DNA from: an uncultured Bacillota bacterium | GTDB lineage: Bacteria; Bacillota_I; Bacilli_A; RF39; UBA660 | NCBI GenBank assembly: GCA_900317975.1 | Contig: ONIZ01000001.1 | Location: forward strand, 199,479-263,478 | Length of the DNA: 64,000 nt | Direction of reading: 5' to 3' | Shown: positions 1-64,000 of the stretch, piece after piece | How positions within the stretch are numbered: position 1 is the stretch's first letter | Layout of the letters: each line of letters begins with the position of its first letter | The notes under the pieces: generated by a model | Database searches by the model: none | The model's input: only the letters and a program-made list of their open reading frames with translations | Told to the model about the DNA's origin: nothing | Program-made: the position numbers and the translations under genes

Positions 1-378
1 ATAGAAATCTGAAAGATCAAGTTTGTTTGTGAAATCTTTATCAGCTTTAAAGAAGATACTGTCATTAAGTGTTTGGACATTATCTGCTTCAATCTTTTCC
101 TGAATTGTCTTTGGTGAAATAAGTCTATAGAAATTTGAATCAGATTCAATTGTCAAAGAAAAACCTTCATTCACACCTTCTTCATATATATCTGATAGCT
201 CTTTAAGGAAATCATAAGACATCAGAAACTTAATTGGAAGAATATAATAGTTATTGATTGATATCTGATCTTCCTTAATCCAGAACACATATTCTTGCTC
301 ATCATATTTTATAGCAACTGGATCATCATCATAAGTCTTCAAACTAAATACATGTCCTAAATTATCAATAAATTCCAT
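1..378 (-). CDS. Hypothetical protein, 3' end beyond the left edge
   Basis: An open frame runs on the minus strand from an ATG at 378 to the window edge without a stop (126 codons visible). The visible part is acidic and mixed in composition, starting MEFIDNLGHVFSLKTYDD, with no motif, signal peptide or membrane segment I recognise. It lacks the MKKL-type leader found on nearby genes. A TTATTTTTAAT box lies 36 nt upstream, which suggests late expression as a separate unit from the gene at 450. Function unknown; the reading frame is convincing because it stays open and has the codon use of its neighbours. Confidence 0.75.
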   Translation of the reverse strand, partial: MEFIDNLGHVFSLKTYDDDPVAIKYDEQEYVFWIKEDQISINNYYILPIKFLMSYDFLKELSDIYEEGVNEGFSLTIESDSNFYRLISPKTIQEKIEADNVQTLNDSIFFKADKDFTNKLDLSDFY

Positions 379-413
379 AGACAAAAATTATTTCTAATAC
401 ATAAATTTATATA

Positions 414-424
414 ATTAAAAATAA
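414..424 (-). promoter_or_regulatory. Candidate late-type promoter box TTATTTTTAAT
   Basis: An exact TTATTTTTAAT on the minus strand, followed by ATATAA, 36 nt before the start at 378. It belongs to the set of such boxes seen before virion and leader-family genes in this window. Confidence 0.4.
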
Positions 425-449
425 TTTTAAACAATTAAATTTAGGGCAT

Positions 450-857
450 TTATGTTAAACAAAGTTTAGATTCTCTATTAACATTTTCAAGACTATCTGA
501 GGAATGCATTCCATTTTTCATTTCATCTTTACCCCAGACTTTTCTTACTTTGTCTTTTATCTTCTTCATATCATCAATTGGATCATCACAACTCTTATGA
601 CAAGAGCAACATAGGCATTCATCACTTGACATATATTGGCATAGATCATCATAGAAATCTTTATCCTTATGCATTATATAAAGTTCTTTAGCTGTTTCAA
701 TAGGTAATTTCTTTTGTTCTTTTTGAACAACATCCCATCCATTGTTTTTCAGTAAGGTCAAAAAATCTTCAGTATGATCTAAGAATTCTGGCTTTAAGAT
801 AACAAAACCATTCAATTCATTTTGGGATTCTTTAATATGCTCAGTAAATTTCTTCAT
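450..857 (-). CDS. Small leader-bearing protein, unknown function
   Basis: A 135-residue protein starting MKKFTEHIKESQNEL. The first ten residues follow the register shared by many proteins here (M-K at 1-2, Ile at 8, Glu at 10, then Ser), which resembles the T4 capsid-targeting sequence. The rest is hydrophilic, with a cysteine/histidine cluster near residues 80-92 (CLCCSCHKSC) that could bind a metal. There is no membrane segment. It lies 22 nt downstream of the BspA-like gene at 880 and may share its transcript. Function unknown; packaging in the virion is inferred only from the leader. Confidence 0.7.
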   Translation of the reverse strand: MKKFTEHIKESQNELNGFVILKPEFLDHTEDFLTLLKNNGWDVVQKEQKKLPIETAKELYIMHKDKDFYDDLCQYMSSDECLCCSCHKSCDDPIDDMKKIKDKVRKVWGKDEMKNGMHSSDSLENVNRESKLCLT

Positions 858-879
858 ATATATTATTTAATATTATTTA

Positions 880-1500
880 TTACTTTGTTTGTGAGTGCCA
901 GCGTTTAGGCCATTTTGTCTTATCTTTTTCAACTGGGCAATTCTTTACCATGAGACATTGATCTGCGGATGGATCAATATTCCATTTATAAAGACTATGG
1001 TTGAATGGAGTATCTTTAAACATCATAGAAAAGTATTTAACATTCTTTACATTCCAGTTAGAAACATCTCCATTGAATTCTGATTGTGTAAACATAAATG
1101 ACATTTCTTCAACATTACTTACATCCCATAAAGATATATCTTGATTAAACTTTGTACCATTAAACATACCAAACATATTTTTTACATTTGAAACATCCCA
1201 CATAGAGAGATCTCCGTTGAATTCGGAATTAAAAAACATGCAACGCATAGATTTAACTTTACTTACATCCCATAAAGATATATCTCCATTAAATTTAGAA
1301 TAATAAAATACTTCATCCATATCTGTTATTTTTGAAGTATCTATATCATTAAGATCAGCATTATTGCCTCTTTCTTTAATTAATTCTTTTACTAATTTTA
1401 TTAATTCATCTTTTGTTTCTGGATGATAGTTATATTTAGACTTAAGATTGTCTTTTGATAGCCTGAATTTCTCTATTATGAACTGACTTAGTTTCTTCAT
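880..1500 (-). CDS. BspA-like (DUF285) 24-residue-repeat protein, array 1 member
   Basis: This is a member of the large repeat family of this phage. Residues 1-18 are the shared leader (MKKLSQFIIEKFRLSKDN). A hydrophilic linker follows, then a conserved segment ending NADLNDIDTSKITDM, then five 24-residue units of the pattern FNGDIS-x-WDVSNV-xx-M-xx-MF. The fifth is degenerate (PFNHSLYKWN) and the C-terminal cap diverges from the usual PLExNPPAWYK. Such repeats (Pfam DUF285; 'surface protein 26-residue repeat') form leucine-rich-repeat-like solenoids in mycoplasma and Bacteroidetes surface proteins, usually for binding. No signal peptide or lipobox is present, so surface export by the host route is unlikely. 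An ATG two codons upstream (1506) is possible, but the leader starts at 1500. Confidence 0.85.
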   Translation of the reverse strand: MKKLSQFIIEKFRLSKDNLKSKYNYHPETKDELIKLVKELIKERGNNADLNDIDTSKITDMDEVFYYSKFNGDISLWDVSKVKSMRCMFFNSEFNGDLSMWDVSNVKNMFGMFNGTKFNQDISLWDVSNVEEMSFMFTQSEFNGDVSNWNVKNVKYFSMMFKDTPFNHSLYKWNIDPSADQCLMVKNCPVEKDKTKWPKRWHSQTK

Positions 1501-1517
1501 ATACATTATTATTTTAT

Positions 1518-2120
1518 TTATTCTTTATACCATGCTGGAGGATTCTTTTCTAATGGAGAATAACAAAACATCCATTTCATATCTTTAACATTACTTACAT
1601 CCCATCCCGTTATATCTCCATTAAACTTAGATTTTTCAAACATTTTAAACATATACTTAACATTACTTACATCCCATTCTGATATATCTCCAGTAAATTG
1701 TGACTCCTGAAACATGCATGACATATTTTCAACATTACTTACATTCCATTTAGAGATATCTCCATTAAATTTTGACCTATAAAACATACATGCCATTTTT
1801 TTAACATTGCTTACATCCCATCCTGATATATCTCCATTAAACACTGATTCTTGAAACATATATTGCATATCTTTTACATTACTTACATCCCATAAAGAGA
1901 TGTCTCCATTGAATTCTGATTCTGAAAATATATCAAACATATTGGTAATTTTAGAAGTATCTATATCATTAAGATCTGCATCATTACCTCTTTCTTCAAT
2001 GAGTTTCTTTACTAATTCTTTTAGTTCATCTTTTGTCTTAGGATGATAGTTATAATGATGTTCAAGATTGTCTTTTGATAAGCGAAATTTCTCTATAATG
2101 AACTGGTTTAGTTTCTTCAT
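1518..2120 (-). CDS. BspA-like (DUF285) repeat protein, five units
   Basis: 200 residues: leader MKKLNQFIIEKFRLSKDN, linker with the HYNYHPKT element, the DADLNDIDTSKITNM segment, five well-conserved repeats and the standard cap SPLEKNPPAWYKE. The residues after DIS vary between units (L, G, K, E, G), as expected for an exposed variable face. It sits 17 nt upstream of the preceding gene and is probably co-transcribed with it. This is a near-canonical member against which others can be compared. Confidence 0.87.
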   Translation of the reverse strand: MKKLNQFIIEKFRLSKDNLEHHYNYHPKTKDELKELVKKLIEERGNDADLNDIDTSKITNMFDIFSESEFNGDISLWDVSNVKDMQYMFQESVFNGDISGWDVSNVKKMACMFYRSKFNGDISKWNVSNVENMSCMFQESQFTGDISEWDVSNVKYMFKMFEKSKFNGDITGWDVSNVKDMKWMFCYSPLEKNPPAWYKE

Positions 2121-2152
2121 ATATATTATTATATTATTACTTTATTTATTCT

Positions 2153-2677
2153 TTAATACCATGCTGGTGGATCATCTTCTAATGGAGATTCATAAAACAT
2201 ATTATACATATGTTCAACATTACTTACATCCCATTTAGATATATCTTGGCTAAACTCAGAAGCTTCAAACATTTCTTCCATATTAATAACATTTGTAACA
2301 TCCCATTCAGATATGTCTCCATCAAATTTAGAACTAGCAAACATATGATCCATATTCTTAACATTGTTTACATCCCATTGAGATATATCTCCATTAAATT
2401 TAGATTCTGCAAACATATAACGCATATCTTCAACATTACTTACATTCCATTCAGAGATGTTTCCATTAAAATTAGAATTCCAAAATAAAAAAGCCATATC
2501 AGTAATTTCTGCTGTATCTATATCATTAAGATCAGCATTATTGCCTCTTTCTTTAATTAATTTATCTACTAATTTACTTAGTTGATCTTTTGTCTTAGGA
2601 GATTTATATGTTAGTTCTCTAATATTATCTCTTGATAGTCTGAATTTTTCTGTTATGAACTGATTTAGTTTTTTCAT
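2153..2677 (-). CDS. BspA-like (DUF285) repeat protein, four units
   Basis: 174 residues, one 24-residue step shorter than the neighbour at 1518. The leader has Arg for Lys (RLSRDN), and the linker lacks the usual YNYHPKT, reading RELTYKSPKT instead. Four units follow, the last using the FSQDIS variant, and the cap ends at PPAWY. It starts only 9 nt after the stop of the probable virion gene at 2687, so array 1 is likely read from the promoter box at 3626. Confidence 0.86.
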   Translation of the reverse strand: MKKLNQFITEKFRLSRDNIRELTYKSPKTKDQLSKLVDKLIKERGNNADLNDIDTAEITDMAFLFWNSNFNGNISEWNVSNVEDMRYMFAESKFNGDISQWDVNNVKNMDHMFASSKFDGDISEWDVTNVINMEEMFEASEFSQDISKWDVSNVEHMYNMFYESPLEDDPPAWY

Positions 2678-2686
2678 ATATTATGT

Positions 2687-3601
2687 TTATATTGTATTTG
2701 TATTGAAGAAGTAATCAGCGCTATGATTTTTCTGAACCCATTCTTCTATTTTTTGTATTTCTTCAGAAGCCATATCTGAAAATCTTGAATAGTTGATTGT
2801 TACTCCGCCGGGCATACGGAATTCAAATGCACCCATAATAGTAGACATACTTCTAAGTCCAAATGCAACACATAGTCTAAAGAAATAATAGTTCTTATAT
2901 AAATCTTGTATCTTACATCTTATAAATGTTTGTAATACCACATCTGATGGTCCAAGATCTCCCATTATTACTAAATCATTAGAGAATTCATTATAGTTGA
3001 AAGTTACAGGAACATCAAATACAGATTTGAATGTACTGATTTCATAAAGTCCAGCAACCATGTCTGTCAATCTGTATCCTGAACCGTCTCCATAAGTGTC
3101 TGTCAAAGTACCGCCAGCACCAGATGCTAATATAGTATTGTTTATTACCATACGTTCTAGTGAAAAGTCTGACATTGCTCCATAATAATAGTTTGGATTT
3201 ACTTTATATACACCAAAAACACTAAGTACTTGTGGAGGTAGTTTGACAGTTGTATTATTGCATTTCCTACAAAAGTCTCTGTTTCGTACAACAAAATATC
3301 TTTCTTCAATACAGAAATCACAATTCTGCCAAAACCATTGGGCCGCTTGAATAATAAGTGGGGGAATAGATGCTGCTGGAATAGGAAGAGGCAAAGCGCA
3401 TGATTGAGTCAATTCCTGAATAATTCTCTGAATGAACTGATAATCAATCTGATCTTCCTGCTTTTGTCTAAGCTTCAAATAATCCTGCATTGATGTTGTT
3501 TGTGTAACTGGCTGATTTCCATTTGGATTTGTTCCAGAATTGTTTTGTGTAGGATCAATTGTTATATTGTTTATTCTATCTTGAACTGTATTACAAGCCA
3601 T
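2687..3601 (-). CDS. Probable virion protein (neck/head-completion-like), unassigned
   Basis: A 304-residue protein with a polar, Asn/Thr/Gln-rich N terminus (residues 1-40), a helical stretch, a Pro-rich segment (ALPLPIPAASIPPLII, about residues 72-87) and two CxxC-type pairs (NCDFC near 94-98 and FCRKC near 110-114) that could bind zinc. The C-terminal half mixes beta-rich segments and helices. There is no signal peptide or MKKL leader. The helix-Pro-helix pattern recalls head-tail neck proteins of large myoviruses, but I cannot assign it securely. The late-type promoter box 25 nt upstream supports a structural role. It leads the operon containing BspA-like array 1. Confidence 0.55.
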   Translation of the reverse strand: MACNTVQDRINNITIDPTQNNSGTNPNGNQPVTQTTSMQDYLKLRQKQEDQIDYQFIQRIIQELTQSCALPLPIPAASIPPLIIQAAQWFWQNCDFCIEERYFVVRNRDFCRKCNNTTVKLPPQVLSVFGVYKVNPNYYYGAMSDFSLERMVINNTILASGAGGTLTDTYGDGSGYRLTDMVAGLYEISTFKSVFDVPVTFNYNEFSNDLVIMGDLGPSDVVLQTFIRCKIQDLYKNYYFFRLCVAFGLRSMSTIMGAFEFRMPGGVTINYSRFSDMASEEIQKIEEWVQKNHSADYFFNTNTI

Positions 3602-3625
3602 TTCTTAACTATTATTGATATATAT

Positions 3626-3636
3626 ATTAAAAATAA
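3626..3636 (-). promoter_or_regulatory. Candidate late-type promoter box TTATTTTTAAT
   Basis: Exact 11-mer on the minus strand, followed by an AT-rich tract, 25 nt before the start at 3601. A near copy (CTATTTTTAAT) lies about 20 nt further upstream. Confidence 0.5.
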
Positions 3637-3703
3637 AAAAGTTAGTATTAAAAATAGGTAAAAAAATTATACGTTCCCAATTGAAAACAGCACGAATCTT
3701 AAA

Positions 3704-3717
3704 CTATTTTTATATTA
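3704..3717 (+). promoter_or_regulatory. Candidate early-type promoter box CTATTTTTATATTA
   Basis: A variant of the CTATATTATTATTG box, about 90 nt before the primase-helicase start at 3807. The intergenic region 3602-3806 separates divergent transcripts and holds this box and the minus-strand box at 3626; I see no other gene in it. Confidence 0.35.
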
Positions 3718-3806
3718 ATTAAATATTTATTAACGATTATTTGGCAGATTATTGAGCAATTTTCTCACTTCTATTATTTAAAAATATGTGTATGTGTAAG
3801 AAATAA

Positions 3807-6800
3807 ATGGGTAATCCAGATTTTAATAATATAAGAAAACTAAATGAGATATATACTAATAAAGCTCAACAGTCTTTAACTGAAATTCTTAAATCATTTA
3901 GTTGTATATCTAATAATATAAATCAAGAAATAATTCCCTTTAAGTATTCAAATATAAGGTTTGATGGATGTACTTCTGATGAACAACAACATTTTATCAA
4001 TGACCAGTTACAACTTATTGAATGCTTAGTAACTGATTCTATTTATGCTAAACAAGGATCTGTATATAACTGGAAATATATATATGATCTTTTGTATGAT
4101 GAGAACTATGCAAAGACAGATAAGAAATATCGTAAAGTTGTATATTCTACATCATCAACAATTCGTCCCGTTGGACAAACATCTTTTCAAACATGGAATG
4201 GACTTCAGATAATTGACTTAGATATCAAGAACAGTACAATAGCAAATTCATTAAAAGACATATTATTTGATGAGTTGTCTAAGTTTCATTGGTTTTTAGG
4301 ACTATGTAGATCAGCTTCAAGAAATTCATTACATATATGGACAAAAATCACTCCATTGACAATAGACAATAGTAAACGTAGAGTAGAATATATATGTAAT
4401 TTCAGACACAAGTATTCATATATCTATATTATATTACTTAAATATGCTTCACAGTTTGGTTATACAAAAGAAGACATCTTTAAGTATATGGATATGGCAA
4501 TGTGCAAGCCTCAACAGGGTATCTTCATATCTTCGGATAATGCTTATCTTTCAACAAATTTCTATGATACAAGATTGGATGTAAATTTTGAAGCCGCATT
4601 CAACACAGGAATAGAATCAATCAATTGGATTTCTCATAATGATCTTAAAGACATATTTGCAAAATTGGAATGGTTTACAGTTGATGAATTCTATGAGAAC
4701 AAGCATATTTCTGTGGAACAATTAGAAAACCTTACTGATTATGACAAGACAAAGGCAAAGGGAAAGAAACACTATAAGCACTCTCAACGTTGGCAGTTAG
4801 CAAATACACTTACTTCATTATTCGGAGAGGCAAAAGCATTTGAGATATTTTGTAATATATGTTCTGGTACATCAATAAGGGAGTTAAAAGGTGATATCAA
4901 GACAGCAGCAATTCATAACAAACCAATATCAAAATGGGCTGTAAAAGAATTGAACAAACAACATGGATTCAATATAAAGATAAAAGATGATAATACAGAT
5001 GTTATAGACAAAATTGCAAAAGAAATTGAAAATAGTGATAATGACAAATTAGATCCCATAAAGATATTGAATGACAAGACAGAACATGTAACATTATATA
5101 TGACAAAGGATCAATATCTAAGTGACATACAAGATCAAATTATTAGTAATTTGTCTCATATAACATTATTGGAAGCTGGTGCTGGTTATGGAAAGACGGA
5201 GATGATAAAGGGATTGAAAGCAAAGACATTATTAATATTGCCTTTCACATCAACAATAAAAGCAAAAGTTGAAGCAGATGAAAAGACGTCAGATTGGCTT
5301 TACTTCTATGGAAACAAAAGACCAGATCTTATTGACATATTGGGAACACAAAACATTTCTATGACAATTGACAAATTTTCAAGGTTGAATGTATATGAAT
5401 TGGATACAGCAAACTTTGAATATATTGTAATTGATGAGTCACATCTTCTTTTCACAAGTTCATATAGAGATGTTATGGGACCATGTATTCAAAGGTTGGC
5501 AAATTGTAAAGCAAAAATCATTATGATGACAGGAACACCAACAGGAGAAATATTGTTCTTCCCAAATATCAAACATATAAAAGTAAAGAAGGAAGATGTA
5601 AGAGACAAGACATGTGATTTTGTATTAGTTCCAACAGTAACAGAGCAGTTGTATGAAATGTGCAGATCAATTGCTGAGGATATAAGGGATGGCAAGAAGA
5701 TATTATTTCCGACAAATAAGGGCAATATATATTATGAACAGATATTAGGTATCATCCATCATATATTAGATAAAGAGTTTCATTCCGATAGGCAAATAAA
5801 GTCATTTTATTATAAGAAGGCAAAATACGGTGAAGATGCAATGGAAGACATTAATAACAATAAGACAATTGGGGACTACGATATCATATTTTGTACAACT
5901 TATCTTTCGGTAGGAGTAGACATTTGTGACAAATATAATTTTAGTATATATTTTAGTGATCCATTGATTCCTCAGGACATTGAACAGTATGCTAATAGAC
6001 TAAGAAACAATAATCTTCATATAAAAATGTTCTTACCTTATGAAGACAATAATGGATTTACAATTATTGGAGAGACAGTTAAGAAATTAGATCTATCATT
6101 TGATCAGAGGGATCTTATTTTTGCAAGAGACTTAGTGAAGACATGTAATGATATGCTTGAAAGAAATGAAGAAGAAGCAAAATATAATCCTCTTATATCT
6201 AGTCTATTGTCTACAAAAACATATTTGAAATATGATGAGAATGATTGCAGATATTATATAGATGAAACAACATATAAGTTGCATGTATTTGAAGAAAGAT
6301 ATTCAGAATTTGGAAAACAGTTGTCTATAATGGCAGATGGATTAAGATACTATGGATATAACACTCATATTATAAAGAAGACAGATAGAGCAACAGACAA
6401 TAAAGATAAAATTGATGAGATATTGAGAAACTGTAGAAACTTCAAATTCAATGAGGACACAATAAAGATAAAGAAATTCTTAAATCAACTTAATGATGGG
6501 AATATTGATTTCTATAAAGAACTTCAAAAGGGTAATTATGCAGTTTTCAGAGATAAAGATGAAAAGAATGTAAAGACCAGAGAAGAAAACAATCTATATG
6601 TTGAAGACATTGAAATATTGGAAAAGCATATGCCTATTATATCTAGTCTCTATAAATATTATGATTGTGACACTATAAGAACAATTTATGAATATTGTAT
6701 AGATCTAAAGTCTAATAGATTGAATGTCAGTAAACTAAGAAGAATCAGATCATTTGTAAGTATTGAAATGTCTAGACGAAAGAAACGATTAGACTTCCCA

Positions 6801-7415
6801 ATATTAAGATTTATTACTGATTGTAGAAAATGGGCTCTTGATAATCCTGTTACAACAAAGTTAGATATTGATATGTTCTTAGCAACTTGGACTTGTAAAT
6901 ATTGTAATAGTATAAAAGATATCATTATTGAAGACAAAGACTATTTGAATTATATGTATGAAATAGTACAAGAATATTGGAAAATAGTCATCATTCAATC
7001 TAATCCAAAATCTAAGAACATTCATATACATCCATTTGAACTATTATGGGAAACAAAGAATGAATTGTCAGATATCTATGGAAATCAGAATACAAAACTT
7101 TTCTTTATAAATGAATTGATGAATGAGCAAAAACCATTAGATCCAAATGATGAAGATGAAGAATCACTTCCAGATTTCACTAAAGAAAGTAAGTTAAAAG
7201 TTGCAGATATTATACAAGACATTCCAAATATCATACATAAGGAATTTGACTATTATACTTATTCTGAACTTGATGAATCTAACAAGAGATTTATGAGAAA
7301 GCAGGAAAATACTAATCCAATCAAGGACAACATATTCTATAATGCTTATGTTCATAACAACAATGATTCAGAAAAGATAGATAAGACAGACTTATTTACA
7401 GATGTACCATTCTAA
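3807..7415 (+). CDS. Primase-helicase: AEP-like N-terminal part plus superfamily 2 helicase
   Basis: A 1202-residue replication protein. Residues 132-180 contain GLQIIDLDIK (Asp137, Asp139) followed by S-L-H (174-176), matching the DxD and SxH motifs of archaeo-eukaryotic primases such as the VirE_N/BT4734 type common in Bacteroidetes. A helicase core follows: Walker A GAGYGKT (458-464), DESH box (543-546), motif III TGTPT (575-579) and motif VI QYANRLRNN (727-735), the order found in superfamily 2 helicases such as herpesvirus origin-binding proteins. The remaining C-terminal ~450 residues are not recognised and could bind DNA or partners. It probably primes and unwinds phage DNA. The helicase call is strong; the primase call rests on short motifs. 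It is the first gene of the rightward early block and ends before a strong terminator. Confidence 0.8.
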   Translation: MGNPDFNNIRKLNEIYTNKAQQSLTEILKSFSCISNNINQEIIPFKYSNIRFDGCTSDEQQHFINDQLQLIECLVTDSIYAKQGSVYNWKYIYDLLYDENYAKTDKKYRKVVYSTSSTIRPVGQTSFQTWNGLQIIDLDIKNSTIANSLKDILFDELSKFHWFLGLCRSASRNSLHIWTKITPLTIDNSKRRVEYICNFRHKYSYIYIILLKYASQFGYTKEDIFKYMDMAMCKPQQGIFISSDNAYLSTNFYDTRLDVNFEAAFNTGIESINWISHNDLKDIFAKLEWFTVDEFYENKHISVEQLENLTDYDKTKAKGKKHYKHSQRWQLANTLTSLFGEAKAFEIFCNICSGTSIRELKGDIKTAAIHNKPISKWAVKELNKQHGFNIKIKDDNTDVIDKIAKEIENSDNDKLDPIKILNDKTEHVTLYMTKDQYLSDIQDQIISNLSHITLLEAGAGYGKTEMIKGLKAKTLLILPFTSTIKAKVEADEKTSDWLYFYGNKRPDLIDILGTQNISMTIDKFSRLNVYELDTANFEYIVIDESHLLFTSSYRDVMGPCIQRLANCKAKIIMMTGTPTGEILFFPNIKHIKVKKEDVRDKTCDFVLVPTVTEQLYEMCRSIAEDIRDGKKILFPTNKGNIYYEQILGIIHHILDKEFHSDRQIKSFYYKKAKYGEDAMEDINNNKTIGDYDIIFCTTYLSVGVDICDKYNFSIYFSDPLIPQDIEQYANRLRNNNLHIKMFLPYEDNNGFTIIGETVKKLDLSFDQRDLIFARDLVKTCNDMLERNEEEAKYNPLISSLLSTKTYLKYDENDCRYYIDETTYKLHVFEERYSEFGKQLSIMADGLRYYGYNTHIIKKTDRATDNKDKIDEILRNCRNFKFNEDTIKIKKFLNQLNDGNIDFYKELQKGNYAVFRDKDEKNVKTREENNLYVEDIEILEKHMPIISSLYKYYDCDTIRTIYEYCIDLKSNRLNVSKLRRIRSFVSIEMSRRKKRLDFPILRFITDCRKWALDNPVTTKLDIDMFLATWTCKYCNSIKDIIIEDKDYLNYMYEIVQEYWKIVIIQSNPKSKNIHIHPFELLWETKNELSDIYGNQNTKLFFINELMNEQKPLDPNDEDEESLPDFTKESKLKVADIIQDIPNIIHKEFDYYTYSELDESNKRFMRKQENTNPIKDNIFYNAYVHNNNDSEKIDKTDLFTDVPF

Positions 7416-7456
7416 TACTATATAAAGACACACATACATACACATACATAATAGAT

Positions 7457-7498
7457 AAAGAACCATGAAGTCAATCTAAAATACTTTGTGGTTCTTTT
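7457..7498 (+). terminator. Rho-independent terminator after the primase-helicase gene
   Basis: AAAGAACCATGAAG (7457-7470) pairs with CTTTGTGGTTCTTT (7484-7497) to give a 14-bp stem with two G-U pairs and a 13-nt loop. The stem ends in TTTT, followed by AAATTTT. Confidence 0.75.
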
Positions 7499-7518
7499 AA
7501 ATTTTGATCTCTGATGAT

Positions 7519-7532
7519 CTATATTAATATTA
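7519..7532 (+). promoter_or_regulatory. Candidate early-type promoter box CTATATTAATATTA
   Basis: Located 30 nt before the start at 7562, with TTTTG 12 nt upstream of the box. It matches the box before the topoisomerase and sigma genes. Confidence 0.45.
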
Positions 7533-7561
7533 TATAAAACTGTTAAATTGATAATAAAAAT

Positions 7562-8707
7562 ATGATTGAAGAAAAGAAAGGTTATTCTTATAATGATTTG
7601 ACTATTATTCCTGAAGTCATTTCAAGTGTATCATCTCGTTCAGAATGTGATTGTAGAGAAGATAATGAATTCTTGCCGATATTTACAGCACCTATGGCAA
7701 GTGTAGTTAATGAAGACAACATAGATATTTTTTATGAAAATGGAATAAATGCAATAATTCCAAGAAACATTGATTTAAAAGTTCGTAAAAAATATATGAA
7801 TGAAGAACATTGGGTTGCTTTATCATTAAAGGAATTTAGAGATCTGTTTGTCAATAACTATTTAGATAGAGTTGGAACTTCAGATACATCCTATTATATT
7901 TGTGTGGATATTGCTAATGGGCATATGAAGTCATTATATGAAACTTGTCATACAGCTAAGAAAAATGCAATTGCTGCTGGGTATAAATTGACTATCATGA
8001 CTGGTAATATAGCTAATCCTAAAACATATGAATGGATTTGCAGATTTAATAATAAAAATGACATTAAAGTAATTGATTATATTAGAGTTGGGATCGGCGG
8101 CGGTTCAGGCTGTATCACTACATCTAATGTGAGTATTCACTACCCACAAGCAAGTTTAATTGATGAATGTTATAAAGTAAAGCTAAAATATTTCTTAAAA
8201 GATTGCCCGTTTATTATTGCTGATGGAGGTATTCGTAATTATGATCATGTAATCAAGGCTTTAGCATTAGGAGCAGATTATGTTATGATTGGTAGTCTAT
8301 TTGCACAGTGTATTGAATCATCTGGAGATAAATATTTTCAATCTAATGATGTATTTATTTATGATGAATGGGATCCAAATTATTTTAAAATTAATAATGA
8401 TGGTGAATGGACTGGTAAATTAAAAGTTTGGAATGATATTGATTATATTGGGCCACTTGAAGTAAAGTTCTTTGGTATGGCTTCTGCAGATGGACAGAAA
8501 TCTATATCTGGGCATAAGACAAAGACTGCAGAAGGAATCACAAAATATTTACCGGTTAAATATACATTAAAGGGATGGGTAAACAACATGGAAAGTTATC
8601 TTCGTTCAGCAATGTCTTATTGTGATTGTAAAGAGCTTAATGACTTCATTGGAAAACCAAGACTTATTCCAAATAGTATATCAGAAATACAAGCAGTAAA
8701 TAAATAG
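7562..8707 (+). CDS. IMP dehydrogenase / GMP reductase family enzyme
   Basis: A 381-residue TIM-barrel purine enzyme. Family signatures are YNDLTIIP near the N terminus, FTAPMASV, the catalytic loop GIGGGSGCITTSNV with the nucleophilic Cys at residue 184, IADGGIRNYDHVIKALALGADYVMIGS in the phosphate-binding region, and a C-terminal flap with AEG and LRSAMSYC. No CBS domains are inserted, and the length is short for bacterial GuaB (about 490) but close to GMP reductase or CBS-less IMPDH. It either makes XMP from IMP or returns GMP to IMP; I cannot tell which from sequence alone. In a phage it would adjust guanine nucleotide pools during replication. It forms an operon with the kinase-like gene 11 nt downstream and ends in TAG. 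Confidence 0.85.
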   Translation: MIEEKKGYSYNDLTIIPEVISSVSSRSECDCREDNEFLPIFTAPMASVVNEDNIDIFYENGINAIIPRNIDLKVRKKYMNEEHWVALSLKEFRDLFVNNYLDRVGTSDTSYYICVDIANGHMKSLYETCHTAKKNAIAAGYKLTIMTGNIANPKTYEWICRFNNKNDIKVIDYIRVGIGGGSGCITTSNVSIHYPQASLIDECYKVKLKYFLKDCPFIIADGGIRNYDHVIKALALGADYVMIGSLFAQCIESSGDKYFQSNDVFIYDEWDPNYFKINNDGEWTGKLKVWNDIDYIGPLEVKFFGMASADGQKSISGHKTKTAEGITKYLPVKYTLKGWVNNMESYLRSAMSYCDCKELNDFIGKPRLIPNSISEIQAVNK

Positions 8708-8718
8708 AAATAATATAT

Positions 8719-9366
8719 ATGAAAGATAGAGAGTTTTATGCATGTGATCTATGTAAGACAATGACTGATGAAAAGCATTTGTTAGAGAATGCAAGTTTTC
8801 CATGTGCTCATTGCAAAGGTGACCATAATAAGTTCAGAGCATCTAAGCAGTTTACACAGTTTTTATTGAGAAACAATTATAAGCTTAAGCCATTTAATTC
8901 AGTAAAAATCATAATTGGATTTCCTGGTGTTGGTAAGACATATTGTAAAGAATACTTCAAAGGTGGTAGTATCAAAGTGTTAGATAGTGATAGTTCAAAT
9001 TTTAGTAAAGATAATTTCCCTCATAACTATATTGATTTCATAAAAGAAGTCATATATAAGAATGATGCTGACTTATTATTTGTTTCTTCTCATGAAGATG
9101 TTCGTAAAGCTATCTATAATGATGACTTTATAATGAATAATGCCGCAATATATATTTGCTATCCAGACAAATCATTAAAAGAAGACTTCATAAACAGGTA
9201 TAAGAATAGAGGCAATAATGATAATTTCATAAACCTGATTTCTAATAATTGGGATAAGTGGATAGATGATATAGAAAAAGAAGCATATTTCTTTCCAATG
9301 AAACTTCAAGTAGAGAATGACACATTATTTAATCAAATAAAATTATTAGCATTAAACAATATATGA
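8719..9366 (+). CDS. Zinc-ribbon plus P-loop nucleotide kinase-like protein
   Basis: 215 residues. Residues 9-33 hold CDLC and CAHC pairs (zinc-ribbon-like). A Walker A motif GFPGVGKT follows at about residues 75-82, then a strand with Asp/Ser (KVLDSDSSNF) and LLFVSSHEDVRKAI, in the order of P-loop nucleotide/nucleoside kinases. The Arg-rich NRYKNRG segment may be a lid. It is likely a nucleoside monophosphate kinase-like enzyme or an RNA/DNA 5'-kinase; the substrate is unknown. It overlaps the next small gene by ATGA, showing translational coupling. Confidence 0.65.
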   Translation: MKDREFYACDLCKTMTDEKHLLENASFPCAHCKGDHNKFRASKQFTQFLLRNNYKLKPFNSVKIIIGFPGVGKTYCKEYFKGGSIKVLDSDSSNFSKDNFPHNYIDFIKEVIYKNDADLLFVSSHEDVRKAIYNDDFIMNNAAIYICYPDKSLKEDFINRYKNRGNNDNFINLISNNWDKWIDDIEKEAYFFPMKLQVENDTLFNQIKLLALNNI

Positions 9367-9473
9367 GAGACTTTTTAGAAGCAATATATGAATATCCATG
9401 GGTAACATTTTTTGTATTCATATTATTAATGGCTATCTTAGAAAAAATTAAAGAAATATTTCACGGAGATTGA
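9363..9473 (+). CDS. 36-residue single-pass membrane peptide
   Basis: MRDFLEAIYEYPWVTFFVFI continuing through LLMAILEK to a charged end KIKEIFHGD. One hydrophobic segment (about residues 12-26) with acidic residues before it and basic residues after it. The ATGA overlap with the kinase-like gene decides the start. Function unknown; small membrane peptides in early phage operons often modify the host envelope. Confidence 0.55.
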   Translation: MRDFLEAIYEYPWVTFFVFILLMAILEKIKEIFHGD

Positions 9474-9490
9474 ATATTCTCGGAGATTTA

Positions 9491-9504
9491 CTATATTAAT
9501 AATG
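9491..9504 (+). promoter_or_regulatory. Candidate early-type promoter box CTATATTAATAATG
   Basis: 33 nt before the start at 9537, near-identical to the boxes at 40685 and 58035. Confidence 0.45.
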
Positions 9505-9536
9505 TAATTAATATTATTCATTAAAAATTTAAAGTT

Positions 9537-9758
9537 ATGGCTAATTTAAATTTCAATCTCCAGGCAGCTCTCAACGGGGCAAACGTTCAAACTAAAAACG
9601 GTCAGAAGGCCAGAGTAATTTGCCAGACAAGGGACAAGATCTTGGTTCAGGTATACTCCAATATCTGTAGCTACAAGAACTATCAGGCTAAGTACAATCT
9701 TGACGGTTCACGTTGGTCTCCCAATTCGCCTTCCAATGATGACTTGGTCATGGCTTAA
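9537..9758 (+). CDS. 73-residue hypothetical protein, less AT-rich than its neighbours
   Basis: Starts MANLNFNLQAALNGANVQTK and ends NSPSNDDLVMA. It is small and soluble, with a compact beta-like pattern (KARVICQTRDKILVQVYS). The codons use more G/C at third positions than surrounding genes (CTC, AAC, GGC, GCC), which suggests high expression or separate acquisition. No family recognised. It has its own promoter box. Confidence 0.65.
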   Translation: MANLNFNLQAALNGANVQTKNGQKARVICQTRDKILVQVYSNICSYKNYQAKYNLDGSRWSPNSPSNDDLVMA

Positions 9759-9787
9759 TCTTCAACAAAATATTTAATTTACTGATT

Positions 9788-10018
9788 ATGTGCAAGTATA
9801 AAAGAGAAGATTTGTCTAAACGACTTCTGGAAAGATGCCAAGTATGCATGCATGGCGGAAGAAACATCTTTCCAGATTGTGTTGACTTTGATCCAATTAA
9901 GAATTGCTATTATTTTGATGACATAAACGATGATGATCCTCGTGAAGAAGACTATGATTGTGGAGCTTATATGCATCAGAGTGACTATGAAGAATTGAAA
10001 CAGTTGTTTGGAAAATAA
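9788..10018 (+). CDS. 76-residue acidic Cys-containing hypothetical protein
   Basis: MCKYKREDLSKRLLERCQVC followed by an acidic stretch DDINDDDPREEDYDCG. Five cysteines and several His/Asp suggest metal binding, but the spacing does not match a named zinc finger. It lies between small early genes. Function unknown. Confidence 0.6.
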   Translation: MCKYKREDLSKRLLERCQVCMHGGRNIFPDCVDFDPIKNCYYFDDINDDDPREEDYDCGAYMHQSDYEELKQLFGK

Positions 10019-10027
10019 TATATATTT

Positions 10028-10225
10028 ATGGAATATTTTTTAGTATATTTAGTATTTGGGGCTTTAGTAGCTATTGTTTGCTGGTTTTTCTTTGGAAACA
10101 AATTGTCCATATTCCGTAATATTTTCTTAATATTATTTATACTGATAAGTATTTTATGGCCATGTGTACTTATTGCAATGATCTATGCAATCATATATAA
10201 TATATATCATGGTTATCTTTTTTAA
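10028..10225 (+). CDS. 65-residue two-pass membrane protein
   Basis: Almost entirely hydrophobic: one segment at residues 3-22 (YFLVYLVFGALVAIVCWFFF), a short polar turn with GNKLSIFRN, and a second segment at about 32-58. No signal cleavage site. Nine nt separate it from the previous gene. Probably an inner-membrane protein; function unknown. Confidence 0.6.
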   Translation: MEYFLVYLVFGALVAIVCWFFFGNKLSIFRNIFLILFILISILWPCVLIAMIYAIIYNIYHGYLF

Positions 10226-10260
10226 TTATATTTTTAAATAAAATATATAAGCATTATCAT

Positions 10261-10419
10261 ATGATCTGTCAAAACAAAGAAACAAAAATCAAATATAATT
10301 TCAAAGAGCAAGCTGACAAGAAAATAAAGCTATGGAATAACCTTACAAAAAGAAAATTTGTTTCATTGGATGAATTTAATGAAAATTATAACATTATTGA
10401 TAAATTTCTGTCACTTTAA
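10261..10419 (+). CDS. 52-residue basic small protein
   Basis: Open frame starting MICQNKETKIKYNFKEQADK and ending IIDKFLSL, with TAA at 10417. It is Lys-rich and hydrophilic. An AT-rich TATTTTTAAAT tract lies just upstream. No family recognised; accepted because it fills a gap in the rightward operon and has native codon use. Confidence 0.5.
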   Translation: MICQNKETKIKYNFKEQADKKIKLWNNLTKRKFVSLDEFNENYNIIDKFLSL

Positions 10420-10421
10420 TA

Positions 10422-10435
10422 CTATATTATAATTA
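10422..10435 (+). promoter_or_regulatory. Candidate early-type promoter box CTATATTATAATTA
   Basis: 42 nt before the exported-protein gene at 10477. Confidence 0.4.
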
Positions 10436-10476
10436 ACTTAGAATATTAATGTTTAATCAATAAAGTTTAATTATTT

Positions 10477-10947
10477 ATGAGAAAAATTATTTTTACAGTT
10501 TTAATTAGTTTGATTTGTGTATGTGGATTTTCTCAAAATCATTATCCACAATTACCTTCTAGACCTCCTGTAACTCAAGTTCCTCAGATGCCAGATGTTG
10601 CAGAGAATTATGATATGAGTGAGATCAATATTGATCGTTTGGCTGAAAGACTTAAGCTCAATGACTACCAGACAGAATATCTTAAGATCGCTCATGAGAC
10701 TATGGTAGATGACATTGCTAAAAGTGCAGAACAGAATGGATTCATTAAGACTCGTCATCTTGACAAAGCAATTGCTAACAATATCAAAACTATGAAGAAA
10801 GTATTGAATGATGAGCAATTTAAGCTTTATAGTGAATTACTTACTACAACAATCAGAAATAATTTTAATATGATGTTGTACAATACTTTCAAGGACATGC
10901 CAAGACGACGTCCAATTCCATTCCGCAGAATTATGCCTGCAAATTAA
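10477..10947 (+). CDS. Exported Spy/CpxP-like small protein
   Basis: 156 residues with a clear signal peptide (MRKIIFTVLISLICVCGFSQ, cleavage likely after FS or SQ). A Pro-rich stretch (about 25-40) follows, then two helical segments with ERLKLNDYQTEYLKIAHETM and KVLNDEQFKLYSELL. The paired 'L-N-D-x-Q' helices resemble periplasmic Spy/CpxP-like proteins and a family of short exported Bacteroidales proteins. The mature protein would lie in the periplasm. It may be acquired from the host and could act as an envelope chaperone or superinfection factor; this is inference. Shares a transcript with the small gene at 10967. Confidence 0.65.
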   Translation: MRKIIFTVLISLICVCGFSQNHYPQLPSRPPVTQVPQMPDVAENYDMSEINIDRLAERLKLNDYQTEYLKIAHETMVDDIAKSAEQNGFIKTRHLDKAIANNIKTMKKVLNDEQFKLYSELLTTTIRNNFNMMLYNTFKDMPRRRPIPFRRIMPAN

Positions 10948-10966
10948 ATATTTTATAATAAATATT

Positions 10967-11179
10967 ATGGGTAAATTATTTCATGACATTATTACAGAAG
11001 AGCCAGTTGATGGTGAGTACTATTATCTTTTTACAAAGTTTGGAGCATTAATTGGTGAAGGAGAATGGGAAGCAGATAATCAAGACTTTTATAACAATCA
11101 GGATGACATTACTTTCTTGCCTGAGAATATTGATTATTTTATGAGTGTACCGAGTAAAGAACAACTTAAATCATTATAA
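10967..11179 (+). CDS. 70-residue acidic hypothetical protein
   Basis: MGKLFHDIITEEPVDGEYYY at the start, then FGALIGEGEWEADNQDF. Acidic, soluble and unrecognised. Four nt before the next gene, so probably part of the 10477-12975 operon. Confidence 0.6.
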   Translation: MGKLFHDIITEEPVDGEYYYLFTKFGALIGEGEWEADNQDFYNNQDDITFLPENIDYFMSVPSKEQLKSL

Positions 11180-11182
11180 AAT

Positions 11183-11812
11183 ATGAATAAAGAAACAACT
11201 TATTATGTTAATCATGCAGTAGATGTCTCTGAGGACGCTACTTATTCACTTATTGACAAAGGACTTAACAATGCCGCTACATTGGTAATTAAAGAAGGCA
11301 TTTCTACTATCTATTTTGAATCTGGTAAGCCTGAGCAAGTATTTTCCGAATTCAATGATGTAATTAATTTTGTTGAAGATGAAGGTTGGACATTTGTAAA
11401 ACTTCTATCAGGAAACAAGAGATGGAAAGAATATAATCCTAATCCCAAGGAACGAAATATTGGAGATTGTACTCTTCGTTCTTATTGCGCAGCATTTGAC
11501 ATTACTTGGGATCAGGCATTTGATATTGCTTCACAGGTAGCCAAAGAGAATTCTACGCTTATCCAATATGTGGCAGACAAGGTTCTATTGGAATCATTCA
11601 ATTGTGTAGTTGATGCGACATATAACAAGAAGAGTGTAAAAGGCAAGGATAGGATTACAGTAAATGAATTTGCTATGACTCATCCTTATGGTACATATAT
11701 TCTTCATATGCGTTCTCATCAGGTTACAGTAATTGATGGTTTGTATTGGGATAGCTGGGATTGTGGAGACAAGAAAATTGATACAGTTTATTTGCCTCCA
11801 AAGAAGAAGTAA
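11183..11812 (+). CDS. Papain/C39-like cysteine-protease-fold protein
   Basis: 209 residues. The C-terminal 120 residues carry NIGDCTLRSYCAAFDITWDQ with candidate nucleophile Cys96 at a helix start, then HMRSHQVTVIDG with candidate His179, then YWDSWDCGD as the third-residue region. This Cys...His...Asp order and the GDCxxR...W context match papain-like/C39-like proteins found in many phages. The N-terminal ~90 residues form a separate unrecognised domain. It may cleave a host or phage protein or act as an amidase; no substrate can be read from sequence. Confidence 0.6.
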   Translation: MNKETTYYVNHAVDVSEDATYSLIDKGLNNAATLVIKEGISTIYFESGKPEQVFSEFNDVINFVEDEGWTFVKLLSGNKRWKEYNPNPKERNIGDCTLRSYCAAFDITWDQAFDIASQVAKENSTLIQYVADKVLLESFNCVVDATYNKKSVKGKDRITVNEFAMTHPYGTYILHMRSHQVTVIDGLYWDSWDCGDKKIDTVYLPPKKK

Positions 11813-11815
11813 TAC

Positions 11816-12067
11816 ATGAATAATAGATATGAATCTATGGGAGAGCATATACGAAACAAGCTCTCCCATTATGAAATGCTATTGACATTAATAAAAGATC
11901 TTAAGAAATCTGAACATAATATAGAACAGTTCAATAAGACAAAGAACTTGTTGTATAATGCTGTATCAATTGAACCTCTTGAAGAACTTGTTAGAATATC
12001 TAAAATGAATGAAATAGAATCAATTAAATGGATTAGAAAACAATATGATAGGAAAACCAAAGTTTAA
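11816..12067 (+). CDS. 83-residue helical hypothetical protein
   Basis: MNNRYESMGEHIRNKLSHYE onward; predicted mostly helical, with leucine spacing suggestive of a helical hairpin. Its end overlaps the next gene by 23 nt. No family recognised. Confidence 0.6.
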   Translation: MNNRYESMGEHIRNKLSHYEMLLTLIKDLKKSEHNIEQFNKTKNLLYNAVSIEPLEELVRISKMNEIESIKWIRKQYDRKTKV

Positions 12068-12605
12068 TTACGGAGATATTGTTGCATTTCAACTTAAAGA
12101 TGGGAAATATAAGGGAGAAATCCATATCATAGATAAATACGGTACATTTGATAATTCTAATGAGCCATCTTATGATATTTTAGTTAAAGATGCTTATAAA
12201 GAAGGCGATAGTTATTATAAACCAAATGGGAATAATGACTGTTTGTTTAAACATATTTCGGAACATATGATTATAACTAAAAAGATTTATATTAGTCTTC
12301 CAATTAAGATTGATGAGAAGACAGTTGCAAAACGATTTAAAGAAGCAAAAGAATATATTTCTAAGCTACCTTCATTAAAAGATTATGTTGTTGTTGGACC
12401 AATTAATATCAATGACTTTGATGATACTGGACTTACAGCTAAAAGAGATCATGACTATGCTTGGTATATGGGAGAAGACATCAAGGAACTGTTGAGAGCT
12501 GATGCTATCTTTATGGGAGCTGGTTGGGAGAAATCTGAAGGATGCCGTTGTGAGTTGGCTACTGCGAAGATCTATAATAAACAAATAATCTATCAACACC
12601 GTTAA
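12045..12605 (+). CDS. DUF4406 (deoxyribosyltransferase-like) protein with an extra N-terminal domain
   Basis: 186 residues. The N-terminal ~75 residues (FNYGDIVAFQLKDGKYKGEI) look like a small beta domain. The C-terminal part carries KKIYISLPI, then YAWYMGEDIKELLRADAIFM and GAGWEKSEGCRCELATAKIY, a clear DUF4406 pattern. DUF4406 proteins resemble nucleoside 2-deoxyribosyltransferases and are common in phages. They are thought to act on nucleotides or nucleotide-like ligands, with no established reaction. It overlaps the upstream gene, which fixes ATG 12045 as the earliest start. Confidence 0.7.
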   Translation: MIGKPKFNYGDIVAFQLKDGKYKGEIHIIDKYGTFDNSNEPSYDILVKDAYKEGDSYYKPNGNNDCLFKHISEHMIITKKIYISLPIKIDEKTVAKRFKEAKEYISKLPSLKDYVVVGPININDFDDTGLTAKRDHDYAWYMGEDIKELLRADAIFMGAGWEKSEGCRCELATAKIYNKQIIYQHR

Positions 12606-12609
12606 TATT

Positions 12610-12975
12610 ATGATTTATTCTATTGATGACTTATGTTCTGTATCTTATGATAATGAACAAATTGAAGATGTATCAAAAAATTTATTGAATTCATTGGTTG
12701 TTGGTATGTTTCGTTATGCTAAGATAGACAATCTTGCTGATAATGAAATAATTGAACTTATTAGGAAAGATAATGAATGGTTCAACAAATATTATTGGAC
12801 AACTGCTCAAAGAGTTAGATTCATCAAAAAACTAAACCAAGTGTTTTCAAACTTATATAATTTCGGCCCAAATAAATGTCAGAACTCATCAATTGAATGG
12901 ATAATGAAATACGGGTTGAAAAACAAAGAATTTAAAAAGCCAATCAATAGAAAACAAAAAACTTCTAAGAAATAG
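12610..12975 (+). CDS. 121-residue hypothetical protein
   Basis: MIYSIDDLCSVSYDNEQIED at the start, a helical middle, and a Lys-rich C terminus (NRKQKTSKK). No recognised motif. Four nt after the DUF4406 gene, so the last gene of that operon. Confidence 0.6.
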   Translation: MIYSIDDLCSVSYDNEQIEDVSKNLLNSLVVGMFRYAKIDNLADNEIIELIRKDNEWFNKYYWTTAQRVRFIKKLNQVFSNLYNFGPNKCQNSSIEWIMKYGLKNKEFKKPINRKQKTSKK

Positions 12976-12999
12976 ATTGAATTGATTTGGTGTTGTTGT

Positions 13000-13013
13000 C
13001 TATTTTATATATA
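13000..13013 (+). promoter_or_regulatory. Candidate early-type promoter box CTATTTTATATATA
   Basis: 26 nt before the resolvase start; TTTG lies 10 nt upstream of the box. Confidence 0.4.
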
Positions 13014-13038
13014 ACCACAAAAATATCTTAGTTTAATT

Positions 13039-13665
13039 GTGGAAATATTTATCGGAATAGACCAATCAATAAATTCAACAGGAATCACTATACAAAAATT
13101 TGAGAATAATCAACTTGTTAAAGAAAATTTCTATATAATTACAGGGAAAGTTTCAAAGAAAGCATTAAGTATTTCTCAATCATTAAATAATTTTGATTAT
13201 ATTTTATACAATAAGCTTGAAAAATCAGATTCAAAAAACAATAATGAATTTGAATTTTTCAAGCTTATGAACATTGTATCTATAACTGATATAATCTTAG
13301 ACCTTATTGATCATTCTTGTGAAAGCAGTTTAGACAAAATCTATATAGCAATGGAGGGAATTTCTTATTCTTCTTCCCAAACAAAATCATTAATTGATTT
13401 GTCTGGGCTTTCATATGTATTAAGATATAGAATAAACAATTTCTTCAAATCACATCAAGATCAATGTGGAGGATTGTATATATTTACTCCTGGTGAAATA
13501 AAGAAATTTGCTACTGGAAATGGAAATGCAAATAAAGATATGATGGTAAACTTGTTTAAGAACCTTAAGAATGATTTAAAAGTGTTACCAAAAATTGATG
13601 ATATAGCGGATTCTTTTTGGATTTGTGCTTATATACAGAATATTCACACAGATATACTTCTGTGA
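13039..13665 (+). CDS. RuvC-like Holliday-junction resolvase
   Basis: 208 residues with a GTG start. RNase H-fold signatures: IFIGIDQSINSTGI with Asp8 on the first strand, IAMEGISY with Glu106, FTPGEIKKFATGNGNANKD (the K-x-x-x-G-x-G-x-A-x-K element of RuvC), and a C-terminal IDDIADSFW supplying the final acidic pair. It should cut branched DNA during phage recombination and packaging. Length is close to the RuvC norm with a small insert at residues 45-75. The GTG start is chosen because no ATG precedes the first catalytic strand. Confidence 0.82.
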   Translation: MEIFIGIDQSINSTGITIQKFENNQLVKENFYIITGKVSKKALSISQSLNNFDYILYNKLEKSDSKNNNEFEFFKLMNIVSITDIILDLIDHSCESSLDKIYIAMEGISYSSSQTKSLIDLSGLSYVLRYRINNFFKSHQDQCGGLYIFTPGEIKKFATGNGNANKDMMVNLFKNLKNDLKVLPKIDDIADSFWICAYIQNIHTDILL

Positions 13666-13738
13666 CACCCTACTCATCTCAAATTAAAAATCAATTAAAT
13701 TATATATACACAAGAAAATATATTAGTAGAGATCATTT

Positions 13739-14728
13739 ATGATGAAAAAAATTATAATAATGGTAATGTCATGCAACAAAGATGTCTTTATAGATGAAGA
13801 ACAGGCAGTTAGAGAAACATGGCTAAAAGATGTTATAGATGGCAAATATGAAAACATTGACTATATGATCTACAGAGGTGATGAAGACTTGTTGAATCAT
13901 AAATATGAAAAAGACAAGCATTTATTGTCATTACGTTGTGAAGATGACTATGATCATACATTCAAGAAATCTTATTATGCTTTCTATTTATTGAAGAAGA
14001 TCTTTGGTGAATATGACTATGTATTCAAGACAAATACTTCAACATATGTAAATGTACCATTACTTAATCAGTTCATTCAAGAATTAGACAATGATGATGA
14101 CTATTATTCTTCAGATGTCTATTCATTAAGTAATATTGCCGCACCAGCTCCATTAGATCTATATGGGAGAGGAAATGGACTTATCTTAAGTAAGAAGCAT
14201 ATTGATACTATAATAACAGAAGGGATTAGTTTCTTATATATAACAAATGGACCGGATGATGCTTACATTTCAAACATATTGAATAGCTATTGGATAAAGA
14301 AAAAAGAAAATTATATAGATCATATCAAGTCATTTGCTCATGGATGGTATAGATGCATTCCAACAAATCATGACTTCAAACATCAGTTATGTACATTTGG
14401 AAATACTAATATTGATTGGGAATTCTTAAGGAAATTCATAACAGTTCAAATAAAGATATATCATCAAGACAGATCAAATGAGAAAGAAAAGCATTATGAA
14501 CTTCATAAGATATTCCAAGAGAATAGATATGACAAAGAAGAACTTAATAGACAAACAGAATTCAATAAAGAATATTCTAAAAACTATTCAGTATTCATTG
14601 GTTCCATTCTTGGATATATTGACTTTGATAATTGGAAAACTATTGATAAACTGAATCTTTATATATTAGAACAAAATAATAAAGCTACCGATGATGTAGC
14701 GTATGGAATAAAGAACAAATGGCTATAA
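13739..14728 (+). CDS. Glycosyltransferase (GT31/beta-1,3-galactosyltransferase-like)
   Basis: 329 residues. Begins with strand IIIMVMSCNKD, then AVRETWLKDVI (the R-x-T-W element of GT31-type enzymes), CEDDYDHTFKKSYYAF (like the D-Y-x-N-L-T-x-K region), then YVFKTNTSTYVNVPLL where classical members have K-x-D-D-D-x-F-V-N. The usual DxD metal motif is therefore replaced by NTS. It probably transfers a sugar to phage DNA, a virion protein or host glycan; none can be chosen from sequence. Codons 1-2 are both Met, so the start could be 13742. It is followed by a perfect palindromic terminator. Confidence 0.65.
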   Translation: MMKKIIIMVMSCNKDVFIDEEQAVRETWLKDVIDGKYENIDYMIYRGDEDLLNHKYEKDKHLLSLRCEDDYDHTFKKSYYAFYLLKKIFGEYDYVFKTNTSTYVNVPLLNQFIQELDNDDDYYSSDVYSLSNIAAPAPLDLYGRGNGLILSKKHIDTIITEGISFLYITNGPDDAYISNILNSYWIKKKENYIDHIKSFAHGWYRCIPTNHDFKHQLCTFGNTNIDWEFLRKFITVQIKIYHQDRSNEKEKHYELHKIFQENRYDKEELNRQTEFNKEYSKNYSVFIGSILGYIDFDNWKTIDKLNLYILEQNNKATDDVAYGIKNKWL

Positions 14729-14733
14729 CAAAC

Positions 14734-14766
14734 AAAGAGCAGAATATTCGAATATTCTGCTCTTTT
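14734..14766. terminator. Bidirectional terminator (32-nt perfect palindrome)
   Basis: AAAGAGCAGAATATTC (14734-14749) is followed directly by its exact reverse complement (14750-14765) and T. Flanking A and T runs make it work in both directions, between the convergent genes at 13739 and 14785. Confidence 0.85.
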
Positions 14767-14784
14767 ATATATGTATTAATGGAA

Positions 14785-16071
14785 TTAATTTTCTAATAAT
14801 GCAAGATCTCTAGCTGCTTTATTAAGTACTGCAATAATAGCTGGATTGTTCTTATTAGCTTCTGCCAACATTGCAATCTTCTTCTTTCTTGCTATCATTT
14901 GTTCTTCTTTAGCCTTTGCAAGTTCTTCTTGGATTACTTCATATTCATCTGGATTTTGTTTCTTTACATCTTCATTGATTCTGTCTTCATAAAGATATTT
15001 GAGATCAATACCAGAAACTTTTGTAACTTCCTTAAGAGCTTCAATCATATAGTCAAAGTCCTTAGAATAGATTCCTGAATGAACTGAATTGTTTACAGCC
15101 ATTGTGACATTATCTTTAGCTTCAATGATTGTACAAACAATACCAGTAGAAGTCTTCAATACATTTGCACAATCCATTACAAATACATGATCCATAGCTT
15201 CAAATACTTGTGAAATAGCATTTGTAACATTCATAAATGTAAGCTTCTCATTCATCATCATTGTTCTAGAAATAGTATTGCAATACTCATTAAATTTTTC
15301 AGGGCTATCAAATGTTTCATTGATCTTAGAACCCTTAGTAAATTCCAATGTAGTATTTTCATCAGACTCTTTGATTATAACCTTACATGTATCAAATCCA
15401 CTCTTCCATTCATAAGAAAGAACACCATCATTATTTGTGAATGATTCAAGAAGAGTATTGATCTGATTGAATTTAACATTATCACAAACAGCTTCAGTTA
15501 CTGTTGATTGATCTTTCTTTACCTTATATGTCTTATTGAAAATCTTGAAATATTTGTCACCATCTTCATTCTCATATACAAATGAAATAGGATTGGAAAC
15601 CATGTAGTTAGGAGCAATCGTTTCATTTATAGAAGAATTGAAGACTTGCTTGCAAATCATTCTAAATTCTGGTATATATTGGATTCCCTTAAGAGCACCT
15701 GACTTAATGTAAGATACAACTTGTGATTCATCCATTTCTAATAGCTTACCAACTTGTTCTACACCTGTCTTAGCGATATAGTTATAAGTTGATTTGTTGT
15801 TTTCAATAGATTCACAAGCGCTAGCCAATTGCCAAGAGATCTTATTCTCATTGATAAAACTTAATACAGACTCTAAAATACTAGCTAAACCTGTATCAAA
15901 ACTATATTTTTGGGCTTCCTTAACGAAACCATTAATAAGACTACAAGATGTTGGATTAGTAAATAAATATGCCTTGTAGTTAGTAATCAATTCTTTACCT
16001 GCTTCTGTAACAGCATCACATCCAGTAATCTTGCCAGCAAAATCCAGGTCTTTAAGTAATTTTATGTTCAT
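14785..16071 (-). CDS. Probable virion/structural protein, unassigned
   Basis: 428 residues, starting MNIKLLKDLDFAGKITGCDA. Mostly helical at both ends, with a beta-rich middle (about residues 150-290) and a charged coiled-coil-like C terminus (EELAKAKEEQMIARKKKIAM). It contains AVTEAG near residue 20, which fits an I/V-x-E cleavage site. No family recognised. Position next to other late genes and a late-type promoter box 60 nt upstream support a head or internal virion role. Confidence 0.5.
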   Translation of the reverse strand: MNIKLLKDLDFAGKITGCDAVTEAGKELITNYKAYLFTNPTSCSLINGFVKEAQKYSFDTGLASILESVLSFINENKISWQLASACESIENNKSTYNYIAKTGVEQVGKLLEMDESQVVSYIKSGALKGIQYIPEFRMICKQVFNSSINETIAPNYMVSNPISFVYENEDGDKYFKIFNKTYKVKKDQSTVTEAVCDNVKFNQINTLLESFTNNDGVLSYEWKSGFDTCKVIIKESDENTTLEFTKGSKINETFDSPEKFNEYCNTISRTMMMNEKLTFMNVTNAISQVFEAMDHVFVMDCANVLKTSTGIVCTIIEAKDNVTMAVNNSVHSGIYSKDFDYMIEALKEVTKVSGIDLKYLYEDRINEDVKKQNPDEYEVIQEELAKAKEEQMIARKKKIAMLAEANKNNPAIIAVLNKAARDLALLEN

Positions 16072-16130
16072 ATTCTGTTTTTATTTGGTATATTTTGAGT
16101 TTTAATTAATAGCTGTTATACTATTATATA

Positions 16131-16141
16131 ATTAAAAATAA
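16131..16141 (-). promoter_or_regulatory. Candidate late-type promoter box TTATTTTTAAT
   Basis: Exact 11-mer on the minus strand in the 76-nt gap upstream of 16071, followed by ATATAATAGTATAA. Confidence 0.45.
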
Positions 16142-16147
16142 ATAATT

Positions 16148-16795
16148 TTATAAAATATTGTTTAATTCTTCTTTATTAAATAAAACATTAATTGTCTTAT
16201 AGAATAATTCTGTTAAATGTTCTTTGTTATCATAATCATATTTGTCATTAAACCATTGATCATAATCAGAATCTTCTAATAATTTATCAATAACATTTAA
16301 TCTATTACTGTTATCAACATGCTTTATCATACCTAACCCATATTCATTAAAGAATAATAAATAAATATTTTCTTTATTAATATATTCAGGTAGTTTGACT
16401 AAAGATTTCCAAACATCTCCACACCATTCTCCAGTATTTGTCTTTGTAGCAATTCTTTTGTTTTTAGGAAAACAATCATGAAATACTATTACACCACCTT
16501 TATTTAAATGTTTTAATGAATTGACAATATCCTTATCAACCTGATCTTCATGATGTAAGCCATCTATAAATATAATATCATACATTTTGTCTGCAGGCAT
16601 TTGAGCAAACATCTCATCAGATGTCATATGATATGTCAAATTGTTTATGCGCTTATTAGGATCACAACATTCTTTATTTTGTATATTAATAGCATTAAAT
16701 GTAGCCCCAGTATCTGTTCCTATTTCAAGATATGATTGATAGTTCTTTAGTTTAATGATATAGTTTATTGTGTCCCTTTGATGAATTTTTCCCAT
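16148..16795 (-). CDS. Class I SAM-dependent methyltransferase
   Basis: 215 residues. Motif I YLEIGTDTGATFNAI (SAM-binding glycine loop), an acidic residue near CCDPNKRI, and post-motif strands DIIFIDGLHHEDQVDKDI and NKGGVIVFHDCFPKN, the pattern of Methyltransf_24-type enzymes. These often methylate sugars or small molecules and are frequent in Bacteroidetes glycan loci. The target in this phage is unknown. It sits inside a run of virion genes, so it may modify a virion component. Confidence 0.75.
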   Translation of the reverse strand: MGKIHQRDTINYIIKLKNYQSYLEIGTDTGATFNAINIQNKECCDPNKRINNLTYHMTSDEMFAQMPADKMYDIIFIDGLHHEDQVDKDIVNSLKHLNKGGVIVFHDCFPKNKRIATKTNTGEWCGDVWKSLVKLPEYINKENIYLLFFNEYGLGMIKHVDNSNRLNVIDKLLEDSDYDQWFNDKYDYDNKEHLTELFYKTINVLFNKEELNNIL

Positions 16796-16827
16796 GTTAT
16801 AATATTATTTTGTATTTATTTTTGTAT

Positions 16828-18051
16828 TTAATCCCATCCTCCTGAATAAAAAGTAGATGCTACTGTTATATCAGTGAAAGTTTCATGGAATATTTCTTCA
16901 TCATCCTTTTTACATATAACTTCAAAATCATGATTATAATAAGTAGAGAATGATGATGCATGAACAGAACTTGTCTTACTTCCATCTTTTGATGAACCTT
17001 TATCGGTTATGATGAATTTCAAATGATCTGCATCATCAAGGAAACCTTCTAATGTTTCATCTGATACGTCACCTTTAATGTTAGCCTTTTGTTCAACATC
17101 TGCATAGTATGAATCATCATTATCATTCATATACATTGAATGCCAAACTTCAAACCCATAAAGCTGATTAATTACTTTAAGTATTAAACCAACAATTGCA
17201 GTTCCTTCACAGCTGCTATCATTTGATCCTTGATAATATCTTCTGTTATGATTTGCTTTATATTCATCTTTCAATATATCAAGTAATGATCCCTTCTTTC
17301 CATTATATTCACAATATTCAATAATTGACTTAATATGGTTTTCAACACCTATAGCAAATGTTGGGCGAGCTTTCATAATAGAATTCTTTACTCCCTTTAT
17401 AGCTTTCTTTGCATCTTCTATATTTACTGGATCTGCCAAGAATGCTCTTAGTTCCTCACGTTCACTATATGTAAGATTATTCCCAGGTTTTAGATAAGAA
17501 ACTAATCTTGCTGGTTCATTCAACATTGCTGTAATTACAGAATCATCTTTTGGATAATAAGGGTTCCAGCATCTAGTGGGATCAATCTGTTTAGCAAGAA
17601 ACTTGATGTCATGCCATTTTGCCTGATTGATTTTATTTGAATATTCTTCCCACCATTTAATTAAGTCATCTTTAGTAAACTTACCATCTTCTAATTGCTG
17701 AAGAATAAATTCTCCATACGCTTCATTATCAATCACAGTTTCTTTTTCACCTTTTCTATAAGACCATTTAACTAGTTCTTTTGGAGTATAACCTGCGTTA
17801 TCAATAAGAATTTGCATTGGATATTTAGCTAACTTTTCTGCAGGACCTTTACCGGGTCTTTCATTCAAAGGTTTGTTTTTTGCTAATTTATTCTTTCTTG
17901 ATTTATCAGCTTTATCATAATCAGCAAATATTTTCTCTAATTCACGTTTAAAATATCTTGTTGATTCTGTTCCCCAAGCTTCATTAACAACCGAAACTTG
18001 TCCTAAAGATATATTAATAGATTCATTAATTTGATCTTTTAATTTTTTCAT
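16828..18051 (-). CDS. Leader-bearing probable internal virion protein
   Basis: 407 residues starting MKKLKDQINESINISLGQVS, followed by VVNEAWG. Residues 8-11 (INES) match the shared leader register, and VNEA near residue 24 is a second possible I/V-x-E protease site, as in T4 head proteins trimmed by gp21. The body is hydrophilic with a helical N-terminal half. The C-terminal half contains SSCEGTAIVGLILKVINQLYGFEVWHS and DHLKFIITDKGSS, recalling a papain-like or enzyme-like fold, but catalytic residues cannot be fixed. Virion location is inferred from the leader and neighbours. Confidence 0.6.
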   Translation of the reverse strand: MKKLKDQINESINISLGQVSVVNEAWGTESTRYFKRELEKIFADYDKADKSRKNKLAKNKPLNERPGKGPAEKLAKYPMQILIDNAGYTPKELVKWSYRKGEKETVIDNEAYGEFILQQLEDGKFTKDDLIKWWEEYSNKINQAKWHDIKFLAKQIDPTRCWNPYYPKDDSVITAMLNEPARLVSYLKPGNNLTYSEREELRAFLADPVNIEDAKKAIKGVKNSIMKARPTFAIGVENHIKSIIEYCEYNGKKGSLLDILKDEYKANHNRRYYQGSNDSSCEGTAIVGLILKVINQLYGFEVWHSMYMNDNDDSYYADVEQKANIKGDVSDETLEGFLDDADHLKFIITDKGSSKDGSKTSSVHASSFSTYYNHDFEVICKKDDEEIFHETFTDITVASTFYSGGWD

Positions 18052-18073
18052 ATTTATATTTTATTATTATTTT

Positions 18074-18772
18074 TTACATTTTCCAACCCATTTTAGCTCC
18101 AATAGCAGCCATGACAAGACGGGATGTTATAAGATTGCCAAATGTTCCTTTAGGATCTACACCAAGAGCATTACATATAGCATTTCCAAGCTTAGGTCCA
18201 AAGGCTGTTCCAAGAATAGCACCACCAATAGCTCCTAATATGCCTTCATCAATAGGAATATTGTTTTCTTTAGCTTCTTGTAGTTTTTGAATAAGTGAAT
18301 CATAATTAAGATCTTCTGTTATCTCTGGAGATTCCTTTTCCATATTCAATAACATATAGTTTTCATATAACTTCTTGTAGTTCATACCATATCTTCTTAT
18401 TTTCTCCTTGTCATCATCATTGATATTTTCAAAAGAATATAATGGAAGATCATTAGCTAAAAACATCATATTATTATATAATGAAGGATTATCAAAAATG
18501 TCATTTATGTCATTCAGTTCTTCACAATATTTTGCAAATTGTATCAGACTTTCATTATGTTCTTCAGTCAATATGATCTTCTTTCCATTGACGTCAAATT
18601 CATATACAATAACAGAAGGATCATGCTTACTATTTTCTTCTTTCACATAATCTTTTAATAGTCCTTCATATAATATCTTATCATTGACAGATATTCTACA
18701 ATTGCATTCTAACAATTTTTCATATATATTAGAATTCTTTTCTTTCAATTCTTTTATATTATTCATTTTCAA
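18074..18772 (-). CDS. Probable virion protein with a C-terminal glycine-zipper membrane segment
   Basis: 232 residues. The N-terminal 175 residues are hydrophilic and acidic. From residue 176 (EGILGAIGGAILGTAFGPKL) the chain becomes Gly/Ala-rich and hydrophobic with small-residue spacing typical of glycine zippers, ending MAAIGAKMGWKM. The junction reads P-I-D-E-G, a possible I-x-E cleavage site that would free a membrane-active C-terminal peptide. Overlaps the gene at 18759 by 14 nt, showing coupled translation. An internal virion protein that enters or crosses the membrane during DNA delivery is one possibility. Confidence 0.5.
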   Translation of the reverse strand: MKMNNIKELKEKNSNIYEKLLECNCRISVNDKILYEGLLKDYVKEENSKHDPSVIVYEFDVNGKKIILTEEHNESLIQFAKYCEELNDINDIFDNPSLYNNMMFLANDLPLYSFENINDDDKEKIRRYGMNYKKLYENYMLLNMEKESPEITEDLNYDSLIQKLQEAKENNIPIDEGILGAIGGAILGTAFGPKLGNAICNALGVDPKGTFGNLITSRLVMAAIGAKMGWKM

Positions 18773-19184
18773 TCTGTGCTTTGATATTTTTATATGTATC
18801 TATTGAAGTAATAGGATAGAATTGTCTGTCAAAGAAAATACCGATAACTGACAATGGTAATATTCCTTCATCATTTGCAAAATTATAGTTAGCAATTGTA
18901 CCTTGTACACCTGTTTCACTATCTAATAATACATTAAAGAATTTTTGTCTTACCCATGTCAGGTTTCTTACTTTTTCTTTGTTTTGAATGTCTAATTCTA
19001 TTCCTGAAGATGCAACTAAGAACATTGGTTCTCTTGACCAACTAAACTTGTTAGAATCCCAATTTTCTGTTCTCTTCAATATAGCATCAACAATATCACC
19101 ATCATTCTTAAGTTCTTTCAATATCTTCTTTCCTAATGATGATAGATCCTGTGATTCAGTAATAAAAGTGTCTAATGATTTCAT
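18759..19184 (-). CDS. Leader-bearing 141-residue virion-associated protein
   Basis: Starts MKSLDTFITESQDLSSLGKK; FITES at residues 7-11 is in exact register with the T4 capsid-targeting sequence FIAEA. The remaining ~130 residues form a compact domain with KKILKELKNDGDIVDAIL and beta strands near the C terminus. No family recognised. A TTATTTTTATT box about 34 nt upstream suggests late expression. Confidence 0.6.
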   Translation of the reverse strand: MKSLDTFITESQDLSSLGKKILKELKNDGDIVDAILKRTENWDSNKFSWSREPMFLVASSGIELDIQNKEKVRNLTWVRQKFFNVLLDSETGVQGTIANYNFANDEGILPLSVIGIFFDRQFYPITSIDTYKNIKAQIENE

Positions 19185-19235
19185 ATATCTATATCTATAA
19201 ATTGTAAATCAATATTTAATAAAAATAACAATTTA

Positions 19236-19406
19236 TTAAAAACTATGTTTTTTTGTCTTTTTCTTTTTTTGTTTTGTTTTTATTGTACCAACAGGTATGT
19301 CTCCTGAGCCAACAGCTTCTCCATTTGGCGCTGCAACATCTCCCATTCCTGGAGTATTAGCAGGTGTAGCAAATTGGCATTCTATATAATAACGTAATGA
19401 TTTCAT
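19236..19406 (-). CDS. 56-residue leader-like peptide gene
   Basis: Reverse-strand frame from ATG 19406 to TAA 19236: MKSLRYYIECQFATPANTPG, then MGDVAAPNGEAVGSGDIPVG, and a Lys-rich tail KTKQKKKKTKKHSF. The start resembles the shared leader, but Glu falls at residue 9 rather than 10. The middle is Gly/Pro/Ala-rich and the end strongly basic, as expected for a DNA-associated head peptide. It lies 3 nt before the baseplate gene at 19410. Function inferred, not shown. Confidence 0.6.
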   Translation of the reverse strand: MKSLRYYIECQFATPANTPGMGDVAAPNGEAVGSGDIPVGTIKTKQKKKKTKKHSF

Positions 19407-19409
19407 ATA

Positions 19410-21089
19410 TTAAATAAAGATAGTATTTATAGCATCCAACATCATTGTATTATTACCATCAAGTTGTGATTTCTTGTCTGGATAATAGAGAATATTGTTA
19501 GCAAGTACAGGAATACAAAGATTGTTCTCTAATAATATATTGCCCATATTGTCTAGACCAAGATTAAGATTAGTCTCATAATTGTATCTTACTTTGTTAT
19601 ATAATACTTTGCCGTTATAGTATTTAGCAATATATTTATAATAGAACTTGTTCTTACAAGCTTTTTCATTTTCATCTGAAATAATTTCAAGTGTTATAGA
19701 CTTTATGTTGTCTACTTTATTGAGAATTGTCTTCAATATATCAGATTTTGCTATAAACTTCACATTGTATTCTAGTTTTGTGAAATATTCTATAATTGCA
19801 AGTTTGACATCATGTTCAATTGTCTCTTTTATATATTGTTCATCAACTTTTATATAGCATATGATAGCATATTTATATATAATAGGATCTACAAACTTAA
19901 TTGATGTACCAGCAAATGAATTGTTAGATTCTTTCAATACTGTTATGATGTTTTGTTTTTGTGGTTCAGTCAATAAGAAATCATTATAGTTTATTGTTGT
20001 TGACTTCAATAAGTCATTATTCTTTGCTCTATCTGACAATGCACATACATATAAGACATTTGAGTTGTTTTCTACCCATAGATTGAAATATCCTAAGAAT
20101 GAGAATTTCTTGAAGAACAACAGATAATTGTCAATAGATGCTAAGACATTACTTCTAGAGTTATATCCTATCATTCCCTTTACCTTTTCAATTGAATCGC
20201 TATTTGTACCACCAGATATGTAGTTGTTTATTGATAGTTTAATATAGTCATTCAGGTTGATAGAATTACCATTGTAGTCTGTTCCAAATGTAGTAAACTT
20301 AAAAGAATTTCCTGCAATCTTATTTACATTTCCGTTATAGCCACCATGTACAATATATTCAAGTCTTATATTGTCTCCCTTTGTTAGAATAGTACCGTAG
20401 ATCTCATTTCCAAATGTTATGTCTAACTCATTGTCAAATCCAACAGATATTATATATTCTTTTCCATTTTCTGTCATGTCATATAAGTTAAGAACAGGTG
20501 TCCAAAGTTCTCCATTTACATATACTCTGATATAGTTCTTGTCAAACATACCATTTATCAATACATGAATTGATTCTAAAGCAGTTCCTTTTGCTGTATA
20601 GTTTGATGTAAACATATATCCTTGGACAACTTTGAAGTCATAATTGAACAAAGGCTTAGATACATCAAATACAAATTTGTCAGCATTGAGATATATGACA
20701 TAGTTCATTCCAGTATTTTCATTTATGATATTTGAATAGTTGTCAACATATATCTTTCTTATTTCTCTTGACATATTTGTATTACTTACTAATGTTCCCA
20801 CAATTGTTCCAGTAGCTGCACTACCATAGAATGGCTCATATCCAGAAATCTTTGCTAATGAATATACCGATTTCTTTCTTATAGCTGTCTCAACATTCTG
20901 TTCTGTAAAGGCATCTTCAATATATATCATAATATTTTGAGCAATACCCTTCAAAGCATTGAATATTATCTTGAACAATTGATTGTCTGTATAAGAAATT
21001 CCCATCTTATTGAGACTTTTACTAAGATAATTATTGATTGTGGCATCAAAATTATCAAAGGTTGTTTGCATTAAATTAAATAACTTCAT
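19410..21089 (-). CDS. Baseplate wedge protein, gp6/J-like
   Basis: 559 residues. The N-terminal region with GIAQNIMIYIEDAFTEQNVETA and AIRKKSVYSLAKISGYEPF followed by a small-residue strand (SAATGTIVGTLV) is typical of baseplate J/gp6 proteins. The C-terminal region (IKFVDPIIYKYAIICYIKVD, then alternating strand-helix elements) fits their C-terminal domain. It assembles the baseplate wedges of a contractile tail. It overlaps the gp25-like gene by one base (ATGA-type junction at 21089), matching the conserved gp25-gp6/J order of myoviruses. Confidence 0.78.
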   Translation of the reverse strand: MKLFNLMQTTFDNFDATINNYLSKSLNKMGISYTDNQLFKIIFNALKGIAQNIMIYIEDAFTEQNVETAIRKKSVYSLAKISGYEPFYGSAATGTIVGTLVSNTNMSREIRKIYVDNYSNIINENTGMNYVIYLNADKFVFDVSKPLFNYDFKVVQGYMFTSNYTAKGTALESIHVLINGMFDKNYIRVYVNGELWTPVLNLYDMTENGKEYIISVGFDNELDITFGNEIYGTILTKGDNIRLEYIVHGGYNGNVNKIAGNSFKFTTFGTDYNGNSINLNDYIKLSINNYISGGTNSDSIEKVKGMIGYNSRSNVLASIDNYLLFFKKFSFLGYFNLWVENNSNVLYVCALSDRAKNNDLLKSTTINYNDFLLTEPQKQNIITVLKESNNSFAGTSIKFVDPIIYKYAIICYIKVDEQYIKETIEHDVKLAIIEYFTKLEYNVKFIAKSDILKTILNKVDNIKSITLEIISDENEKACKNKFYYKYIAKYYNGKVLYNKVRYNYETNLNLGLDNMGNILLENNLCIPVLANNILYYPDKKSQLDGNNTMMLDAINTIFI

Positions 21090-21430
21090 TATCTAAACTC
21101 ATATTCTTTTGTAATTTTTTCTTCATCGCTTATATATATGTCTATCATAATACGATATATACTTCTTATTTCACCAGGCGCAAACTCAACTTTTGCCTGA
21201 TATTGATACATTCCCAAATAGTATAATGTGGACAGTTTTTGATTGATATAGTCTTCAAATTCTGATGTAGTTGGAGTCAATATCCATAAGAACTGTTCAA
21301 AGTTGATCCCATATTCAGGATAGCCAATCAATTCAGTATTTTCTGTATTGAATAGAAGATCAATCTCCTGAATGGCTGCATCTAATGGGTTGTATATTTC
21401 TATTCTATTGTCTAAAGCTAAGTCTAACAT
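21089..21430 (-). CDS. Baseplate wedge protein, gp25/W-like
   Basis: 113 residues, the normal gp25 length. It carries LFNTENTELIGYPEYGINFEQFLW near residues 28-51, the hallmark 'T..GE....P.YG..l..fLf' region, with an E-F-x-x-Y-I-x-x-K-L element and a final beta hairpin (YRIMIDIYISDEE). It links the sheath-baseplate junction to the wedge in contractile tails. It lies directly upstream of the gp6/J-like gene and 2 nt downstream of the 607-residue gene. Confidence 0.85.
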   Translation of the reverse strand: MLDLALDNRIEIYNPLDAAIQEIDLLFNTENTELIGYPEYGINFEQFLWILTPTTSEFEDYINQKLSTLYYLGMYQYQAKVEFAPGEIRSIYRIMIDIYISDEEKITKEYEFR

Positions 21431-21432
21431 AA

Positions 21433-23256
21433 TTAATAAACAAGATATTCTCCTGATGATATATATTCAAAATTGTCATTCAATATATTATATTTTCCTG
21501 ATCCCGTACTTATTAATGTGGCATCAACTGAGAAAATGACATAGAAATCATTTCTAGAGCTTTCTCTTATATTGATATTGTCGATGTTCAATATGAATGC
21601 ATTCACCTTTGCCATATAATCACCAAGATTTATTCCAATATTTTGTGTAAGGTTTTCTCTTATCTTTATTAGTTGTAGATCCTGAACCTTATAGAATATT
21701 GGCTTATATATGACCTTTGAGATGTTTGCATCACTTGCATTATATACATTCACATTATTTTTTGAATCTTCTTCTATAACACATTTGAATTTGTCTATAA
21801 GATTAAAACCGTTCTTTACATTCATAAAATTTTCTTCAATTAGATTATTTTGTTGTTCATAATATACTGTCCCTGGTATTATGTCATTAATGAAATATTT
21901 GAACAGATTCTTTGTCAATACAACACTATTTCCTCTTACAAGATTATTAAGTTTCTTGTCAATGAACAATGCTCTGCATACTAATATGTCCTGCAGTTGA
22001 TCCCATGAATTGAATATATTGTTCAAATTAAAAGTGAAATCATAGATGAATGCAGTATTCTTAGCATCTGTATTTATAATAGATTCAAATATTACTTCTT
22101 TGAAATATTCATCTGTAGCAATTTGAATGACAAATCCAGTAGATCTGATGCCTTCAAAGTCAAGTTCATCTGATATGTCTTCTCTTTCATATTCATCTAT
22201 AAGATTATTGAGATAGTATGAATTATAGTATTTGACAATGTCTGCATCACTATCTGGAATCTTGTTTGGATAGTCAAATGTATTGATTAATGAAATGATT
22301 CCTTCATCATTGAAGCCTATCCTTGAAGTCAATCTAAAATGCTTGTTAGTAGTCAAGAATATACTTGCACAGTTATATGCATTATCTATCAAATATGTGT
22401 TGTCAATAATAGCACTATAAGGAAACAACAATACATTTATAGAATCATTGATGAAGTTTATATTATAGTCAGAATCATTTATATATACTTTCTTGTTGTT
22501 CTCCTCATCTATTTTCTTTATGAAGAATGGTTGTATCATTGAATACAGATACAATTCATTCTCACCTTCATCATTGTCATTTCCTTGTATATAGTCAAGA
22601 ACATTAGTATCAGAATCTTCAATACTATCAATGAAGTTCATGTTCTCTTCAATATAGAACTTGTTTGACTTTTCAAAGAGATATCTTATGTTAGGTATAT
22701 AAAGATCAATATATTCTATATATGATGACATATTGTCTTTTATTTCCTTTGAATATTTCTTCTTAAAATTTGTATTGAGATTACAGAAATAGTGGAAATG
22801 AATGTCATTTATATAGTTGTCCACGTATATTATGAATGGCAAGTTCTTCTTTATTGATGGATTATATATCCTGAGAATGTCACATAATACTCTTGGGGTG
22901 TCTTCAATATCATCACCATTTATGTCTGTCTTTTTCTTCTTTATTTCATAAGACAAGTCTTTAATGTTCAACAGATGATATTGATTATAATAATATATGT
23001 TCTTAGAAAAAATTATGTTATTGTTCTTGTTACAAGGATAGCATAATAGATCGGTCTCTTCATCATCTTTTACTTGTTCATAAAGTGACTTCTCAATAAA
23101 ATAGATGTCTTTGTCATATACTATATTATTATATATATCATAGTTACGTAATATGACAAACTCACTGCTAATATTGATGTCATTGAAGTCTTTTCCATTT
23201 ATAAGATGATCAACAAGATATTGGTATTCTCCTAATTTGACTGATCTAAATTTCAT
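21433..23256 (-). CDS. Probable baseplate/tail structural protein, 607 residues
   Basis: A long acidic, Tyr/Asn-rich protein beginning MKFRSVKLGEYQYLVDHLIN. It has several strand-rich blocks and few long helices; the C-terminal part ends in short strands (NDFYVIFSVDATLISTGSGK). No named domain. It is the first gene of the gp25-gp6 operon, with a late-type promoter box 26 nt upstream, so a baseplate or tail role is likely from position alone. Confidence 0.6.
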   Translation of the reverse strand: MKFRSVKLGEYQYLVDHLINGKDFNDINISSEFVILRNYDIYNNIVYDKDIYFIEKSLYEQVKDDEETDLLCYPCNKNNNIIFSKNIYYYNQYHLLNIKDLSYEIKKKKTDINGDDIEDTPRVLCDILRIYNPSIKKNLPFIIYVDNYINDIHFHYFCNLNTNFKKKYSKEIKDNMSSYIEYIDLYIPNIRYLFEKSNKFYIEENMNFIDSIEDSDTNVLDYIQGNDNDEGENELYLYSMIQPFFIKKIDEENNKKVYINDSDYNINFINDSINVLLFPYSAIIDNTYLIDNAYNCASIFLTTNKHFRLTSRIGFNDEGIISLINTFDYPNKIPDSDADIVKYYNSYYLNNLIDEYEREDISDELDFEGIRSTGFVIQIATDEYFKEVIFESIINTDAKNTAFIYDFTFNLNNIFNSWDQLQDILVCRALFIDKKLNNLVRGNSVVLTKNLFKYFINDIIPGTVYYEQQNNLIEENFMNVKNGFNLIDKFKCVIEEDSKNNVNVYNASDANISKVIYKPIFYKVQDLQLIKIRENLTQNIGINLGDYMAKVNAFILNIDNINIRESSRNDFYVIFSVDATLISTGSGKYNILNDNFEYISSGEYLVY

Positions 23257-23281
23257 CTATAGTAGACATATATATTAATTT

Positions 23282-23292
23282 ATTAAAAATAA
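23282..23292 (-). promoter_or_regulatory. Candidate late-type promoter box TTATTTTTAAT
   Basis: Exact 11-mer on the minus strand, 26 nt before the start at 23256, heading the baseplate operon. Confidence 0.55.
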
Positions 23293-23323
23293 AAAAGAGA
23301 ATTAATTTTCTTGGTAATATTGA

Positions 23324-23337
23324 CTATATTTATATTA
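23324..23337 (+). promoter_or_regulatory. Candidate early-type promoter box CTATATTTATATTA
   Basis: 39 nt before the Nudix gene start, with CTTG 10 nt upstream of the box; it lies back to back with the minus-strand box at 23282. Confidence 0.45.
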
Positions 23338-23375
23338 TTAAATAGATTCAATTAGAAAAAAATTATATTAGATAA

Positions 23376-23939
23376 ATGAAGAATTTTCCGGTTACATTCA
23401 TTGACCAAGATGACAATCAAAAGAAGACAGGTTGGGTATCACGTTCTGTATCTGTTTCAGGATTTATATTCTGTTATGATTTCTTTCTTTGTCAATGGCT
23501 TGTACTTGCAAACAAAAGAGGAAAGAAAACATCTGAGTTTAGTGGATATTGGAATTGTCCTTGCGGTTATCTGAAATATAATGAGACTGCTTCTGAAGCA
23601 ATGTCTAGAAAAATACTTGAAGAGACAGGTCTAGAAATATATCCAGAGCAATTATCTTTATGTGCAATCAATTCATCACCAGAAGAAAATCATCAGAATG
23701 TTGTAATAAGATATTTCACTATTCTAGATCAGGACTATACAAATTATCTTCTATTGACAGATGAATACGGAGAACTGAACAAGACTGAAGAGATTGAATG
23801 GATCCCAGTAAATAAAATAGACCAATATCAATGGGCTTTCAATCATGATGTAATAATAAGTGAGATATTCAATAGTTATGTTGATATCCCTTGGTGGAAA
23901 AAAATAATAAGAAAACTATATAGTAAATATTGTGCATAA
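23376..23939 (+). CDS. Nudix hydrolase with an altered Nudix box
   Basis: 187 residues. The Nudix box runs from Gly64 to Leu86: G-x5-E70-x7-R78-K79-I-L-E82-E83-x-G85-L. Spacing is perfect, and the two metal-binding glutamates are kept. The Glu after Arg, which serves as general base in MutT, is Lys79 here. The substrate class (NTP, ADP-ribose, NAD, capped RNA) cannot be read. The C terminus has a Trp/Lys-rich helix (WWKKIIRKLYSKY). It overlaps the next gene by one base (TAATG). It could clean up nucleotides or ADP-ribose; activity needs checking given Lys79. Confidence 0.8.
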   Translation: MKNFPVTFIDQDDNQKKTGWVSRSVSVSGFIFCYDFFLCQWLVLANKRGKKTSEFSGYWNCPCGYLKYNETASEAMSRKILEETGLEIYPEQLSLCAINSSPEENHQNVVIRYFTILDQDYTNYLLLTDEYGELNKTEEIEWIPVNKIDQYQWAFNHDVIISEIFNSYVDIPWWKKIIRKLYSKYCA

Positions 23940-24475
23940 TGAAAGAAGATACATATTTGCAATCATATAATAGTGGAGACATATATAAAGTAATGGACAA
24001 ATATCTGTTGAAGATGTCTCCTTGGAAAGATGGTGAAGATCGTCGTATATATGAATATGATGATCATGATATGACTATTGTTACATATCAGAATGCATGT
24101 ATGATTGTGAACAAGCAGTTCTTAGAGACAGATGAAGAATGGGAACATAATGGGAAGAAGTTCTTAGCTCGTTCATTAAAAGACAAGTCAATTGAAGAAC
24201 ATGCTGCAATGCTTAATATGCTTCCTGCTCATTATGTGAAAGACACTGTAAAAGTAATGATGACAACACCAAATATGGACAATATATCTATTGAAGACAA
24301 ACAAGGAAACACATTCAAACTAGTAAAGCATAAAGGGAAGATCTATTATATGCTTATTATTAACCAATTCCTTCCTAAGGTCAATCTGTATGATGTGTTT
24401 GGTCAGTTTTGTCAAATGGTAAATATAAAGAATGTTAAACCAATATTTAATGTGACAGATAAAAAATATATATAA
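23939..24475 (+). CDS. Hypothetical protein between Nudix and ADP-ribosylglycohydrolase genes
   Basis: 178 residues from the ATG that overlaps the previous TAA (an upstream ATG at 23930 is less likely). Begins MKEDTYLQSYNSGDIYKVMD; contains NKQFLETDEEWEHNGKKFLA and a beta-rich C-terminal half (GNTFKLVKHKGKIYYMLIIN). No motif recognised. Tight packing with its neighbours suggests a shared pathway or simply a shared transcript. Confidence 0.65.
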   Translation: MKEDTYLQSYNSGDIYKVMDKYLLKMSPWKDGEDRRIYEYDDHDMTIVTYQNACMIVNKQFLETDEEWEHNGKKFLARSLKDKSIEEHAAMLNMLPAHYVKDTVKVMMTTPNMDNISIEDKQGNTFKLVKHKGKIYYMLIINQFLPKVNLYDVFGQFCQMVNIKNVKPIFNVTDKKYI

Positions 24476-24484
24476 TTATATAAT

Positions 24485-25285
24485 ATGATTGGAATAATAG
24501 GTGCCATAGTTGGTGATTTGATAGGATGTTCATATGAATTTAAAGGAACACATGATTATAATTTTAAGTTATTGACAGAAAAATCTCATGTTACTGATGA
24601 TAGTACTTGTACAATAGCAGTAGCTGATTGGTTATTACATACGGATAGATCTCATGAAGCATTAATAGATAAATTCAAATATTGGTGCAATAAATATAAT
24701 TATGGATTTGCCCCAATGTTCAAAAATTGGGTAAATTCAGATAAAAGAGAACCTTATAATTCATTTGGGAATGGTTCAGCTATGAGAGTTTCACCTGTTG
24801 CATGGGCAGCACAATCATTAATAGAATGCATACAGCTTGCAAAGATATCTGCTGAAGTAACCCATAATCATCCTGAAGGAATTAAAGGGGCTATAACAAT
24901 TGCTGTAACAATTTGGCTATATAGACATGGATTAACAAAAGATGAAATAATTGATTATATAGTTAATAATACTGATTATAAATTACAATCTTATGATGAA
25001 TTGAAAAAGAATCATAGATTTAATTGTATTTGTCAAGTATCTGTTCCTGCATGTCTTACTTGTTGGTATGAAAGCACATCATATGAAGATTGTATACGTA
25101 AAGCAATAAGTCTTGGAGGAGATGCAGATACGGAAGGATGTATTGCTGGTAGTATTTGTAATGCTAGAGAAGATACAATGATAGATGATGAACTATTGAT
25201 AAAGTTATGTGAGAACGGCTATATACCAAATGAATTTATAGATATTATTAATGAATTCCATGATAAATATGAAATAAATACATAA
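24485..25285 (+). CDS. ADP-ribosylglycohydrolase (DraG/ARH-type)
   Basis: 266 residues, full length for the family. Signatures in order: GAIVGDLIGCSYEFKG (residues 6-21), V-TDDS-T (37-40, metal ligands), NSFGNGSAMRVSP in the middle, and ISLGGDADTEGCIAGSI with Asp213, Asp215 and Thr216 for the di-magnesium site. It should remove ADP-ribose from a protein, nucleic acid or small molecule. In a phage this could reverse ADP-ribosylation used by host defence or toxin-antitoxin systems, or regulate phage modifications. The function class is secure; the target is inferred. Confidence 0.85.
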   Translation: MIGIIGAIVGDLIGCSYEFKGTHDYNFKLLTEKSHVTDDSTCTIAVADWLLHTDRSHEALIDKFKYWCNKYNYGFAPMFKNWVNSDKREPYNSFGNGSAMRVSPVAWAAQSLIECIQLAKISAEVTHNHPEGIKGAITIAVTIWLYRHGLTKDEIIDYIVNNTDYKLQSYDELKKNHRFNCICQVSVPACLTCWYESTSYEDCIRKAISLGGDADTEGCIAGSICNAREDTMIDDELLIKLCENGYIPNEFIDIINEFHDKYEINT

Positions 25286-25302
25286 ATATATATAGAGAAT
25301 AT

Positions 25303-25455
25303 ATGATAACAAAGACAGAAGTACTTGAAAAGATAGATGAATTGAAAGAAATGGTTGCTATCTTACTGAACCCACAATTCAATGAATCCACACACTTTTT
25401 ATGGAAAGAAATATATGAAGATTTGACAAATATAAGAAAGAAGATAGACAAATGA
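25303..25455 (+). CDS. 50-residue helical small protein
   Basis: MITKTEVLEKIDELKEMVAI followed by LLNPQFNESTHFLWKE and a basic end IRKKIDK. Strongly amphipathic helical. Its stop overlaps the next start (ATGA at 25452-25455), supporting real translation. Function unknown. Confidence 0.6.
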   Translation: MITKTEVLEKIDELKEMVAILLNPQFNESTHFLWKEIYEDLTNIRKKIDK

Positions 25456-26012
25456 AGACAATATTTATTAGAAGTATATTAGCTGGAATATGTATTGCTT
25501 TAGGTGGAGCTATATTCCTTAAACTTGGTGGTGTTATTGGAGCAGTAATGTTTGCTTTTGGACTATTGACAGTTGTTCATTTCAGACTGCCTCTTTATAC
25601 TGGTACTGCAGGTTTTATTGACATAAAGAAAGCTGAGGAATGGCAGATGATGTTTGTCATATTGGTTGGAAATATTCTTGGATGCTTATTGACATCTTTA
25701 TTGAATATTCAGTCTATCAATAGTGATTCAATAATTGCTTCAAGAATAGATGCCGGATATCTACAATGTCTATTGATGGGAATAGGATGTGGATTAATAA
25801 TGACTTTGATAGTAAAGGGTGGAAGAGATCATAATCAGTTATTGATATTATTTGGAATTCCCTTATTCATTCTTTTAGGATTCTATCATAGTATAGCAGA
25901 TGCATTTTATTTCTTTGTATCAGATATGAATTATGAATACCTTTATTACTATATTATTATTGTAATAGGTAACTTCATAGGATGCAATGTACCTAATATA
26001 TTGAGATATTGA
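25452..26012 (+). CDS. Formate/nitrite-transporter (FNT)-like membrane protein
   Basis: 186 residues with about six hydrophobic segments. The first (SILAGICIALGGAIFLKLGG) and the following FAFGLLTVVHFRLPLYTGTAG match the N-terminal half of FNT channels ('A-G-x-x-I-A-x-G-G ... L-x-x-x-x-x-L-x-T-G'). The third/fourth segments contain ILVGNILGCLL and LLMGIGCGLIMTLIV, and a later one has FYHSIADAFYF. FNT proteins are pentameric channels for small monovalent anions. This one is about 80 residues shorter than typical FocA, like short Bacteroidetes relatives. A metabolic or envelope role during infection is possible. Confidence 0.65.
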   Translation: MKTIFIRSILAGICIALGGAIFLKLGGVIGAVMFAFGLLTVVHFRLPLYTGTAGFIDIKKAEEWQMMFVILVGNILGCLLTSLLNIQSINSDSIIASRIDAGYLQCLLMGIGCGLIMTLIVKGGRDHNQLLILFGIPLFILLGFYHSIADAFYFFVSDMNYEYLYYYIIIVIGNFIGCNVPNILRY

Positions 26013-26048
26013 CAATAAAACAACGTAAAATATAAAAGTATAAGAAAT

Positions 26049-26891
26049 ATGGAAAGTATTGAACAATTACAACAGAGTAATGCGAAATTGACAGAACGAT
26101 TGAACAATGCAGCAAAATTCTTTAGGGAGCAAAAAGCACAGATAGAATCATTGACAAAAGAAAATGAAGAACTTAAGAATAAGATTGAAACATTGGAATA
26201 TACTTCTGAAGATGATGCTAAAAATTTAGGAGAACTAAATGAACAAATAGAAAAAATAAGACAAACTAGTGAAGAAAATGCTAAGAATCTTGCTAAAGCT
26301 ATTGAACAAGTAAAAGAAGAAAGAGAAAAATATGAAGTATTAGAAAAGGAAAATATTGAAATTAATAAAGCTCATAAAGAACTTGCATCTGAAAATGATA
26401 ACCTTAAAGTAAAGATTGGACAAATTGAAAATGAAAAGAATGTATTGATTGACAAATATAAAAATGAATATGAATCTTTACAAGGCCAATTAATAAAAGC
26501 TACTAATGAATTCAATCAGTTAAGAGAATTTACAAGCAAGAATAAAGAAGAAAACAATAAGATAATTGAAGACTACAAAAATCTTGTTGATGAAAAGATA
26601 AAGTTAGCAAAAGATTTTGAAGACAAATATAATAAAGTCATTCAGGAAGGAGAAATGAATGAAAAGATTCTTCAAGATACTATTGGGGAATTAAATAATA
26701 AACTTAATAACATTCAATCTCTAATAACACAATTGCAAGATGACAATAAAAAATTGACTGTAAGTAATCAGAATCTTAGTAAGACCTGTGATGAACTAGA
26801 TAATGATTGCAGAACATATGAAGAACAAATTCAGAAATATGAATCATTTATAGATACTATTGATAATTTTATTAAAGAATTGAAAAACTAA
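26049..26891 (+). CDS. Long coiled-coil protein
   Basis: 280 residues, nearly all charged heptad repeats from residue 5 to the end (for example LTERLNNAAKFFREQKAQIE and DNLKVKIGQIENEKN). No globular domain, signal or membrane segment. Such proteins act as spacers, scaffolds or sequestering factors. It lies just before the chaperone cluster. Similarity searches against it would mostly return coiled-coil background, so I give no function. Confidence 0.7.
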   Translation: MESIEQLQQSNAKLTERLNNAAKFFREQKAQIESLTKENEELKNKIETLEYTSEDDAKNLGELNEQIEKIRQTSEENAKNLAKAIEQVKEEREKYEVLEKENIEINKAHKELASENDNLKVKIGQIENEKNVLIDKYKNEYESLQGQLIKATNEFNQLREFTSKNKEENNKIIEDYKNLVDEKIKLAKDFEDKYNKVIQEGEMNEKILQDTIGELNNKLNNIQSLITQLQDDNKKLTVSNQNLSKTCDELDNDCRTYEEQIQKYESFIDTIDNFIKELKN

Positions 26892-26925
26892 TCTACAAAA
26901 ATATTTTATTATTATAAAAATCAAA

Positions 26926-26949
26926 CATACAGGACCAAAATCTTGTATG
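26926..26949 (+). promoter_or_regulatory. Hairpin in the dnaK leader
   Basis: CATACAGG (26926-26933) pairs with CTTGTATG (26942-26949) around an 8-nt loop, 38 nt before the dnaK ATG, without a T run after it. It does not match CIRCE. It could be a leader RNA structure controlling dnaK or simply a weak terminator of the coiled-coil gene. Confidence 0.35.
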
Positions 26950-26986
26950 GAGCAACTAAAAATATAATTAACATAAATTTAAGATT

Positions 26987-27574
26987 ATGAGCAACAAAAA
27001 GATCATTGGTATCGATTTGGGTACCACTAATTCATGCGTATCAGTTTATGAAGCTGGTGAAGCGCAAGTAATTACAAATGCTGAAGGTAAACGTACTACT
27101 CCTTCAGTTGTAGGATTTACAAAAGATGGTGAACGTAAAGTTGGAGATCCAGCAAAACGTCAAGCTATTACAAATCCTAAGAACACAGTTTATTCTATTA
27201 AGCGTTATATGGGAATGAATTATGACAAACTTAAGAAAGAAGACAAAGATGTTCCATATAACCTTATTAACGACAATAATCTTCCTAAAGTTGATATAGA
27301 AGGGAAGAAATATACTCCTCAAGAAATTTCCTCAATGATTCTAGCCAAGATGAAGAAGACAGCAGAAGACTATCTTGGTAATGAAGTTACAGAAGCAGTT
27401 GTTACTGTCCCTGCATATTTTGATGACCGTCAACGTCAAGCTACTATTGAAGCTGGTAAGATTGCTGGACTTGATGTAAAGCGTATTGTCAATGAGCCAA
27501 CCGCCGCAGCACTTGCTTATGGTGTTGACAAATCAGACAAAGATATGAAGATTGTTGTATTTGATTTCGGTGGT
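26987..27574 (+). CDS. dnaK: DnaK (Hsp70) chaperone, exon 1
   Basis: Codes for residues 1-196 of a phage Hsp70. [16 protein letters not shown] (phosphate-1 loop) at the N terminus, [16 protein letters not shown], and [14 protein letters not shown] are textbook DnaK sequences. The exon ends inside the phosphate-2 motif at IVVFDFGG. Reading on into the intron adds only 11 residues ([11 protein letters not shown]) and a stop, so unspliced message gives a truncated, inactive 207-residue product. Joined to exon 2 at 29085 it restores [12 protein letters not shown] exactly. Confidence 0.96.
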
Positions 27575-27896
27575 AAACGTCATGAAAACTGCCTCCGCGC
27601 TGCAGCTTAATTTAAGTTGTATGTGTAAAATTAAAAACTTGTTAATTGCGGAGAACCCCACGTTAATTCGATAAGAGAGCTCTAATTACCGCACTTGATG
27701 GTGACATACAAGGTAGCAGATAGCTTAATTACTATTGGATGGTAAAAAGATTAGAGATTGGGCAACCGAAATAAGCGCAGCGAAGTTTCTTAGTAATAAG
27801 AAAAACGTTCAACGACTAGAAAAAGTAATCCTATAAAAAATATCTAAAGGACCAAATTTCCATGAATACAAGTTAATCTAAAGTGGAACTTTTGAT

Positions 27897-27907
27897 TTAT
27901 TTTTAAT
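27897..27907 (+). promoter_or_regulatory. Candidate late-type promoter box inside the intron
   Basis: Exact TTATTTTTAAT, 23 nt before the endonuclease ATG, the same spacing seen before virion operons. It would let the endonuclease be made late and separately from dnaK splicing, as known for intron endonucleases of T4. Confidence 0.55.
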
Positions 27908-27929
27908 TAAATAAAATATATTAAAATTT

Positions 27930-29051
27930 ATGGAAAGTTCTAATAAAGAAGAGATCTTTGACATTTTGATTAAACACATTTTAAAAATTTTTGATGAAAA
28001 CAATAATGAAATAAAGTTTTCAGAAATAAAAATTAAAGAAACAAAATTAAAATATGCTTCAAATTCTTCAATACATGTATATTTAGATAATAATATATGT
28101 TTATCTTCAAAAGAAACAAGAAAATATAGAGTATTATATAAATGTAGATGTGGAAGAGAAAATAAAATTTTGCTTTGTAAATATTTATTAAAAAGAAAAA
28201 TAGTATGTCAACATTGTTTACAGGATAGAACATTTGAAGATCATTTAGATGTACAACCATATTCAATTAAAAAAGGGTTAAGATCAAAAATTAATAATAA
28301 CTTAAACAAGCAAAACAATGAATTGATATTTGAAAATATGAATGATGAATTTAAAACAAATTATTATTCTAATCATTTAACTAATGAGGAATTTTTTAGA
28401 TATCTTCCTTATATGTATCAAATTAATAATGTTATTATAACACCAAAAAACATTAAATTAATTAGATATTTGGAACATTATCCAACAAATAATCAATTTA
28501 AATTTACTGCTAAAGTTTCATTTGATAATGGTATAACATATAAATCAATTCAAAATATAAAATTACAATGTTCTATATGTAAAAAAATATTTAATGTACA
28601 TATTAATAACTTAAAAAATAAAGATTTATCTAATATTAAATGTAAAATGTGCTCTTTAAGTAATCATAGATATAATATTAAATTATTTGATGAATCTGGA
28701 CTTACTTATCAATCTAATCCAGAAAAATATTTTATTGAGCAGTGTTATAAATATAATATTAAAATTAATAATGGATTAAAAATTCCTTATTACTTTAATA
28801 ATTCAAATCATATATATAATTCAGATTTTTATTTACCAGAATATAATTATGTTATAGAAATTAAATCTGATAATATTTGGTACAGAAAAGATATAGAATC
28901 AGGAAAAATCAAAGCAAAAGAACAAGGCGTAGTAGAATTTGGTAAACTTTATAATATAAAATATAAAATGTTGTTTGATCAGGATATAGATAACTTTATT
29001 AAAAACATTTTAGATGAAAGAGATAGTCTAAACAATCAAGAGATTGATTGA
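27930..29051 (+). CDS. Intron-encoded homing endonuclease, PD-(D/E)xK type with two zinc ribbons
   Basis: 373 residues, very Asn/Lys/Ile-rich. Two Cys4 zinc-ribbon-like sites: Cys72/Cys74 with Cys93/Cys96, and Cys214/Cys217 with Cys238/Cys241. The C terminus contains SDFYLPEYNYVIEIKSD, giving Asp299 and Glu310-Ile-Lys312, a PD-(D/E)xK nuclease core; it ends with KYKMLFDQDIDNFIKNIL. It lies wholly within the dnaK intron and should cut intronless dnaK alleles to spread the intron. There is no LAGLIDADG, GIY-YIG or HNH motif. Its base composition is more AT-rich than that of dnaK. Confidence 0.85.
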   Translation: MESSNKEEIFDILIKHILKIFDENNNEIKFSEIKIKETKLKYASNSSIHVYLDNNICLSSKETRKYRVLYKCRCGRENKILLCKYLLKRKIVCQHCLQDRTFEDHLDVQPYSIKKGLRSKINNNLNKQNNELIFENMNDEFKTNYYSNHLTNEEFFRYLPYMYQINNVIITPKNIKLIRYLEHYPTNNQFKFTAKVSFDNGITYKSIQNIKLQCSICKKIFNVHINNLKNKDLSNIKCKMCSLSNHRYNIKLFDESGLTYQSNPEKYFIEQCYKYNIKINNGLKIPYYFNNSNHIYNSDFYLPEYNYVIEIKSDNIWYRKDIESGKIKAKEQGVVEFGKLYNIKYKMLFDQDIDNFIKNILDERDSLNNQEID

Positions 29052-29084
29052 AATTAAGATAAAGAGCTTAATGATAATAAAATG

Positions 29085-30452
29085 GGTACTCATGATGTAT
29101 CTATTCTTGAATTCGGTTCAGGTGTATTTGAAGTATTAGCAACAAGTGGTGATACACATCTTGGTGGTGATGATATTGACAATGTTGTTATGAAGTATCT
29201 TACCGATGAATTCAAGAATGACAAGGGAATTGATCTTACAAAAGATCCTATGGCAATGCAACGTGTAAAGGAAGCAGCTGAAAAAGCAAAGATTGAATTA
29301 TCATCAACTACATCATCAGAAATCAATCTTCCTTATATTACTGCTAATGAAAATGGACCACAACATTTGGTAATGACATTAACAAGAGCGAAGTTTGAAC
29401 AGTTGATTGATTCTATTGTAAAGAAAACTATTGAGCCTTGCCGTCTTGCATTAGAGCAAGCTAAGCTTTCTACTAAAGACATTGATGAGATTCTGTTGGT
29501 TGGTGGATCTACACGTATTCCTGCTATTCAGGAAGCTGTAAAGAACTTCTTTGGCAAGGAAGCATCTAAGGGAATCAATCCTGATGAAGCTGTTGCTATT
29601 GGAGCATCTATTCAGGGAGCTATTCTCAATAAAGATGAAGGTGTTGGTGATATTGTACTTCTTGATGTAACTCCTATCTCTATGGGTATTGAAGCACATA
29701 CACAATTTGATCCTGATGGAAGAATGGCAAAGATCATTGAAGCACAAACAACAATTCCTTGTAAGAAGAGTCAGACATTTACAACAGCTGTAGACAACCA
29801 GTCAGCAGTTACTATTGTAGTACTTCAGGGAGAACGTACATATGCTAAAGATTGCAAGACTATTGGAACATTCAATCTTGAAGGCATTGCTCCAGCTAAA
29901 GCAGGTATTCCACAGATTGAAGTATCATTTGATATTGATGCTAATGGTGTATTGAATGTATCTGCTAAAGACAAGGCTACAGGTAAGGAACAGCAAATCA
30001 CAATTTCTAACAACAATCTTTCAGATGCAGAAATTGAACAAATGAAGGCTGATGCAGAAGCACATAAGGAAGAGGACAAGAAGAGAGAAGAACAAATGAA
30101 CAAGCTTAATATGGCTCAATTCTTGATTAACTCAATTGACCAGATGTTTGAAGATGAAAATATGAAAGACAAGATTACTGAGGAAGATAAGAACAATATC
30201 ACTCCTGCTAAAGACAATCTTGCTGAAGTATTGAAAGAATATCAAACAGCTGAAGACAAGGAAGATGCAATGCTTAAAGTTGAAGAAGCTCAAAAGGCTT
30301 TGGAAGAAGTATGGAATCCTTTAGTAAAGAAACTTTATATTGATCCTAATGCTGCCGCTAATAATGAAGGTGGTAATCCTTTTACAGGAGATAATCCATT
30401 TGCTGGACAAGGTATTGATCCTTCACAATTTGCAGGAGCAGCAAATAAATAA
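29085..30452 (+). CDS. dnaK: DnaK (Hsp70) chaperone, exon 2
   Basis: Codes for 455 residues, giving 651 with exon 1 (E. coli DnaK has 638). Continues [17 protein letters not shown], then [27 protein letters not shown], the linker [15 protein letters not shown] and the substrate-binding beta domain, ending in a flexible Asn/Gly/Pro-rich tail ([18 protein letters not shown]). The LLDVTP linker is close to the bacterial LLLDVTPLSLG with small changes. An ATG at 29082 belongs to the intron, not to the mature message. It is an ATP-driven chaperone, probably for folding virion proteins or replication proteins. Confidence 0.96.
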
Positions 30453-30485
30453 AAATATATTAATTAAAAATTGGAGGTAATTATT

Positions 30486-30929
30486 ATGACAAATGCTTTA
30501 AGTTTTAAGAATCGTGACAATTTATTTGGTTTTATGCCAACATTTATGTCAAATTGGTTTGACGATTTCGGAATGATTCCATCAAACTTTACCAATTCCC
30601 CAAAGGTTAATGTAAAGGAAACTGATAAAGCTTATGAAATAGAAATTGCCAACCCAGGTTTCGGAAAAGAAGACACTAAGATTGAAGTAAAAGATGGTTC
30701 TCTTTATGTTTCTATGACATCTCAATCTGAAGAAGGAGAAAATGATGGAAACAAATACCATGTAAGACAATGGTCTAAATCATCTTATGAAGAATCTTGG
30801 TATCTACCTGAAAATGTAATTGAAGATCAAATTTCAGCAAAACATACTGATGGTGTTCTTACAATTACACTTCCAAAAAAGGAAGTACAGAAATCTCATG
30901 AAGATCCAAAAATAATTAATATTGAATAA
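30486..30929 (+). CDS. Small heat-shock protein (Hsp20/alpha-crystallin)
   Basis: 147 residues. Alpha-crystallin domain from about residue 37: PKVNVKETDKAYEIEIANPG, then KIEVKDGSLYVSM, then YEESWYLPENVIEDQISAKHTDGVLTITLPK, where the GVLTITLPK strand is the family hallmark. An ATP-independent holdase that keeps clients foldable for DnaK/DnaJ. ATG 30486 is preferred over an in-frame TTG at 30471, because a strong GGAGG lies 10 nt upstream, unusual in this window. Operon with dnaK and followed by a terminator. Confidence 0.93.
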   Translation: MTNALSFKNRDNLFGFMPTFMSNWFDDFGMIPSNFTNSPKVNVKETDKAYEIEIANPGFGKEDTKIEVKDGSLYVSMTSQSEEGENDGNKYHVRQWSKSSYEESWYLPENVIEDQISAKHTDGVLTITLPKKEVQKSHEDPKIINIE

Positions 30930-30950
30930 TATCATATTGTTAGGTTTAGA

Positions 30951-30977
30951 GGGATGGGTCTGATCCCATCCCCTTTT
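30951..30977 (+). terminator. Rho-independent terminator between hsp20 and dnaJ
   Basis: GGGATGGG (30951-30958), 6-nt loop, CCCATCCC (30965-30972), then CTTTTATATTTTATTTTG. A strong GC stem in an AT-rich genome; it may let dnaJ levels differ from dnaK/hsp20. Confidence 0.8.
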
Positions 30978-30993
30978 ATATTTTATTTTGTTT

Positions 30994-32070
30994 ATGAGTA
31001 AAGATTATTATAAGATATTAGGAATTGATAAGAATGCTTCAGAAGATGATATTAAGAAAGCATTCAAAAAAGGAGCTATCAAATGGCATCCTGATAGATG
31101 GTCTAATAAGTCAGAAAAGGAAAAAGAAAATGCTGAAAAGAACTTCAAAGAGATTAATGAAGCTAATGAAGTATTGTCGGATCCTGAAAAGAGAAAACTA
31201 TATGATCAGTTTGGAGCTGATTGGGAAAATGTAGCTAATCAAGGTGGTGGTTTTGATGGTTTTAGTGATCTTGGAAGTTTCTTTAGACATATGCATAGTG
31301 GCATGGATTCATTCTTTGGTGGTAGACAACAACCACAAGGTCCACGTCCAGGCCAAGATGTTCAAGTAAGATATGGAATAAGTATTGAAGAAATATATAA
31401 TGGATGCAATAAGCAAATTGAAGTAACTGTTAAGGGTAGATGTGAAGAATGTCATGGAACCGGTGGAGATAAAGAAACATGTTCACACTGTCATGGTACT
31501 GGTATGATTACAAATGTTCAAAGAACAGCATTTGGTATTATTCAGAATTCTTCACCTTGTCCTTATTGCCATGGACTTGGTAGTATAACTAAAAACAAAT
31601 GTCATAAATGCCATGGTGAAGGAATGGTCAATTTAACAAGAAAGATCAAACTAAACATTAAGCCATTTACTGCTAATGGAACAAATCTTAAGTTAACAGG
31701 AATGGGATATGAGTCAAAAGATGATCATGGCCTTAATGGAGATCTTTATGTAAATATCTATTATGATATTGATCCAGACAAATATGTTATAAACGGAAAT
31801 ACTGTATATGAAAAGATAAAGATCCCTTATTATGATTGTATATTGGGAACAACAAAGAAAGTTAGGCTTCCAAATAATACTGAAGAAGAAATAACAGTAA
31901 AACAATATTCATCAGAAGGTGATCAAATTATTTTACCCGGTAAAGGAATAAATGGAGGCAAATATATTTTCGTTGTTTCTGTAGATATGCCAAAACGACA
32001 ATTGTTAAAGGGAATATCTGATAAAGAAAAGAAACTATTGAAAGAAATAAAGAAAATGCATGATTCTTAA
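30994..32070 (+). CDS. dnaJ: DnaJ (Hsp40) co-chaperone
   Basis: 358 residues from MSKDYYKILGIDKNAS (an ATG two codons earlier is in frame). J domain with HPD at residues 32-34, a Gly/Phe-rich region (GGGFDGFSDLGSFF...FFGG), four CxxCxGxG zinc-finger repeats (CEECHGTG, CSHCHGTG, CPYCHGLG, CHKCHGEG), and the C-terminal client-binding domains ending in KKMHDS. A complete class A DnaJ that should activate the phage DnaK. No GrpE gene is seen in the window. The stop codon lies inside the terminator palindrome. Confidence 0.94.
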   Translation: MSKDYYKILGIDKNASEDDIKKAFKKGAIKWHPDRWSNKSEKEKENAEKNFKEINEANEVLSDPEKRKLYDQFGADWENVANQGGGFDGFSDLGSFFRHMHSGMDSFFGGRQQPQGPRPGQDVQVRYGISIEEIYNGCNKQIEVTVKGRCEECHGTGGDKETCSHCHGTGMITNVQRTAFGIIQNSSPCPYCHGLGSITKNKCHKCHGEGMVNLTRKIKLNIKPFTANGTNLKLTGMGYESKDDHGLNGDLYVNIYYDIDPDKYVINGNTVYEKIKIPYYDCILGTTKKVRLPNNTEEEITVKQYSSEGDQIILPGKGINGGKYIFVVSVDMPKRQLLKGISDKEKKLLKEIKKMHDS

Positions 32071-32083
32071 GAATCATGCATTT
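32054..32083. terminator. Bidirectional terminator (30-nt perfect palindrome) overlapping the dnaJ stop
   Basis: AAATGCATGATTCTT (32054-32068) is followed by its exact reverse complement (32069-32083). Located between convergent dnaJ and the BspA-like array 2; the last codons and TAA of dnaJ form part of the stem. Confidence 0.85.
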
Positions 32084-32091
32084 ATATTTTA

Positions 32092-32979
32092 TTATTTATA
32101 CCATGCTGGTGGATTTCCTTCTAATGGAGATTCATCAAACATCCATCTCATATCTTGAACATTACTTACATCCCATTTAGATATGTCTCCATTAAATTTT
32201 GAACTATAGAACATACAACTCATATTTTCAACATTGATAACATTCCATTTCGATATATCTTGATTGAATTTAGAATCATAAAACATATATCCCATATCTT
32301 TAACTTTACTTACATTCCATTGAGATATATCATTATTGAATTCAGATTCTTCAAACATATGACCCATATTTTTAGCATTCCTAATATCCCACTGAGATAT
32401 ATCTATGTTAAATTTATATCCATAAAACATGTATTGCATATCTTCAGCTTTGCTTACATCCCAGTTAGATATATTTTGATTAAATTTAGAATATGAAAAC
32501 ATCCATGACATATCTTTAACACTACTTACATCCCAATCAGAAATATCTTGATTAAATTTAGATTCAGCAAACATACTAGACATATTATTAACATTACTTA
32601 CATCCCATTTAGATATGTCTTGATTAAATTTAGATTCAGCAAACATATATTGCATATTTTCAACATTATGTATATCCCATAAAGAGATATCTCCATTGAA
32701 TTTTGATCTACAAAATATATATGACATATCCTCAACATTACTTACATCCCATTCAGAAATATCCCCATTAAATTTAGATGAAAAAAATAATTTAGACATA
32801 TCAGTAATTTTTGATGTATCTATATCATTAATATCTGCATCAATACCTCTTTCTTTAATTAATTTTTTTATTAATTTTTGTAGTTCATCTTTTGTTTTTG
32901 GATGATAATTATATTGATGGGTCAAATTGTCTTTTGATAGACGAAATTTCTCTGTTATAAACTGGTTTAGTTTCTTCAT
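32092..32979 (-). CDS. BspA-like (DUF285) repeat protein, nine units (longest)
   Basis: 295 residues with nine repeats, the largest family member in the window. Leader MKKLNQFITEKFRLSKDN and linker THQYNYHPKT are shared with the gene at 55721. Units 2-5 (…SLWDIHNVENMQYMFAES…) nearly match units 2-5 of the gene at 55012, which lies about 23 kb away. Several units use NQDIS, NIDIS or NNDIS in place of NGDIS. It is the last gene of array 2, ending 8 nt from the terminator. Confidence 0.88.
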   Translation of the reverse strand: MKKLNQFITEKFRLSKDNLTHQYNYHPKTKDELQKLIKKLIKERGIDADINDIDTSKITDMSKLFFSSKFNGDISEWDVSNVEDMSYIFCRSKFNGDISLWDIHNVENMQYMFAESKFNQDISKWDVSNVNNMSSMFAESKFNQDISDWDVSSVKDMSWMFSYSKFNQNISNWDVSKAEDMQYMFYGYKFNIDISQWDIRNAKNMGHMFEESEFNNDISQWNVSKVKDMGYMFYDSKFNQDISKWNVINVENMSCMFYSSKFNGDISKWDVSNVQDMRWMFDESPLEGNPPAWYK

Positions 32980-33000
32980 ATATATTAGATATTATTTTAT

Positions 33001-33681
33001 TTATTCTTTATACCATGCTGGCATATTATATTTTAATGGACATCCAAAAAACATATCATCCATATCTTTAACATTACTTACATTCCATTTTGAAATATCT
33101 CCATTAAATTTAGAATAAGCAAACATCTGATACATTGTTTTAACATTACTAACGTCCCATTGAGAAATATCTCCATTAAATTTTGATCTTGCAAACATAG
33201 CTATCATATTTGTAACATTACTAACGTCCCATTGAGAAATATCTCCATTAAAAACCGAATCTTTAAACATAATATGCATATTTTTAACACTACTTACATC
33301 CCAATTAGATATATCTCCATTAAATTTAGATTCTCTAAACATACTGTCCATATCTGTAACATTGCTTACATCCCATTTTGATATATCTCCATTAAAATCA
33401 GAATTCAAAAACATATTTGTCATATCTTTAACATTACTTACATCCCACAAAGATATATCTCCATTGAAATATGAATCATAAAATATAGATGTCATATCAG
33501 TGATTTCAGAAGTATCTATATCATTTAGATCAGCCTTATTACCTCTTTCTTCAATTAATTTATCTACTAAGTCATTTAGTTCATATAAAGTCTTTGGGTA
33601 ATAATGATATGTATATACGTTCTTTAAGTTATCTTTTGATAGTCTAAACTTTTCTGTTATGAACTGATTTAGTTGTTTCAT
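33001..33681 (-). CDS. BspA-like (DUF285) repeat protein, six units
   Basis: 226 residues. Leader starts MKQLNQFITEKFRLSKDN (Gln3), shared with the genes at 53508 and 54471. The linker is longer (LKNVYTYHYYPKTLYEL). Six regular NGDIS repeats; the cap is altered to CPLKYNMPAWYKE. Units 4 and 5 carry the same QWDVSNV block at DNA level, suggesting recent local duplication. Confidence 0.87.
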   Translation of the reverse strand: MKQLNQFITEKFRLSKDNLKNVYTYHYYPKTLYELNDLVDKLIEERGNKADLNDIDTSEITDMTSIFYDSYFNGDISLWDVSNVKDMTNMFLNSDFNGDISKWDVSNVTDMDSMFRESKFNGDISNWDVSSVKNMHIMFKDSVFNGDISQWDVSNVTNMIAMFARSKFNGDISQWDVSNVKTMYQMFAYSKFNGDISKWNVSNVKDMDDMFFGCPLKYNMPAWYKE

Positions 33682-33710
33682 ATATAATAATTTATATTAT
33701 TTAGTTTATG

Positions 33711-34166
33711 TTATTCTTTATACCATGCTGGTGGGTTCTGTTCTAATGGGCATCCGTAAAATATATCAAGTTTATTTTCAACATTATGCGTATCCCATTC
33801 AGAGATATCTCCAGAAAATTTTGAACAAGTAAACATATAATCCATATATTTGACTTTACTTACGTCCCATCCAGATATATCACCATTAAATTCTGAATCT
33901 GCAAACATATCACTCATATTTATTACATTACTTACATCCCATAAAGATATATCTCCATTAAAATTAGAACAATAAAAAGTTGCAGACATATCTTTTATGT
34001 TAGATGTATCTATATCATTAAGATTTGCGTCATACCCTCTTTCCTCAATTAACTTACTAATAAGAGTATTAAAATTTTTATCATTTGGATGATAGTTATA
34101 ATGAGGTTCAAGATTGTCTTTTGATATACGAAATTTCTCCGTTATGAACTGATTTAATTTCTTCAT
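33711..34166 (-). CDS. BspA-like (DUF285) repeat protein, three units (shortest class)
   Basis: 151 residues with three repeats. Leader variant RISKDN; the linker lacks the DELxxLV helix start, reading HPNDKNFNTLISKL. Unit 3 ends in VENKLDIFYGC, where the usual Met-x-x-Met-Phe is changed to Lys-Leu-Asp-Ile-Phe. Cap CPLEQNPPAWYKE. Confidence 0.85.
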   Translation of the reverse strand: MKKLNQFITEKFRISKDNLEPHYNYHPNDKNFNTLISKLIEERGYDANLNDIDTSNIKDMSATFYCSNFNGDISLWDVSNVINMSDMFADSEFNGDISGWDVSKVKYMDYMFTCSKFSGDISEWDTHNVENKLDIFYGCPLEQNPPAWYKE

Positions 34167-34179
34167 ATATATTATTATT

Positions 34180-34800
34180 TTATTTATAAAATTTATTATA
34201 CAATTCCGTATACCATGCTGGCGGATTTTTTTCTAATGGGGAATAATCAACCATCCATGCTATATTTTTGACATTACTTACATCCCATTTAGATATATCT
34301 CCATTGAATTTGGACTGTTCAAACATATGACACATATCTGCGACATTACTTACATCCCATTTAGATATATCTCCATTAAACTTAGAATTATAAAACATTC
34401 CATTCATAGTTGTAACATTACTTACATTCCAACCAGAGATATCTTCATTAAATTTAGAACGCCAAAACATTCCTGCCATGCTTTTAACATTTGATACATC
34501 CCATTTTGATATATCTCCATTAAAATTTGATTCTTTAAACATCCATGTCATACGTTCAACATTGCTTACATTCCATTCAGAAATATCCCCATTGAATTTA
34601 GATTTATAAAATAATTCAGACATATCAGTAATTGCACAAACATCTATATCATTAAGATCTGCATCATTCCCTCGTTCTTTAATTAGTTTCTTGACTAATT
34701 CTTTTAGTTCATCTTTTGTTTTTGGATAATAATTATATTGATTAATACTATCTTTTGATAAACGAAATTTCTCTATAATGAACTGGTTTAGTTTCTTCAT
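34180..34800 (-). CDS. BspA-like (DUF285) repeat protein, five units
   Basis: 206 residues. Leader MKKLNQFIIEKFRLSKDS with a short linker (INQYNYYPKT). Units 1-3 (VERMTWMFKES, KSMAGMFWRS, VTTMNGMF) parallel those of the adjacent gene at 34810, so the two are tandem duplicates that have since diverged. The cap is followed by an extra ELYNKFYK, also found at the end of the gene at 55012. Confidence 0.86.
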   Translation of the reverse strand: MKKLNQFIIEKFRLSKDSINQYNYYPKTKDELKELVKKLIKERGNDADLNDIDVCAITDMSELFYKSKFNGDISEWNVSNVERMTWMFKESNFNGDISKWDVSNVKSMAGMFWRSKFNEDISGWNVSNVTTMNGMFYNSKFNGDISKWDVSNVADMCHMFEQSKFNGDISKWDVSNVKNIAWMVDYSPLEKNPPAWYTELYNKFYK

Positions 34801-34809
34801 ATATTAATT

Positions 34810-35415
34810 TTATCTATTTTTATACCATGCTGGTGGATTCTTTTCTAATGGGCAAAAACTAAACATCAATTCCATATTTTTGACATTACTTACATCCCAT
34901 TGGGATATATCTCCATTAAATTTCGATTCTTTAAACATCCACGACATATCTTCAACATTACTTACATCCCATTGAGATATATCACCTCTAAATTTAGAAT
35001 TAGAAAACATTCTATACATAGTTGTGACATTGCTTACTTCCCAACCAGAGATATCTCCATTAAATTTAGAACCCCAAAACATTCCTGCCATTTTTTCCAC
35101 ATTACTAACATCCCATAAAGATATATCTCCATTAAATTTTGATTCTTTAAACATCCATGTCATTTGTTCAACATTACTTACATCCCATTGAGAAATATCC
35201 CCATTAAATTCAGATTTAAAAAACATATATGACATATCAGTAATTTCAGATGTGTCAATATCATTGAGATCAGCATCATTACCTCTTTCTTTAATTAATT
35301 TATTTACTAATTCTTTTAGTTCTTTTTGTATTTTAGGATGATAATTATAACGAGGTTCAAGATTGTCTTTTGATAATCTGAATTTCTCTACTATAAACTG
35401 ATTTAATTTCTTCAT
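34810..35415 (-). CDS. BspA-like (DUF285) repeat protein, five units
   Basis: 201 residues. Leader MKKLNQFIVEKFRLSKDN. Its repeat order MTWMFKES / AGMFWGS / TTMYRMF matches the neighbour at 34180. Unit 3 has GWEVSNV, a rare Glu for Asp. It has its own late-type box 24 nt upstream, so part of array 2 can be transcribed independently. Confidence 0.86.
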   Translation of the reverse strand: MKKLNQFIVEKFRLSKDNLEPRYNYHPKIQKELKELVNKLIKERGNDADLNDIDTSEITDMSYMFFKSEFNGDISQWDVSNVEQMTWMFKESKFNGDISLWDVSNVEKMAGMFWGSKFNGDISGWEVSNVTTMYRMFSNSKFRGDISQWDVSNVEDMSWMFKESKFNGDISQWDVSNVKNMELMFSFCPLEKNPPAWYKNR

Positions 35416-35438
35416 ATACTATTTCATTTAAATTTACA

Positions 35439-35449
35439 ATTAAAAATAA
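35439..35449 (-). promoter_or_regulatory. Candidate late-type promoter box inside array 2
   Basis: Exact TTATTTTTAAT on the minus strand, 24 nt before the start at 35415. It overlaps the stop codon of the upstream gene at 35440. Confidence 0.5.
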
Positions 35450-36297
35450 ATTACCTTTTCTTTCCTAAACCATTTAGGAGGATTGACTTCTAATGGAGTT
35501 TTACGAAACATATCTGTTATAAAACATTTTTTACTTACTTTCCAGTTATTAAGATCCTGATTAAAATTAGAACCATAAAACATTCTATTCATACTTTTTG
35601 CTTTTCTTACATCCCATCCAGATATGTCTTGATTAAATGCACTTTTTTCAAACATATATCCAAAATCTGTAACCTCTGATACATTCCATTTACTAATATC
35701 ATAATTAAATGCAGTACCTCTAAACATGTCTTTCATATCTCTAACATTAGATACATTCCATTTAGATAGATCTTGGTTAAAATTTTTATCATAATTAAAC
35801 ATAGATTCCATTGTTTCAACCTTACTAACATTCCAATCAGATATATCCTGATTAAAATTAGAACCAGAAAACATCCAACACATATCTTCAACATTTGATA
35901 CATCCCAATCAGAAATATCTTTGTTAAATGCGCAATGTTGGAACATTGCTGACATATTTTTGACTTTACTTACGTCCCATCCAGATATATCTCCATTAAA
36001 ATCTGAATAACTAAACATATTTGTCATGTCTTCAACATTAGAAACGTCCCATTTAGAAATATCTCCATTAAAATTAAAAGACTGCCCACTATATTGTTCA
36101 TAACTAAATATACCACACATATTTGTAATTTCAGATGTGTCAATATCATTAAGATCAGCATCTTCACCCCTTTCACTAATTAAATCATGAACTAATTGTT
36201 GTAGTTCATTTATTGTCTTAGGGTGATAATTATAAGATCTGAGATTGTCTTTTGATATACGGAATTTTTCATTTACAAATTGTACAAATGATTTCAT
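35440..36297 (-). CDS. BspA-like (DUF285) repeat protein, eight divergent units
   Basis: 285 residues. Leader MKSFVQFVNEKFRISKDN keeps Phe7, a branched residue at 8 and Glu10 but changes most other positions. Two units contain insertions (SYEQYSGQSFNFNGDIS and NYDKNFNQDLS). Most units use NQDIS/NYDIS, and the cap ends PPKWFRKEKVIYF. It is an older, diverged member whose leader shows which positions are constrained. Confidence 0.85.
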   Translation of the reverse strand: MKSFVQFVNEKFRISKDNLRSYNYHPKTINELQQLVHDLISERGEDADLNDIDTSEITNMCGIFSYEQYSGQSFNFNGDISKWDVSNVEDMTNMFSYSDFNGDISGWDVSKVKNMSAMFQHCAFNKDISDWDVSNVEDMCWMFSGSNFNQDISDWNVSKVETMESMFNYDKNFNQDLSKWNVSNVRDMKDMFRGTAFNYDISKWNVSEVTDFGYMFEKSAFNQDISGWDVRKAKSMNRMFYGSNFNQDLNNWKVSKKCFITDMFRKTPLEVNPPKWFRKEKVIYF

Positions 36298-36323
36298 AAT
36301 TTATATATATTGAGTTTATATAT

Positions 36324-36878
36324 TTACTTTGTAGATGTATATATATTTTTGTACCATTTTGGCGGATTATCTTCCAATGCTGAACCTTGAAATGCACGAA
36401 AGTCAGATATTATACTGGATGTATCCCAATGATTAAGATCACATTTGAAATTCTCACAGTTTATAAACATATATGTAATATTTGTTACTTTTGATATGTT
36501 CCAGTTTGTTAAATCAGAATCAAATTTTTCACAATATCCAAATAAGTTTTCCATATTTTCAACATTACTTACATCCCATTCACTTACATCAGAATTAAAG
36601 TTCTTACATCCCCAAAATACTCCAAACATATCTACAACATTTGAAGTATCCCATTCTGATATATCTATATTATGAGGATCTAAGTTAAAAAATGCTCCTG
36701 ACAAGGTGGTCATTCCAGATACATCAATATCATTAAGATTGGCGTTTTTGTCTTTTGCTAATCTTTTTTTAAGTATATCTTTTAGTTCCTTTATTGTTCG
36801 CGGATAATACTTATATTGTGTAATATTGTCCTTTGATAGTCTAAATTTCTCTGTTATGAACTGATTTAATTTCTTCAT
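36324..36878 (-). CDS. BspA-like (DUF285) repeat protein, four divergent units
   Basis: 184 residues. Canonical leader MKKLNQFITEKFRLSKDN, but the body differs: NANLNDIDVSGMTTLSGAFF, then units reading NIDISEWDTSNV, FNSDVSEWD, FDSDLTNWN and FKCDLNHWD, with Cys residues in loops (CKNF, CEKF, CENF). It resembles the gene at 57099 more than its neighbours. Cap LEDNPPKWYKN. Confidence 0.85.
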   Translation of the reverse strand: MKKLNQFITEKFRLSKDNITQYKYYPRTIKELKDILKKRLAKDKNANLNDIDVSGMTTLSGAFFNLDPHNIDISEWDTSNVVDMFGVFWGCKNFNSDVSEWDVSNVENMENLFGYCEKFDSDLTNWNISKVTNITYMFINCENFKCDLNHWDTSSIISDFRAFQGSALEDNPPKWYKNIYTSTK

Positions 36879-36907
36879 ATATAATAATTTATATTATTTA
36901 GTTTATG

Positions 36908-37654
36908 TTATTTTTTATACCATGCTGGAGGGTTCTTTTCTAATGGAGTATTTTCAAACATATCTGTTGTATCACATATTGTATTTATTTTCCATGTAGA
37001 TATATCTTGATTAAAAGGAGAGTCTGCAAACATTGCTACCATATTTTTTACAAAGGTAACATTCCACCCAGATATGTCCTGATTAAACTTAGATTTATAA
37101 AACATATGATCCATATATATAACATTATGTATATTCCATTTAGATATGTCTCCATTAAATTGAGATTTTCTAAACATTCCTCCCATATTTGTTACTTCAC
37201 TTACATCCCATTGAGAAATATTTTGATTAAATGATGATTCAGAAAACATCCATGTCATATCACCAACGTTGCTTACATTCCACTTAGAGATATCCCCATT
37301 AAATTTTGAACCACAGAACATACAACGCATATTTTCAACCTTACTTACATCCCAATTAGATATGTCTCCATTAAACTCTGATTCATAAAACATGTGTTCC
37401 ATAGTTTTGACATTACTTACATCCCATTGAGAAATATCTCCATTAAAAATAATAGGCCAAAACATCTTAGACATATCGGTAATTTCTGATGTATCTATAT
37501 CATTGAGATCAGCGTCTTTACCTCTTTCTTCAATGAGTTTCCTTACTAATTCTTTTAATTCATCTCTTGACTTTGGGTGATAGTTATAATGAGATTCAAG
37601 ATTATCTTTTGATATACGAAATTTTTCTGTAATAAACTGTCTTAATTTCTTCAT
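36908..37654 (-). CDS. BspA-like (DUF285) repeat protein, seven units
   Basis: 248 residues. Leader MKKLRQFITEKFRISKDN. Seven repeats; the last two are diverged (WNVTFVKNMVAMFADSPFNQ and TWKINTICDTTDMFENT). Length fits the 24-residue ladder exactly (200, 224, 248). Cap PLEKNPPAWYKK. Confidence 0.86.
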   Translation of the reverse strand: MKKLRQFITEKFRISKDNLESHYNYHPKSRDELKELVRKLIEERGKDADLNDIDTSEITDMSKMFWPIIFNGDISQWDVSNVKTMEHMFYESEFNGDISNWDVSKVENMRCMFCGSKFNGDISKWNVSNVGDMTWMFSESSFNQNISQWDVSEVTNMGGMFRKSQFNGDISKWNIHNVIYMDHMFYKSKFNQDISGWNVTFVKNMVAMFADSPFNQDISTWKINTICDTTDMFENTPLEKNPPAWYKK

Positions 37655-37667
37655 ATATATTATTACT

Positions 37668-38276
37668 TTATTTATTCTTTTTATACCATGCTGGCGGATT
37701 CTTGTCTATTGGACATTTATAAAACATATCATCCATATATTTAACATTATTAACATTCCATACAGATATATCTCCATTAAATTTAGAATTTAGAAACATC
37801 CATTCCATATCAACAACATTACTTACATCCCATTTAGATATATCACCAGTGAATTTGGAACCAGCAAACATATTTGACATATTTTTAACACTACTTACAC
37901 CCCATTGAGAAATATCTCCGTTGAATTTAGAATTATAAAACATACATGTCATATCTTCAACATTACTAACATCCCAATTAGATATATCTCCATTAAATTG
38001 AGAATCTCTAAACATAGATCTCATGCTTTTAACATTACTAACGTCCCATAAAGAAATGTCTCCATTGAATTCTGATTTATTAAACATAGCTGACATATCA
38101 GTAATTGTGGAAGTATCTATATCATTGAGATCACCATTATTACCTCTTTCTTTAATTAATTTATCTACTAATTCTTCTAGTTCATCTTTTGTCTTAGGAT
38201 GATAATTATAATGAGGTTCAAGATTGTCTTTTGATAATCTGAATTTCTCTGTTATAAACTGATTTAATTTTTTCAT
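37668..38276 (-). CDS. BspA-like (DUF285) repeat protein, five units
   Basis: 202 residues from the leader Met at 38276; an in-frame ATG ten codons upstream (38306) would add MLKYRKNINY and overlap the next gene, so it is rejected. Five canonical repeats; unit 3 has GVSSV for DVSNV. Cap CPIDKNPPAWYKK. Confidence 0.86.
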   Translation of the reverse strand: MKKLNQFITEKFRLSKDNLEPHYNYHPKTKDELEELVDKLIKERGNNGDLNDIDTSTITDMSAMFNKSEFNGDISLWDVSNVKSMRSMFRDSQFNGDISNWDVSNVEDMTCMFYNSKFNGDISQWGVSSVKNMSNMFAGSKFTGDISKWDVSNVVDMEWMFLNSKFNGDISVWNVNNVKYMDDMFYKCPIDKNPPAWYKKNK

Positions 38277-38292
38277 ATAATTTATATTTTTT

Positions 38293-38712
38293 CTATATTT
38301 TAACAATTTCTAATTTATTTTTATCCCATTTATAACCCTTTTCATACAGTTTCTCATAAAACATCTCATATTCTTCATCTGTAGCCAATTTATACCATTC
38401 TGGATGATTAACATCTCCTACTCCCATATCTTCAGAAACAACTAATTTATTATATGGAATTACTAATACTGCATGAAATATTATTGTAGTTTCTGAACTA
38501 TTGGGATAGATTTTGTCTTTTCCTTTATTCAATGATTTATATATAAAGAACTGTTTGCCTCCTTTATTCCATATTTGAATATCAGGATGAATAAATTCTA
38601 CTATGTCACCATTTTGTGCATTTTTAATAGACCAATTTTCCCTATCAAAGAAATCTAAATTTGCTTTAGATAATCTAAATTTTTCAATAATGAATTGAGT
38701 TAGTCGTTTCAT
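38293..38712 (-). CDS. Leader-bearing protein without BspA-like repeats (array 2 head gene)
   Basis: 139 residues from ATG 38712 (upstream in-frame codons to 38796 overlap the divergent promoter region and gene). Leader MKRLTQFIIEKFRLSKANLD is that of the repeat family. The body is different: IVEFIHPDIQIWNKGGKQFF, ETTIIFHAVLVIPYNKLVVS and a C-terminal YKLATDEEYEMFYEKLYEKG. No family recognised. The same leader on an unrelated domain shows that the leader works as a separate module. First gene of array 2. Confidence 0.7.
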   Translation of the reverse strand: MKRLTQFIIEKFRLSKANLDFFDRENWSIKNAQNGDIVEFIHPDIQIWNKGGKQFFIYKSLNKGKDKIYPNSSETTIIFHAVLVIPYNKLVVSEDMGVGDVNHPEWYKLATDEEYEMFYEKLYEKGYKWDKNKLEIVKI

Positions 38713-38737
38713 TATAAACAAATAAATATTATTATTA

Positions 38738-38748
38738 AATAAAAATAA
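38738..38748 (-). promoter_or_regulatory. Candidate late-type promoter box TTATTTTTATT
   Basis: Variant of the late box (10 of 11 positions), 26 nt before the start at 38712, heading array 2. Confidence 0.4.
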
Positions 38749-38768
38749 ATATATAATATTATATAACG

Positions 38769-39908
38769 ATGGCATATAATAAATATGAACAAGCAAAAAT
38801 TGATAAGTTCAATGAATTAGATGATAACGGAAAATTTCAAGATGTTACAGGATTAAGAAAACATGTTCCTGCAGATTTTGAAGGTGATAAAGCAAATTGG
38901 AATGTTCCAAAGGGTGCTTTTGTTTCTGGCGGTTATAGAAAAGCAATGTTTGATGCTGTTGGTGGTGGTGGTAGTTCAGAAGAAACACCAACTCCAGAAC
39001 CAACACCAAATCCAGATGATCAAGGTGGAAATACCTCAGGAGATGATGATGACTCTGGCTCGCAAGTTGTAGAGACATATTCTGCTGCAGAAGCTATTGA
39101 ATATAATGCAGCATTACCAGGAGCAAGAAAAGAAGGAGATAAAATAGATTCAAATGAAACAGTTCCTTATGAATATATTCATGATGCAGAATCTTGGGGA
39201 TTATCTGCTGGTAACAGTGTATTAAAGAAATATTATGAACAATATCCAGATGAAGATCACTGGAATATATCAGAAAACCGTGCAGGAAACTTCAATGATA
39301 AAGTATATGAAGTAGAAATTGGCAATGAAGTTGCAGATTTTGCTGCTCATTGGGAAAGTGATAATGTACAAAAAATAACTAAAGTATCTGATAACACAGA
39401 AGTTTATTATTTAGATATGTTCTATTCTTTAGATGAAGAAGAACATGCATTATTTACAGATGCAGCATTATCTGAATCAGCTGAAAAGGTTGCAAGATTT
39501 AGAGCAGTTAAATGGAATGCAGAAACTTGTCCAATATGTTGGGAAGGTGCAGTAAATGCTCCAGGAGCAAAATTACCTTGGGTAGCTATTAATTTTGATA
39601 CAGATGTAGATGCATTGGTAAGATTTGATTATGAAGGCAAAGATCCAGTTTATCCTTGGGGTGAAACATTATTTGGAACTGGAGAAGGTAAAAAGTCTTG
39701 GGGATTAGCATCTCCTGCTAAAGAATTTAATGATGATACATTAGCATTATCTGAAAATGGTGGTAATGGAGCATTTGATGGAGGTAATTTTAAAGTTACA
39801 TTAGTTCATATAGTAACTGCTGAAGAAGCTATTGAATATAATGCTAATTTGGATGGAGCAGTTAAAGAAGGAGATCCTAAGCCATCAACTGCAGAAGTTC
39901 AAGGTTAA
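38769..39908 (+). CDS. Acidic modular protein with duplicated AEAIEYNA motif, possibly virion-surface
   Basis: 379 residues. N-terminal 60 residues (AYNKYEQAKIDKFNELDDNG…WNVPKGAFVSGGYRKAMF), a Gly/Thr/Pro/Asp-rich linker (about 66-100), then a motif AAEAIEYNAALPGARKEGD near residue 106 that recurs as AEEAIEYNANLDGAVKEGD near 351, flanking a ~220-residue acidic domain. Contains one CPIC pair. The linker and repeated modules resemble decoration or fibre proteins, but I recognise no family. It is divergent from array 2. Confidence 0.6.
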   Translation: MAYNKYEQAKIDKFNELDDNGKFQDVTGLRKHVPADFEGDKANWNVPKGAFVSGGYRKAMFDAVGGGGSSEETPTPEPTPNPDDQGGNTSGDDDDSGSQVVETYSAAEAIEYNAALPGARKEGDKIDSNETVPYEYIHDAESWGLSAGNSVLKKYYEQYPDEDHWNISENRAGNFNDKVYEVEIGNEVADFAAHWESDNVQKITKVSDNTEVYYLDMFYSLDEEEHALFTDAALSESAEKVARFRAVKWNAETCPICWEGAVNAPGAKLPWVAINFDTDVDALVRFDYEGKDPVYPWGETLFGTGEGKKSWGLASPAKEFNDDTLALSENGGNGAFDGGNFKVTLVHIVTAEEAIEYNANLDGAVKEGDPKPSTAEVQG

Positions 39909-39928
39909 AATAATATAGAAAGAATATT

Positions 39929-40600
39929 ATGAAAAAATTTCAAGAATTCAATTCTGAAAACACGTTAAACTGTGATTATAAGACTTGTATTATAGGGAAG
40001 TTGAAGAACGCACTTAAAGAAGAATTCAATGCATGGTATGGTTATATCATTGTTAAAGAATGGTTGACTGGACTAAGCAGAGTTGATATTGAAAAGATGT
40101 ATGATGAAACCGCTAAGGATGAATTAGAAGATCATGCATTTTGGTTGATGAAACGTATCAATGAGCTTGGTGGAACAATTGAAGACATATCTGCTTCTCC
40201 AGCTTCTTGGTTGACAGCTAATCATACTTATATTTCTCCTGTTTGGTCATGGAAAACAAATAATACATGTTGTCAAACTGGATCATGCTGCGGAGATTGT
40301 GAAGATCCATGTGGAGATATTTGTGATGATCTACCTACAATTACACTTGGTGAACCTTATGAATGTTGTGGAGATGGATGTCAATGTGGATGTCAATGCA
40401 AGCCAGATATAATAGAAGTAAAGCAATCCTTATTAACTAATATAAAAAATGAAGAAGGAGCAATTGAGACTTATAAAGATTTAATTAGAACTGCTCAATC
40501 TGATTCTGATTTTGTAACTGAACGTAAATGTAAAGAAATTCTTGCCGATGAAGAGGAACATTTACAAATGCTAAAAGATTTTTTAGCCGATATTAGTTAA
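39929..40600 (+). CDS. Ferritin-like four-helix protein with a cysteine-rich insert
   Basis: 223 residues. Helix A has LKNALKEEFNAWYGYI (Glu31/Glu32), helix B DELEDHAFWLMKRINELGG (Glu65, His69), helix C KNEEGAIETYKDLI, and helix D EILADEEEHLQMLKDFL with E208-x-x-H211. This is the pattern of bacterioferritin/Dps-like di-iron proteins. Between helices B and C, residues 114-157 hold 13 cysteines (CC...CC..C...C...C and CC...C.C.C.C), like a metallothionein loop. N terminus MKKFQEFNSEN keeps Phe7 and Glu10 of the capsid-targeting register. Roles could be iron storage, peroxide protection or metal delivery; packaging is inferred. Confidence 0.72.
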   Translation: MKKFQEFNSENTLNCDYKTCIIGKLKNALKEEFNAWYGYIIVKEWLTGLSRVDIEKMYDETAKDELEDHAFWLMKRINELGGTIEDISASPASWLTANHTYISPVWSWKTNNTCCQTGSCCGDCEDPCGDICDDLPTITLGEPYECCGDGCQCGCQCKPDIIEVKQSLLTNIKNEEGAIETYKDLIRTAQSDSDFVTERKCKEILADEEEHLQMLKDFLADIS

Positions 40601-40625
40601 TATTATTTTTTACATATATTTATAT

Positions 40626-40664
40626 AAATGGATAAGTTTTTTCGGAAATTTATCCATTTTTTAT
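40626..40664 (+). terminator. Rho-independent terminator after the ferritin-like gene
   Basis: AAATGGATAA (40626-40635) pairs with TTATCCATTT (40650-40659), loop of 14 nt, followed by TTTATT. Confidence 0.7.
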
Positions 40665-40684
40665 TGAAATTTTGAAAATAATGT

Positions 40685-40698
40685 CTATATTATTATTG
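40685..40698 (+). promoter_or_regulatory. Candidate early-type promoter box CTATATTATTATTG
   Basis: Identical 14-mer to the box before the topoisomerase gene; TTTTG lies 10 nt upstream; 25 nt before the start at 40723. Confidence 0.5.
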
Positions 40699-40722
40699 TA
40701 ATTATTAATTAAAAATTTAGAT

Positions 40723-41073
40723 ATGGAAAATCTTTTGAAAACCCAGTTCATTCAACTTACATTGATTCTTAGTGAGTTTGAGCGTGATTTTAGAGAAAAG
40801 TTGGAGAATTCTCCAGAAATTAATATGCAGGCAATGTATATGACTCTTGGAGATATTGTTTTGTCTAGTCGTAAAATCATGGGAGACTATTGTTTAGAAG
40901 AGTATGATAATCTCAAGGAAGTTTTTGATGATGAATTAGATCTTTTATATAGAATTAATAAAATTAATAATTATCTAAGAAAATATGATAGAGACAATAA
41001 GTTCTATCCTTATGTAAATTCTATGTTTGACATCATTAAAGATACCATGAATACAATGAGTAAGAAAGTCTAA
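40723..41073 (+). CDS. 116-residue helical hypothetical protein
   Basis: MENLLKTQFIQLTLILSEFE onward, mostly amphipathic helix, acidic. No recognised domain. Own early-type promoter; 5 nt before the next gene. Confidence 0.65.
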   Translation: MENLLKTQFIQLTLILSEFERDFREKLENSPEINMQAMYMTLGDIVLSSRKIMGDYCLEEYDNLKEVFDDELDLLYRINKINNYLRKYDRDNKFYPYVNSMFDIIKDTMNTMSKKV

Positions 41074-41078
41074 AAGAC

Positions 41079-41345
41079 ATGTTACCAGGATTTATAAATT
41101 TATATATTAAAGACAATAAAATTCATCTATTTTTCTTCAGGGGATTGACTGATGATGGTAGATATTATTATAATCGTCTTAATCTTAAAGATTCAAATTT
41201 CAAATATGATAAGATAGATTATGATGATGAATCCTGTGAATATATCTTTTATGATAATTCTATTAAGCGAATAAAATGTACATTAATAAACTATAACGGA
41301 GACAAACTTAAATGCGTACTACAAAATAAAAGGGCTAATCATTAA
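41079..41345 (+). CDS. 88-residue beta-rich hypothetical protein
   Basis: MLPGFINLYIKDNKIHLFFF at the start, then alternating strands with a DDESCEYIFYDNS segment and a basic end (QNKRANH). Unknown function. Its stop codon lies in the loop of the terminator that follows. Confidence 0.6.
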   Translation: MLPGFINLYIKDNKIHLFFFRGLTDDGRYYYNRLNLKDSNFKYDKIDYDDESCEYIFYDNSIKRIKCTLINYNGDKLKCVLQNKRANH

Positions 41346-41357
41346 GATTAGCCCTTT
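41329..41357. terminator. Bidirectional terminator between convergent genes
   Basis: AAAGGGCTAATC (41329-41340) pairs perfectly with GATTAGCCCTTT (41346-41357) around ATTAA, flanked by A and T runs; serves both 41079 (plus) and 41376 (minus). Confidence 0.85.
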
Positions 41358-41375
41358 ATTATTTTATGTCATATA

Positions 41376-43775
41376 TTAAAATGATATTTTCAGTTTATTC
41401 ATTAAATTATATAGACCACTATTCATGTTATTAATATTTGTAAATGTACCGAGTTTTATATAATTGTAAATAGTATTAGTCTTAGAAATTAGTACAAATA
41501 TAAGTTTATTTCCCTTATAAAGAAGAATTTCTCCAGCATTTGCTTGTTTTGTTTGTTGTGAATTACTTATATCTGTAGATATTTTCTGTTGTAGTTCAAA
41601 TTCAAATCCAAAGTTTTCTATATTCTTTGTTGTACTTTCTAAAACATTATGTCCATTTTCGATGTAATCAAATAATGAATGTCCACCATCCGTATTTTCA
41701 ATTGTTATAGATTTAGTATTATTAATAGGTCCGTCTTGTGTATCTTTACCCTGATATGATGAATTGCTTCCATAGTTATAATCTATAGCAATATACTTAT
41801 TGAATATAGACTCATAATAATGATATGTGAAGTTCATAGGAGTATTTTGATCACCCCAAACCCTTTTAAATGTTCTATATTCATGTCTTGTCAAATAACT
41901 ATTTATATCAGAACCAGTAATATTGATTTGACCACTAAACTTACTAAGATTAATTCCAAGATAACTCATTTTTACTAAATGCTCAATATCATAATTATCT
42001 AATTGAATATTTGTAAGTATGGTGTTATTAATAAGTCCTGACTTAAGATATGAGATTTCAGATGATTCACCAACTTTTGTTTGAGTTGTCTTATTTTCTA
42101 ATGCAGTTATCCATGTATTGATAAATTCACTTACTAATTGATTACTTCCGCTTACATATTGAGATTGTGTCTTGTTTATTAATGTAAGATTGACAAGTTT
42201 TTCATTTGGAGTATAGTCAAATTGATCAATTGTAATGTTATCTAAGCTTATTGTATTGATATTCTCTGGTAATACAACATTTGTAAATGATTGGTTTGCT
42301 CGAGGTACAAATGTCTTTCTTGAAGAATTTGCAGCCTTAAATGATTCCAAATTTGTCAAATTATATAATGAGAAATCTCTTGCTAATTTTTTACAATTTG
42401 TTATGTCTATTTCTTTTAATGATCTTAAAGTTGTTATTCCATTTATGTATGCAATCTTACTTTCTTCTGTATGACTAAGATCAATTGATTCTATTTCTAT
42501 ATTTGATAGTTCTCTTTGCCAATTTGATTTTACTGTTTCATTTACATTTACTTGTTTGTTATAATTATGTATGAAATCGATTTTTTCAATTTTATTTGAA
42601 ATTCCTGACAAATCAAGTTTCTTTATTTTCTTTGGATTAATTATGTCAAATGTTTCATTATTTTCCAAACCTTCATTATTAATATTTGTAAATGTATGTT
42701 CTGTATCTGTCAACACATCTGTTCCAAAAACTTGATTTCTACCAGCTGTTACATTAAAATAGTCTTCTTCTATTGGTGTGATCTTTATTTCATCATTACT
42801 TTCTAATTTTTGATTTGTTATGAATTGAATAGTATTGTTATACCAGTTATTGTATTTACTGTCAAAGTTAATATATGCTATAAGTTTCTTTCTACCTAAT
42901 GATAAAGTATTTAATGTTAATTCAAGTTCTGTGTCAAGTTCATAAATGGAATAACATAAATTATCTTTATTATTGTCTAATACATCATTCAAAATAGTAT
43001 TTGTATTGTTTTCAAAGAATGTAAATATTCTTGGCTCTAAATAATTTACATCAGATACTGAGTATGTATATGCTGTTCTATAGTCAGTATATGCTGATCC
43101 TGGGATAGGATTATTAGGATCTGGATTACCAGCTTCATCGGTATGATATACATAAGATATAAATGGCTCTTCATAGCTTGTTACACTATACTTGTAGTCA
43201 ACATATTCACCAGAGAAGTCATATTCAACTACAATATCATTATTGCCAGCATCCTTTTCATTTACTGTATATTTTGTTCCAAGCTTATTGTATGGATAGT
43301 TCTTATGAGCATATGTAATGTCGTAGATCTCATTATTGTTCTTATAATATGCTTTCTTATTGAATGTCATTTCATTAGCATTCTGTAAGAGTTCATATAA
43401 TTTAGAAGTTGGAACAATATAAGTATTATTGAATACATTGTCTAAGTCATCTTCATAGTTGAAGTTAAAGGTGATGACGTTCTTTTCTATATCTATATCA
43501 ACCTTATTGTCTTTAAACTTATCCATATATGCAATAGTGCTCTTCATTATATCTCCAACGTTATCATAATGAGTCTCATTTTCAGTAAATATTGTATCTG
43601 AACGCATATATGACCAATAATAGTCATTATCTGTAGTTCTTGTCAAATATCCAAATATTTCATTGAAATGACCTACCTCTCTATTTTCCAAAGCACTACC
43701 AGCATCTTCTGCATATTCTCCAGAATATATTGTAATATTTGGTAATTTTGAAACAGTTATTACTTTATTATTCAT
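41376..43775 (-). CDS. Tail-fibre/adhesin-like protein with leucine-rich-repeat-like region
   Basis: 799 residues, Asn/Thr/Tyr-rich. The N-terminal half is strand-rich with IDIEKNVITFNFNYEDDLDN and acidic loops. About residues 370-560 show irregular LRR-like strands (KIKKLDLSGISNKIEKIDFI, LRSLKEIDITNCKKLA, LTNLESFKAAN, NTISLDNITIDQFD). The rest is beta-rich to the C terminus. No signal peptide. Placed at the end of the tail-fibre operon, so receptor binding is likely. Unlike the short repeat family, it has no MKKL leader. Confidence 0.65.
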   Translation of the reverse strand: MNNKVITVSKLPNITIYSGEYAEDAGSALENREVGHFNEIFGYLTRTTDNDYYWSYMRSDTIFTENETHYDNVGDIMKSTIAYMDKFKDNKVDIDIEKNVITFNFNYEDDLDNVFNNTYIVPTSKLYELLQNANEMTFNKKAYYKNNNEIYDITYAHKNYPYNKLGTKYTVNEKDAGNNDIVVEYDFSGEYVDYKYSVTSYEEPFISYVYHTDEAGNPDPNNPIPGSAYTDYRTAYTYSVSDVNYLEPRIFTFFENNTNTILNDVLDNNKDNLCYSIYELDTELELTLNTLSLGRKKLIAYINFDSKYNNWYNNTIQFITNQKLESNDEIKITPIEEDYFNVTAGRNQVFGTDVLTDTEHTFTNINNEGLENNETFDIINPKKIKKLDLSGISNKIEKIDFIHNYNKQVNVNETVKSNWQRELSNIEIESIDLSHTEESKIAYINGITTLRSLKEIDITNCKKLARDFSLYNLTNLESFKAANSSRKTFVPRANQSFTNVVLPENINTISLDNITIDQFDYTPNEKLVNLTLINKTQSQYVSGSNQLVSEFINTWITALENKTTQTKVGESSEISYLKSGLINNTILTNIQLDNYDIEHLVKMSYLGINLSKFSGQINITGSDINSYLTRHEYRTFKRVWGDQNTPMNFTYHYYESIFNKYIAIDYNYGSNSSYQGKDTQDGPINNTKSITIENTDGGHSLFDYIENGHNVLESTTKNIENFGFEFELQQKISTDISNSQQTKQANAGEILLYKGNKLIFVLISKTNTIYNYIKLGTFTNINNMNSGLYNLMNKLKISF

Positions 43776-43810
43776 AGTTTATCTATATATTAAACTTTAT
43801 TTTTAGCGAA

Positions 43811-46800
43811 TTATATAATGATTACAGGACATTCTTTAGATAACTTACCGTTATTCACTTTACTTATTGTTGATACTATGATCTTTGTTTCTCCACGTTT
43901 CAATGGAGTAATGATACCATTTTCAGAATCTATACTTAATATTGTAGGATCCTCAACTTCAAATTTGATCTTCTGATAAGTTGTGTCATCAGGATATACT
44001 GAAGCAATAAGTGTATATGTATCATTTTCAAGATCAATTGTTATTTGTTCATCTGCTAACAATAGTTCTTCACTACTCATCATAGCATTTATTGTTATAT
44101 TAGATACTACACCACCATTATCATTTGCCATAGCGTATAGTTTGAATTGACCTGCATTGTTTTCATTCAGTTTCAATATCATTGATCCATCAGTACCGGT
44201 TTCCACAGTAGCAATATTAGAATCAGATGTATACCATACAAGATTTTCTACCAAGCTCTTTTCATTGATATTATATACAATTGCATCAGCTGTATCTAAT
44301 TGATCTGAATATACTATTCTATACTCATTTCCGCTATATAGATAAGTTATATTGTTCTTTATAGATATTGATTCTATAAGTATGATTGAACGTACTGTTA
44401 TTGTTGTTGTAACACCGGAACCATCAGTTGCACTTACTGTGATTGTTGCTGTTCCATTTCCTATTGCTGTTATCAAACCATTTTCATCAACTGTTGCTAT
44501 AGCAGGAGCATCTGTTTCATAGATCAATTCTTTATTGAATGCGTCATTATTGACAGTTGCCGTAATCTGGAATGTATCACCTTTGTCTAATGAAACATTG
44601 TTTGAATTAAGTTGAATATTTGATACAGGTACTTTTACATTATAATGAATGATCTTTCTGAAGTTGTCTTCATCATTTTCATGATCCATTGCTTTTACTA
44701 TAATTGTACCAGTATTCTGTTCTTCATTATATCTATTTATATTGACAAATCCATTTATATCATCTCCAGTTACATTACCAATTTGTCTATAACCATAATT
44801 GTTGTTATCACCAAAGTCCCATGACAATATCTTATGTGTAGCATTTTCTGGGATGATCTTTGGTTCAATTGTCTTAATATGTCCAACTAATATATCTATA
44901 TTGTCTTCAACTTCAATATCACTTATTGCTGTTTCAATATGAATATTGACTACAAATGATGTATCTGATGAAGCACCAAGTAATGTTGCCTGAAGTTCTG
45001 TCTCACCCTCATTCAAAAGTCTTATCTTAATAGGAGCATTGTCTGTTACTTTATAATGAGATATATATTTGACATGTTTTTCTTCTACTATCTCAACATA
45101 TCTATTAGCTGATTGTGTCAATGACTTGTCTATAAATGCTTCATATCTGTTACCAACTTTTGCATCTAATTGAATATAGTAGAATTCAGAATTATTCAAT
45201 GTTGTAAGTTTCAATACATTGTCATCTATAGTAACATTATATTCTATATCTTTACTTACTTCCTCTTCTTCATCCACATATACATATACATTTGTATTGA
45301 ATGCTCTAGTATGATCATTATTATATTTTTCTACATCTTTTGTTTCAACATATTCATCAATGTCCTTGTCCCAAATATAATATCTGCATGGAAGAGTTTC
45401 AGTATCTTCTGCTACTATTTCTGCCAAGTTCTCATTCATTATTGTCCATTCAATTCGTTTATCTGTTGAAGTTGCTGGATATACAATAGGATTAACGGTA
45501 AATTCTCTGTCTTTGAATGAATTGATTGAACTAATCCAAGTATCATTGTCATCTATTGTGAATGATATTGATGATGACCATGTAATAACATTTATATGAA
45601 GTTCAGTATAGAGTTCTGTATTATCCTGATTCTCTAACCAACCCTTAGTATAGATCTTAACAACTGTATCATCAACATTCTCCTTGATTGCCATGATTCT
45701 ACCATCTTCAAATACTTTAATGACATCTTCATCATATTCAATGAATATAGAATCATTATTATAGTTAAGCGGCAATATATGTACTGGAACTTTGATTGCT
45801 TTGTTGACTGGTAGTCTGACATAGTTTGGTGAAATAGAGATATGAGTAATAGGAATATCAATAACAATGACTTCTTCTTCACTTCTTTGATTTCTCTCTT
45901 CCTTATAGTCATCTGGATCAACAACCTGTTCATTTAATATAATTGATGTCTCATCTTCATCTGTAGTAAACTGTAAGTTAAGCCATGTAGGATGTGTCAT
46001 CAATGTATATTCCCAGTGTGATGAAGCAATTTCTCCAGTTATAGGATCAAATTCCTGTACAAGATGTCTTATAGCATATGTGTTGTTATTGTCTGGATCT
46101 TTGTAATAGTCATCCCAAATATCAAATGGCTTATATGTTGTTGTCATATATTTAGGATGATCTACATTTTCATCTGCATCATATGTAGCTTTATCAACTT
46201 CTTCAAAGCTATCACCTTCTTCATGTTGAACCCATATCCAATAATGCTTTACTTCTGTAGTAAGCTCAAAGATATCATTATGTTGTTCATCTTCACCAAC
46301 TTTTATGAAGTATTCATCTTCATCTTCATCTTCATATGTCCAATATTTTACATAAGTGACATGTTCATGATCATCTTGATATAATATCTGAGTATTCTCT
46401 TTGTTTGAATTGAATTCAAGATTAAGAAATATTGGCTCATTGAATAATAACTGGTATTCATCATCTGTCATAAATACTTCATTTATTGAATGGATAAGAT
46501 CTCTTAATAGCTTACCACAATAGGCACTCCATGCTTTGACATCACCACCTTGTTCGGTTCCTGTCTCATTATTATTGACAATAGTGAAGACACCCTTTAT
46601 GCTTGTATTGTCAGCTCTTTCAATTGCTTTAGCTCCAGATGCACCTTCTAAACCTTTGTCACCCTTATCACCTTGTGGACCAGCATCACCTCTAGATCCA
46701 CTTGAGAATATAAGTGTTGTCTTATTACCATCATCAAAGTAGATATCAACATTATTGATTTTCTTGTCTGTACTTTCATAGATAGAAGAGACAATACCCT

Positions 46801-46936
46801 TAATACTGGTTTCTTTGATTTGACTTAAGTTTATAGAATAGTTATCTCCATTGACTGCTATAATTAGTTTTGCATCTCTAATGTTATTCGCACTTAGCAA
46901 CGGAAAATCAGATAGTTTCTTTACTTCAGTTATCAT
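43811..46936 (-). CDS. Tail adhesin with collagen-like segment and Ig-like (Big_2) domains
   Basis: 1041 residues. The N-terminal 60 residues (VKKLSDFPLLSANNIRDAKL…YSINLSQIK) resemble those of the protein at 47137 and probably attach to the tail. A short collagen-like run GPQGDKGDKGLEG lies near residue 85. The C-terminal half has several bacterial Ig-like units, such as VSNIQLNSNNVSLDKGDTFQ…ATVDENGLITAIGNGTATIT and a last one with YTLIASVYPDDTTYQ and ITPLKRGETKIIV. Such domains bind surface glycans or proteins. A receptor-binding fibre is the best reading. Confidence 0.75.
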   Translation of the reverse strand: MITEVKKLSDFPLLSANNIRDAKLIIAVNGDNYSINLSQIKETSIKGIVSSIYESTDKKINNVDIYFDDGNKTTLIFSSGSRGDAGPQGDKGDKGLEGASGAKAIERADNTSIKGVFTIVNNNETGTEQGGDVKAWSAYCGKLLRDLIHSINEVFMTDDEYQLLFNEPIFLNLEFNSNKENTQILYQDDHEHVTYVKYWTYEDEDEDEYFIKVGEDEQHNDIFELTTEVKHYWIWVQHEEGDSFEEVDKATYDADENVDHPKYMTTTYKPFDIWDDYYKDPDNNNTYAIRHLVQEFDPITGEIASSHWEYTLMTHPTWLNLQFTTDEDETSIILNEQVVDPDDYKEERNQRSEEEVIVIDIPITHISISPNYVRLPVNKAIKVPVHILPLNYNNDSIFIEYDEDVIKVFEDGRIMAIKENVDDTVVKIYTKGWLENQDNTELYTELHINVITWSSSISFTIDDNDTWISSINSFKDREFTVNPIVYPATSTDKRIEWTIMNENLAEIVAEDTETLPCRYYIWDKDIDEYVETKDVEKYNNDHTRAFNTNVYVYVDEEEEVSKDIEYNVTIDDNVLKLTTLNNSEFYYIQLDAKVGNRYEAFIDKSLTQSANRYVEIVEEKHVKYISHYKVTDNAPIKIRLLNEGETELQATLLGASSDTSFVVNIHIETAISDIEVEDNIDILVGHIKTIEPKIIPENATHKILSWDFGDNNNYGYRQIGNVTGDDINGFVNINRYNEEQNTGTIIVKAMDHENDEDNFRKIIHYNVKVPVSNIQLNSNNVSLDKGDTFQITATVNNDAFNKELIYETDAPAIATVDENGLITAIGNGTATITVSATDGSGVTTTITVRSIILIESISIKNNITYLYSGNEYRIVYSDQLDTADAIVYNINEKSLVENLVWYTSDSNIATVETGTDGSMILKLNENNAGQFKLYAMANDNGGVVSNITINAMMSSEELLLADEQITIDLENDTYTLIASVYPDDTTYQKIKFEVEDPTILSIDSENGIITPLKRGETKIIVSTISKVNNGKLSKECPVIII

Positions 46937-46959
46937 ATTGTAATTATATATATCTTAAA

Positions 46960-47133
46960 TTAATTTTTCCAAGCATCTGTATTTGACCATGGTTTATCAT
47001 TAATCCAATAACCACGACCAAAACAACTTCTAATATATTGCCAAATAAGTCTAGCGCCTTGATAGACAGCAGCAATATTCTTGTTTTCTTTAAGAATTGT
47101 TGTAATTCTTTTGTTATCTACATATAGTGCCAT
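46960..47133 (-). CDS. 57-residue tail-associated peptide (Bacteroidales-phage type)
   Basis: Reverse-strand frame from ATG 47133 to TAA 46960: MALYVDNKRITTILKENKNI, AAVYQGARLIWQYIRSCFGR, then GYWINDKPWSNTDAWKN. The A-V-Y-x-G-x-R-L-I-W and S-C-F-G-x-G-x-W-I-N-D-x-P-W-x-N-x-D-A-W pattern is one I associate with Bacteroidales phage tail proteins. It sits 3 nt from the collagen-like gene and 23 nt before the adhesin. Confidence 0.65.
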   Translation of the reverse strand: MALYVDNKRITTILKENKNIAAVYQGARLIWQYIRSCFGRGYWINDKPWSNTDAWKN

Positions 47134-47136
47134 ATC

Positions 47137-47676
47137 TTATTCTTCAAATATGAAATATTTCGTATCATTGTCAATCTTACCGCTATTCAATAGAGCATCA
47201 TATTCATCTTGTGAACGTAGATATACTTCTTTAAGTTTATTTACCTGAGTATAAAGCTCTTTACCAGCAGCTGCACTTAATATAAGTTCTGTAAGTTCAG
47301 CTTCTGAATAGTTATTAAGTTCTAAGTAATTGACAATCTTTTGTTCAATAAGATCACTTTGCTGATCATATATTGCAATACCTGTCTCACCCGGATCTCC
47401 TTGGTCTCCCTTTTCTCCCTTAGGACCTTGAGAACCCTTTAGACCATTATAGATGTGGAAAGTAGTTGTTGATCCATTGGATGTAGTAATAGTAACAGGA
47501 TTGTCTGCGCCATCACCTTCATTTCTTACCTGATCAATACTTCTTAAGACATTTCCAATCAAAAACTGTGTAGGTATCTTATATGATTTTCCTTTATATG
47601 AAACTAACAAATATTCTTCACCAGTTAGTTCACTTAATGATTTTAACGATGATATCTTTTTACCATTTATTGCCAT
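47137..47676 (-). CDS. Short collagen-like tail-fibre protein
   Basis: 179 residues. N-terminal attachment-like region (ISSLKSLSELTGEEYLLVSY), a collagen-like run GSQGPKGEKGDQGDPGETG (about residues 80-98), then a helical C terminus ending KYFIFEE. Gly-X-Y runs are common trimerising elements in tail fibres. First part of the operon leading to the adhesin genes. Confidence 0.75.
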   Translation of the reverse strand: MAINGKKISSLKSLSELTGEEYLLVSYKGKSYKIPTQFLIGNVLRSIDQVRNEGDGADNPVTITTSNGSTTTFHIYNGLKGSQGPKGEKGDQGDPGETGIAIYDQQSDLIEQKIVNYLELNNYSEAELTELILSAAAGKELYTQVNKLKEVYLRSQDEYDALLNSGKIDNDTKYFIFEE

Positions 47677-47723
47677 ATCTTAATCCTTTATATAATTTGA
47701 TTTTAGTCTCTTTAATTATGTTC

Positions 47724-47897
47724 TTAATATTCTGATATTAAATATACAGTTCCTGCCTCATCCATAATTGGTTCTCTCTTTTCTGTCAAAAGTAAGACAT
47801 AATCACTGAAATTCTCATTGATGTATTCTTCAAACTCATTAGTAATTTCACTTGTTTGAGCTTTATTATCATCTATAAAGATGTATAGTTTTTTCAT
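47724..47897 (-). CDS. 57-residue acidic hypothetical protein
   Basis: Reverse-strand frame from ATG 47897 to TAA 47724: MKKLYIFIDDNKAQTSEITN, then EFEEYINENFSDYVLLLTEK, ending YLISEY. The N terminus resembles MKKL but lacks Glu10 (Asp10). A late-type box lies 25 nt upstream. It leads the tail-fibre operon. Confidence 0.6.
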   Translation of the reverse strand: MKKLYIFIDDNKAQTSEITNEFEEYINENFSDYVLLLTEKREPIMDEAGTVYLISEY

Positions 47898-47921
47898 TAT
47901 CAGAAATTATCATATATTTTA

Positions 47922-47932
47922 ATTAAAAATAA
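47922..47932 (-). promoter_or_regulatory. Candidate late-type promoter box TTATTTTTAAT
   Basis: Exact 11-mer on the minus strand, 25 nt before the start at 47897, heading the tail-fibre operon. Confidence 0.55.
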
Positions 47933-47940
47933 AACTTAAC

Positions 47941-48312
47941 ATGAACTATTTTATATATAAAAATATTATAATTTTTACTATGAATTTTGAATCAACAGAT
48001 ACTGGATTTGATGATTATAGTTATGTATCATATGTAAATAGTGAGATAAAATATTCTGATTCTATCTTCTTTGAAAATATTGTAGATAATATTGAAGAAT
48101 ATGATGAACTTACCATTGATGACATTATTGAAAACATACCCAAGACAATAAATGAGAAATATGATCTAAACATAATATATGACAGAATATTGAATAAATG
48201 GAAAGTTGGTTATTTCTATAGATCAAAATTCTTACATGTAATATTTGATTATGATTTACATACTGCTTTAATAAAACTTAATAATGAAATAAAAGATGAA
48301 GAAAACAAGTGA
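47941..48312 (+). CDS. Hypothetical acidic protein upstream of the sigma-factor operon
   Basis: 123 residues from ATG 47941; an internal ATG at 47980 (MNFESTDTGFDDYSY) may be the true start because the first 13 residues are unusually hydrophobic. Acidic, with TIDDIIENIPKTINEKYDLN. The end overlaps the next gene by 17 nt. No family recognised. Confidence 0.55.
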   Translation: MNYFIYKNIIIFTMNFESTDTGFDDYSYVSYVNSEIKYSDSIFFENIVDNIEEYDELTIDDIIENIPKTINEKYDLNIIYDRILNKWKVGYFYRSKFLHVIFDYDLHTALIKLNNEIKDEENK

Positions 48313-48859
48313 AATCAGGATCTATCAATTTCAAGATGATACATCCACAAAACTTATAGCAAAACTATGTAGTACAGAACCGCATAACAAAATATTCAAA
48401 GATATTAATAGTATTATCAAAAGATATCGGTATAATATTGATGATATGATTTCTAAAATAACAGATAGTTTTGATAATACAACAGATGCATCTTCAATAG
48501 ACTACATGCATTATATATATATCTATGACAAATTTGGATATATAACATATACTGTCACAAATATATATGATGTATTGATAGATTACAAAAAGATCATTAT
48601 AAATAGAAATAATGCTGGTAATTGTATTGATGACTTTATTGATAGGGGAGTATATCCTATTATTGAATCTATTGAAAGATTTTGTGATGACATCAATGGA
48701 AGAATAAATGAAAGAACAAACAATAATGAATATCACCAGACAAGTTGTTATGAATATGATTTTAGACAAATTGTAAATATAAAACAACTTGCAGAAAAAT
48801 TAATAAGAAATTGTGACAAACAACTAGAGGCTATATCAGAAAAATATACAAAAATGTAG
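48296..48859 (+). CDS. 187-residue hypothetical protein
   Basis: MKKTSEIRIYQFQDDTSTKL at the start; helical segments with DDMISKITDSFDNTTDA and a C-terminal helix (NIKQLAEKLIRNCDKQLEAI). The first residues are not the capsid-type leader. Function unknown; overlaps the preceding gene. Confidence 0.6.
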   Translation: MKKTSEIRIYQFQDDTSTKLIAKLCSTEPHNKIFKDINSIIKRYRYNIDDMISKITDSFDNTTDASSIDYMHYIYIYDKFGYITYTVTNIYDVLIDYKKIIINRNNAGNCIDDFIDRGVYPIIESIERFCDDINGRINERTNNNEYHQTSCYEYDFRQIVNIKQLAEKLIRNCDKQLEAISEKYTKM

Positions 48860-48909
48860 AAAAATATTAAAATTTTTTAAAATTTATTAAAATTTATTTT
48901 TTTATTAAA

Positions 48910-48923
48910 CTATATTATATAAT
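48910..48923 (+). promoter_or_regulatory. Candidate early-type promoter box CTATATTATATAAT
   Basis: 35 nt before the sigma-factor GTG. A short hairpin, CCCCT (48930-48934) with AGGGG near 48949, brackets the Shine-Dalgarno-like AGGGG and might control translation. Confidence 0.4.
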
Positions 48924-48957
48924 AGAGCCCCTATAAATATATGAATGAAGGGGAATT

Positions 48958-50196
48958 GTGGCAAGAGTTATTAATAATCTATGTAAGACAAATCAAGCAA
49001 AAGTAGACAAATGGCTTCAAAAATTCAATAAGCAAAATAATATATCTCAAGATGATTATAATTATTTATCATTATTATTGAATTCTATTATTAAAAAAGA
49101 TTCTTATTCATTAAAAGAATGTTCTGAAAAAAATATTGTTGAGTATTATCTATCTCATCTTACAAACAATAATGAGTCAATATTAGACAACTTATATGAC
49201 AAAGACTATTGGGATAATATAAAGAAGAAAGTAAGAACAAAACTTGCAATAAAATACACAGGGAACAAAACATTTGATAACAACATTGATATTTATTTCA
49301 ATGAAGTAAAAGCCGAATATATAAAGACACCATTTAATGAATCCGATAATTTAGAGTTTACGGAAGAAAATTATGATGTGTTTATAAAGAACAATCTTAA
49401 ATTAGTTATTGAATGCGCAAAGAGATATCAGAATCTTGGATTGTCATTTGAAGATCTTATACAAGCAGGAAATGAAGGCTTATTGAAATGCCTCAAGAAA
49501 TATAAGAAGAACAAAGCAAATCTTAGAGTAACAATGCTTGATCTTCTTGAAGAATCTGAATTGAATTCATTTACATATTCACAAGCAATTGATCTAGTAA
49601 AGAATGCCTTTTCATATTCTAAGAATCTAGATTCAACATTAAGTAAGATACCATCAAATGGATTTAAGACAAAAATTGAATTTGAAGAGTGGATAAAGAC
49701 AAATATCAAACCTGCATCATTTGCTTCCGTTGCGTTTATGTGGATCAGAGCATATATAATAATTGAACTAAATAGTGTTGGTAATATCATTCATGTTCCT
49801 CAATCAGCCCAAAAGAATGGAGAATCATTAGCAAACATAATTAGATTAGATAGTATAAATCCCCATACGGATGATTGCTATCATGATAACCAGACATCAA
49901 AGATAACTGAGGAAGAATTCATTACGGATGATGAGAACTTAGAGAACATTGAAAAACAAAACATATTCAAAGATCTTATTGAGAATGTATTATATAAATT
50001 GTCTTCTTTAGATAGACGAATAATAAAGAAAAAATATGGAATAGGATGTCCTTATGAGTTGTCTATAAATGATATAGCAGAACAGGAAAATCTCTCAGTA
50101 AATAAAGTCAAATATATTATCAATAATGCTCTCAAACAAATATATGCTAATATTCCTGCAAGAGACAAAGAAACAATCAAAAATTTATTAGGGTAG
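48958..50196 (+). CDS. Sigma-70 family factor with an insertion in region 2
   Basis: 412 residues, GTG start after AGGGGAATT. Region 2.1-2.2 at about 144-185 (NLKLVIECAKRYQNLGLSFE, DLIQAGNEGLLKCLKKYK). A ~70-residue insertion follows, then region 2.3-2.4 (FASVAFMWIRAYIIIELNSV) and HVPQSAQ where bacterial factors have R-x-P-x-H. Region 4 is near 347-395 (LSSLDRRIIKKKYGIG…LSINDIAEQENLSVNKVKYI). It likely redirects host RNA polymerase to a phage promoter class, possibly the late TTATTTTTAAT boxes (inference). The N-terminal 140 residues are not recognised. Confidence 0.82.
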   Translation: MARVINNLCKTNQAKVDKWLQKFNKQNNISQDDYNYLSLLLNSIIKKDSYSLKECSEKNIVEYYLSHLTNNNESILDNLYDKDYWDNIKKKVRTKLAIKYTGNKTFDNNIDIYFNEVKAEYIKTPFNESDNLEFTEENYDVFIKNNLKLVIECAKRYQNLGLSFEDLIQAGNEGLLKCLKKYKKNKANLRVTMLDLLEESELNSFTYSQAIDLVKNAFSYSKNLDSTLSKIPSNGFKTKIEFEEWIKTNIKPASFASVAFMWIRAYIIIELNSVGNIIHVPQSAQKNGESLANIIRLDSINPHTDDCYHDNQTSKITEEEFITDDENLENIEKQNIFKDLIENVLYKLSSLDRRIIKKKYGIGCPYELSINDIAEQENLSVNKVKYIINNALKQIYANIPARDKETIKNLLG

Positions 50197-50200
50197 AAAC

Positions 50201-50833
50201 ATGACAAAACGAGAATATAGTCTATTCAAAAATCATCTTAATATAGTAATAGATACAAAACAACATTTCAATTTCAATATAATATCTGATGAAAAAGGAA
50301 AATATGCATCACTCATAATAAAACTATTCATCATATCATTCTATATTGATCTTCCATTTAACATAAAAGCAACTAACAAATATGGTATTGGCTTTGATTC
50401 ATATAATACAAGATGGTGGCCAGATTTCTTCTTCTTTAATTTTGGAAAGAAATCATTCATCTCTCATCTTGTATCTTATCATCGACAATATAATAGATAT
50501 TATGAGACACGAATGATGAAGGAAATGCATTTGAAAGATATAAAGAAAAACAATAAGACAAAGAATTCTTTCAAATATAACTCTATAATAAAAGCAAAGA
50601 ATAATAGAAAGTTCAATGTGTTATATTATAGAGAACACCATATCTATAAACATAAACTATTCAAATGGTGGTTAAACTATGACACAATACATAATTTAGT
50701 GTTATCTGTAGAATTTGTTGATGACCATGGAAATATAAAAAGAACAAAATCTATAATTGTGGATAATCCTGAAGAACCAATTCAAGATTCATTTCAGACA
50801 TTTTTATCTATAAATAACTATACAATTGTATAA
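50201..50833 (+). CDS. Basic hypothetical protein co-transcribed with the sigma factor
   Basis: 210 residues, strongly basic and aromatic (KFNVLYYREHHIYKHKLFKW and YNTRWWPDFFFFNFGKKSFI). Four nt after the sigma gene stop, so probably in the same operon. The high charge suggests nucleic-acid or polymerase binding. No family recognised. Confidence 0.6.
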   Translation: MTKREYSLFKNHLNIVIDTKQHFNFNIISDEKGKYASLIIKLFIISFYIDLPFNIKATNKYGIGFDSYNTRWWPDFFFFNFGKKSFISHLVSYHRQYNRYYETRMMKEMHLKDIKKNNKTKNSFKYNSIIKAKNNRKFNVLYYREHHIYKHKLFKWWLNYDTIHNLVLSVEFVDDHGNIKRTKSIIVDNPEEPIQDSFQTFLSINNYTIV

Positions 50834-50860
50834 TATTTGTTCCTTTTCTATTATAATAAC

Positions 50861-51463
50861 TTATTCTTTATACCATGCTGGTGGATTTTTTTCTAATGGA
50901 GATCTATAAAACATTTCTCGCATATTATCAACATTACTTACATCCCAATGAGATAAATCATAATTAAAATTTTCACATATATAAAACATACATTCCATAT
51001 TTTTAACCTTACTCACATCCCATTTAGATATATCTCTATTAAATTTAGATTGACAAAACATATAATCCATACCTCTAACATGACTTACATTCCATTGAGA
51101 TATATCTCCATTGAATTGAGAATCCATAAACATAGCTCTCATATTTGTAACATTACTAACATCCCATTCTGATATGTCTCCATTAAATTTAGAATATTCA
51201 AACATAGCAAACATAGTTTCAACATTACTTACATCCCATCCAGATATGTCTCCATTAAATTTAGAAAAATAAAATACTTCTGACATATCAGTAATTTCAG
51301 ATGTATCTATATCATTTAGATTAGCCTTATTACCTCTTTCTTTAATTAATTCCTTTACTAATTTTATTAGTTCATCTTTTGTCTTAGGATAATAATGATA
51401 TGACTTAAGATTGTCTTTTGATATTCTGAATTTCTCTGTTATAAACTGGTTTAATTTTTTCAT
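50861..51463 (-). CDS. BspA-like (DUF285) repeat protein, five units
   Basis: 200 residues, last gene of array 3. Leader variant RISKDN. Units 3-4 (QWNVSHVRGMDYMFCQSKFN) are almost the same as units 5-6 of the gene at 52285, two genes upstream. The final unit has an inserted CEN (ICENFNYDLSHWD). Only 5 nt from the upstream gene. Confidence 0.86.
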   Translation of the reverse strand: MKKLNQFITEKFRISKDNLKSYHYYPKTKDELIKLVKELIKERGNKANLNDIDTSEITDMSEVFYFSKFNGDISGWDVSNVETMFAMFEYSKFNGDISEWDVSNVTNMRAMFMDSQFNGDISQWNVSHVRGMDYMFCQSKFNRDISKWDVSKVKNMECMFYICENFNYDLSHWDVSNVDNMREMFYRSPLEKNPPAWYKE

Positions 51464-51468
51464 ATATA

Positions 51469-52263
51469 TTAGATTAACTTATTTTTATACCATGCTGGTG
51501 GATTATTTTCTAATGGTGAATAGTCAAACATATATGTCACATCTCCAACATTTGAAATATTCCATTTAGAAATATCTTGGTCAAATTTTGCTCCCCAAAA
51601 CATCCTATTCATATTTAAAACTTTACTTACATCCCATAAAGATATGTCTCCATTGAAATCTGAATCATAAAACATATGACTCATATTTTTTACTTTACTT
51701 ACGTCCCATCCAGATATATCACCATCAAATACCGATTCATAAAACATACCAAACATATCTTCAACATTACTTACATCCCATTGAGAAATATCTTGGTTAA
51801 ATTTTGTTCCCCAAAACATCCTATTCATATATTTAACATTACTAACATCCCATTTAGATATATCTCCATTAAATTTAGATTGCCTAAACATTTCTGCTGT
51901 ATTTACAACTTTACTTACATCCCATTCAGATATATCTCCGTTGAATTTTGACTCTTGAAACATTCCTTCCATATTCTTAACATTACTAACGTCCCATTCT
52001 GATATATCCACATTGAATTCAGAATAAGCAAACATATATGACATATCCGTAACATTAGTAGTATCTATATCATTAAGATCAGCATCATTACCTCTTTCTA
52101 TAATTAGTTTCCTTACTATTTGGTGTAGTTCTTTATTTGTTTTTGGATGATAATTGTAATGAGGCTCAAGATTGTCTTTTGATAGACGAAATTTTTCTGT
52201 TATATATTTGGTTATACCAAAGGCTCTTTCAGCTTCTGAAATATATTGATTTAATTTCTTCAT
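51469..52263 (-). CDS. BspA-like (DUF285) repeat protein, seven units, with a double leader
   Basis: 264 residues. The leader is split by a 13-residue insertion: MKKLNQYISEAERAFGITK, then YITEKFRLSKDNLEPHYNY. The first half ends in Y-I-S-E-A, an ideal match to the T4 capsid-targeting cleavage context; the second half repeats the normal F/Y-I-x-E-K. Seven units follow; NRMFWG-x-KF-x-QDIS occurs twice three units apart, indicating an internal triplet duplication. Cap PLENNPPAWYKNKLI. Confidence 0.87.
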   Translation of the reverse strand: MKKLNQYISEAERAFGITKYITEKFRLSKDNLEPHYNYHPKTNKELHQIVRKLIIERGNDADLNDIDTTNVTDMSYMFAYSEFNVDISEWDVSNVKNMEGMFQESKFNGDISEWDVSKVVNTAEMFRQSKFNGDISKWDVSNVKYMNRMFWGTKFNQDISQWDVSNVEDMFGMFYESVFDGDISGWDVSKVKNMSHMFYDSDFNGDISLWDVSKVLNMNRMFWGAKFDQDISKWNISNVGDVTYMFDYSPLENNPPAWYKNKLI

Positions 52264-52284
52264 ATATATTAGATATTATTTCAT

Positions 52285-52956
52285 TTAACTTTTATACCAA
52301 GCTGGTGGATTCTTTTTTAATGGGCAAGCCCCAAACATTCCTGTCATGCTTCTAACATTTGATACATCCCATTTTGATATATCTCCATTAAATTTAGATT
52401 GACAAAACATATAATCCATATCTCTAACATGACTTACATTCCATTGAGATATATCACCATTGAATTTTGATCTGGCAAACATATCAGACATATTCGTAAC
52501 ACTACTGACATCCCATTTAGAAATATCTCCATTAAATTCAGAATTCAAAAACATACTATCCATTAATTTTACTTTGCTTACATTCCATTTAGAAATGTCA
52601 TTATTGAATTTAGAATTCAAAAACATACATTCCATATCTTTAACCTTACTTACATCCCACAAAGATATATCACCATTGAATGTAGATTCATAAAACATAT
52701 AATCCATTTTTTCAACATTACTTACATCCCATAAAGATATATCTCCATTGAATGTAAAACTTCTAAATAGCATGCTCATATCAGTAATCTCAGAAACATC
52801 TATATCATTTAGGTTTGCTTCATTGCCTCTTTCTTCAATTAATTTGATTATTAATTTTTTTAATTCAATTTTTGTTTGAGGCTGATACTGAAACTGATTA
52901 AGATTGTCTTTTGATAGTCTGAATTTCTCTGTTATGAATTGATTTAGTTTTTTCAT
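52285..52956 (-). CDS. BspA-like (DUF285) repeat protein, six units
   Basis: 223 residues. Linker unusual (LNQFQYQPQTKIELKKLIIK), and NEANLNDIDVSEITDM replaces the DTSEITDM form. Units 1 and 2 begin identically (TFNGDISLWDVS). Shares the QWNVSHVRDMDYMFCQS block with 50861. Cap CPLKKNPPAWYKS. Confidence 0.86.
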   Translation of the reverse strand: MKKLNQFITEKFRLSKDNLNQFQYQPQTKIELKKLIIKLIEERGNEANLNDIDVSEITDMSMLFRSFTFNGDISLWDVSNVEKMDYMFYESTFNGDISLWDVSKVKDMECMFLNSKFNNDISKWNVSKVKLMDSMFLNSEFNGDISKWDVSSVTNMSDMFARSKFNGDISQWNVSHVRDMDYMFCQSKFNGDISKWDVSNVRSMTGMFGACPLKKNPPAWYKS

Positions 52957-52969
52957 ATATATTATTACT

Positions 52970-53497
52970 TTATTTATACCATGCCGGTGGATTGTTTTCT
53001 AATGGGCAATCCTGAAACATATCTATCCCACACTTAACTTTACTTACATCCCATTTAGAGATATCTCCATTAAATTTAGACTTTTGAAACATCCATCCCA
53101 TATTTTCAACATTACTTACATCCCATTTAGAAATATCTTGGTTAAATTTTGTTCCCCAAAACATATATTTCATATTTTTAACATTATGTACATCCCATAA
53201 AGAGATATCTCCATTAAATTTGGATTTACAAAATATATATTGCATATCTTCAACCTTGCTTACATCCCATGTCGAAATATCCCCATTAAAATTAGAAGTA
53301 AAAAATATTGAAGACATATCGGTAATTTCAGATGTATCTATATCATTGAGATCAGCATCATTACCTCGTTCTTTAATTAGTTCCTTTACTAATTTCCTTA
53401 GTTCATCTCTTGTCTTTGGATGATAGTTATAGTGAGGCTCAAGATTATCATTGGATAGTCTGAATTTCTCTGTTATGAATTGATTTAATTTCTTCAT
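52970..53497 (-). CDS. BspA-like (DUF285) repeat protein, four units
   Basis: 175 residues. Leader MKKLNQFITEKFRLSNDN (Asn for Lys16). Unit 2-3 block SLWDVHNVKNMKYMFWGTKF combines pieces found in 55012 (DVHNV) and 51469 (FWGTKF), consistent with shuffling. Cap CPLENNPPAWYK. Confidence 0.86.
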   Translation of the reverse strand: MKKLNQFITEKFRLSNDNLEPHYNYHPKTRDELRKLVKELIKERGNDADLNDIDTSEITDMSSIFFTSNFNGDISTWDVSKVEDMQYIFCKSKFNGDISLWDVHNVKNMKYMFWGTKFNQDISKWDVSNVENMGWMFQKSKFNGDISKWDVSKVKCGIDMFQDCPLENNPPAWYK

Positions 53498-53507
53498 GTA
53501 TAAGGTT

Positions 53508-53969
53508 TTATTTATTTTTATACCATGCCGGAGGATTATCTTCTAATGGGCAATGTTTAAATATATCGCGCATATCTATACCATTACTTACATCCCATTG
53601 AGTTATATCTTCATTGAATTCAGACCAGCTAAACATATCTCTCATAGTTTTAACTTTACTTACATCCCATGTGGATATATCTCCATTAAATTTAGAATGT
53701 TTAAACATTTCTTGCATATTATCAACATTACTTACATTCCATTCAGAGATATCTCCATTAAAATTAGACGCCCAAAATAAACCACTCATATCAGTAATTT
53801 CAGAAGTATCTATATCGTTGAGATTAGCCTTATTCCCGCGTTCTTTAATTAACTTATTAATCAATCTATATAATTCATAAACGTTTTTAGGATGATAGTT
53901 ATAATGAGGCTCAATATTGTCTTTTGATAACCTAAACTTTTCTGTTATAAACTGATTTAGTTGTTTCAT
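53508..53969 (-). CDS. BspA-like (DUF285) repeat protein, three units
   Basis: 153 residues. Gln3 leader (MKQLNQFITEKFRLSKDN). Linker with NVYELYRLINKL. Last unit changed to FNEDITQWDVSNGIDMRDIF. Cap CPLEDNPPAWYKNK. One of the two shortest-class members with three repeats. Confidence 0.85.
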   Translation of the reverse strand: MKQLNQFITEKFRLSKDNIEPHYNYHPKNVYELYRLINKLIKERGNKANLNDIDTSEITDMSGLFWASNFNGDISEWNVSNVDNMQEMFKHSKFNGDISTWDVSKVKTMRDMFSWSEFNEDITQWDVSNGIDMRDIFKHCPLEDNPPAWYKNK

Positions 53970-53995
53970 ATATATTAGATATTAACTTATTTTAT

Positions 53996-54457
53996 TTATT
54001 CTTTATACCATGCTGGAGGATTTTTTAACAATGGAGAATTATCAAATATCCATGACATATTTTTGACATTACTTACATTCCATTGAGATATGTCTCTGTT
54101 GAATTCAGATTCATCAAACATACATTGCATAATTTTAACATTACTAACATCCCATTTAGAAATATCTCCATTGAACTCTGATTTATTAAACATAGCTTCC
54201 ATAGTTGTAACATTACTTACATCCCATTGAGATATATCCCCATTAAATTTAGATTCAGCAAACATAGCTCTCATATTTGTAACCTTACTTACGTTCCAAT
54301 TAGATATATCTCCATTAAATTTAGAACCACAAAATATGAGTGACATATCAGTAATTTCCGATGTGTCTATATCATTAAGATCAGCATCATCTCCTCTTTC
54401 TTTAATGTCTTTTGATAGACGGAATTTCTCTGCGATGAATTGGTTTAATTTCTTCAT
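53996..54457 (-). CDS. BspA-like (DUF285) repeat protein, four units, linker deleted
   Basis: 153 residues. Leader MKKLNQFIAEKFRLSKD joins directly to IKERGDDADLNDIDTSEITD, so the ~22-residue linker (NLEPHYNYHPKTKDELxxLV) is missing in frame. Four normal repeats remain, which makes the total equal to a three-unit member by coincidence. Cap SPLLKNPPAWYKE. It shows that the linker is dispensable or that the gene is decaying. Confidence 0.85.
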   Translation of the reverse strand: MKKLNQFIAEKFRLSKDIKERGDDADLNDIDTSEITDMSLIFCGSKFNGDISNWNVSKVTNMRAMFAESKFNGDISQWDVSNVTTMEAMFNKSEFNGDISKWDVSNVKIMQCMFDESEFNRDISQWNVSNVKNMSWIFDNSPLLKNPPAWYKE

Positions 54458-54470
54458 ATATTAGATTAAC

Positions 54471-54998
54471 TTATTTTTTATACCATTTAGGAGTGTTATT
54501 TGTTAATGGGCGGGCATGAAACATATATCTCATATCTTTAACATTAGATACATTCCAATTAGATATATCTTTATTGAATTCTGATCCTCTAAACATCCAC
54601 GACATATCTTCAACATTAGATACATCCCATTTAGATATATCACCATTAAATTGAGAATCTCTAAACATTGAATACATAGTTTTAACTTTACTTACATCCC
54701 ATTCAGATATGTCTTGATTAAATGATGAATTAGCAAACATATATTTCATGTCTTCAACATTACTTGTATTCCAATCAGATATATCTCCATTGAAATCAGA
54801 ATCCATAAATAATTCTGACATATTAGTAATTTCTAAAGTATCTATATCATTGAGATCGGCATCATTCCCACGTTCTTCAATAAGTTCATTTACTAATTCC
54901 CTTAGTTCATCTCTTGTCTTAGGATGATAATTGTATTGATTAAAATTGTCTTTTGATAGACGGAATTTCTCCGCAATGAACTGGTTTAACTGTTTCAT
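54471..54998 (-). CDS. BspA-like (DUF285) repeat protein, four units
   Basis: 175 residues. Gln3 leader with Ala9 (MKQLNQFIAEKFRLSKDN). Linker FNQYNYHPKT. Unit 1 has DWNTSNV. Cap diverged: RPLTNNTPKWYKK, with Thr for Pro. 13 nt spacers separate it from both neighbours. Confidence 0.86.
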   Translation of the reverse strand: MKQLNQFIAEKFRLSKDNFNQYNYHPKTRDELRELVNELIEERGNDADLNDIDTLEITNMSELFMDSDFNGDISDWNTSNVEDMKYMFANSSFNQDISEWDVSKVKTMYSMFRDSQFNGDISKWDVSNVEDMSWMFRGSEFNKDISNWNVSNVKDMRYMFHARPLTNNTPKWYKK

Positions 54999-55011
54999 TT
55001 ATTATTACTAT

Positions 55012-55707
55012 TTATTTATAAAATTTATTATACCATTCTGTATACCATTTGGGAGGATTATTTTCCAATGGTGAGGCGGTAAATATATTTCTCATATTTT
55101 TAACATTAGATACATTCCAACTAGATATGTCTTTATTGAAATCTGATCCTCTAAACATATGACACATATCAGCGACTTTACTTACATCCCATTTAGATAT
55201 GTCTTGATTAAATTTAGAATATGAAAACATCCAAGCCATATCCTTAACATTACTTACATCCCAATCAGAAATATCTTGATTAAATTTAGATTCAGCAAAC
55301 ATAGTATACATGCTCCAAACATTACCTATATTCCATTTAGATATGTCTTGATTAAATACTGATTCAGCAAACATATATTGCATATCTTCGACATTATGTA
55401 CATCCCATAAAGAGATATCTCCGTTAAATTTTGATCTTGCAAACATATTACTCATATTTTTAACATTACTAACATCCCATTCAGATATATCACCAGTGAA
55501 ATTAGTATTTGCAAATAATGCTGACATATCTATAATTTCAGATGTATCTATATCATTAAGATTAGCATCCATACCTCTTTCGCTAATTAACTTTCGCATT
55601 GTTTCTCTTAATTCTTTATTTGACTTAGGATGATAATTATAATGATGTTCAAGATTGTCTTTTGATAAACGGAATTTCTCGGTTATGAACTGGTTTAGTT
55701 TCTTCAT
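55012..55707 (-). CDS. BspA-like (DUF285) repeat protein, six units
   Basis: 231 residues. Units 2-5 closely match those of the gene at 32092 (NVEDMQYMFAES, MFAESKFNQDISDWD, WMFSYSKFNQ). The C-terminal extension EWYNKFYK matches the tail of the gene at 34180. These two long-range similarities point to exchange between arrays 2 and 3. Confidence 0.87.
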   Translation of the reverse strand: MKKLNQFITEKFRLSKDNLEHHYNYHPKSNKELRETMRKLISERGMDANLNDIDTSEIIDMSALFANTNFTGDISEWDVSNVKNMSNMFARSKFNGDISLWDVHNVEDMQYMFAESVFNQDISKWNIGNVWSMYTMFAESKFNQDISDWDVSNVKDMAWMFSYSKFNQDISKWDVSKVADMCHMFRGSDFNKDISSWNVSNVKNMRNIFTASPLENNPPKWYTEWYNKFYK

Positions 55708-55720
55708 ATATTACTTTAAC

Positions 55721-56323
55721 TTATTTTTTATACCATTTAGGAGGATTATCTTCTAATGGACATTTATAAAACATTTCTTGCATATATTCAATATTACTTA
55801 CATCCCATTTAGATATATCTTGGTTAAATTTTGATCCATAAAACATTCTATCTATATATTTAACATTACTTACATTCCAATTAGATATATCTCTATTAAA
55901 TTTAGACTTAACAAACATATTAGACATATTTTCAACATTACTTACATTCCAATTAGAGATATCTTTATTAAATTTAGAATTAGTAAACATATATTGCATA
56001 TCTTCAACTTTATGTACATTCCAATTAGAGATATCTTTATTAAATGCAGAATAACCAAACATCCATGACATATATTTAACATTACTTACATCCCATTCAG
56101 ATATATCTCCATTGAATTTAGAGTTATAAAATATATTTGTCATATCAGTAATTGCAGAAGTATCTATATCATTTAGATCTGCATCATTGCCTCTTTCTTT
56201 AATTAGTTTCTTTACTAATTCTTTTAACTCATCTTGTGTCTTTGGATGATAATTATATTGATGGGTTAGATTGTCTTTTGATAATCTGAATTTTTCTATA
56301 ATGAATTGATTTAGTTTCTTCAT
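55721..56323 (-). CDS. BspA-like (DUF285) repeat protein, five units
   Basis: 200 residues. Leader MKKLNQFIIEKFRLSKDN and linker LTHQYNYHPKT as in 32092. Repeats rich in NKDIS and NWN variants (SNWNVHKVEDMQYMFTNSKF). Cap CPLEDNPPKWYKK. Its start overlaps the stop of the upstream gene by 4 nt (56320-56323), so translation is coupled to the HExxH protein. Confidence 0.86.
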   Translation of the reverse strand: MKKLNQFIIEKFRLSKDNLTHQYNYHPKTQDELKELVKKLIKERGNDADLNDIDTSAITDMTNIFYNSKFNGDISEWDVSNVKYMSWMFGYSAFNKDISNWNVHKVEDMQYMFTNSKFNKDISNWNVSNVENMSNMFVKSKFNRDISNWNVSNVKYIDRMFYGSKFNQDISKWDVSNIEYMQEMFYKCPLEDNPPKWYKK

Positions 56324-56685
56324 AACATCTTAAATATATATTTTGTCCATTCAAATGGTTTTGCAGTATCTAGATAGTTGATATTCTTTTCATTTCCATA
56401 AGCAATTTGTTCAAAAGAAACACTTCGGTATGCATAATCAAATGTATCATATTTTCCTTTGTCCTTCATACATGCAGAAACACAAAGCTTAATGATATAT
56501 TCAAAGAAATAGAACAAGTAGAAGAATATATATAGCATATATCTCATTTGTAATGTATGAATAGATTCATGAACATATTCTACATCATTCAACTTAAGAT
56601 TCTTTGATCTTGTAAAAATGATCCCAAACAAATTAATGTATTTATATCCTTGAAAAGGAATGATTTTATTTCTGCAAATTTTCAT
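56320..56685 (-). CDS. Small membrane protein with an HExxH motif
   Basis: 121 residues. His39-Glu40-Ser-Ile-His43 (VHESIHTLQ) is followed by a hydrophobic segment (YMLYIFFYLFYFFEYIIKLC) and then AYRSVSFEQIAYGNE. The same order (HExxH-x-x-Q, membrane helix, AYRNISFEREAY) occurs in small Bacteroidetes membrane proteins. The HExxH and the downstream Glu could coordinate zinc as in a metallopeptidase, though activity is uncertain. No MKKL leader. It interrupts array 3 and is coupled to 55721. Confidence 0.6.
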   Translation of the reverse strand: MKICRNKIIPFQGYKYINLFGIIFTRSKNLKLNDVEYVHESIHTLQMRYMLYIFFYLFYFFEYIIKLCVSACMKDKGKYDTFDYAYRSVSFEQIAYGNEKNINYLDTAKPFEWTKYIFKML

Positions 56686-56715
56686 AATTATATATAATCT
56701 TTGTTTTTATTATGT

Positions 56716-57102
56716 CTAATCCATATCATTTCCCCAAACAGGTTTTCCATTCCACAGAGTTACATAGCATCTATCTATTACTACGTTGCCTCGTGAATTG
56801 ATTCTTACTGTCTTAGGCTTTTGCTTTAGATCATCTGCAAGACAAGAGTCATCAGGAACTTCTGTGAAACTACCATTATAATGACCAGATGCTAATTTTG
56901 AAGTCAATTTTACAACAGAAAATCCCTTAGGAGTCTTTTTGACTATTTTATAGAAAACTGGTAATGTCATATTATACCCATAAGTACCTGAAAGAACATC
57001 ATCAACTTCCCAATATGTAGGATCATCTGGTTCATAATGATTTGTTAAGTTGTCTTTTGACAATCTGAATTTTTCAACAATATATTTCTTTAGATCTATC
57101 AT
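56716..57102 (-). CDS. Leader-bearing protein without BspA-like repeats (array 3)
   Basis: 128 residues. Leader MIDLKKYIVEKFRLSKDN keeps Ile8, Glu10 and KFRLSKDN, then an unrelated domain: YEPDDPTYWEVDDVLSGTYG, VFYKIVKKTPKGFSVVKLTS, and RGNVVIDRCYVTLWNGKPVW. No family recognised; the compact beta pattern suggests a small globular domain. Overlaps the upstream BspA-like gene by ATGA. Second case of the leader on a non-repeat body. Confidence 0.72.
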   Translation of the reverse strand: MIDLKKYIVEKFRLSKDNLTNHYEPDDPTYWEVDDVLSGTYGYNMTLPVFYKIVKKTPKGFSVVKLTSKLASGHYNGSFTEVPDDSCLADDLKQKPKTVRINSRGNVVIDRCYVTLWNGKPVWGNDMD

Positions 57103-57710
57103 TTGTATTCTTCATCAATATTTTTCATATTATCAGCTCCAGAGAACATTCTTTTTGTATGTTTGTTTGTCAAATCCCATTTGCTTATATCAAAATCTAT
57201 ATTCTTGCATCTTAAGAACATCCATTTCATACTTATAACATTTGATATATTCCATTTAGAAAGATCACAATTGAAATTGGTACATTTAGAAAACATATAG
57301 TTCATATTTCTTACTTTTGATACATTCCATTTTGATATGTCACAATTGAATTTAGCGCATTCTTCAAACATAGCTATCATTGATTCAACATTACTTACAT
57401 TCCAATCAGATACATCTCCTACAAAGTGGGCACAACTAGAAAATACACCATCCATAGATTTTACATGAGATGTGTCCCATTGATCTATTTTAATGTCATA
57501 GGGATCAGTTTTTGCAAAAAGATAGTTTAGATTGTCAATTTTACGAATATCTATATCATTAAGATCAGCATTATAGTTCTTTTCTATTCTTTCTTTTACT
57601 ATTGCCTCTAATTCTTCTTTTGTCTCTGGAACTATCATCCGATCATATTTCTTAATGTTGTCCATTGATAATCTAAACTTCTCAAATATGAATTCATTTA
57701 GTTTTTTCAT
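57099..57710 (-). CDS. BspA-like (DUF285) repeat protein, five divergent units
   Basis: 203 residues. Leader MKKLNEFIFEKFRLSMDN. The NADLNDIDIRKIDNLNYLFA segment and Cys-containing loops (CAHF, CAKF, CTNF, CKNI) place it with 36324 in a diverged subgroup. No PPAWYK cap; it ends ADNMKNIDEEYK. Directly abuts the zinc-ribbon gene at 57711. Confidence 0.84.
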   Translation of the reverse strand: MKKLNEFIFEKFRLSMDNIKKYDRMIVPETKEELEAIVKERIEKNYNADLNDIDIRKIDNLNYLFAKTDPYDIKIDQWDTSHVKSMDGVFSSCAHFVGDVSDWNVSNVESMIAMFEECAKFNCDISKWNVSKVRNMNYMFSKCTNFNCDLSKWNISNVISMKWMFLRCKNIDFDISKWDLTNKHTKRMFSGADNMKNIDEEYK

Positions 57711-57926
57711 TTATTTCTTCATTCCTATATGCCAATTCCCACACACTTTACAGATATATGATGAATATTTATATAGTTTATATTTTTTTATATACAAGTC
57801 TGCTTCTTCTTTTGTCTTGAAGTTTTTCTTTGGCTTCCATTCTCCATTCTTTCTTGCATAATGCTCTCTCTTTATGATATGCTTATTGCAATCAGAACGA
57901 ATAGTATTCTTTTGTATATTGTTCAA
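57711..57926 (-). CDS. 71-residue zinc-ribbon protein
   Basis: MNNIQKNTIRSDCNKHIIKR at the start, a basic middle (EWKPKKNFKTKEEADLYIKK), and a C-terminal YICKVCGNWHIG. Cys13 with nearby His, plus CxxC and the G-x-W-H-I-G ending, match small phage zinc-ribbon proteins of unknown role. First gene of array 3, with a late-type box 48 nt upstream. Confidence 0.7.
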   Translation of the reverse strand: MNNIQKNTIRSDCNKHIIKREHYARKNGEWKPKKNFKTKEEADLYIKKYKLYKYSSYICKVCGNWHIGMKK

Positions 57927-57973
57927 TATGTAAATGATATAATTTTCTTATCAAATTATTATAAAATTATATA

Positions 57974-57984
57974 ATTAAAAATAA
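57974..57984 (-). promoter_or_regulatory. Candidate late-type promoter box TTATTTTTAAT
   Basis: Exact 11-mer on the minus strand followed by TATATAATTTTATAAT, 48 nt before 57926, in the divergent region facing the topoisomerase promoter. Confidence 0.45.
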
Positions 57985-58034
57985 ATTACCTGTTAATTAC
58001 TATTTCATTATATGTGAATTTTTTGAGAAATGAA

Positions 58035-58048
58035 CTATATTATTATTG
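58035..58048 (+). promoter_or_regulatory. Candidate early-type promoter box CTATATTATTATTG
   Basis: 35 nt before the topoisomerase ATG; TTTTTTG ends 9 nt upstream of the box. Exact match to 40685. Confidence 0.5.
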
Positions 58049-58082
58049 AAATATATTTTATATTATATTTATAGAAAGAAAC

Positions 58083-59981
58083 ATGAAGAAGAAAATTGAA
58101 GAGAAATATACTGCTATGACCGAGCGGGAGCATATCCTTTCTCGTTCTGGTATGTATGTGGGTTCTATTAAAGAAGAAGAAAATCAAGTATTTGTCTATG
58201 ATGCTGATGAGAACAAGATGACTATGAAAGATGTTGTCTATTCGCCTGCAATGCTTAAGCTGTTTGATGAGATTCTTTCTAATTCCTGTGATGAGTTCCG
58301 TCGTAAAGACAATATGGGATTGACGGAGATTGAGATTCTTGTAGACCAGACAAATAACTATATAACAATTAGAGACAACGGTGGTATTCCTATTGTAAAG
58401 CATAAAGAAGCTGGTGTCTATGTTCCGGAATTCATTTTTGGCCAACTTCGTACTTCTTCCAACTATGATGATTCTGAGGATCGAAATGTGATCGGTACAA
58501 ATGGTCTTGGTTCTGTATTGTCAAACATATTTTCTGAGAGATTCATTGTGGAAAGTGCAGACAAGAAGAACAAGCTTAAAGTTGAATGGAAGAACAATAT
58601 GGAGACAAAATCTGAACCAAAGATTGACAAATGTTCAGATCACTATACTGAGACAAAGTTCTTGATTGATTTCAAGCGATTTGATCAGAAGAAACTTGGA
58701 CTTACTGAAGACTTCACAAAGATTCTACATAAGAGATGTATTGATGCTGCAGCAGCTAATCTTGGTTTGGTGATTAAATTCAATATAAAGACAAAAGAAG
58801 GTATATCAAAGACAAAATGGAAATTCAAGAAATTTGAAGAGTACATGGAACTTTATTCTGACTATATTGATACAAGTTGCATTCTTAGTTATAAAGACAA
58901 TAAGAAACAGATATGGATTTGTCCTGATAGTGAGATTGATGTAGCTTTTGTGAATGGCGCAGAATGCTCTAAGGGAACACATATCAAAGCAGTTCGTTAT
59001 CCAGTAGGGCATGCTATTTCAGAGATATTAAAGAAGAAACATAAGATTGAAGTCACAAACAAAGGTATTGATACTAAATATGGTATTTTTGGAGTATTTG
59101 ACATTTCTAATCCAACATATTCAAGTCAGACAAAAGAGGAATTGACAGTAGCTCAGGAAAACTTCTATAAGGATGGCAGCACATTTAATATTCCTGATGA
59201 TTTCTTGAAGAAATGCCAGAAATCAGAAATTGTTGATTTGGTTGTTGACTGGTACAAGAAGAAAGTTGAAGCTGAAGACCAAGCAAAAATTCGTAAACTT
59301 AATAGAGAGGCAAAGAAGCTTTTACGTTCAGACAAGTTTATCAATTGTACATCTAAGAAAAGTAAAGAGAAAGAGCTCTGGGTGTACGAGGGTGATTCTG
59401 CTCATACTGGCTTTAGAATGTCAAGAAATCCACAAACACAAGCTAGTTATAGATGTCGTGGTGTACCATTGAACTGTATTGGAATGACAGCTACACAGGT
59501 AATGAAGAACCAAGTATTTAATGATATTGTGAATATTATAGGACTTCAATGGGGACAATACAATAAGCTTGAAGATCTTAAGTTTGGTAAGTTCATCATT
59601 ACTTCAGATGCTGACTATGATGGAGACAAGATTGCCAGTCTGTTGTTAGTGTTCATTAATCATTTCCCAGAACTATTTGACCAGGGATTCATCTATAGAG
59701 TAGTAACCCCAATCATTACAGCAACAAAGGGAAAAGATCATAGAGTATATTATACAAGAGATGAATATGAAAAGGAATCTAAGAAACTTAAGGGATATGT
59801 AATCAAATATTTGAAGGGAGTCGGAACCCAGACAAATGCTGATACAAAGGAAATGATGACAAATCCTAAACTTATCAGATTCACAAAGGATGACATGGCA
59901 GAAATGATGATCAAGAAATGGTTTGGAAAGGGTGAAGCAAGTACTCGTAAGTCATTACTTAAAGAAAATGTAGAAGCATAG
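58083..59981 (+). CDS. Type II DNA topoisomerase large subunit (T4 gp39-like)
   Basis: 632 residues. GHKL ATPase: LFDEILSNSCDEFRRKDN (N box), TIRDNGGIPIV, NVIGTNGLGSVLSNIFS (ATP lid). Then the transducer domain, then TOPRIM: YEGDSAHTGF with Glu436 and TSDADYDGDKI with Asp509, Asp511 and Asp513. Ends shortly after TOPRIM at KSLLKENVEA, like T4 gp39 rather than full gyrase B-A fusions. It partners with a cleavage subunit (gp52/GyrA-like) not present in this window. Relieves torsional strain during replication. Confidence 0.93.
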   Translation: MKKKIEEKYTAMTEREHILSRSGMYVGSIKEEENQVFVYDADENKMTMKDVVYSPAMLKLFDEILSNSCDEFRRKDNMGLTEIEILVDQTNNYITIRDNGGIPIVKHKEAGVYVPEFIFGQLRTSSNYDDSEDRNVIGTNGLGSVLSNIFSERFIVESADKKNKLKVEWKNNMETKSEPKIDKCSDHYTETKFLIDFKRFDQKKLGLTEDFTKILHKRCIDAAAANLGLVIKFNIKTKEGISKTKWKFKKFEEYMELYSDYIDTSCILSYKDNKKQIWICPDSEIDVAFVNGAECSKGTHIKAVRYPVGHAISEILKKKHKIEVTNKGIDTKYGIFGVFDISNPTYSSQTKEELTVAQENFYKDGSTFNIPDDFLKKCQKSEIVDLVVDWYKKKVEAEDQAKIRKLNREAKKLLRSDKFINCTSKKSKEKELWVYEGDSAHTGFRMSRNPQTQASYRCRGVPLNCIGMTATQVMKNQVFNDIVNIIGLQWGQYNKLEDLKFGKFIITSDADYDGDKIASLLLVFINHFPELFDQGFIYRVVTPIITATKGKDHRVYYTRDEYEKESKKLKGYVIKYLKGVGTQTNADTKEMMTNPKLIRFTKDDMAEMMIKKWFGKGEASTRKSLLKENVEA

Positions 59982-60028
59982 ATAGATTTTAATTATTTTT
60001 ATATATAATATATATCATAATTAATTGA

Positions 60029-61168
60029 ATGGCTGTTACTAATCGTTGTATAACAATTGAAGATTCATTAGAAATGTATGACAGAGGGTTATATAATAAT
60101 GAATATAATGTTTTACGTGGGAATGCAGCATATTTATCTAATGGAGAATACAGTCGAAAATTATATTGTCCAAGTGATAATCCTTATGTTATGAATACTA
60201 AAGGACTGCCAGGTGGATGGTGGGGAACTGATCCTTCTACAAAATATATTACTGAAGCAGAAGCATTATCTAGATATACGTATTTTGGTGGTGATCATTA
60301 TTCCCGATATTATACAGTTAAATATAATAATTCAACACCAATTAATAATAATAGTTGTATTGATATACATTATGGTTTATTAAATTTTGATGGAACAAAT
60401 AATACATTACATTTATCAAAATTTGTATCAGAAATATCTACAATAGTTATAGATTCTGATGGATCTCAAAATAATATTTCTTTAAATAGTTTAATAGATT
60501 ATACTGAAATAAATCATATTAAAATACGTTATCCTGTTTCGGCTAATGGAGTAACTCCCACAGCAGGTACAAGATATTTATTTGAAATACAATTTTTTGA
60601 TACTGTTGATAATGATTATCCATTCGATTTTAAATTAATGGCATGTTTTCATTATTATGGTACTTCATCAATTCCATCTGTTAATACAAGAGATATACCT
60701 GTAACAATTATTAATCAAACTGGAAGAATTATTTATGGAGTAACAATTAAATTTTGTGTTTATAAAAAAACAGGAAGTAGTTTTGGATGGCAACCTCAAT
60801 ATACTGGGGAAATATTTCCATCATATGATTATAGAACTATAAACTATCATGCAGGTATATCTAATAATGGTAGTGTAACATCATCAATTACAATTGATGG
60901 TAATATGTTAAGTGAAATTGCTAATACACTACACTCTCCAGATTATTGTAAAATTGGTATTGAATATATGTCAATAGATCTTGGTGGTAGTAGTCTTGAT
61001 CCTATATGGGATAATAGATTTTGGCCAGATTATGATAATGACAATACTAGTAATTCTAGTCCATTTAAGTTTTATCCTGCAAATTTAATGGGTATTGCCG
61101 ATATTAATAATACAGACATAACAATAACAATAAGACCAGCTTTCTTAGATTTACTTAATGATGATTAA
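60029..61168 (+). CDS. Probable virion protein, beta-rich
   Basis: 379 residues beginning MAVTNRCITIEDSLEMYDRG. Rich in Asn, Ser, Tyr and short strands (YLFEIQFFDTVDNDYPFDFK, VTIINQTGRIIYGVTIKFCV); several GG and NN turns, no membrane segment or leader. A TTATTTTTATA box lies 26 nt upstream (59993-60003), the late-type spacing. Likely a tail, fibre or decoration protein; no family recognised. Confidence 0.55.
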   Translation: MAVTNRCITIEDSLEMYDRGLYNNEYNVLRGNAAYLSNGEYSRKLYCPSDNPYVMNTKGLPGGWWGTDPSTKYITEAEALSRYTYFGGDHYSRYYTVKYNNSTPINNNSCIDIHYGLLNFDGTNNTLHLSKFVSEISTIVIDSDGSQNNISLNSLIDYTEINHIKIRYPVSANGVTPTAGTRYLFEIQFFDTVDNDYPFDFKLMACFHYYGTSSIPSVNTRDIPVTIINQTGRIIYGVTIKFCVYKKTGSSFGWQPQYTGEIFPSYDYRTINYHAGISNNGSVTSSITIDGNMLSEIANTLHSPDYCKIGIEYMSIDLGGSSLDPIWDNRFWPDYDNDNTSNSSPFKFYPANLMGIADINNTDITITIRPAFLDLLNDD

Positions 61169-61198
61169 TGTTTAAAACTATTTTTTTTTTATGATATT

Positions 61199-61209
61199 TT
61201 ATTTTTAAA
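61199..61209 (+). promoter_or_regulatory. Candidate late-type promoter box TTATTTTTAAA
   Basis: One mismatch to TTATTTTTAAT, 24 nt before the leader-bearing gene at 61233. Confidence 0.45.
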
Positions 61210-61232
61210 TATAAAAATATTACTTAATTAAT

Positions 61233-61784
61233 ATGAAAAACATTAGTAATTTTATTAATGAGTCATCCACATCATTAAAAGCTGTTAAGCTTGAAAATAT
61301 TCCTGGTAAAGATTTATATTGCGAACTTATAAAATCAATACAGCAACGTTTTGAAAAAGATATAAAAAATGGTTGTGAGTATTTACAGGATAATTATGAT
61401 GAATATATTAAAAATGCAGATTGTAGTAAAATTAATGATAAAGCTACATATATAATTGCAAATTGGGCAGTAATTGATTTTAAAGATAAAAGTATTAAAC
61501 AACAAAAATGGGATGGAAAACGTTATATAATAACTGATGAATCAATATCTGAAATTGATAATTTATTTAAAACTTATTGGGATAAACCTGTTATTAATGG
61601 TTGGCGCCAGTCTACAAGAGATAGCAATCATATAACTCCAAGAGGTTCAAAACATTTGTTAAAATTTAAATTTCCAGATGGTACAACATTAAGTACAAAT
61701 CTTTCATTTGGGCCATTAAAAAACTTACTTAAATATGCTACTGAAAAAGATTATGATAGTATTAATGTAGATAAATGGGAATAG
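61233..61784 (+). CDS. Leader-bearing 183-residue protein, probably packaged
   Basis: Starts MKNISNFINESSTSLKAVKL; FINES at 7-11 is in register with the T4 capsid-targeting FIAEA and has a small residue after Glu. The body is a soluble mixed domain (YLQDNYDEYIKNADCSKIND, NGWRQSTRDSNHITPRGSKH). No family recognised. Late-type box 24 nt upstream and a terminator downstream make it a single-gene unit. Confidence 0.65.
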   Translation: MKNISNFINESSTSLKAVKLENIPGKDLYCELIKSIQQRFEKDIKNGCEYLQDNYDEYIKNADCSKINDKATYIIANWAVIDFKDKSIKQQKWDGKRYIITDESISEIDNLFKTYWDKPVINGWRQSTRDSNHITPRGSKHLLKFKFPDGTTLSTNLSFGPLKNLLKYATEKDYDSINVDKWE

Positions 61785-61810
61785 AATACAAATTTAATAA
61801 ATATTTTAGT

Positions 61811-61841
61811 AAAGGAACTCTTCAAGTAGGGTTCCTTTTTT
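61811..61841 (+). terminator. Rho-independent terminator
   Basis: AAAGGAAC (61811-61818) pairs with GTTCCTTT (61831-61838), 12-nt loop, then TTT; after the leader-bearing gene at 61233. Confidence 0.8.
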
Positions 61842-61904
61842 GTTATGTTTTATAGATTATATATTTATTTTTATTTAATATTATATAAACATATATTTAC
61901 ACAT

Positions 61905-64000
61905 ATGAATTCTTTATCAAATTACATCAATAATGATATCCAATATATTAATTTTGTAAATGAATCATTAGAGAACAATACTAGAATGATCAATGAAAAT
62001 TTATTAATAACAGATCATGCTAAAGACATTGATAATTTATTATATAAGTTTAAAACATATACACATAATAATTTATATAATTATAATAGTCTTAATGAAT
62101 CCGACAATACATATCAATTATCTTTAGATGAACAAAAGACTTTTAGAGATTTAATGATATTTATTTGTGAAGACTATAGAGATAGATTATTAGAAGAACT
62201 TAATATTTATGAAAGTCTTATTGTTGATGGTCAATTAATAACTGAAGGTAAATTTACAGATGCAATAAAGAACAAGTCAAAAAATATAGCAGATAATATT
62301 AAGGCTACTTGGAAACTTGGTAAAGATAAAGTTAATCAAGCTATAGAAAGTATTAAGACAAAAATCAAAGAAGTTAATGAACTTATTAAAGATTATGCTA
62401 CTAAAGCTATAAAATCTGTTAAAGAAATGGCATCTAAATTAGTAAGTTTATTAGTTAAGTTTGATTGCACACTTGAAGGCTTATTTGAAAAAATGGGATT
62501 TGACACCAAAAAAGAAGCTGAATCACTTAATGATATTAGTAAGGAAATTGGTAAAAATCCAGCTTATATTCAAAAAAATGATGTATATGAATCATATGCT
62601 AATTCATTGAATATAATTAGTGAGGAAGAAGGAGAAGGAAATAAAAATAAAAAAGATAAAGGAGAAACTCAGGAACAAGTAGAATATAAAGGTGGTTTAT
62701 TTGGAAAGAAAAAATTAAAGGACGGAAAAATTAGTGCAAAAACAAAAGAAATGCTTTGGCAAGGCTTCAAACAGTTTGTAATTTGGGCCGGTGTTTGTGT
62801 AATATTACCTGGATTTGTTTGCGCAATATTCCCAGGAACATTTATAGCATTAATTGTTCCGATTGCTTGTAAATTATTGTGGAATGCTTATAAGATCAAA
62901 AAACTTGTACAACAATGGAAAAAAATTAGAAAAGAAAAAGATAATTATAAAAAATGGCAAAAGGTTGTAGCTTATGGCGGTATGGTATTATCTGTTATTG
63001 CTATTGTATGGAACTTTGATTCTGCATTTGATTCATTAGGAAAAGTTTTTGGAGCATTATCAAAAGCTGGTGGTGATCTATTTGCTCAAGCTAATTTAGG
63101 TATACAACCTGATGTATTGACAAGAGGATTTGCTGCAATAGTAAATATGATTAAAGATGGCAAGTTTAGTTTTGATGACTTCCAAGAATCATTCAAGGCA
63201 ATTACAGATTCATTTGCAGAGCATATACATGTAGCAGATAAAGTTATCAAATACACTGGACATATAGGACAAGATGCTAATAAGGTTTTACAAAAATTTA
63301 GTGATGGAACTTATAAAACATCATGGGATGCATTGAAAGATATTGCTAAATCATCTATTAAACCAGAAGATGTATCAAAAATGTCAGACAATTCAATGGT
63401 AGACTTGGTAGTAAATGGTTCTCCTGATAGTGTATATGGTAAAGCATTAAAATCATTTATGAAAGCTTCAAAGGTAGCAGCTGATCCTGATAATGCTGTC
63501 AATCAATCATTAAGGGCAATTAAGAAATTAGCAGGATCAGCATATTCTGTTCGTGTACCAAGAGATGTTGCTGTAGAAATACTTAAGAATGGAGCAAAAT
63601 ACGCAAAAGACGGAGCAATATATGCAATTGGCGCAGCAACTGAAATGACACAAAATATTCCTGCTGCAGATATTATAAATGCTGCTACAAGTATGTTAGT
63701 TACTATTCCTACTGTTGAAGTAGCTCCACAAAATAATGGAGGATTCAGAGTACGTTTAGGTGGAAAAGATGATAAAGATAATTTTGTATATGAAGTTGGA
63801 AAAGATGGAGTAAAGAAACATAAAGTATCTGATTATCAAGAAGAATATGATAAAATTAAAGAAAAGGTTGCTGAAGTAAACAAGAAATTCTTAGAAGATC
63901 TTTTGAAGAATGACAAATTATCAGAAGATGAAAAAAATGAAGTTAAGAACAAACTAAAAGAATTTGAAAAAACATATAAAGACAATATAAATACCGAAGA
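61905..64000 (+). CDS. Very long putative internal virion protein, continuing beyond the right edge
   Basis: Open from ATG 61905 to the window edge (about 698 codons, no stop). Starts MNSLSNYINNDIQYINFVNE, leader-like but without Glu10; VNES, MINEN and LITEGKF follow, giving several I/V-x-E sites in the first 130 residues. A charged helical region comes next, then two hydrophobic segments (QFVIWAGVCVILPGFVCAIF with GTFIALIVPIACKLLW, and VVAYGGMVLSVIAIVW), then Ala-rich helices. Membrane segments plus protease sites suit a head protein ejected with DNA. A TTATTTTTATT box lies 30 nt upstream. Confidence 0.65.
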   Translation, partial: MNSLSNYINNDIQYINFVNESLENNTRMINENLLITDHAKDIDNLLYKFKTYTHNNLYNYNSLNESDNTYQLSLDEQKTFRDLMIFICEDYRDRLLEELNIYESLIVDGQLITEGKFTDAIKNKSKNIADNIKATWKLGKDKVNQAIESIKTKIKEVNELIKDYATKAIKSVKEMASKLVSLLVKFDCTLEGLFEKMGFDTKKEAESLNDISKEIGKNPAYIQKNDVYESYANSLNIISEEEGEGNKNKKDKGETQEQVEYKGGLFGKKKLKDGKISAKTKEMLWQGFKQFVIWAGVCVILPGFVCAIFPGTFIALIVPIACKLLWNAYKIKKLVQQWKKIRKEKDNYKKWQKVVAYGGMVLSVIAIVWNFDSAFDSLGKVFGALSKAGGDLFAQANLGIQPDVLTRGFAAIVNMIKDGKFSFDDFQESFKAITDSFAEHIHVADKVIKYTGHIGQDANKVLQKFSDGTYKTSWDALKDIAKSSIKPEDVSKMSDNSMVDLVVNGSPDSVYGKALKSFMKASKVAADPDNAVNQSLRAIKKLAGSAYSVRVPRDVAVEILKNGAKYAKDGAIYAIGAATEMTQNIPAADIINAATSMLVTIPTVEVAPQNNGGFRVRLGGKDDKDNFVYEVGKDGVKKHKVSDYQEEYDKIKEKVAEVNKKFLEDLLKNDKLSEDEKNEVKNKLKEFEKTYKDNINTE

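Follow-up and report, generated by a model that had tools for sequence, protein, structure and literature searches.

A probable mobile group I intron with a putative homing endonuclease interrupts the dnaK gene of huge phages

INTRODUCTION

T4-type phages carry mobile group I introns in the genes td, nrdB, and sunY. A review from 2014 names the genes for polymerase, ribonucleotide reductase, and terminase as hosts of phage introns. Among huge phages, the intron-encoded endonuclease gp210 of PhiPA3 can act against a co-infecting phage (PMC11620839), and Jug phages harbor many group I introns in terL, nrdD, and DNA polymerase genes, with splicing seen in metatranscriptomes for some of them (PMC12363816). 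That open reading frames (ORFs) overlap with intron cores is likewise known (PMC3984707). For the Prevotella-associated Lak megaphages, introns were described in tRNA genes, where they were called enigmatic, and none was reported in dnaK (Devoto 2019; PMC6784885). In this study, we closely examined a split dnaK gene of a huge phage, for which a preliminary description had proposed an endonuclease-encoding group I intron. Our literature search found no report of an intron in a phage dnaK, which, together with the host genes listed in the 2014 review, supports the earlier view that a chaperone gene is an uncommon intron host.

RESULTS

The split dnaK gene and its surroundings

The stretch of DNA analyzed here (64,000 nucleotides; the window) belongs to a 410,106-bp contig of a huge phage (IMG/VR UViG_2799112330_000002; G000:C82) that is, in the genes concerned, a distant relative of the Lak megaphages, with DnaK and the endonuclease about 50% identical. 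A chaperone cluster consisting of dnaK, hsp20, and dnaJ is located at window positions 26987-32070. It is preceded by an ADP-ribosylglycohydrolase gene (24485-25285) and followed by a gene for a protein with tandem repeats of the SKFN.DIS.WDVSNV type (32092-32979). The long ORFs of the window end in TAA (47), TAG (6), or TGA (4), and TAG apparently serves as a stop here, unlike in the Lak code, where it stands for glutamine; the related Lak endonuclease reads TAG as a sense codon.

The dnaK gene is present on many viral contigs, which would agree with the suggestion in the preliminary description that it may be important for this phage. It is split between positions 27574 and 29085, within the phosphate-2 motif of Hsp70 (DFGG/GTHD). 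The features of the locus are as follows:

26987..27574, + strand: dnaK exon 1, Hsp70 residues 1-196, last residues DFGG (ORF; Pfam HSP70 positions 1-196)
27575..29084, + strand: group I intron, 1510 nt (L068 and Lak-A1/A2 have empty alleles at this nucleotide; covariance models; covariation)
27930..29051, + strand: endonuclease ORF, 373 amino acids, in the P8 loop, with a C-terminal PD-(D/E)XK-type domain (E265, D299, E310, K312) behind two Cys4 clusters
29085..30452, + strand: dnaK exon 2, 455 amino acids, begins GTHDVS (Pfam HSP70 positions 196-591)

Exon 1 ends in ...GATTTCGGTGGT (27574), and exon 2 begins with GGTACTCATGAT (29085). As in the preliminary description, joining 27574 to 29085 in translation restores an Hsp70 of 651 residues with DFGG/GTHDVS at the junction, and the two halves (1-196 and 196-591) cover the Pfam HSP70 profile without a gap. 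Without splicing, the first frame stops 11 codons into the intron, at 27610.

Predicted RNA structure of the intron

A helix model comprising P1, P3, P4, P6, P6a, P7, P8, P9, P9.1, and P10 was read off six introns. In the window, its elements lie as follows:

27569..27574, + strand: P1 5' strand, exon GGUGGU (pairs with the internal guide sequence; G-C in the window, U-A in Lak)
27588..27596, + strand: P10 5' strand ACU (27588-27590) and internal guide sequence GCCUCC (27591-27596) (hand model, covariation)
27637..27650, + strand: P3 5' strand (27637-27642) and P4 5' strand (27647-27650) (hand model, covariation)
27698..27707, + strand: hairpin with GNRA tetraloop GUGA, P5 extension (read from the sequence; same GGTGACATAC in Lak)
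27776..27818, + strand: P4 3' strand (27776-27779), P6/P6a (27781-27807), and R element TTCAACGACTA with the P7 5' strand (27814-27818) (core model match)
27868..27882, + strand: P3 3' strand (27868-27873) and P8 5' strand (27876-27882) (hand model, covariation)
29009..29028, + strand: P8 3' strand (29009-29015) and P7 3' strand UAGUC (29024-29028), within the end of the endonuclease ORF (3' model, hand model)
29033..29071, + strand: P9 (29033-29046) and P9.1 with a conserved AUAAAGA loop (29054-29071) (3' model match)
29084..29087, + strand: terminal G of the intron, followed by exon GGU as the P10 3' strand (P10 changes with the 3' exon)

The elements named in the preliminary description were all recovered: the exon ends in U and the intron in G, P1 forms between exon GGUGGU and the guide sequence at 27591-27596, the GNRA hairpin reads AUG-GUGA-CAU at 27698-27707, and the R element is found at 27808-27818. 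P1 contains one U-U mismatch and, at the 5' splice site, the U.G wobble pair characteristic of group I introns. Further group I characters recovered here are the terminal G, a P10 formed with the 3' exon, and the P3-P8 and P4-P6 domains, with P7 formed by the R and S elements.

Across the six introns, 283 of 294 cells are paired (96.3%), a percentage that flatters the model since its strands were hand-picked from the same sequences and then scored; with the partner strands slid by 1 to 3 columns as a control, pairing falls to 37-45%. The stronger point is the two-sided changes at 31 of the 49 pairs. None of 500 shuffles reached this result. P7 is invariant among the compared introns and hence contributes nothing to the covariation. 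P1 tracks the change in the exon (G-C in the window, U-A in Lak), and P10 follows the 3' exon (GGU/ACU, GGA/UCU, and UCA/UGU). In the test for subgroup IA, which concerns an extra hairpin between the P7 5' and P3 3' strands, UCCU/AGGA-type hairpins are readable in the window and in Lak and are reported here unscored. Minimum-energy folding of the 5' part was uninformative (window, z = -0.9, little better than shuffles; Lak, z = -3.3).

Covariance models

A covariance-model search had been named as a check of group I identity, with a blank set beforehand as the refuting outcome, and Rfam RF00028 gave no match at the intron, either at the gathering score or at E values up to 10. This is a miss of that model and not a refutation: a match to RF00028 serves as a yardstick and does not define a group I intron, and the model is also blank at the loci with Lak copies and at the ORF-less sister intron in nrdA (L039). 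We built two small covariance models on introns from other phages, including Rfam-positive ones (L038, L040, L042, and L043), and kept window and Lak sequences out of the training. The 3' model R1 (S, P9, and P9.1) matched positions 29020-29077 (72 bits, E = 1.5e-12), and the core model R2 (P4', P6, and R) matched 27772-27818 (66 bits, E = 7.7e-15); since the training sets include other dnaK introns (L052, L063, and L090), these matches are independent evidence with respect to the window but not with respect to the site. The rest of the window contained no R1 or R2 match better than E = 1.6, and the dnaK intron was the sole match of the core model in the whole bin (G000). The intron copies in Lak were also matched by group I models, and the empty Lak-A1 locus was not.

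Further group I matches were observed outside the window. Two of them lie in the tRNA array of the same contig between apparent tRNA gene halves, one at 4720-4948 (L001 1501-1729; 46.6 bits) and one at 17079-17290 (L002 1501-1712; 34.7 bits); the Lak tRNA introns may be of the same kind as these tRNA-array matches. Other Lak loci with group I matches are L148 (Lak-A1 209334-209571) and L149 (Lak-B5 158838-160200). The crAss-like phage cr108_1 harbors an unannotated group I intron between two deposited coding sequences (L038 2372-2690; Rfam 80 bits).

Occupied, decayed, and empty sites in other phages

The same intron sits at the identical dnaK nucleotide in four phage lineages, namely the window phage, the Lak megaphages, and two more. 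Full introns are found in Lak-B1, B2, B3, B5, B6, and B9 (1501 nt) and in Lak-C1 (1502 nt), and the IMG/VR loci L052, L090, and L063 (3' part only) also carry it in dnaK. In Lak-B4, B7, and B8, the intron is reduced to 584 nt by deletion of most of the endonuclease, with the core kept, and in Lak-A1 and A2 the site is empty. All three kinds of allele (empty, full, and decayed) thus occur within the Lak group. In the set L068-L147, L119 lacks exon 1; of the remaining 79 viral dnaK loci, which could be resolved, 78 have an empty site and one, L090, is occupied. The nearest DnaK relative of the window phage (L068, 90% identical) has an empty site with the exact junction GATTTCGGTGGT/GGGACCCATGAT, and the intron boundaries are fixed by this allele and those of Lak-A1/A2. 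On the DnaK tree, the distribution is patchy, and the presence of the intron requires 5 changes, at least 4 of them forced by well-supported branches.

The putative intron-encoded endonuclease

The endonuclease gene that had been proposed to lie within the intron corresponds to the ORF at 27930-29051, whose final codons double as the 3' strands of P8 and P7 and extend to P9. Homologues in Lak, L052, and L090 show 34-49% identity to the window protein, and E265, D299, E310, and K312, the residues expected of a PD-(D/E)XK active site, are invariant across them. Two Cys4 clusters (C72, C74, C93, and C96; C214, C217, C238, and C241) lie N-terminal to the nuclease domain. Pfam yielded no significant family for the endonuclease; a profile search pointed weakly to T7 endonuclease I (E = 0.02), and phmmer aligned a stretch SDFYLP with PDFLLP of that enzyme. 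Given the middling quality of the full-length structure model (pTM 0.39), we modeled the C-terminal domain separately (pLDDT 88.9, pTM 0.81). Searches with this model returned phage endonucleases from a viral structure library (best E = 5e-8), from which alone the significance derives, and PvuRts1I, I-Bth0305I, TnsA, and Vsr from the PDB, all weak (best E = 0.02). The predicted fold supports an endonuclease of the PD-(D/E)XK type (endonuclease I/TnsA/Vsr-like) behind two Cys4 clusters.

No relatives of the endonuclease were found in the bacterial and archaeal genome contigs searched. As a candidate cutting target, the host dnaK matches 23 of the central 30 bases of the site. Directly upstream of dnaK in Lak-B5 (L005 3884-5008), a free-standing ORF with a nuclease-like motif, DFYFP...GIEYQGKQ, was observed; in Lak-C1 it is absent from this place.

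Exon differences beside the insertion site

Comparison of Lak-C1 (intron) with Lak-A1 (empty) revealed upstream differences at -7, -31, -37, and -40 and then none to -590, i.e., four sites within 40 nt and none in the next 550 (Fisher p = 5e-5). On the downstream side, differences are seen at +15, +18, and +84, and the next one only at +342. At -7, +15, and +18, Lak-C1 has the bases of the B genomes. Between Lak-B4 and B5, exon 1 differs mainly at -10, -31, and -37, and 11 of 375 intron positions are different. The clustering of differences beside the site in near-identical Lak genomes is the pattern predicted by short co-conversion tracts from repeated homing and lends indirect support to cutting of the intron-free allele near the insertion site; a recombination hotspot with a different origin may also account for it.

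DISCUSSION

The preliminary reading of the locus, a phage dnaK interrupted by an endonuclease-encoding group I intron, is upheld by compensatory pairs, covariance models, empty-site alleles, and the PD-(D/E)XK fold. Judging from the sequences, we give a probability of roughly 93% to positions 27575-29084 being a mobile, self-excising group I intron with its own homing endonuclease. From the structure, the boundaries, and the traces of mobility, all read directly in the genomes, we infer splicing and DNA cutting as follows. In the dnaK transcript, the intron would fold (P1 to P10) and excise itself via two GTP-started transesterifications, joining DFGG to GTHD to yield full-length Hsp70. The ORF product, putatively a zinc-finger PD-(D/E)XK endonuclease, would cut dnaK at the unoccupied site in co-infecting phages, and repair of the cut would copy the intron in and convert short exon tracts, of which the genomes bear traces. 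Later, the endonuclease would decay, and empty sites would stay open to invasion. It is conceivable, if rather doubtful, that the endonuclease is also kept as a weapon against co-infecting huge phages without the intron (e.g., the L068 lineage), whose chaperone gene it would disable, by analogy with PhiPA3 gp210 and the polymerase gene of PhiKZ.

Some room is left for an intron that splices but whose endonuclease is no longer active, so that the element is now inherited vertically. The nearest DnaK relative, L068, has an empty site, so the window's own clade gives no indication of recent spread, and decayed ORFs exist in Lak. However, the window ORF is full length with its four putative catalytic residues and both Cys4 clusters, and homologues occupy the same site in four patchy lineages, which makes this reading unlikely.

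Far less probable is an inactive fossil that leaves dnaK split and either dead or translated as two separate fragments. The N-terminal ORF indeed stops at 27610, and an ATG at the exon 2 junction (29082) could start a C-terminal fragment, but the pairing is intact, P1 and P10 track exon changes, the core is kept in Lak alleles that lost the endonuclease, and both exons remain intact frames. The junction ATG was also considered as a conserved start of the C-terminal fragment and rejected, as it is absent in Lak (AAATAG/GGT). Inteins can also occupy conserved motifs and the contig stems from a metagenome-type assembly, but an intein or an assembly artefact in place of an intron is refuted by the in-frame stop 11 codons in, by the same arrangement in Lak-B, Lak-C1, L052, and L090 from other samples, and by the group I structure.

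If positions 27575-29084 are, as we favor, a mobile intron, a chaperone gene joins the short list of phage genes colonized by homing introns. While the kind of element is already known, dnaK as the host gene, the four occupied phage lineages, and the presence of all three states of the homing cycle are new. One site is occupied in four huge-phage lineages, and the coexistence of empty, occupied, and endonuclease-dead alleles in closely related Lak genomes offers a rare view of this cycle in wild phages. Such introns break the annotation of dnaK in huge phages and are missed by Rfam; a split phage Hsp70 is not necessarily a pseudogene.

Compared to described systems, the dnaK intron resembles those of Jug phages as a group I intron of huge gut phages, the difference being that dnaK is not mentioned among the Jug host genes (PMC12363816). 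With the gp210 intron in the virion RNA polymerase gene of PhiPA3, it shares an endonuclease-bearing group I intron at a conserved motif of a huge phage (PMC11620839), while gp210 is an HNH nuclease tested experimentally and the dnaK intron encodes a predicted PD-(D/E)XK enzyme; the PhiPA3 locus (L040) is Rfam-positive. The td, nrdB, and sunY introns of T4-type phages have in common with it a self-splicing fold, the exon-end U and intron-end G, an intron-encoded endonuclease, and a conserved host motif, and it differs from them in its chaperone host, its PD-(D/E)XK-type nuclease, and an ORF in the P8 loop that runs into P8 and P7. The ORF-less sister intron in ribonucleotide reductase genes, observed in L039 (2400-2715; LR756504) and L062, adjoins an apparent intein end. 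In the 636-kb phage LR756504, this nrdA intron has the same 3' domain as the dnaK intron (P9, and P9.1 with the AUAAAGA loop) and the same 5' exon target, GGUGGU, but no ORF (304 nt) and ribonucleotide reductase as the host gene. The same 6-nt P1 target (GGTGGT) in L039/L062 and in dnaK makes movement between Gly-Gly codon sites possible.

Follow-up and report, generated by a model that had tools for sequence, protein, structure and literature searches.

A predicted DPSL-type mini-ferritin of a jumbo phage with a 13-cysteine insert and a capsid-targeting-like N terminus

The closest solved relative of the protein described here is the dodecameric DPS-like protein of Bacteroides fragilis (2vzb), a thioferritin. 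Thioferritins are defined by a two-cysteine motif, and in Pf-DPSL these cysteines line the channel of the ferroxidase centre (PMC12532284). In phage T4, residues 4 and 7 of the capsid-targeting sequence (CTS) direct targeting, and residues 8 (Ile or Leu) and 10 (Glu) serve cleavage (PMC9026906). Encapsulins, according to three reports (PMC8346489, PMC11202242, PMC9321382), have an HK97-fold shell that is related to phage capsids and is loaded with ferritin-like cargo by means of a short peptide. For phage-borne Dps, and for catalase, a role as helper of the infected host is proposed in two others (PMC8008677; PMC6669764). In a non-exhaustive search of the open-access literature, neither a ferritin that serves as targeted cargo of a phage head nor one with a Cys-rich loop between helices B and C was found to be described.

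The gene lies in a window of 64,000 nucleotides, the whole stretch of DNA that was analysed, on a contig of 410,106 bases (G000:C82; also IMG/VR 2799112330_000002). The contig is that of a tailed jumbo phage. It encodes a Gp23-type major capsid protein (E = 8.9e-28), closest to those of huge and Lak phages and of phages of Bacteroidota and others, as well as an S77 prohead protease of the T4 gp21 kind (E = 2.3e-12). Binning placed it with a 1.9-Mb genome whose contamination is 7%. Among 98 related genomes and 395 of the same class, the ferritin gene was found on the window's own contig only; because no other genome of the class that was searched has it, the bin is not informative on the host. 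Elsewhere in the window, dnaK (26987-30452, + strand) is interrupted precisely at position 196 of the Hsp70 profile, and the roughly 1.5 kb in between contain a 373-aa ORF not assigned to a family. The interruption is possibly a mobile intron, and it gave no intron match in Rfam. Genes for Hsp20 and DnaJ come after the split dnaK.

Fold and diiron ligands

The product, called the window ferritin below, starts at an ATG with the residues MKKFQEFNSE (Table 1). It is matched by the Pfam families PF00210 (Ferritin, E = 8e-15) and PF02915 (Rubrerythrin, E = 1.8e-6) in two blocks, residues 25-88 and 164-222, which flank the insert. A monomer model calculated with AlphaFold2 from the window ferritin and 11 relatives has four helices, mostly at pLDDT > 90, with low confidence for residues 1-11, 111-146 and 148-154. 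The top solved match of this model in Foldseek is 2vzb (E = 1.2e-6), which is also found by a sequence-profile search (E = 5e-25), and comparison of the two in VIA gave a Z of 22.3 and an rmsd of 1.9 Å over 155 aligned residues. The first-pass annotation had recognised ferritin-like helices with an E208-x-x-H211 motif and named structure prediction as the check; the two-block Pfam match, the confident four-helix model and its similarity to 2vzb bear this out.

Table 1. Features in the window; positions count from its first nucleotide.
Feature	Position	Strand	Basis
NDPK, capsid-targeting-like N terminus, Cys cluster	450-857	-	Pfam NDK 4e-15
DUF285 paralogue stretches	880-2677, 32092-38796, 50861-57710	-	
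IMPDH/GMP-reductase-like gene	7562-8707	+	
NUDIX gene	23376-23939	+	
ADP-ribosylglycohydrolase-like gene	24485-25285	+	
Run of capsid-targeting-bearing genes, mostly DUF285, divergent from and adjoining the window ferritin	32092-38796	-	
Window ferritin, DPSL-type ferritin-like, Cys-rich insert, 223 aa	39929-40600	+	ORF; Pfam; AlphaFold2 model vs 2vzb
N terminus MKKFQEFNSE, capsid-targeting-like, position 8 atypical (Asn)	39929-39958	+	PSSM; AlphaFold2 disorder; T4 rules
Helix A, residues 15-43, candidate ligands E31/E32	39971-40057	+	AlphaFold2; invariant in relatives
Helix B, residues 51-79, candidate ligands E65, H69	40079-40165	+	AlphaFold2; alignment with B. fragilis-type protein
13-Cys insert, residues 114-157, B-C connection	40268-40399	+	Cys positions; absent from aligned relatives
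Helix C, residues 164-191, candidate ligand E175; thioferritin Cys replaced by G177	40418-40501	+	AlphaFold2; alignment
Helix D, residues 195-222, candidate ligands E208, H211	40511-40594	+	AlphaFold2; alignment

The candidate ligands E31/E32, E65, H69, E175, E208 and H211 are invariant across the aligned phage relatives and coincide with the bacterioferritin-like diiron positions of helices A to D, a correspondence of aligned residues rather than of metal geometry. The four-helix bundle of the ferritin-like superfamily is found in the AlphaFold2 model (Z 22.3), and the bacterioferritin-like ferroxidase site within the bundle, by which DPSL proteins are recognised, aligns with that of the B. 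fragilis-type DPSL. In helix B the ligands are spaced as E65-x-x-x-H69, one residue more than the usual E-x-x-H, and this spacing is common to the phage relatives in the same clade. The model thus identifies the window ferritin as a phage mini-ferritin of the DPSL type with a four-helix fold.

Three related classes were considered and rejected. A canonical Dps has its ferroxidase site between subunits; here the ligands are of the intrabundle, bacterioferritin type, a Lys-rich tail is missing, and the protein is acidic, with a net charge of about -20 and a pI of 4.4. Both Cys of the thioferritin motif are absent, H99 and G177 standing in their place, so that the protein is related to the DPSL proteins but is not filed as a thioferritin. 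A rubrerythrin or rubredoxin arrangement, with two CxxC motifs at the C terminus, does not apply because the protein stops after helix D and its Cys cluster sits in the B-C loop.

Viral relatives and the cysteine-rich insert

Scans of viral contigs gave about 20 viral relatives. The closest, L029, L030 and L031 (51-52% identity), form one clade with the window ferritin (support 100/100) and have an enlarged B-C loop that is free of Cys; in L032, L043 and L044 this loop is short. L049 is encoded on a 400-kb contig, and the genome bin to which this belongs has an S77 protease hit on its contig C1. It carries no insert; its C terminus is instead formed by GSCGCGCCDCGDTDARDCELKCPSDSC followed by a short tail, with 8 Cys. 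Because L049 lies outside the well-supported clade (100/100), Cys-rich modules were probably acquired on two occasions and at separate sites. A search for a second copy of the L049 tail by exact peptides, which diverged copies would escape, found none. The thioferritin Cys pair is kept in L042, which is of the Bacteroides type, and in L035 and L037, two phage proteins that are more distantly related. In five records (L045, L046, L047, L131, L132) the ferritin is fused to an N-terminal NDPK domain, and these fusions start with a targeting-like sequence; an NDPK gene is a neighbour of the ferritin in L033 and L049. The nucleoside-diphosphate kinase (NDPK) in the window shares with those of L033, L045, L046 and L049 a conserved Cys cluster, C-x7-C-x-CC-x-C-x3-C, that precedes a catalytic-type HSSDS motif.

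A tblastn search of 50,697 phage records returned only MT838091 (L003), a 5.7-kb human-gut fragment with a Bacteroides-type DPSL, which was again the sole match in these records with L043 and L037 as queries. Plasmids and PHROGs gave no match to the window ferritin. Apart from L049 and L050, two loci that look phage-derived, the genome scan returned only cellular bacterioferritin-like proteins without Cys clusters. In L050 the ferritin domain lies inside a 621-aa protein (1846-3711) with low-complexity regions, possibly a virion protein, which is open only if TAG encodes an amino acid; its contig is TAG-recoded and binned as Clostridium sp.

The insert contains Cys at positions 114, 115, 120, 121, 124, 128, 132, 146, 147, 151, 153, 155 and 157; outside it the protein has Cys15, Cys20 and Cys201. 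With 13 Cys per 45-aa window against 8 in the next densest, it is the densest Cys cluster in the 519 ORFs of the 410-kb contig. At the Cys frequency of the contig (1.4%), the binomial probability of at least 13 Cys in 44 residues is 2e-14 per window, or about 2e-9 over all windows. The segment is rich in Cys, Gly and Asp and has no His, Met or Trp. Its Cys are spaced as CC, CxC and CxxC and occur in repeated CCGD/CQCG units, and for most of its length pLDDT is below 50, which predicts disorder.

Searched alone, the insert matched nothing in Pfam or NCBIfam and nothing significantly in the PDB, and it is absent from every relative aligned. A search by the exact peptides CCGDCEDP and CQCGCQCK found no second copy, and diverged copies would escape it, so that the insert is known from one sequence only. 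The Cys positions noted in the first-pass annotation, 13 between residues 114 and 157 and between helices B and C, agree with the translation and the model. Its statement that no family with such a loop was known also held in Pfam, NCBIfam, the PDB, the relatives and the literature search, and the homologue search that it advised turned up neither a relative with the insert nor a known separate domain matching the Cys segment. The description 'metallothionein-like' fits the Cys content only, as none of the metallothionein family models in Pfam and NCBIfam matches.

Because relatives at 44-52% identity have no Cys loop, the loop is a lineage-specific in-frame insertion. An assembly artefact in which two genes were fused could be suspected from the fact that only one contig carries the insert, the genome bin and the IMG/VR record being probably the same assembly. 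However, the insert is in frame, the reading frame is intact, and helices C and D continue at about 50% identity to the relatives, which makes an artefact extremely improbable. The combination of a Cys loop with a mini-ferritin of CTS type occurs, by these alignments, in no other relative.

The 13-Cys loop is probably metal-binding, as judged from its composition and spacing. It could instead be a disulfide-rich or structural-Zn loop that plays no part in storage, or a nearly neutral expansion of low complexity in a permissive loop. The enlarged Cys-free B-C loop already present in L029-L031 would agree with this, as would the disorder, the internal CCGD repeats and the restriction to a single lineage. 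Yet the presence of 13 Cys without His, Met or Trp, together with the separate 8-Cys tail of L049, points to selection for thiols, and conditions in the cytoplasm of an anaerobe are unfavourable to disulfides. We regard a purely structural or neutral loop as unlikely, though not strongly so. The CxxC and CxC spacings near a ferroxidase fold also bring to mind an Fe-S cluster that supplies electrons from within the protein to release iron, comparable to bacterioferritin-associated ferredoxin (Bfd). However, models of Bfd, rubredoxin and ferredoxin all failed to match, and the order in the insert, CxxC followed by CxC, is opposite to that in Bfd, where CxC comes before CxxC. An Fe-S cluster is therefore a very improbable explanation.

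Capsid-targeting-type N termini

The strict CTS pattern MKx[LIFV]xx[FYI][ILV]xE is present at the N terminus of 79 of the 519 ORFs of the contig and in none of 2072 internal-Met windows; 48 of the 79 are paralogues with EKFR[LI]S, mostly of the DUF285 family. A looser pattern is matched by 101 of 480 ORFs here, compared with 1 of 648 from the cellular loci fetched. A PSSM derived from 31 other CTS genes scores the N terminus of the window ferritin at 6.8, a value reached by 2 of the 2072 internal-Met windows. The fixed residues are encoded by varied codons (AAA/AAG for Lys, GAA/GAG for Glu, ATT/ATA for Ile), and selection therefore acts on the peptide. A shared upstream DNA element as the cause of the common N termini was rejected in view of this codon variation and the unremarkable upstream bases. 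Cys is not generally enriched in the CTS-bearing proteins (1.1% vs 1.8%). The roughly 48 DUF285 (BspA-like) paralogues on the contig, nearly all of which start with the capsid-targeting-like MKKLNQFITEKFRLSKDN, could be an arsenal of packaged proteins.

Compared with the T4 rules, the window ferritin has the targeting residues (F4, F7), whereas of the processing residues E10 is kept and position 8 is Asn; in nearly all other targeting sequences here position 8 is Ile, Leu or Val. Because F4, F7 and E10 are kept but residue 8 is Asn, targeting is expected and cleavage doubtful. A motif [ILVM]xE near the start is found in 13 of the 16 listed relatives and is missing from the window ferritin. The capsid-type N terminus with Phe7 and Glu10 claimed in the first-pass annotation thus belongs to a genuine system, as indicated by the strict counts, the S77 protease, the Gp23 capsid protein and most of the relatives. 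Within that system the window ferritin is an outlier, with its Asn8 and a gene outside any co-directional CTS operon: the same-strand neighbours at 38769-39908 and 40723-41073 have no CTS-type N terminus.

These deviations would be consistent with a different role, in which the protein is an auxiliary DPSL of the infected cell and not of the virion, helping an anaerobic host to survive oxygen or iron stress with the Cys loop as a cytoplasmic sink for metal or peroxide. The published proposals for other phage Dps (PMC8008677; PMC6669764) are of this kind. However, a CTS-type N-terminal extension is kept in most of the clade, the ferritins of the relatives mostly carry CTS-like N termini, many of them sit within runs of CTS genes, and the NDPK-ferritin fusions also start in a CTS-like manner. 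Among the neighbours of the relatives' ferritins, a CTS occurs in 41 of 62 same-strand genes and 3 of 34 opposite-strand genes (p = 3e-8, which is a guide only since genes of one operon or phage are not independent). A role confined to the infected cell is a possibility that deserves serious attention, but on balance we doubt it. In other uncultured phages, three Dps-like folds in BFVD are named 'Prohead protease' (A0A6J7XDU5, A0A6J7WPK9, A0A6J7WIS1), hinting at head-linked Dps there.

Proposed function and comparison with known systems

In view of the above we favour, at a probability of roughly 0.45, a head-targeted ferroxidase of the DPSL type equipped with a thiolate metal-binding loop, of which metal binding and packaging are the putative elements. 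The protein would form a DPSL-type dodecamer that oxidises Fe(II), for which peroxide or O2 is the most likely oxidant. Its CTS-like N terminus would recruit it to the core of the prohead, and the head would then carry it. In the lineage of the window ferritin, a Cys/Gly/Asp-rich segment was inserted in frame into the B-C connection, and this segment would most probably adopt a fold only when it binds soft metals (Zn, Cu(I), possibly Fe) in a thiolate cluster. It could then provide an added metal sink or shuttle beside the iron-oxidising site. The thioferritin Cys that are replaced here belong to the B-C region and to the stretch close to where helix C begins, so that the loop would be expected near the exterior mouth of the ferroxidase-centre channel, outside the shell.

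A complete 12-mer is about 9 nm across. The T4-type portal is about 30 Å wide (PMC9026906). The complete 12-mer is too large for such a portal, and delivery would therefore need disassembly: a packaged 12-mer would either stay in the head or leave as separate subunits. Protection of DNA inside the head, as suggested in the first-pass annotation, is unlikely to occur by binding in view of the net charge and pI, and DNA binding via a basic tail was rejected for the same acidity, but removal of Fe(II) and peroxide could still protect. A bolder extension, which we think improbable, is a DNA-filled head loaded with metallothionein-ferritin chimeras, an analogue of an encapsulin of viral origin in which iron oxidation and a soft-metal thiolate shell protect the DNA or deliver metal handling to the next host.

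If the favoured mechanism is right, a single small, expressible protein would unite, as a natural fusion, the two main cellular modes of holding metal, namely a cage that oxidises iron and a cluster of thiolates. More broadly, the approximately 20 viral relatives, the NDPK fusions and the targeting-type N termini suggest redox and nucleotide enzymes as cargo of jumbo-phage heads.

Of the known systems, the B. fragilis DPS-like protein shares the four-helix fold and the diiron-ligand positions and is the top match in both sequence and structure, whereas the window ferritin lacks the thioferritin Cys (H99, G177) and adds a helix-B residue, the 13-Cys insert and the CTS-like N terminus. Metallothioneins resemble the insert in being Cys-rich without His or Trp and in their CC, CxC and CxxC spacings, but here the Cys segment is embedded in a ferritin loop and is matched by no family model. 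The Dps proteins of Gratiaviridae and Lactobacillus phages are likewise phage-borne members of the ferritin superfamily, proposed as an aid in the infected cell; a targeting sequence or Cys-rich insert is not described for them in the available text of the reports. The T4 internal proteins IPI-IPIII start with MK and have a hydrophobic residue 4, F7 and E10 like the window ferritin, and the S77 protease and Gp23 capsid protein of the T4 system are likewise encoded in this phage genome; the differences are that the cargo here is a diiron ferritin instead of a small basic protein and that residue 8 is Asn. In encapsulins, ferritin-like cargo (EncB/EncC, EncFtn) is also carried in a shell. In the present case the peptide is at the N terminus and a phage head filled with DNA would take the place of the shell, and if packaging indeed takes place, the phage would provide a parallel to the encapsulins, whose capsid-derived shells hold ferritin-like cargo.
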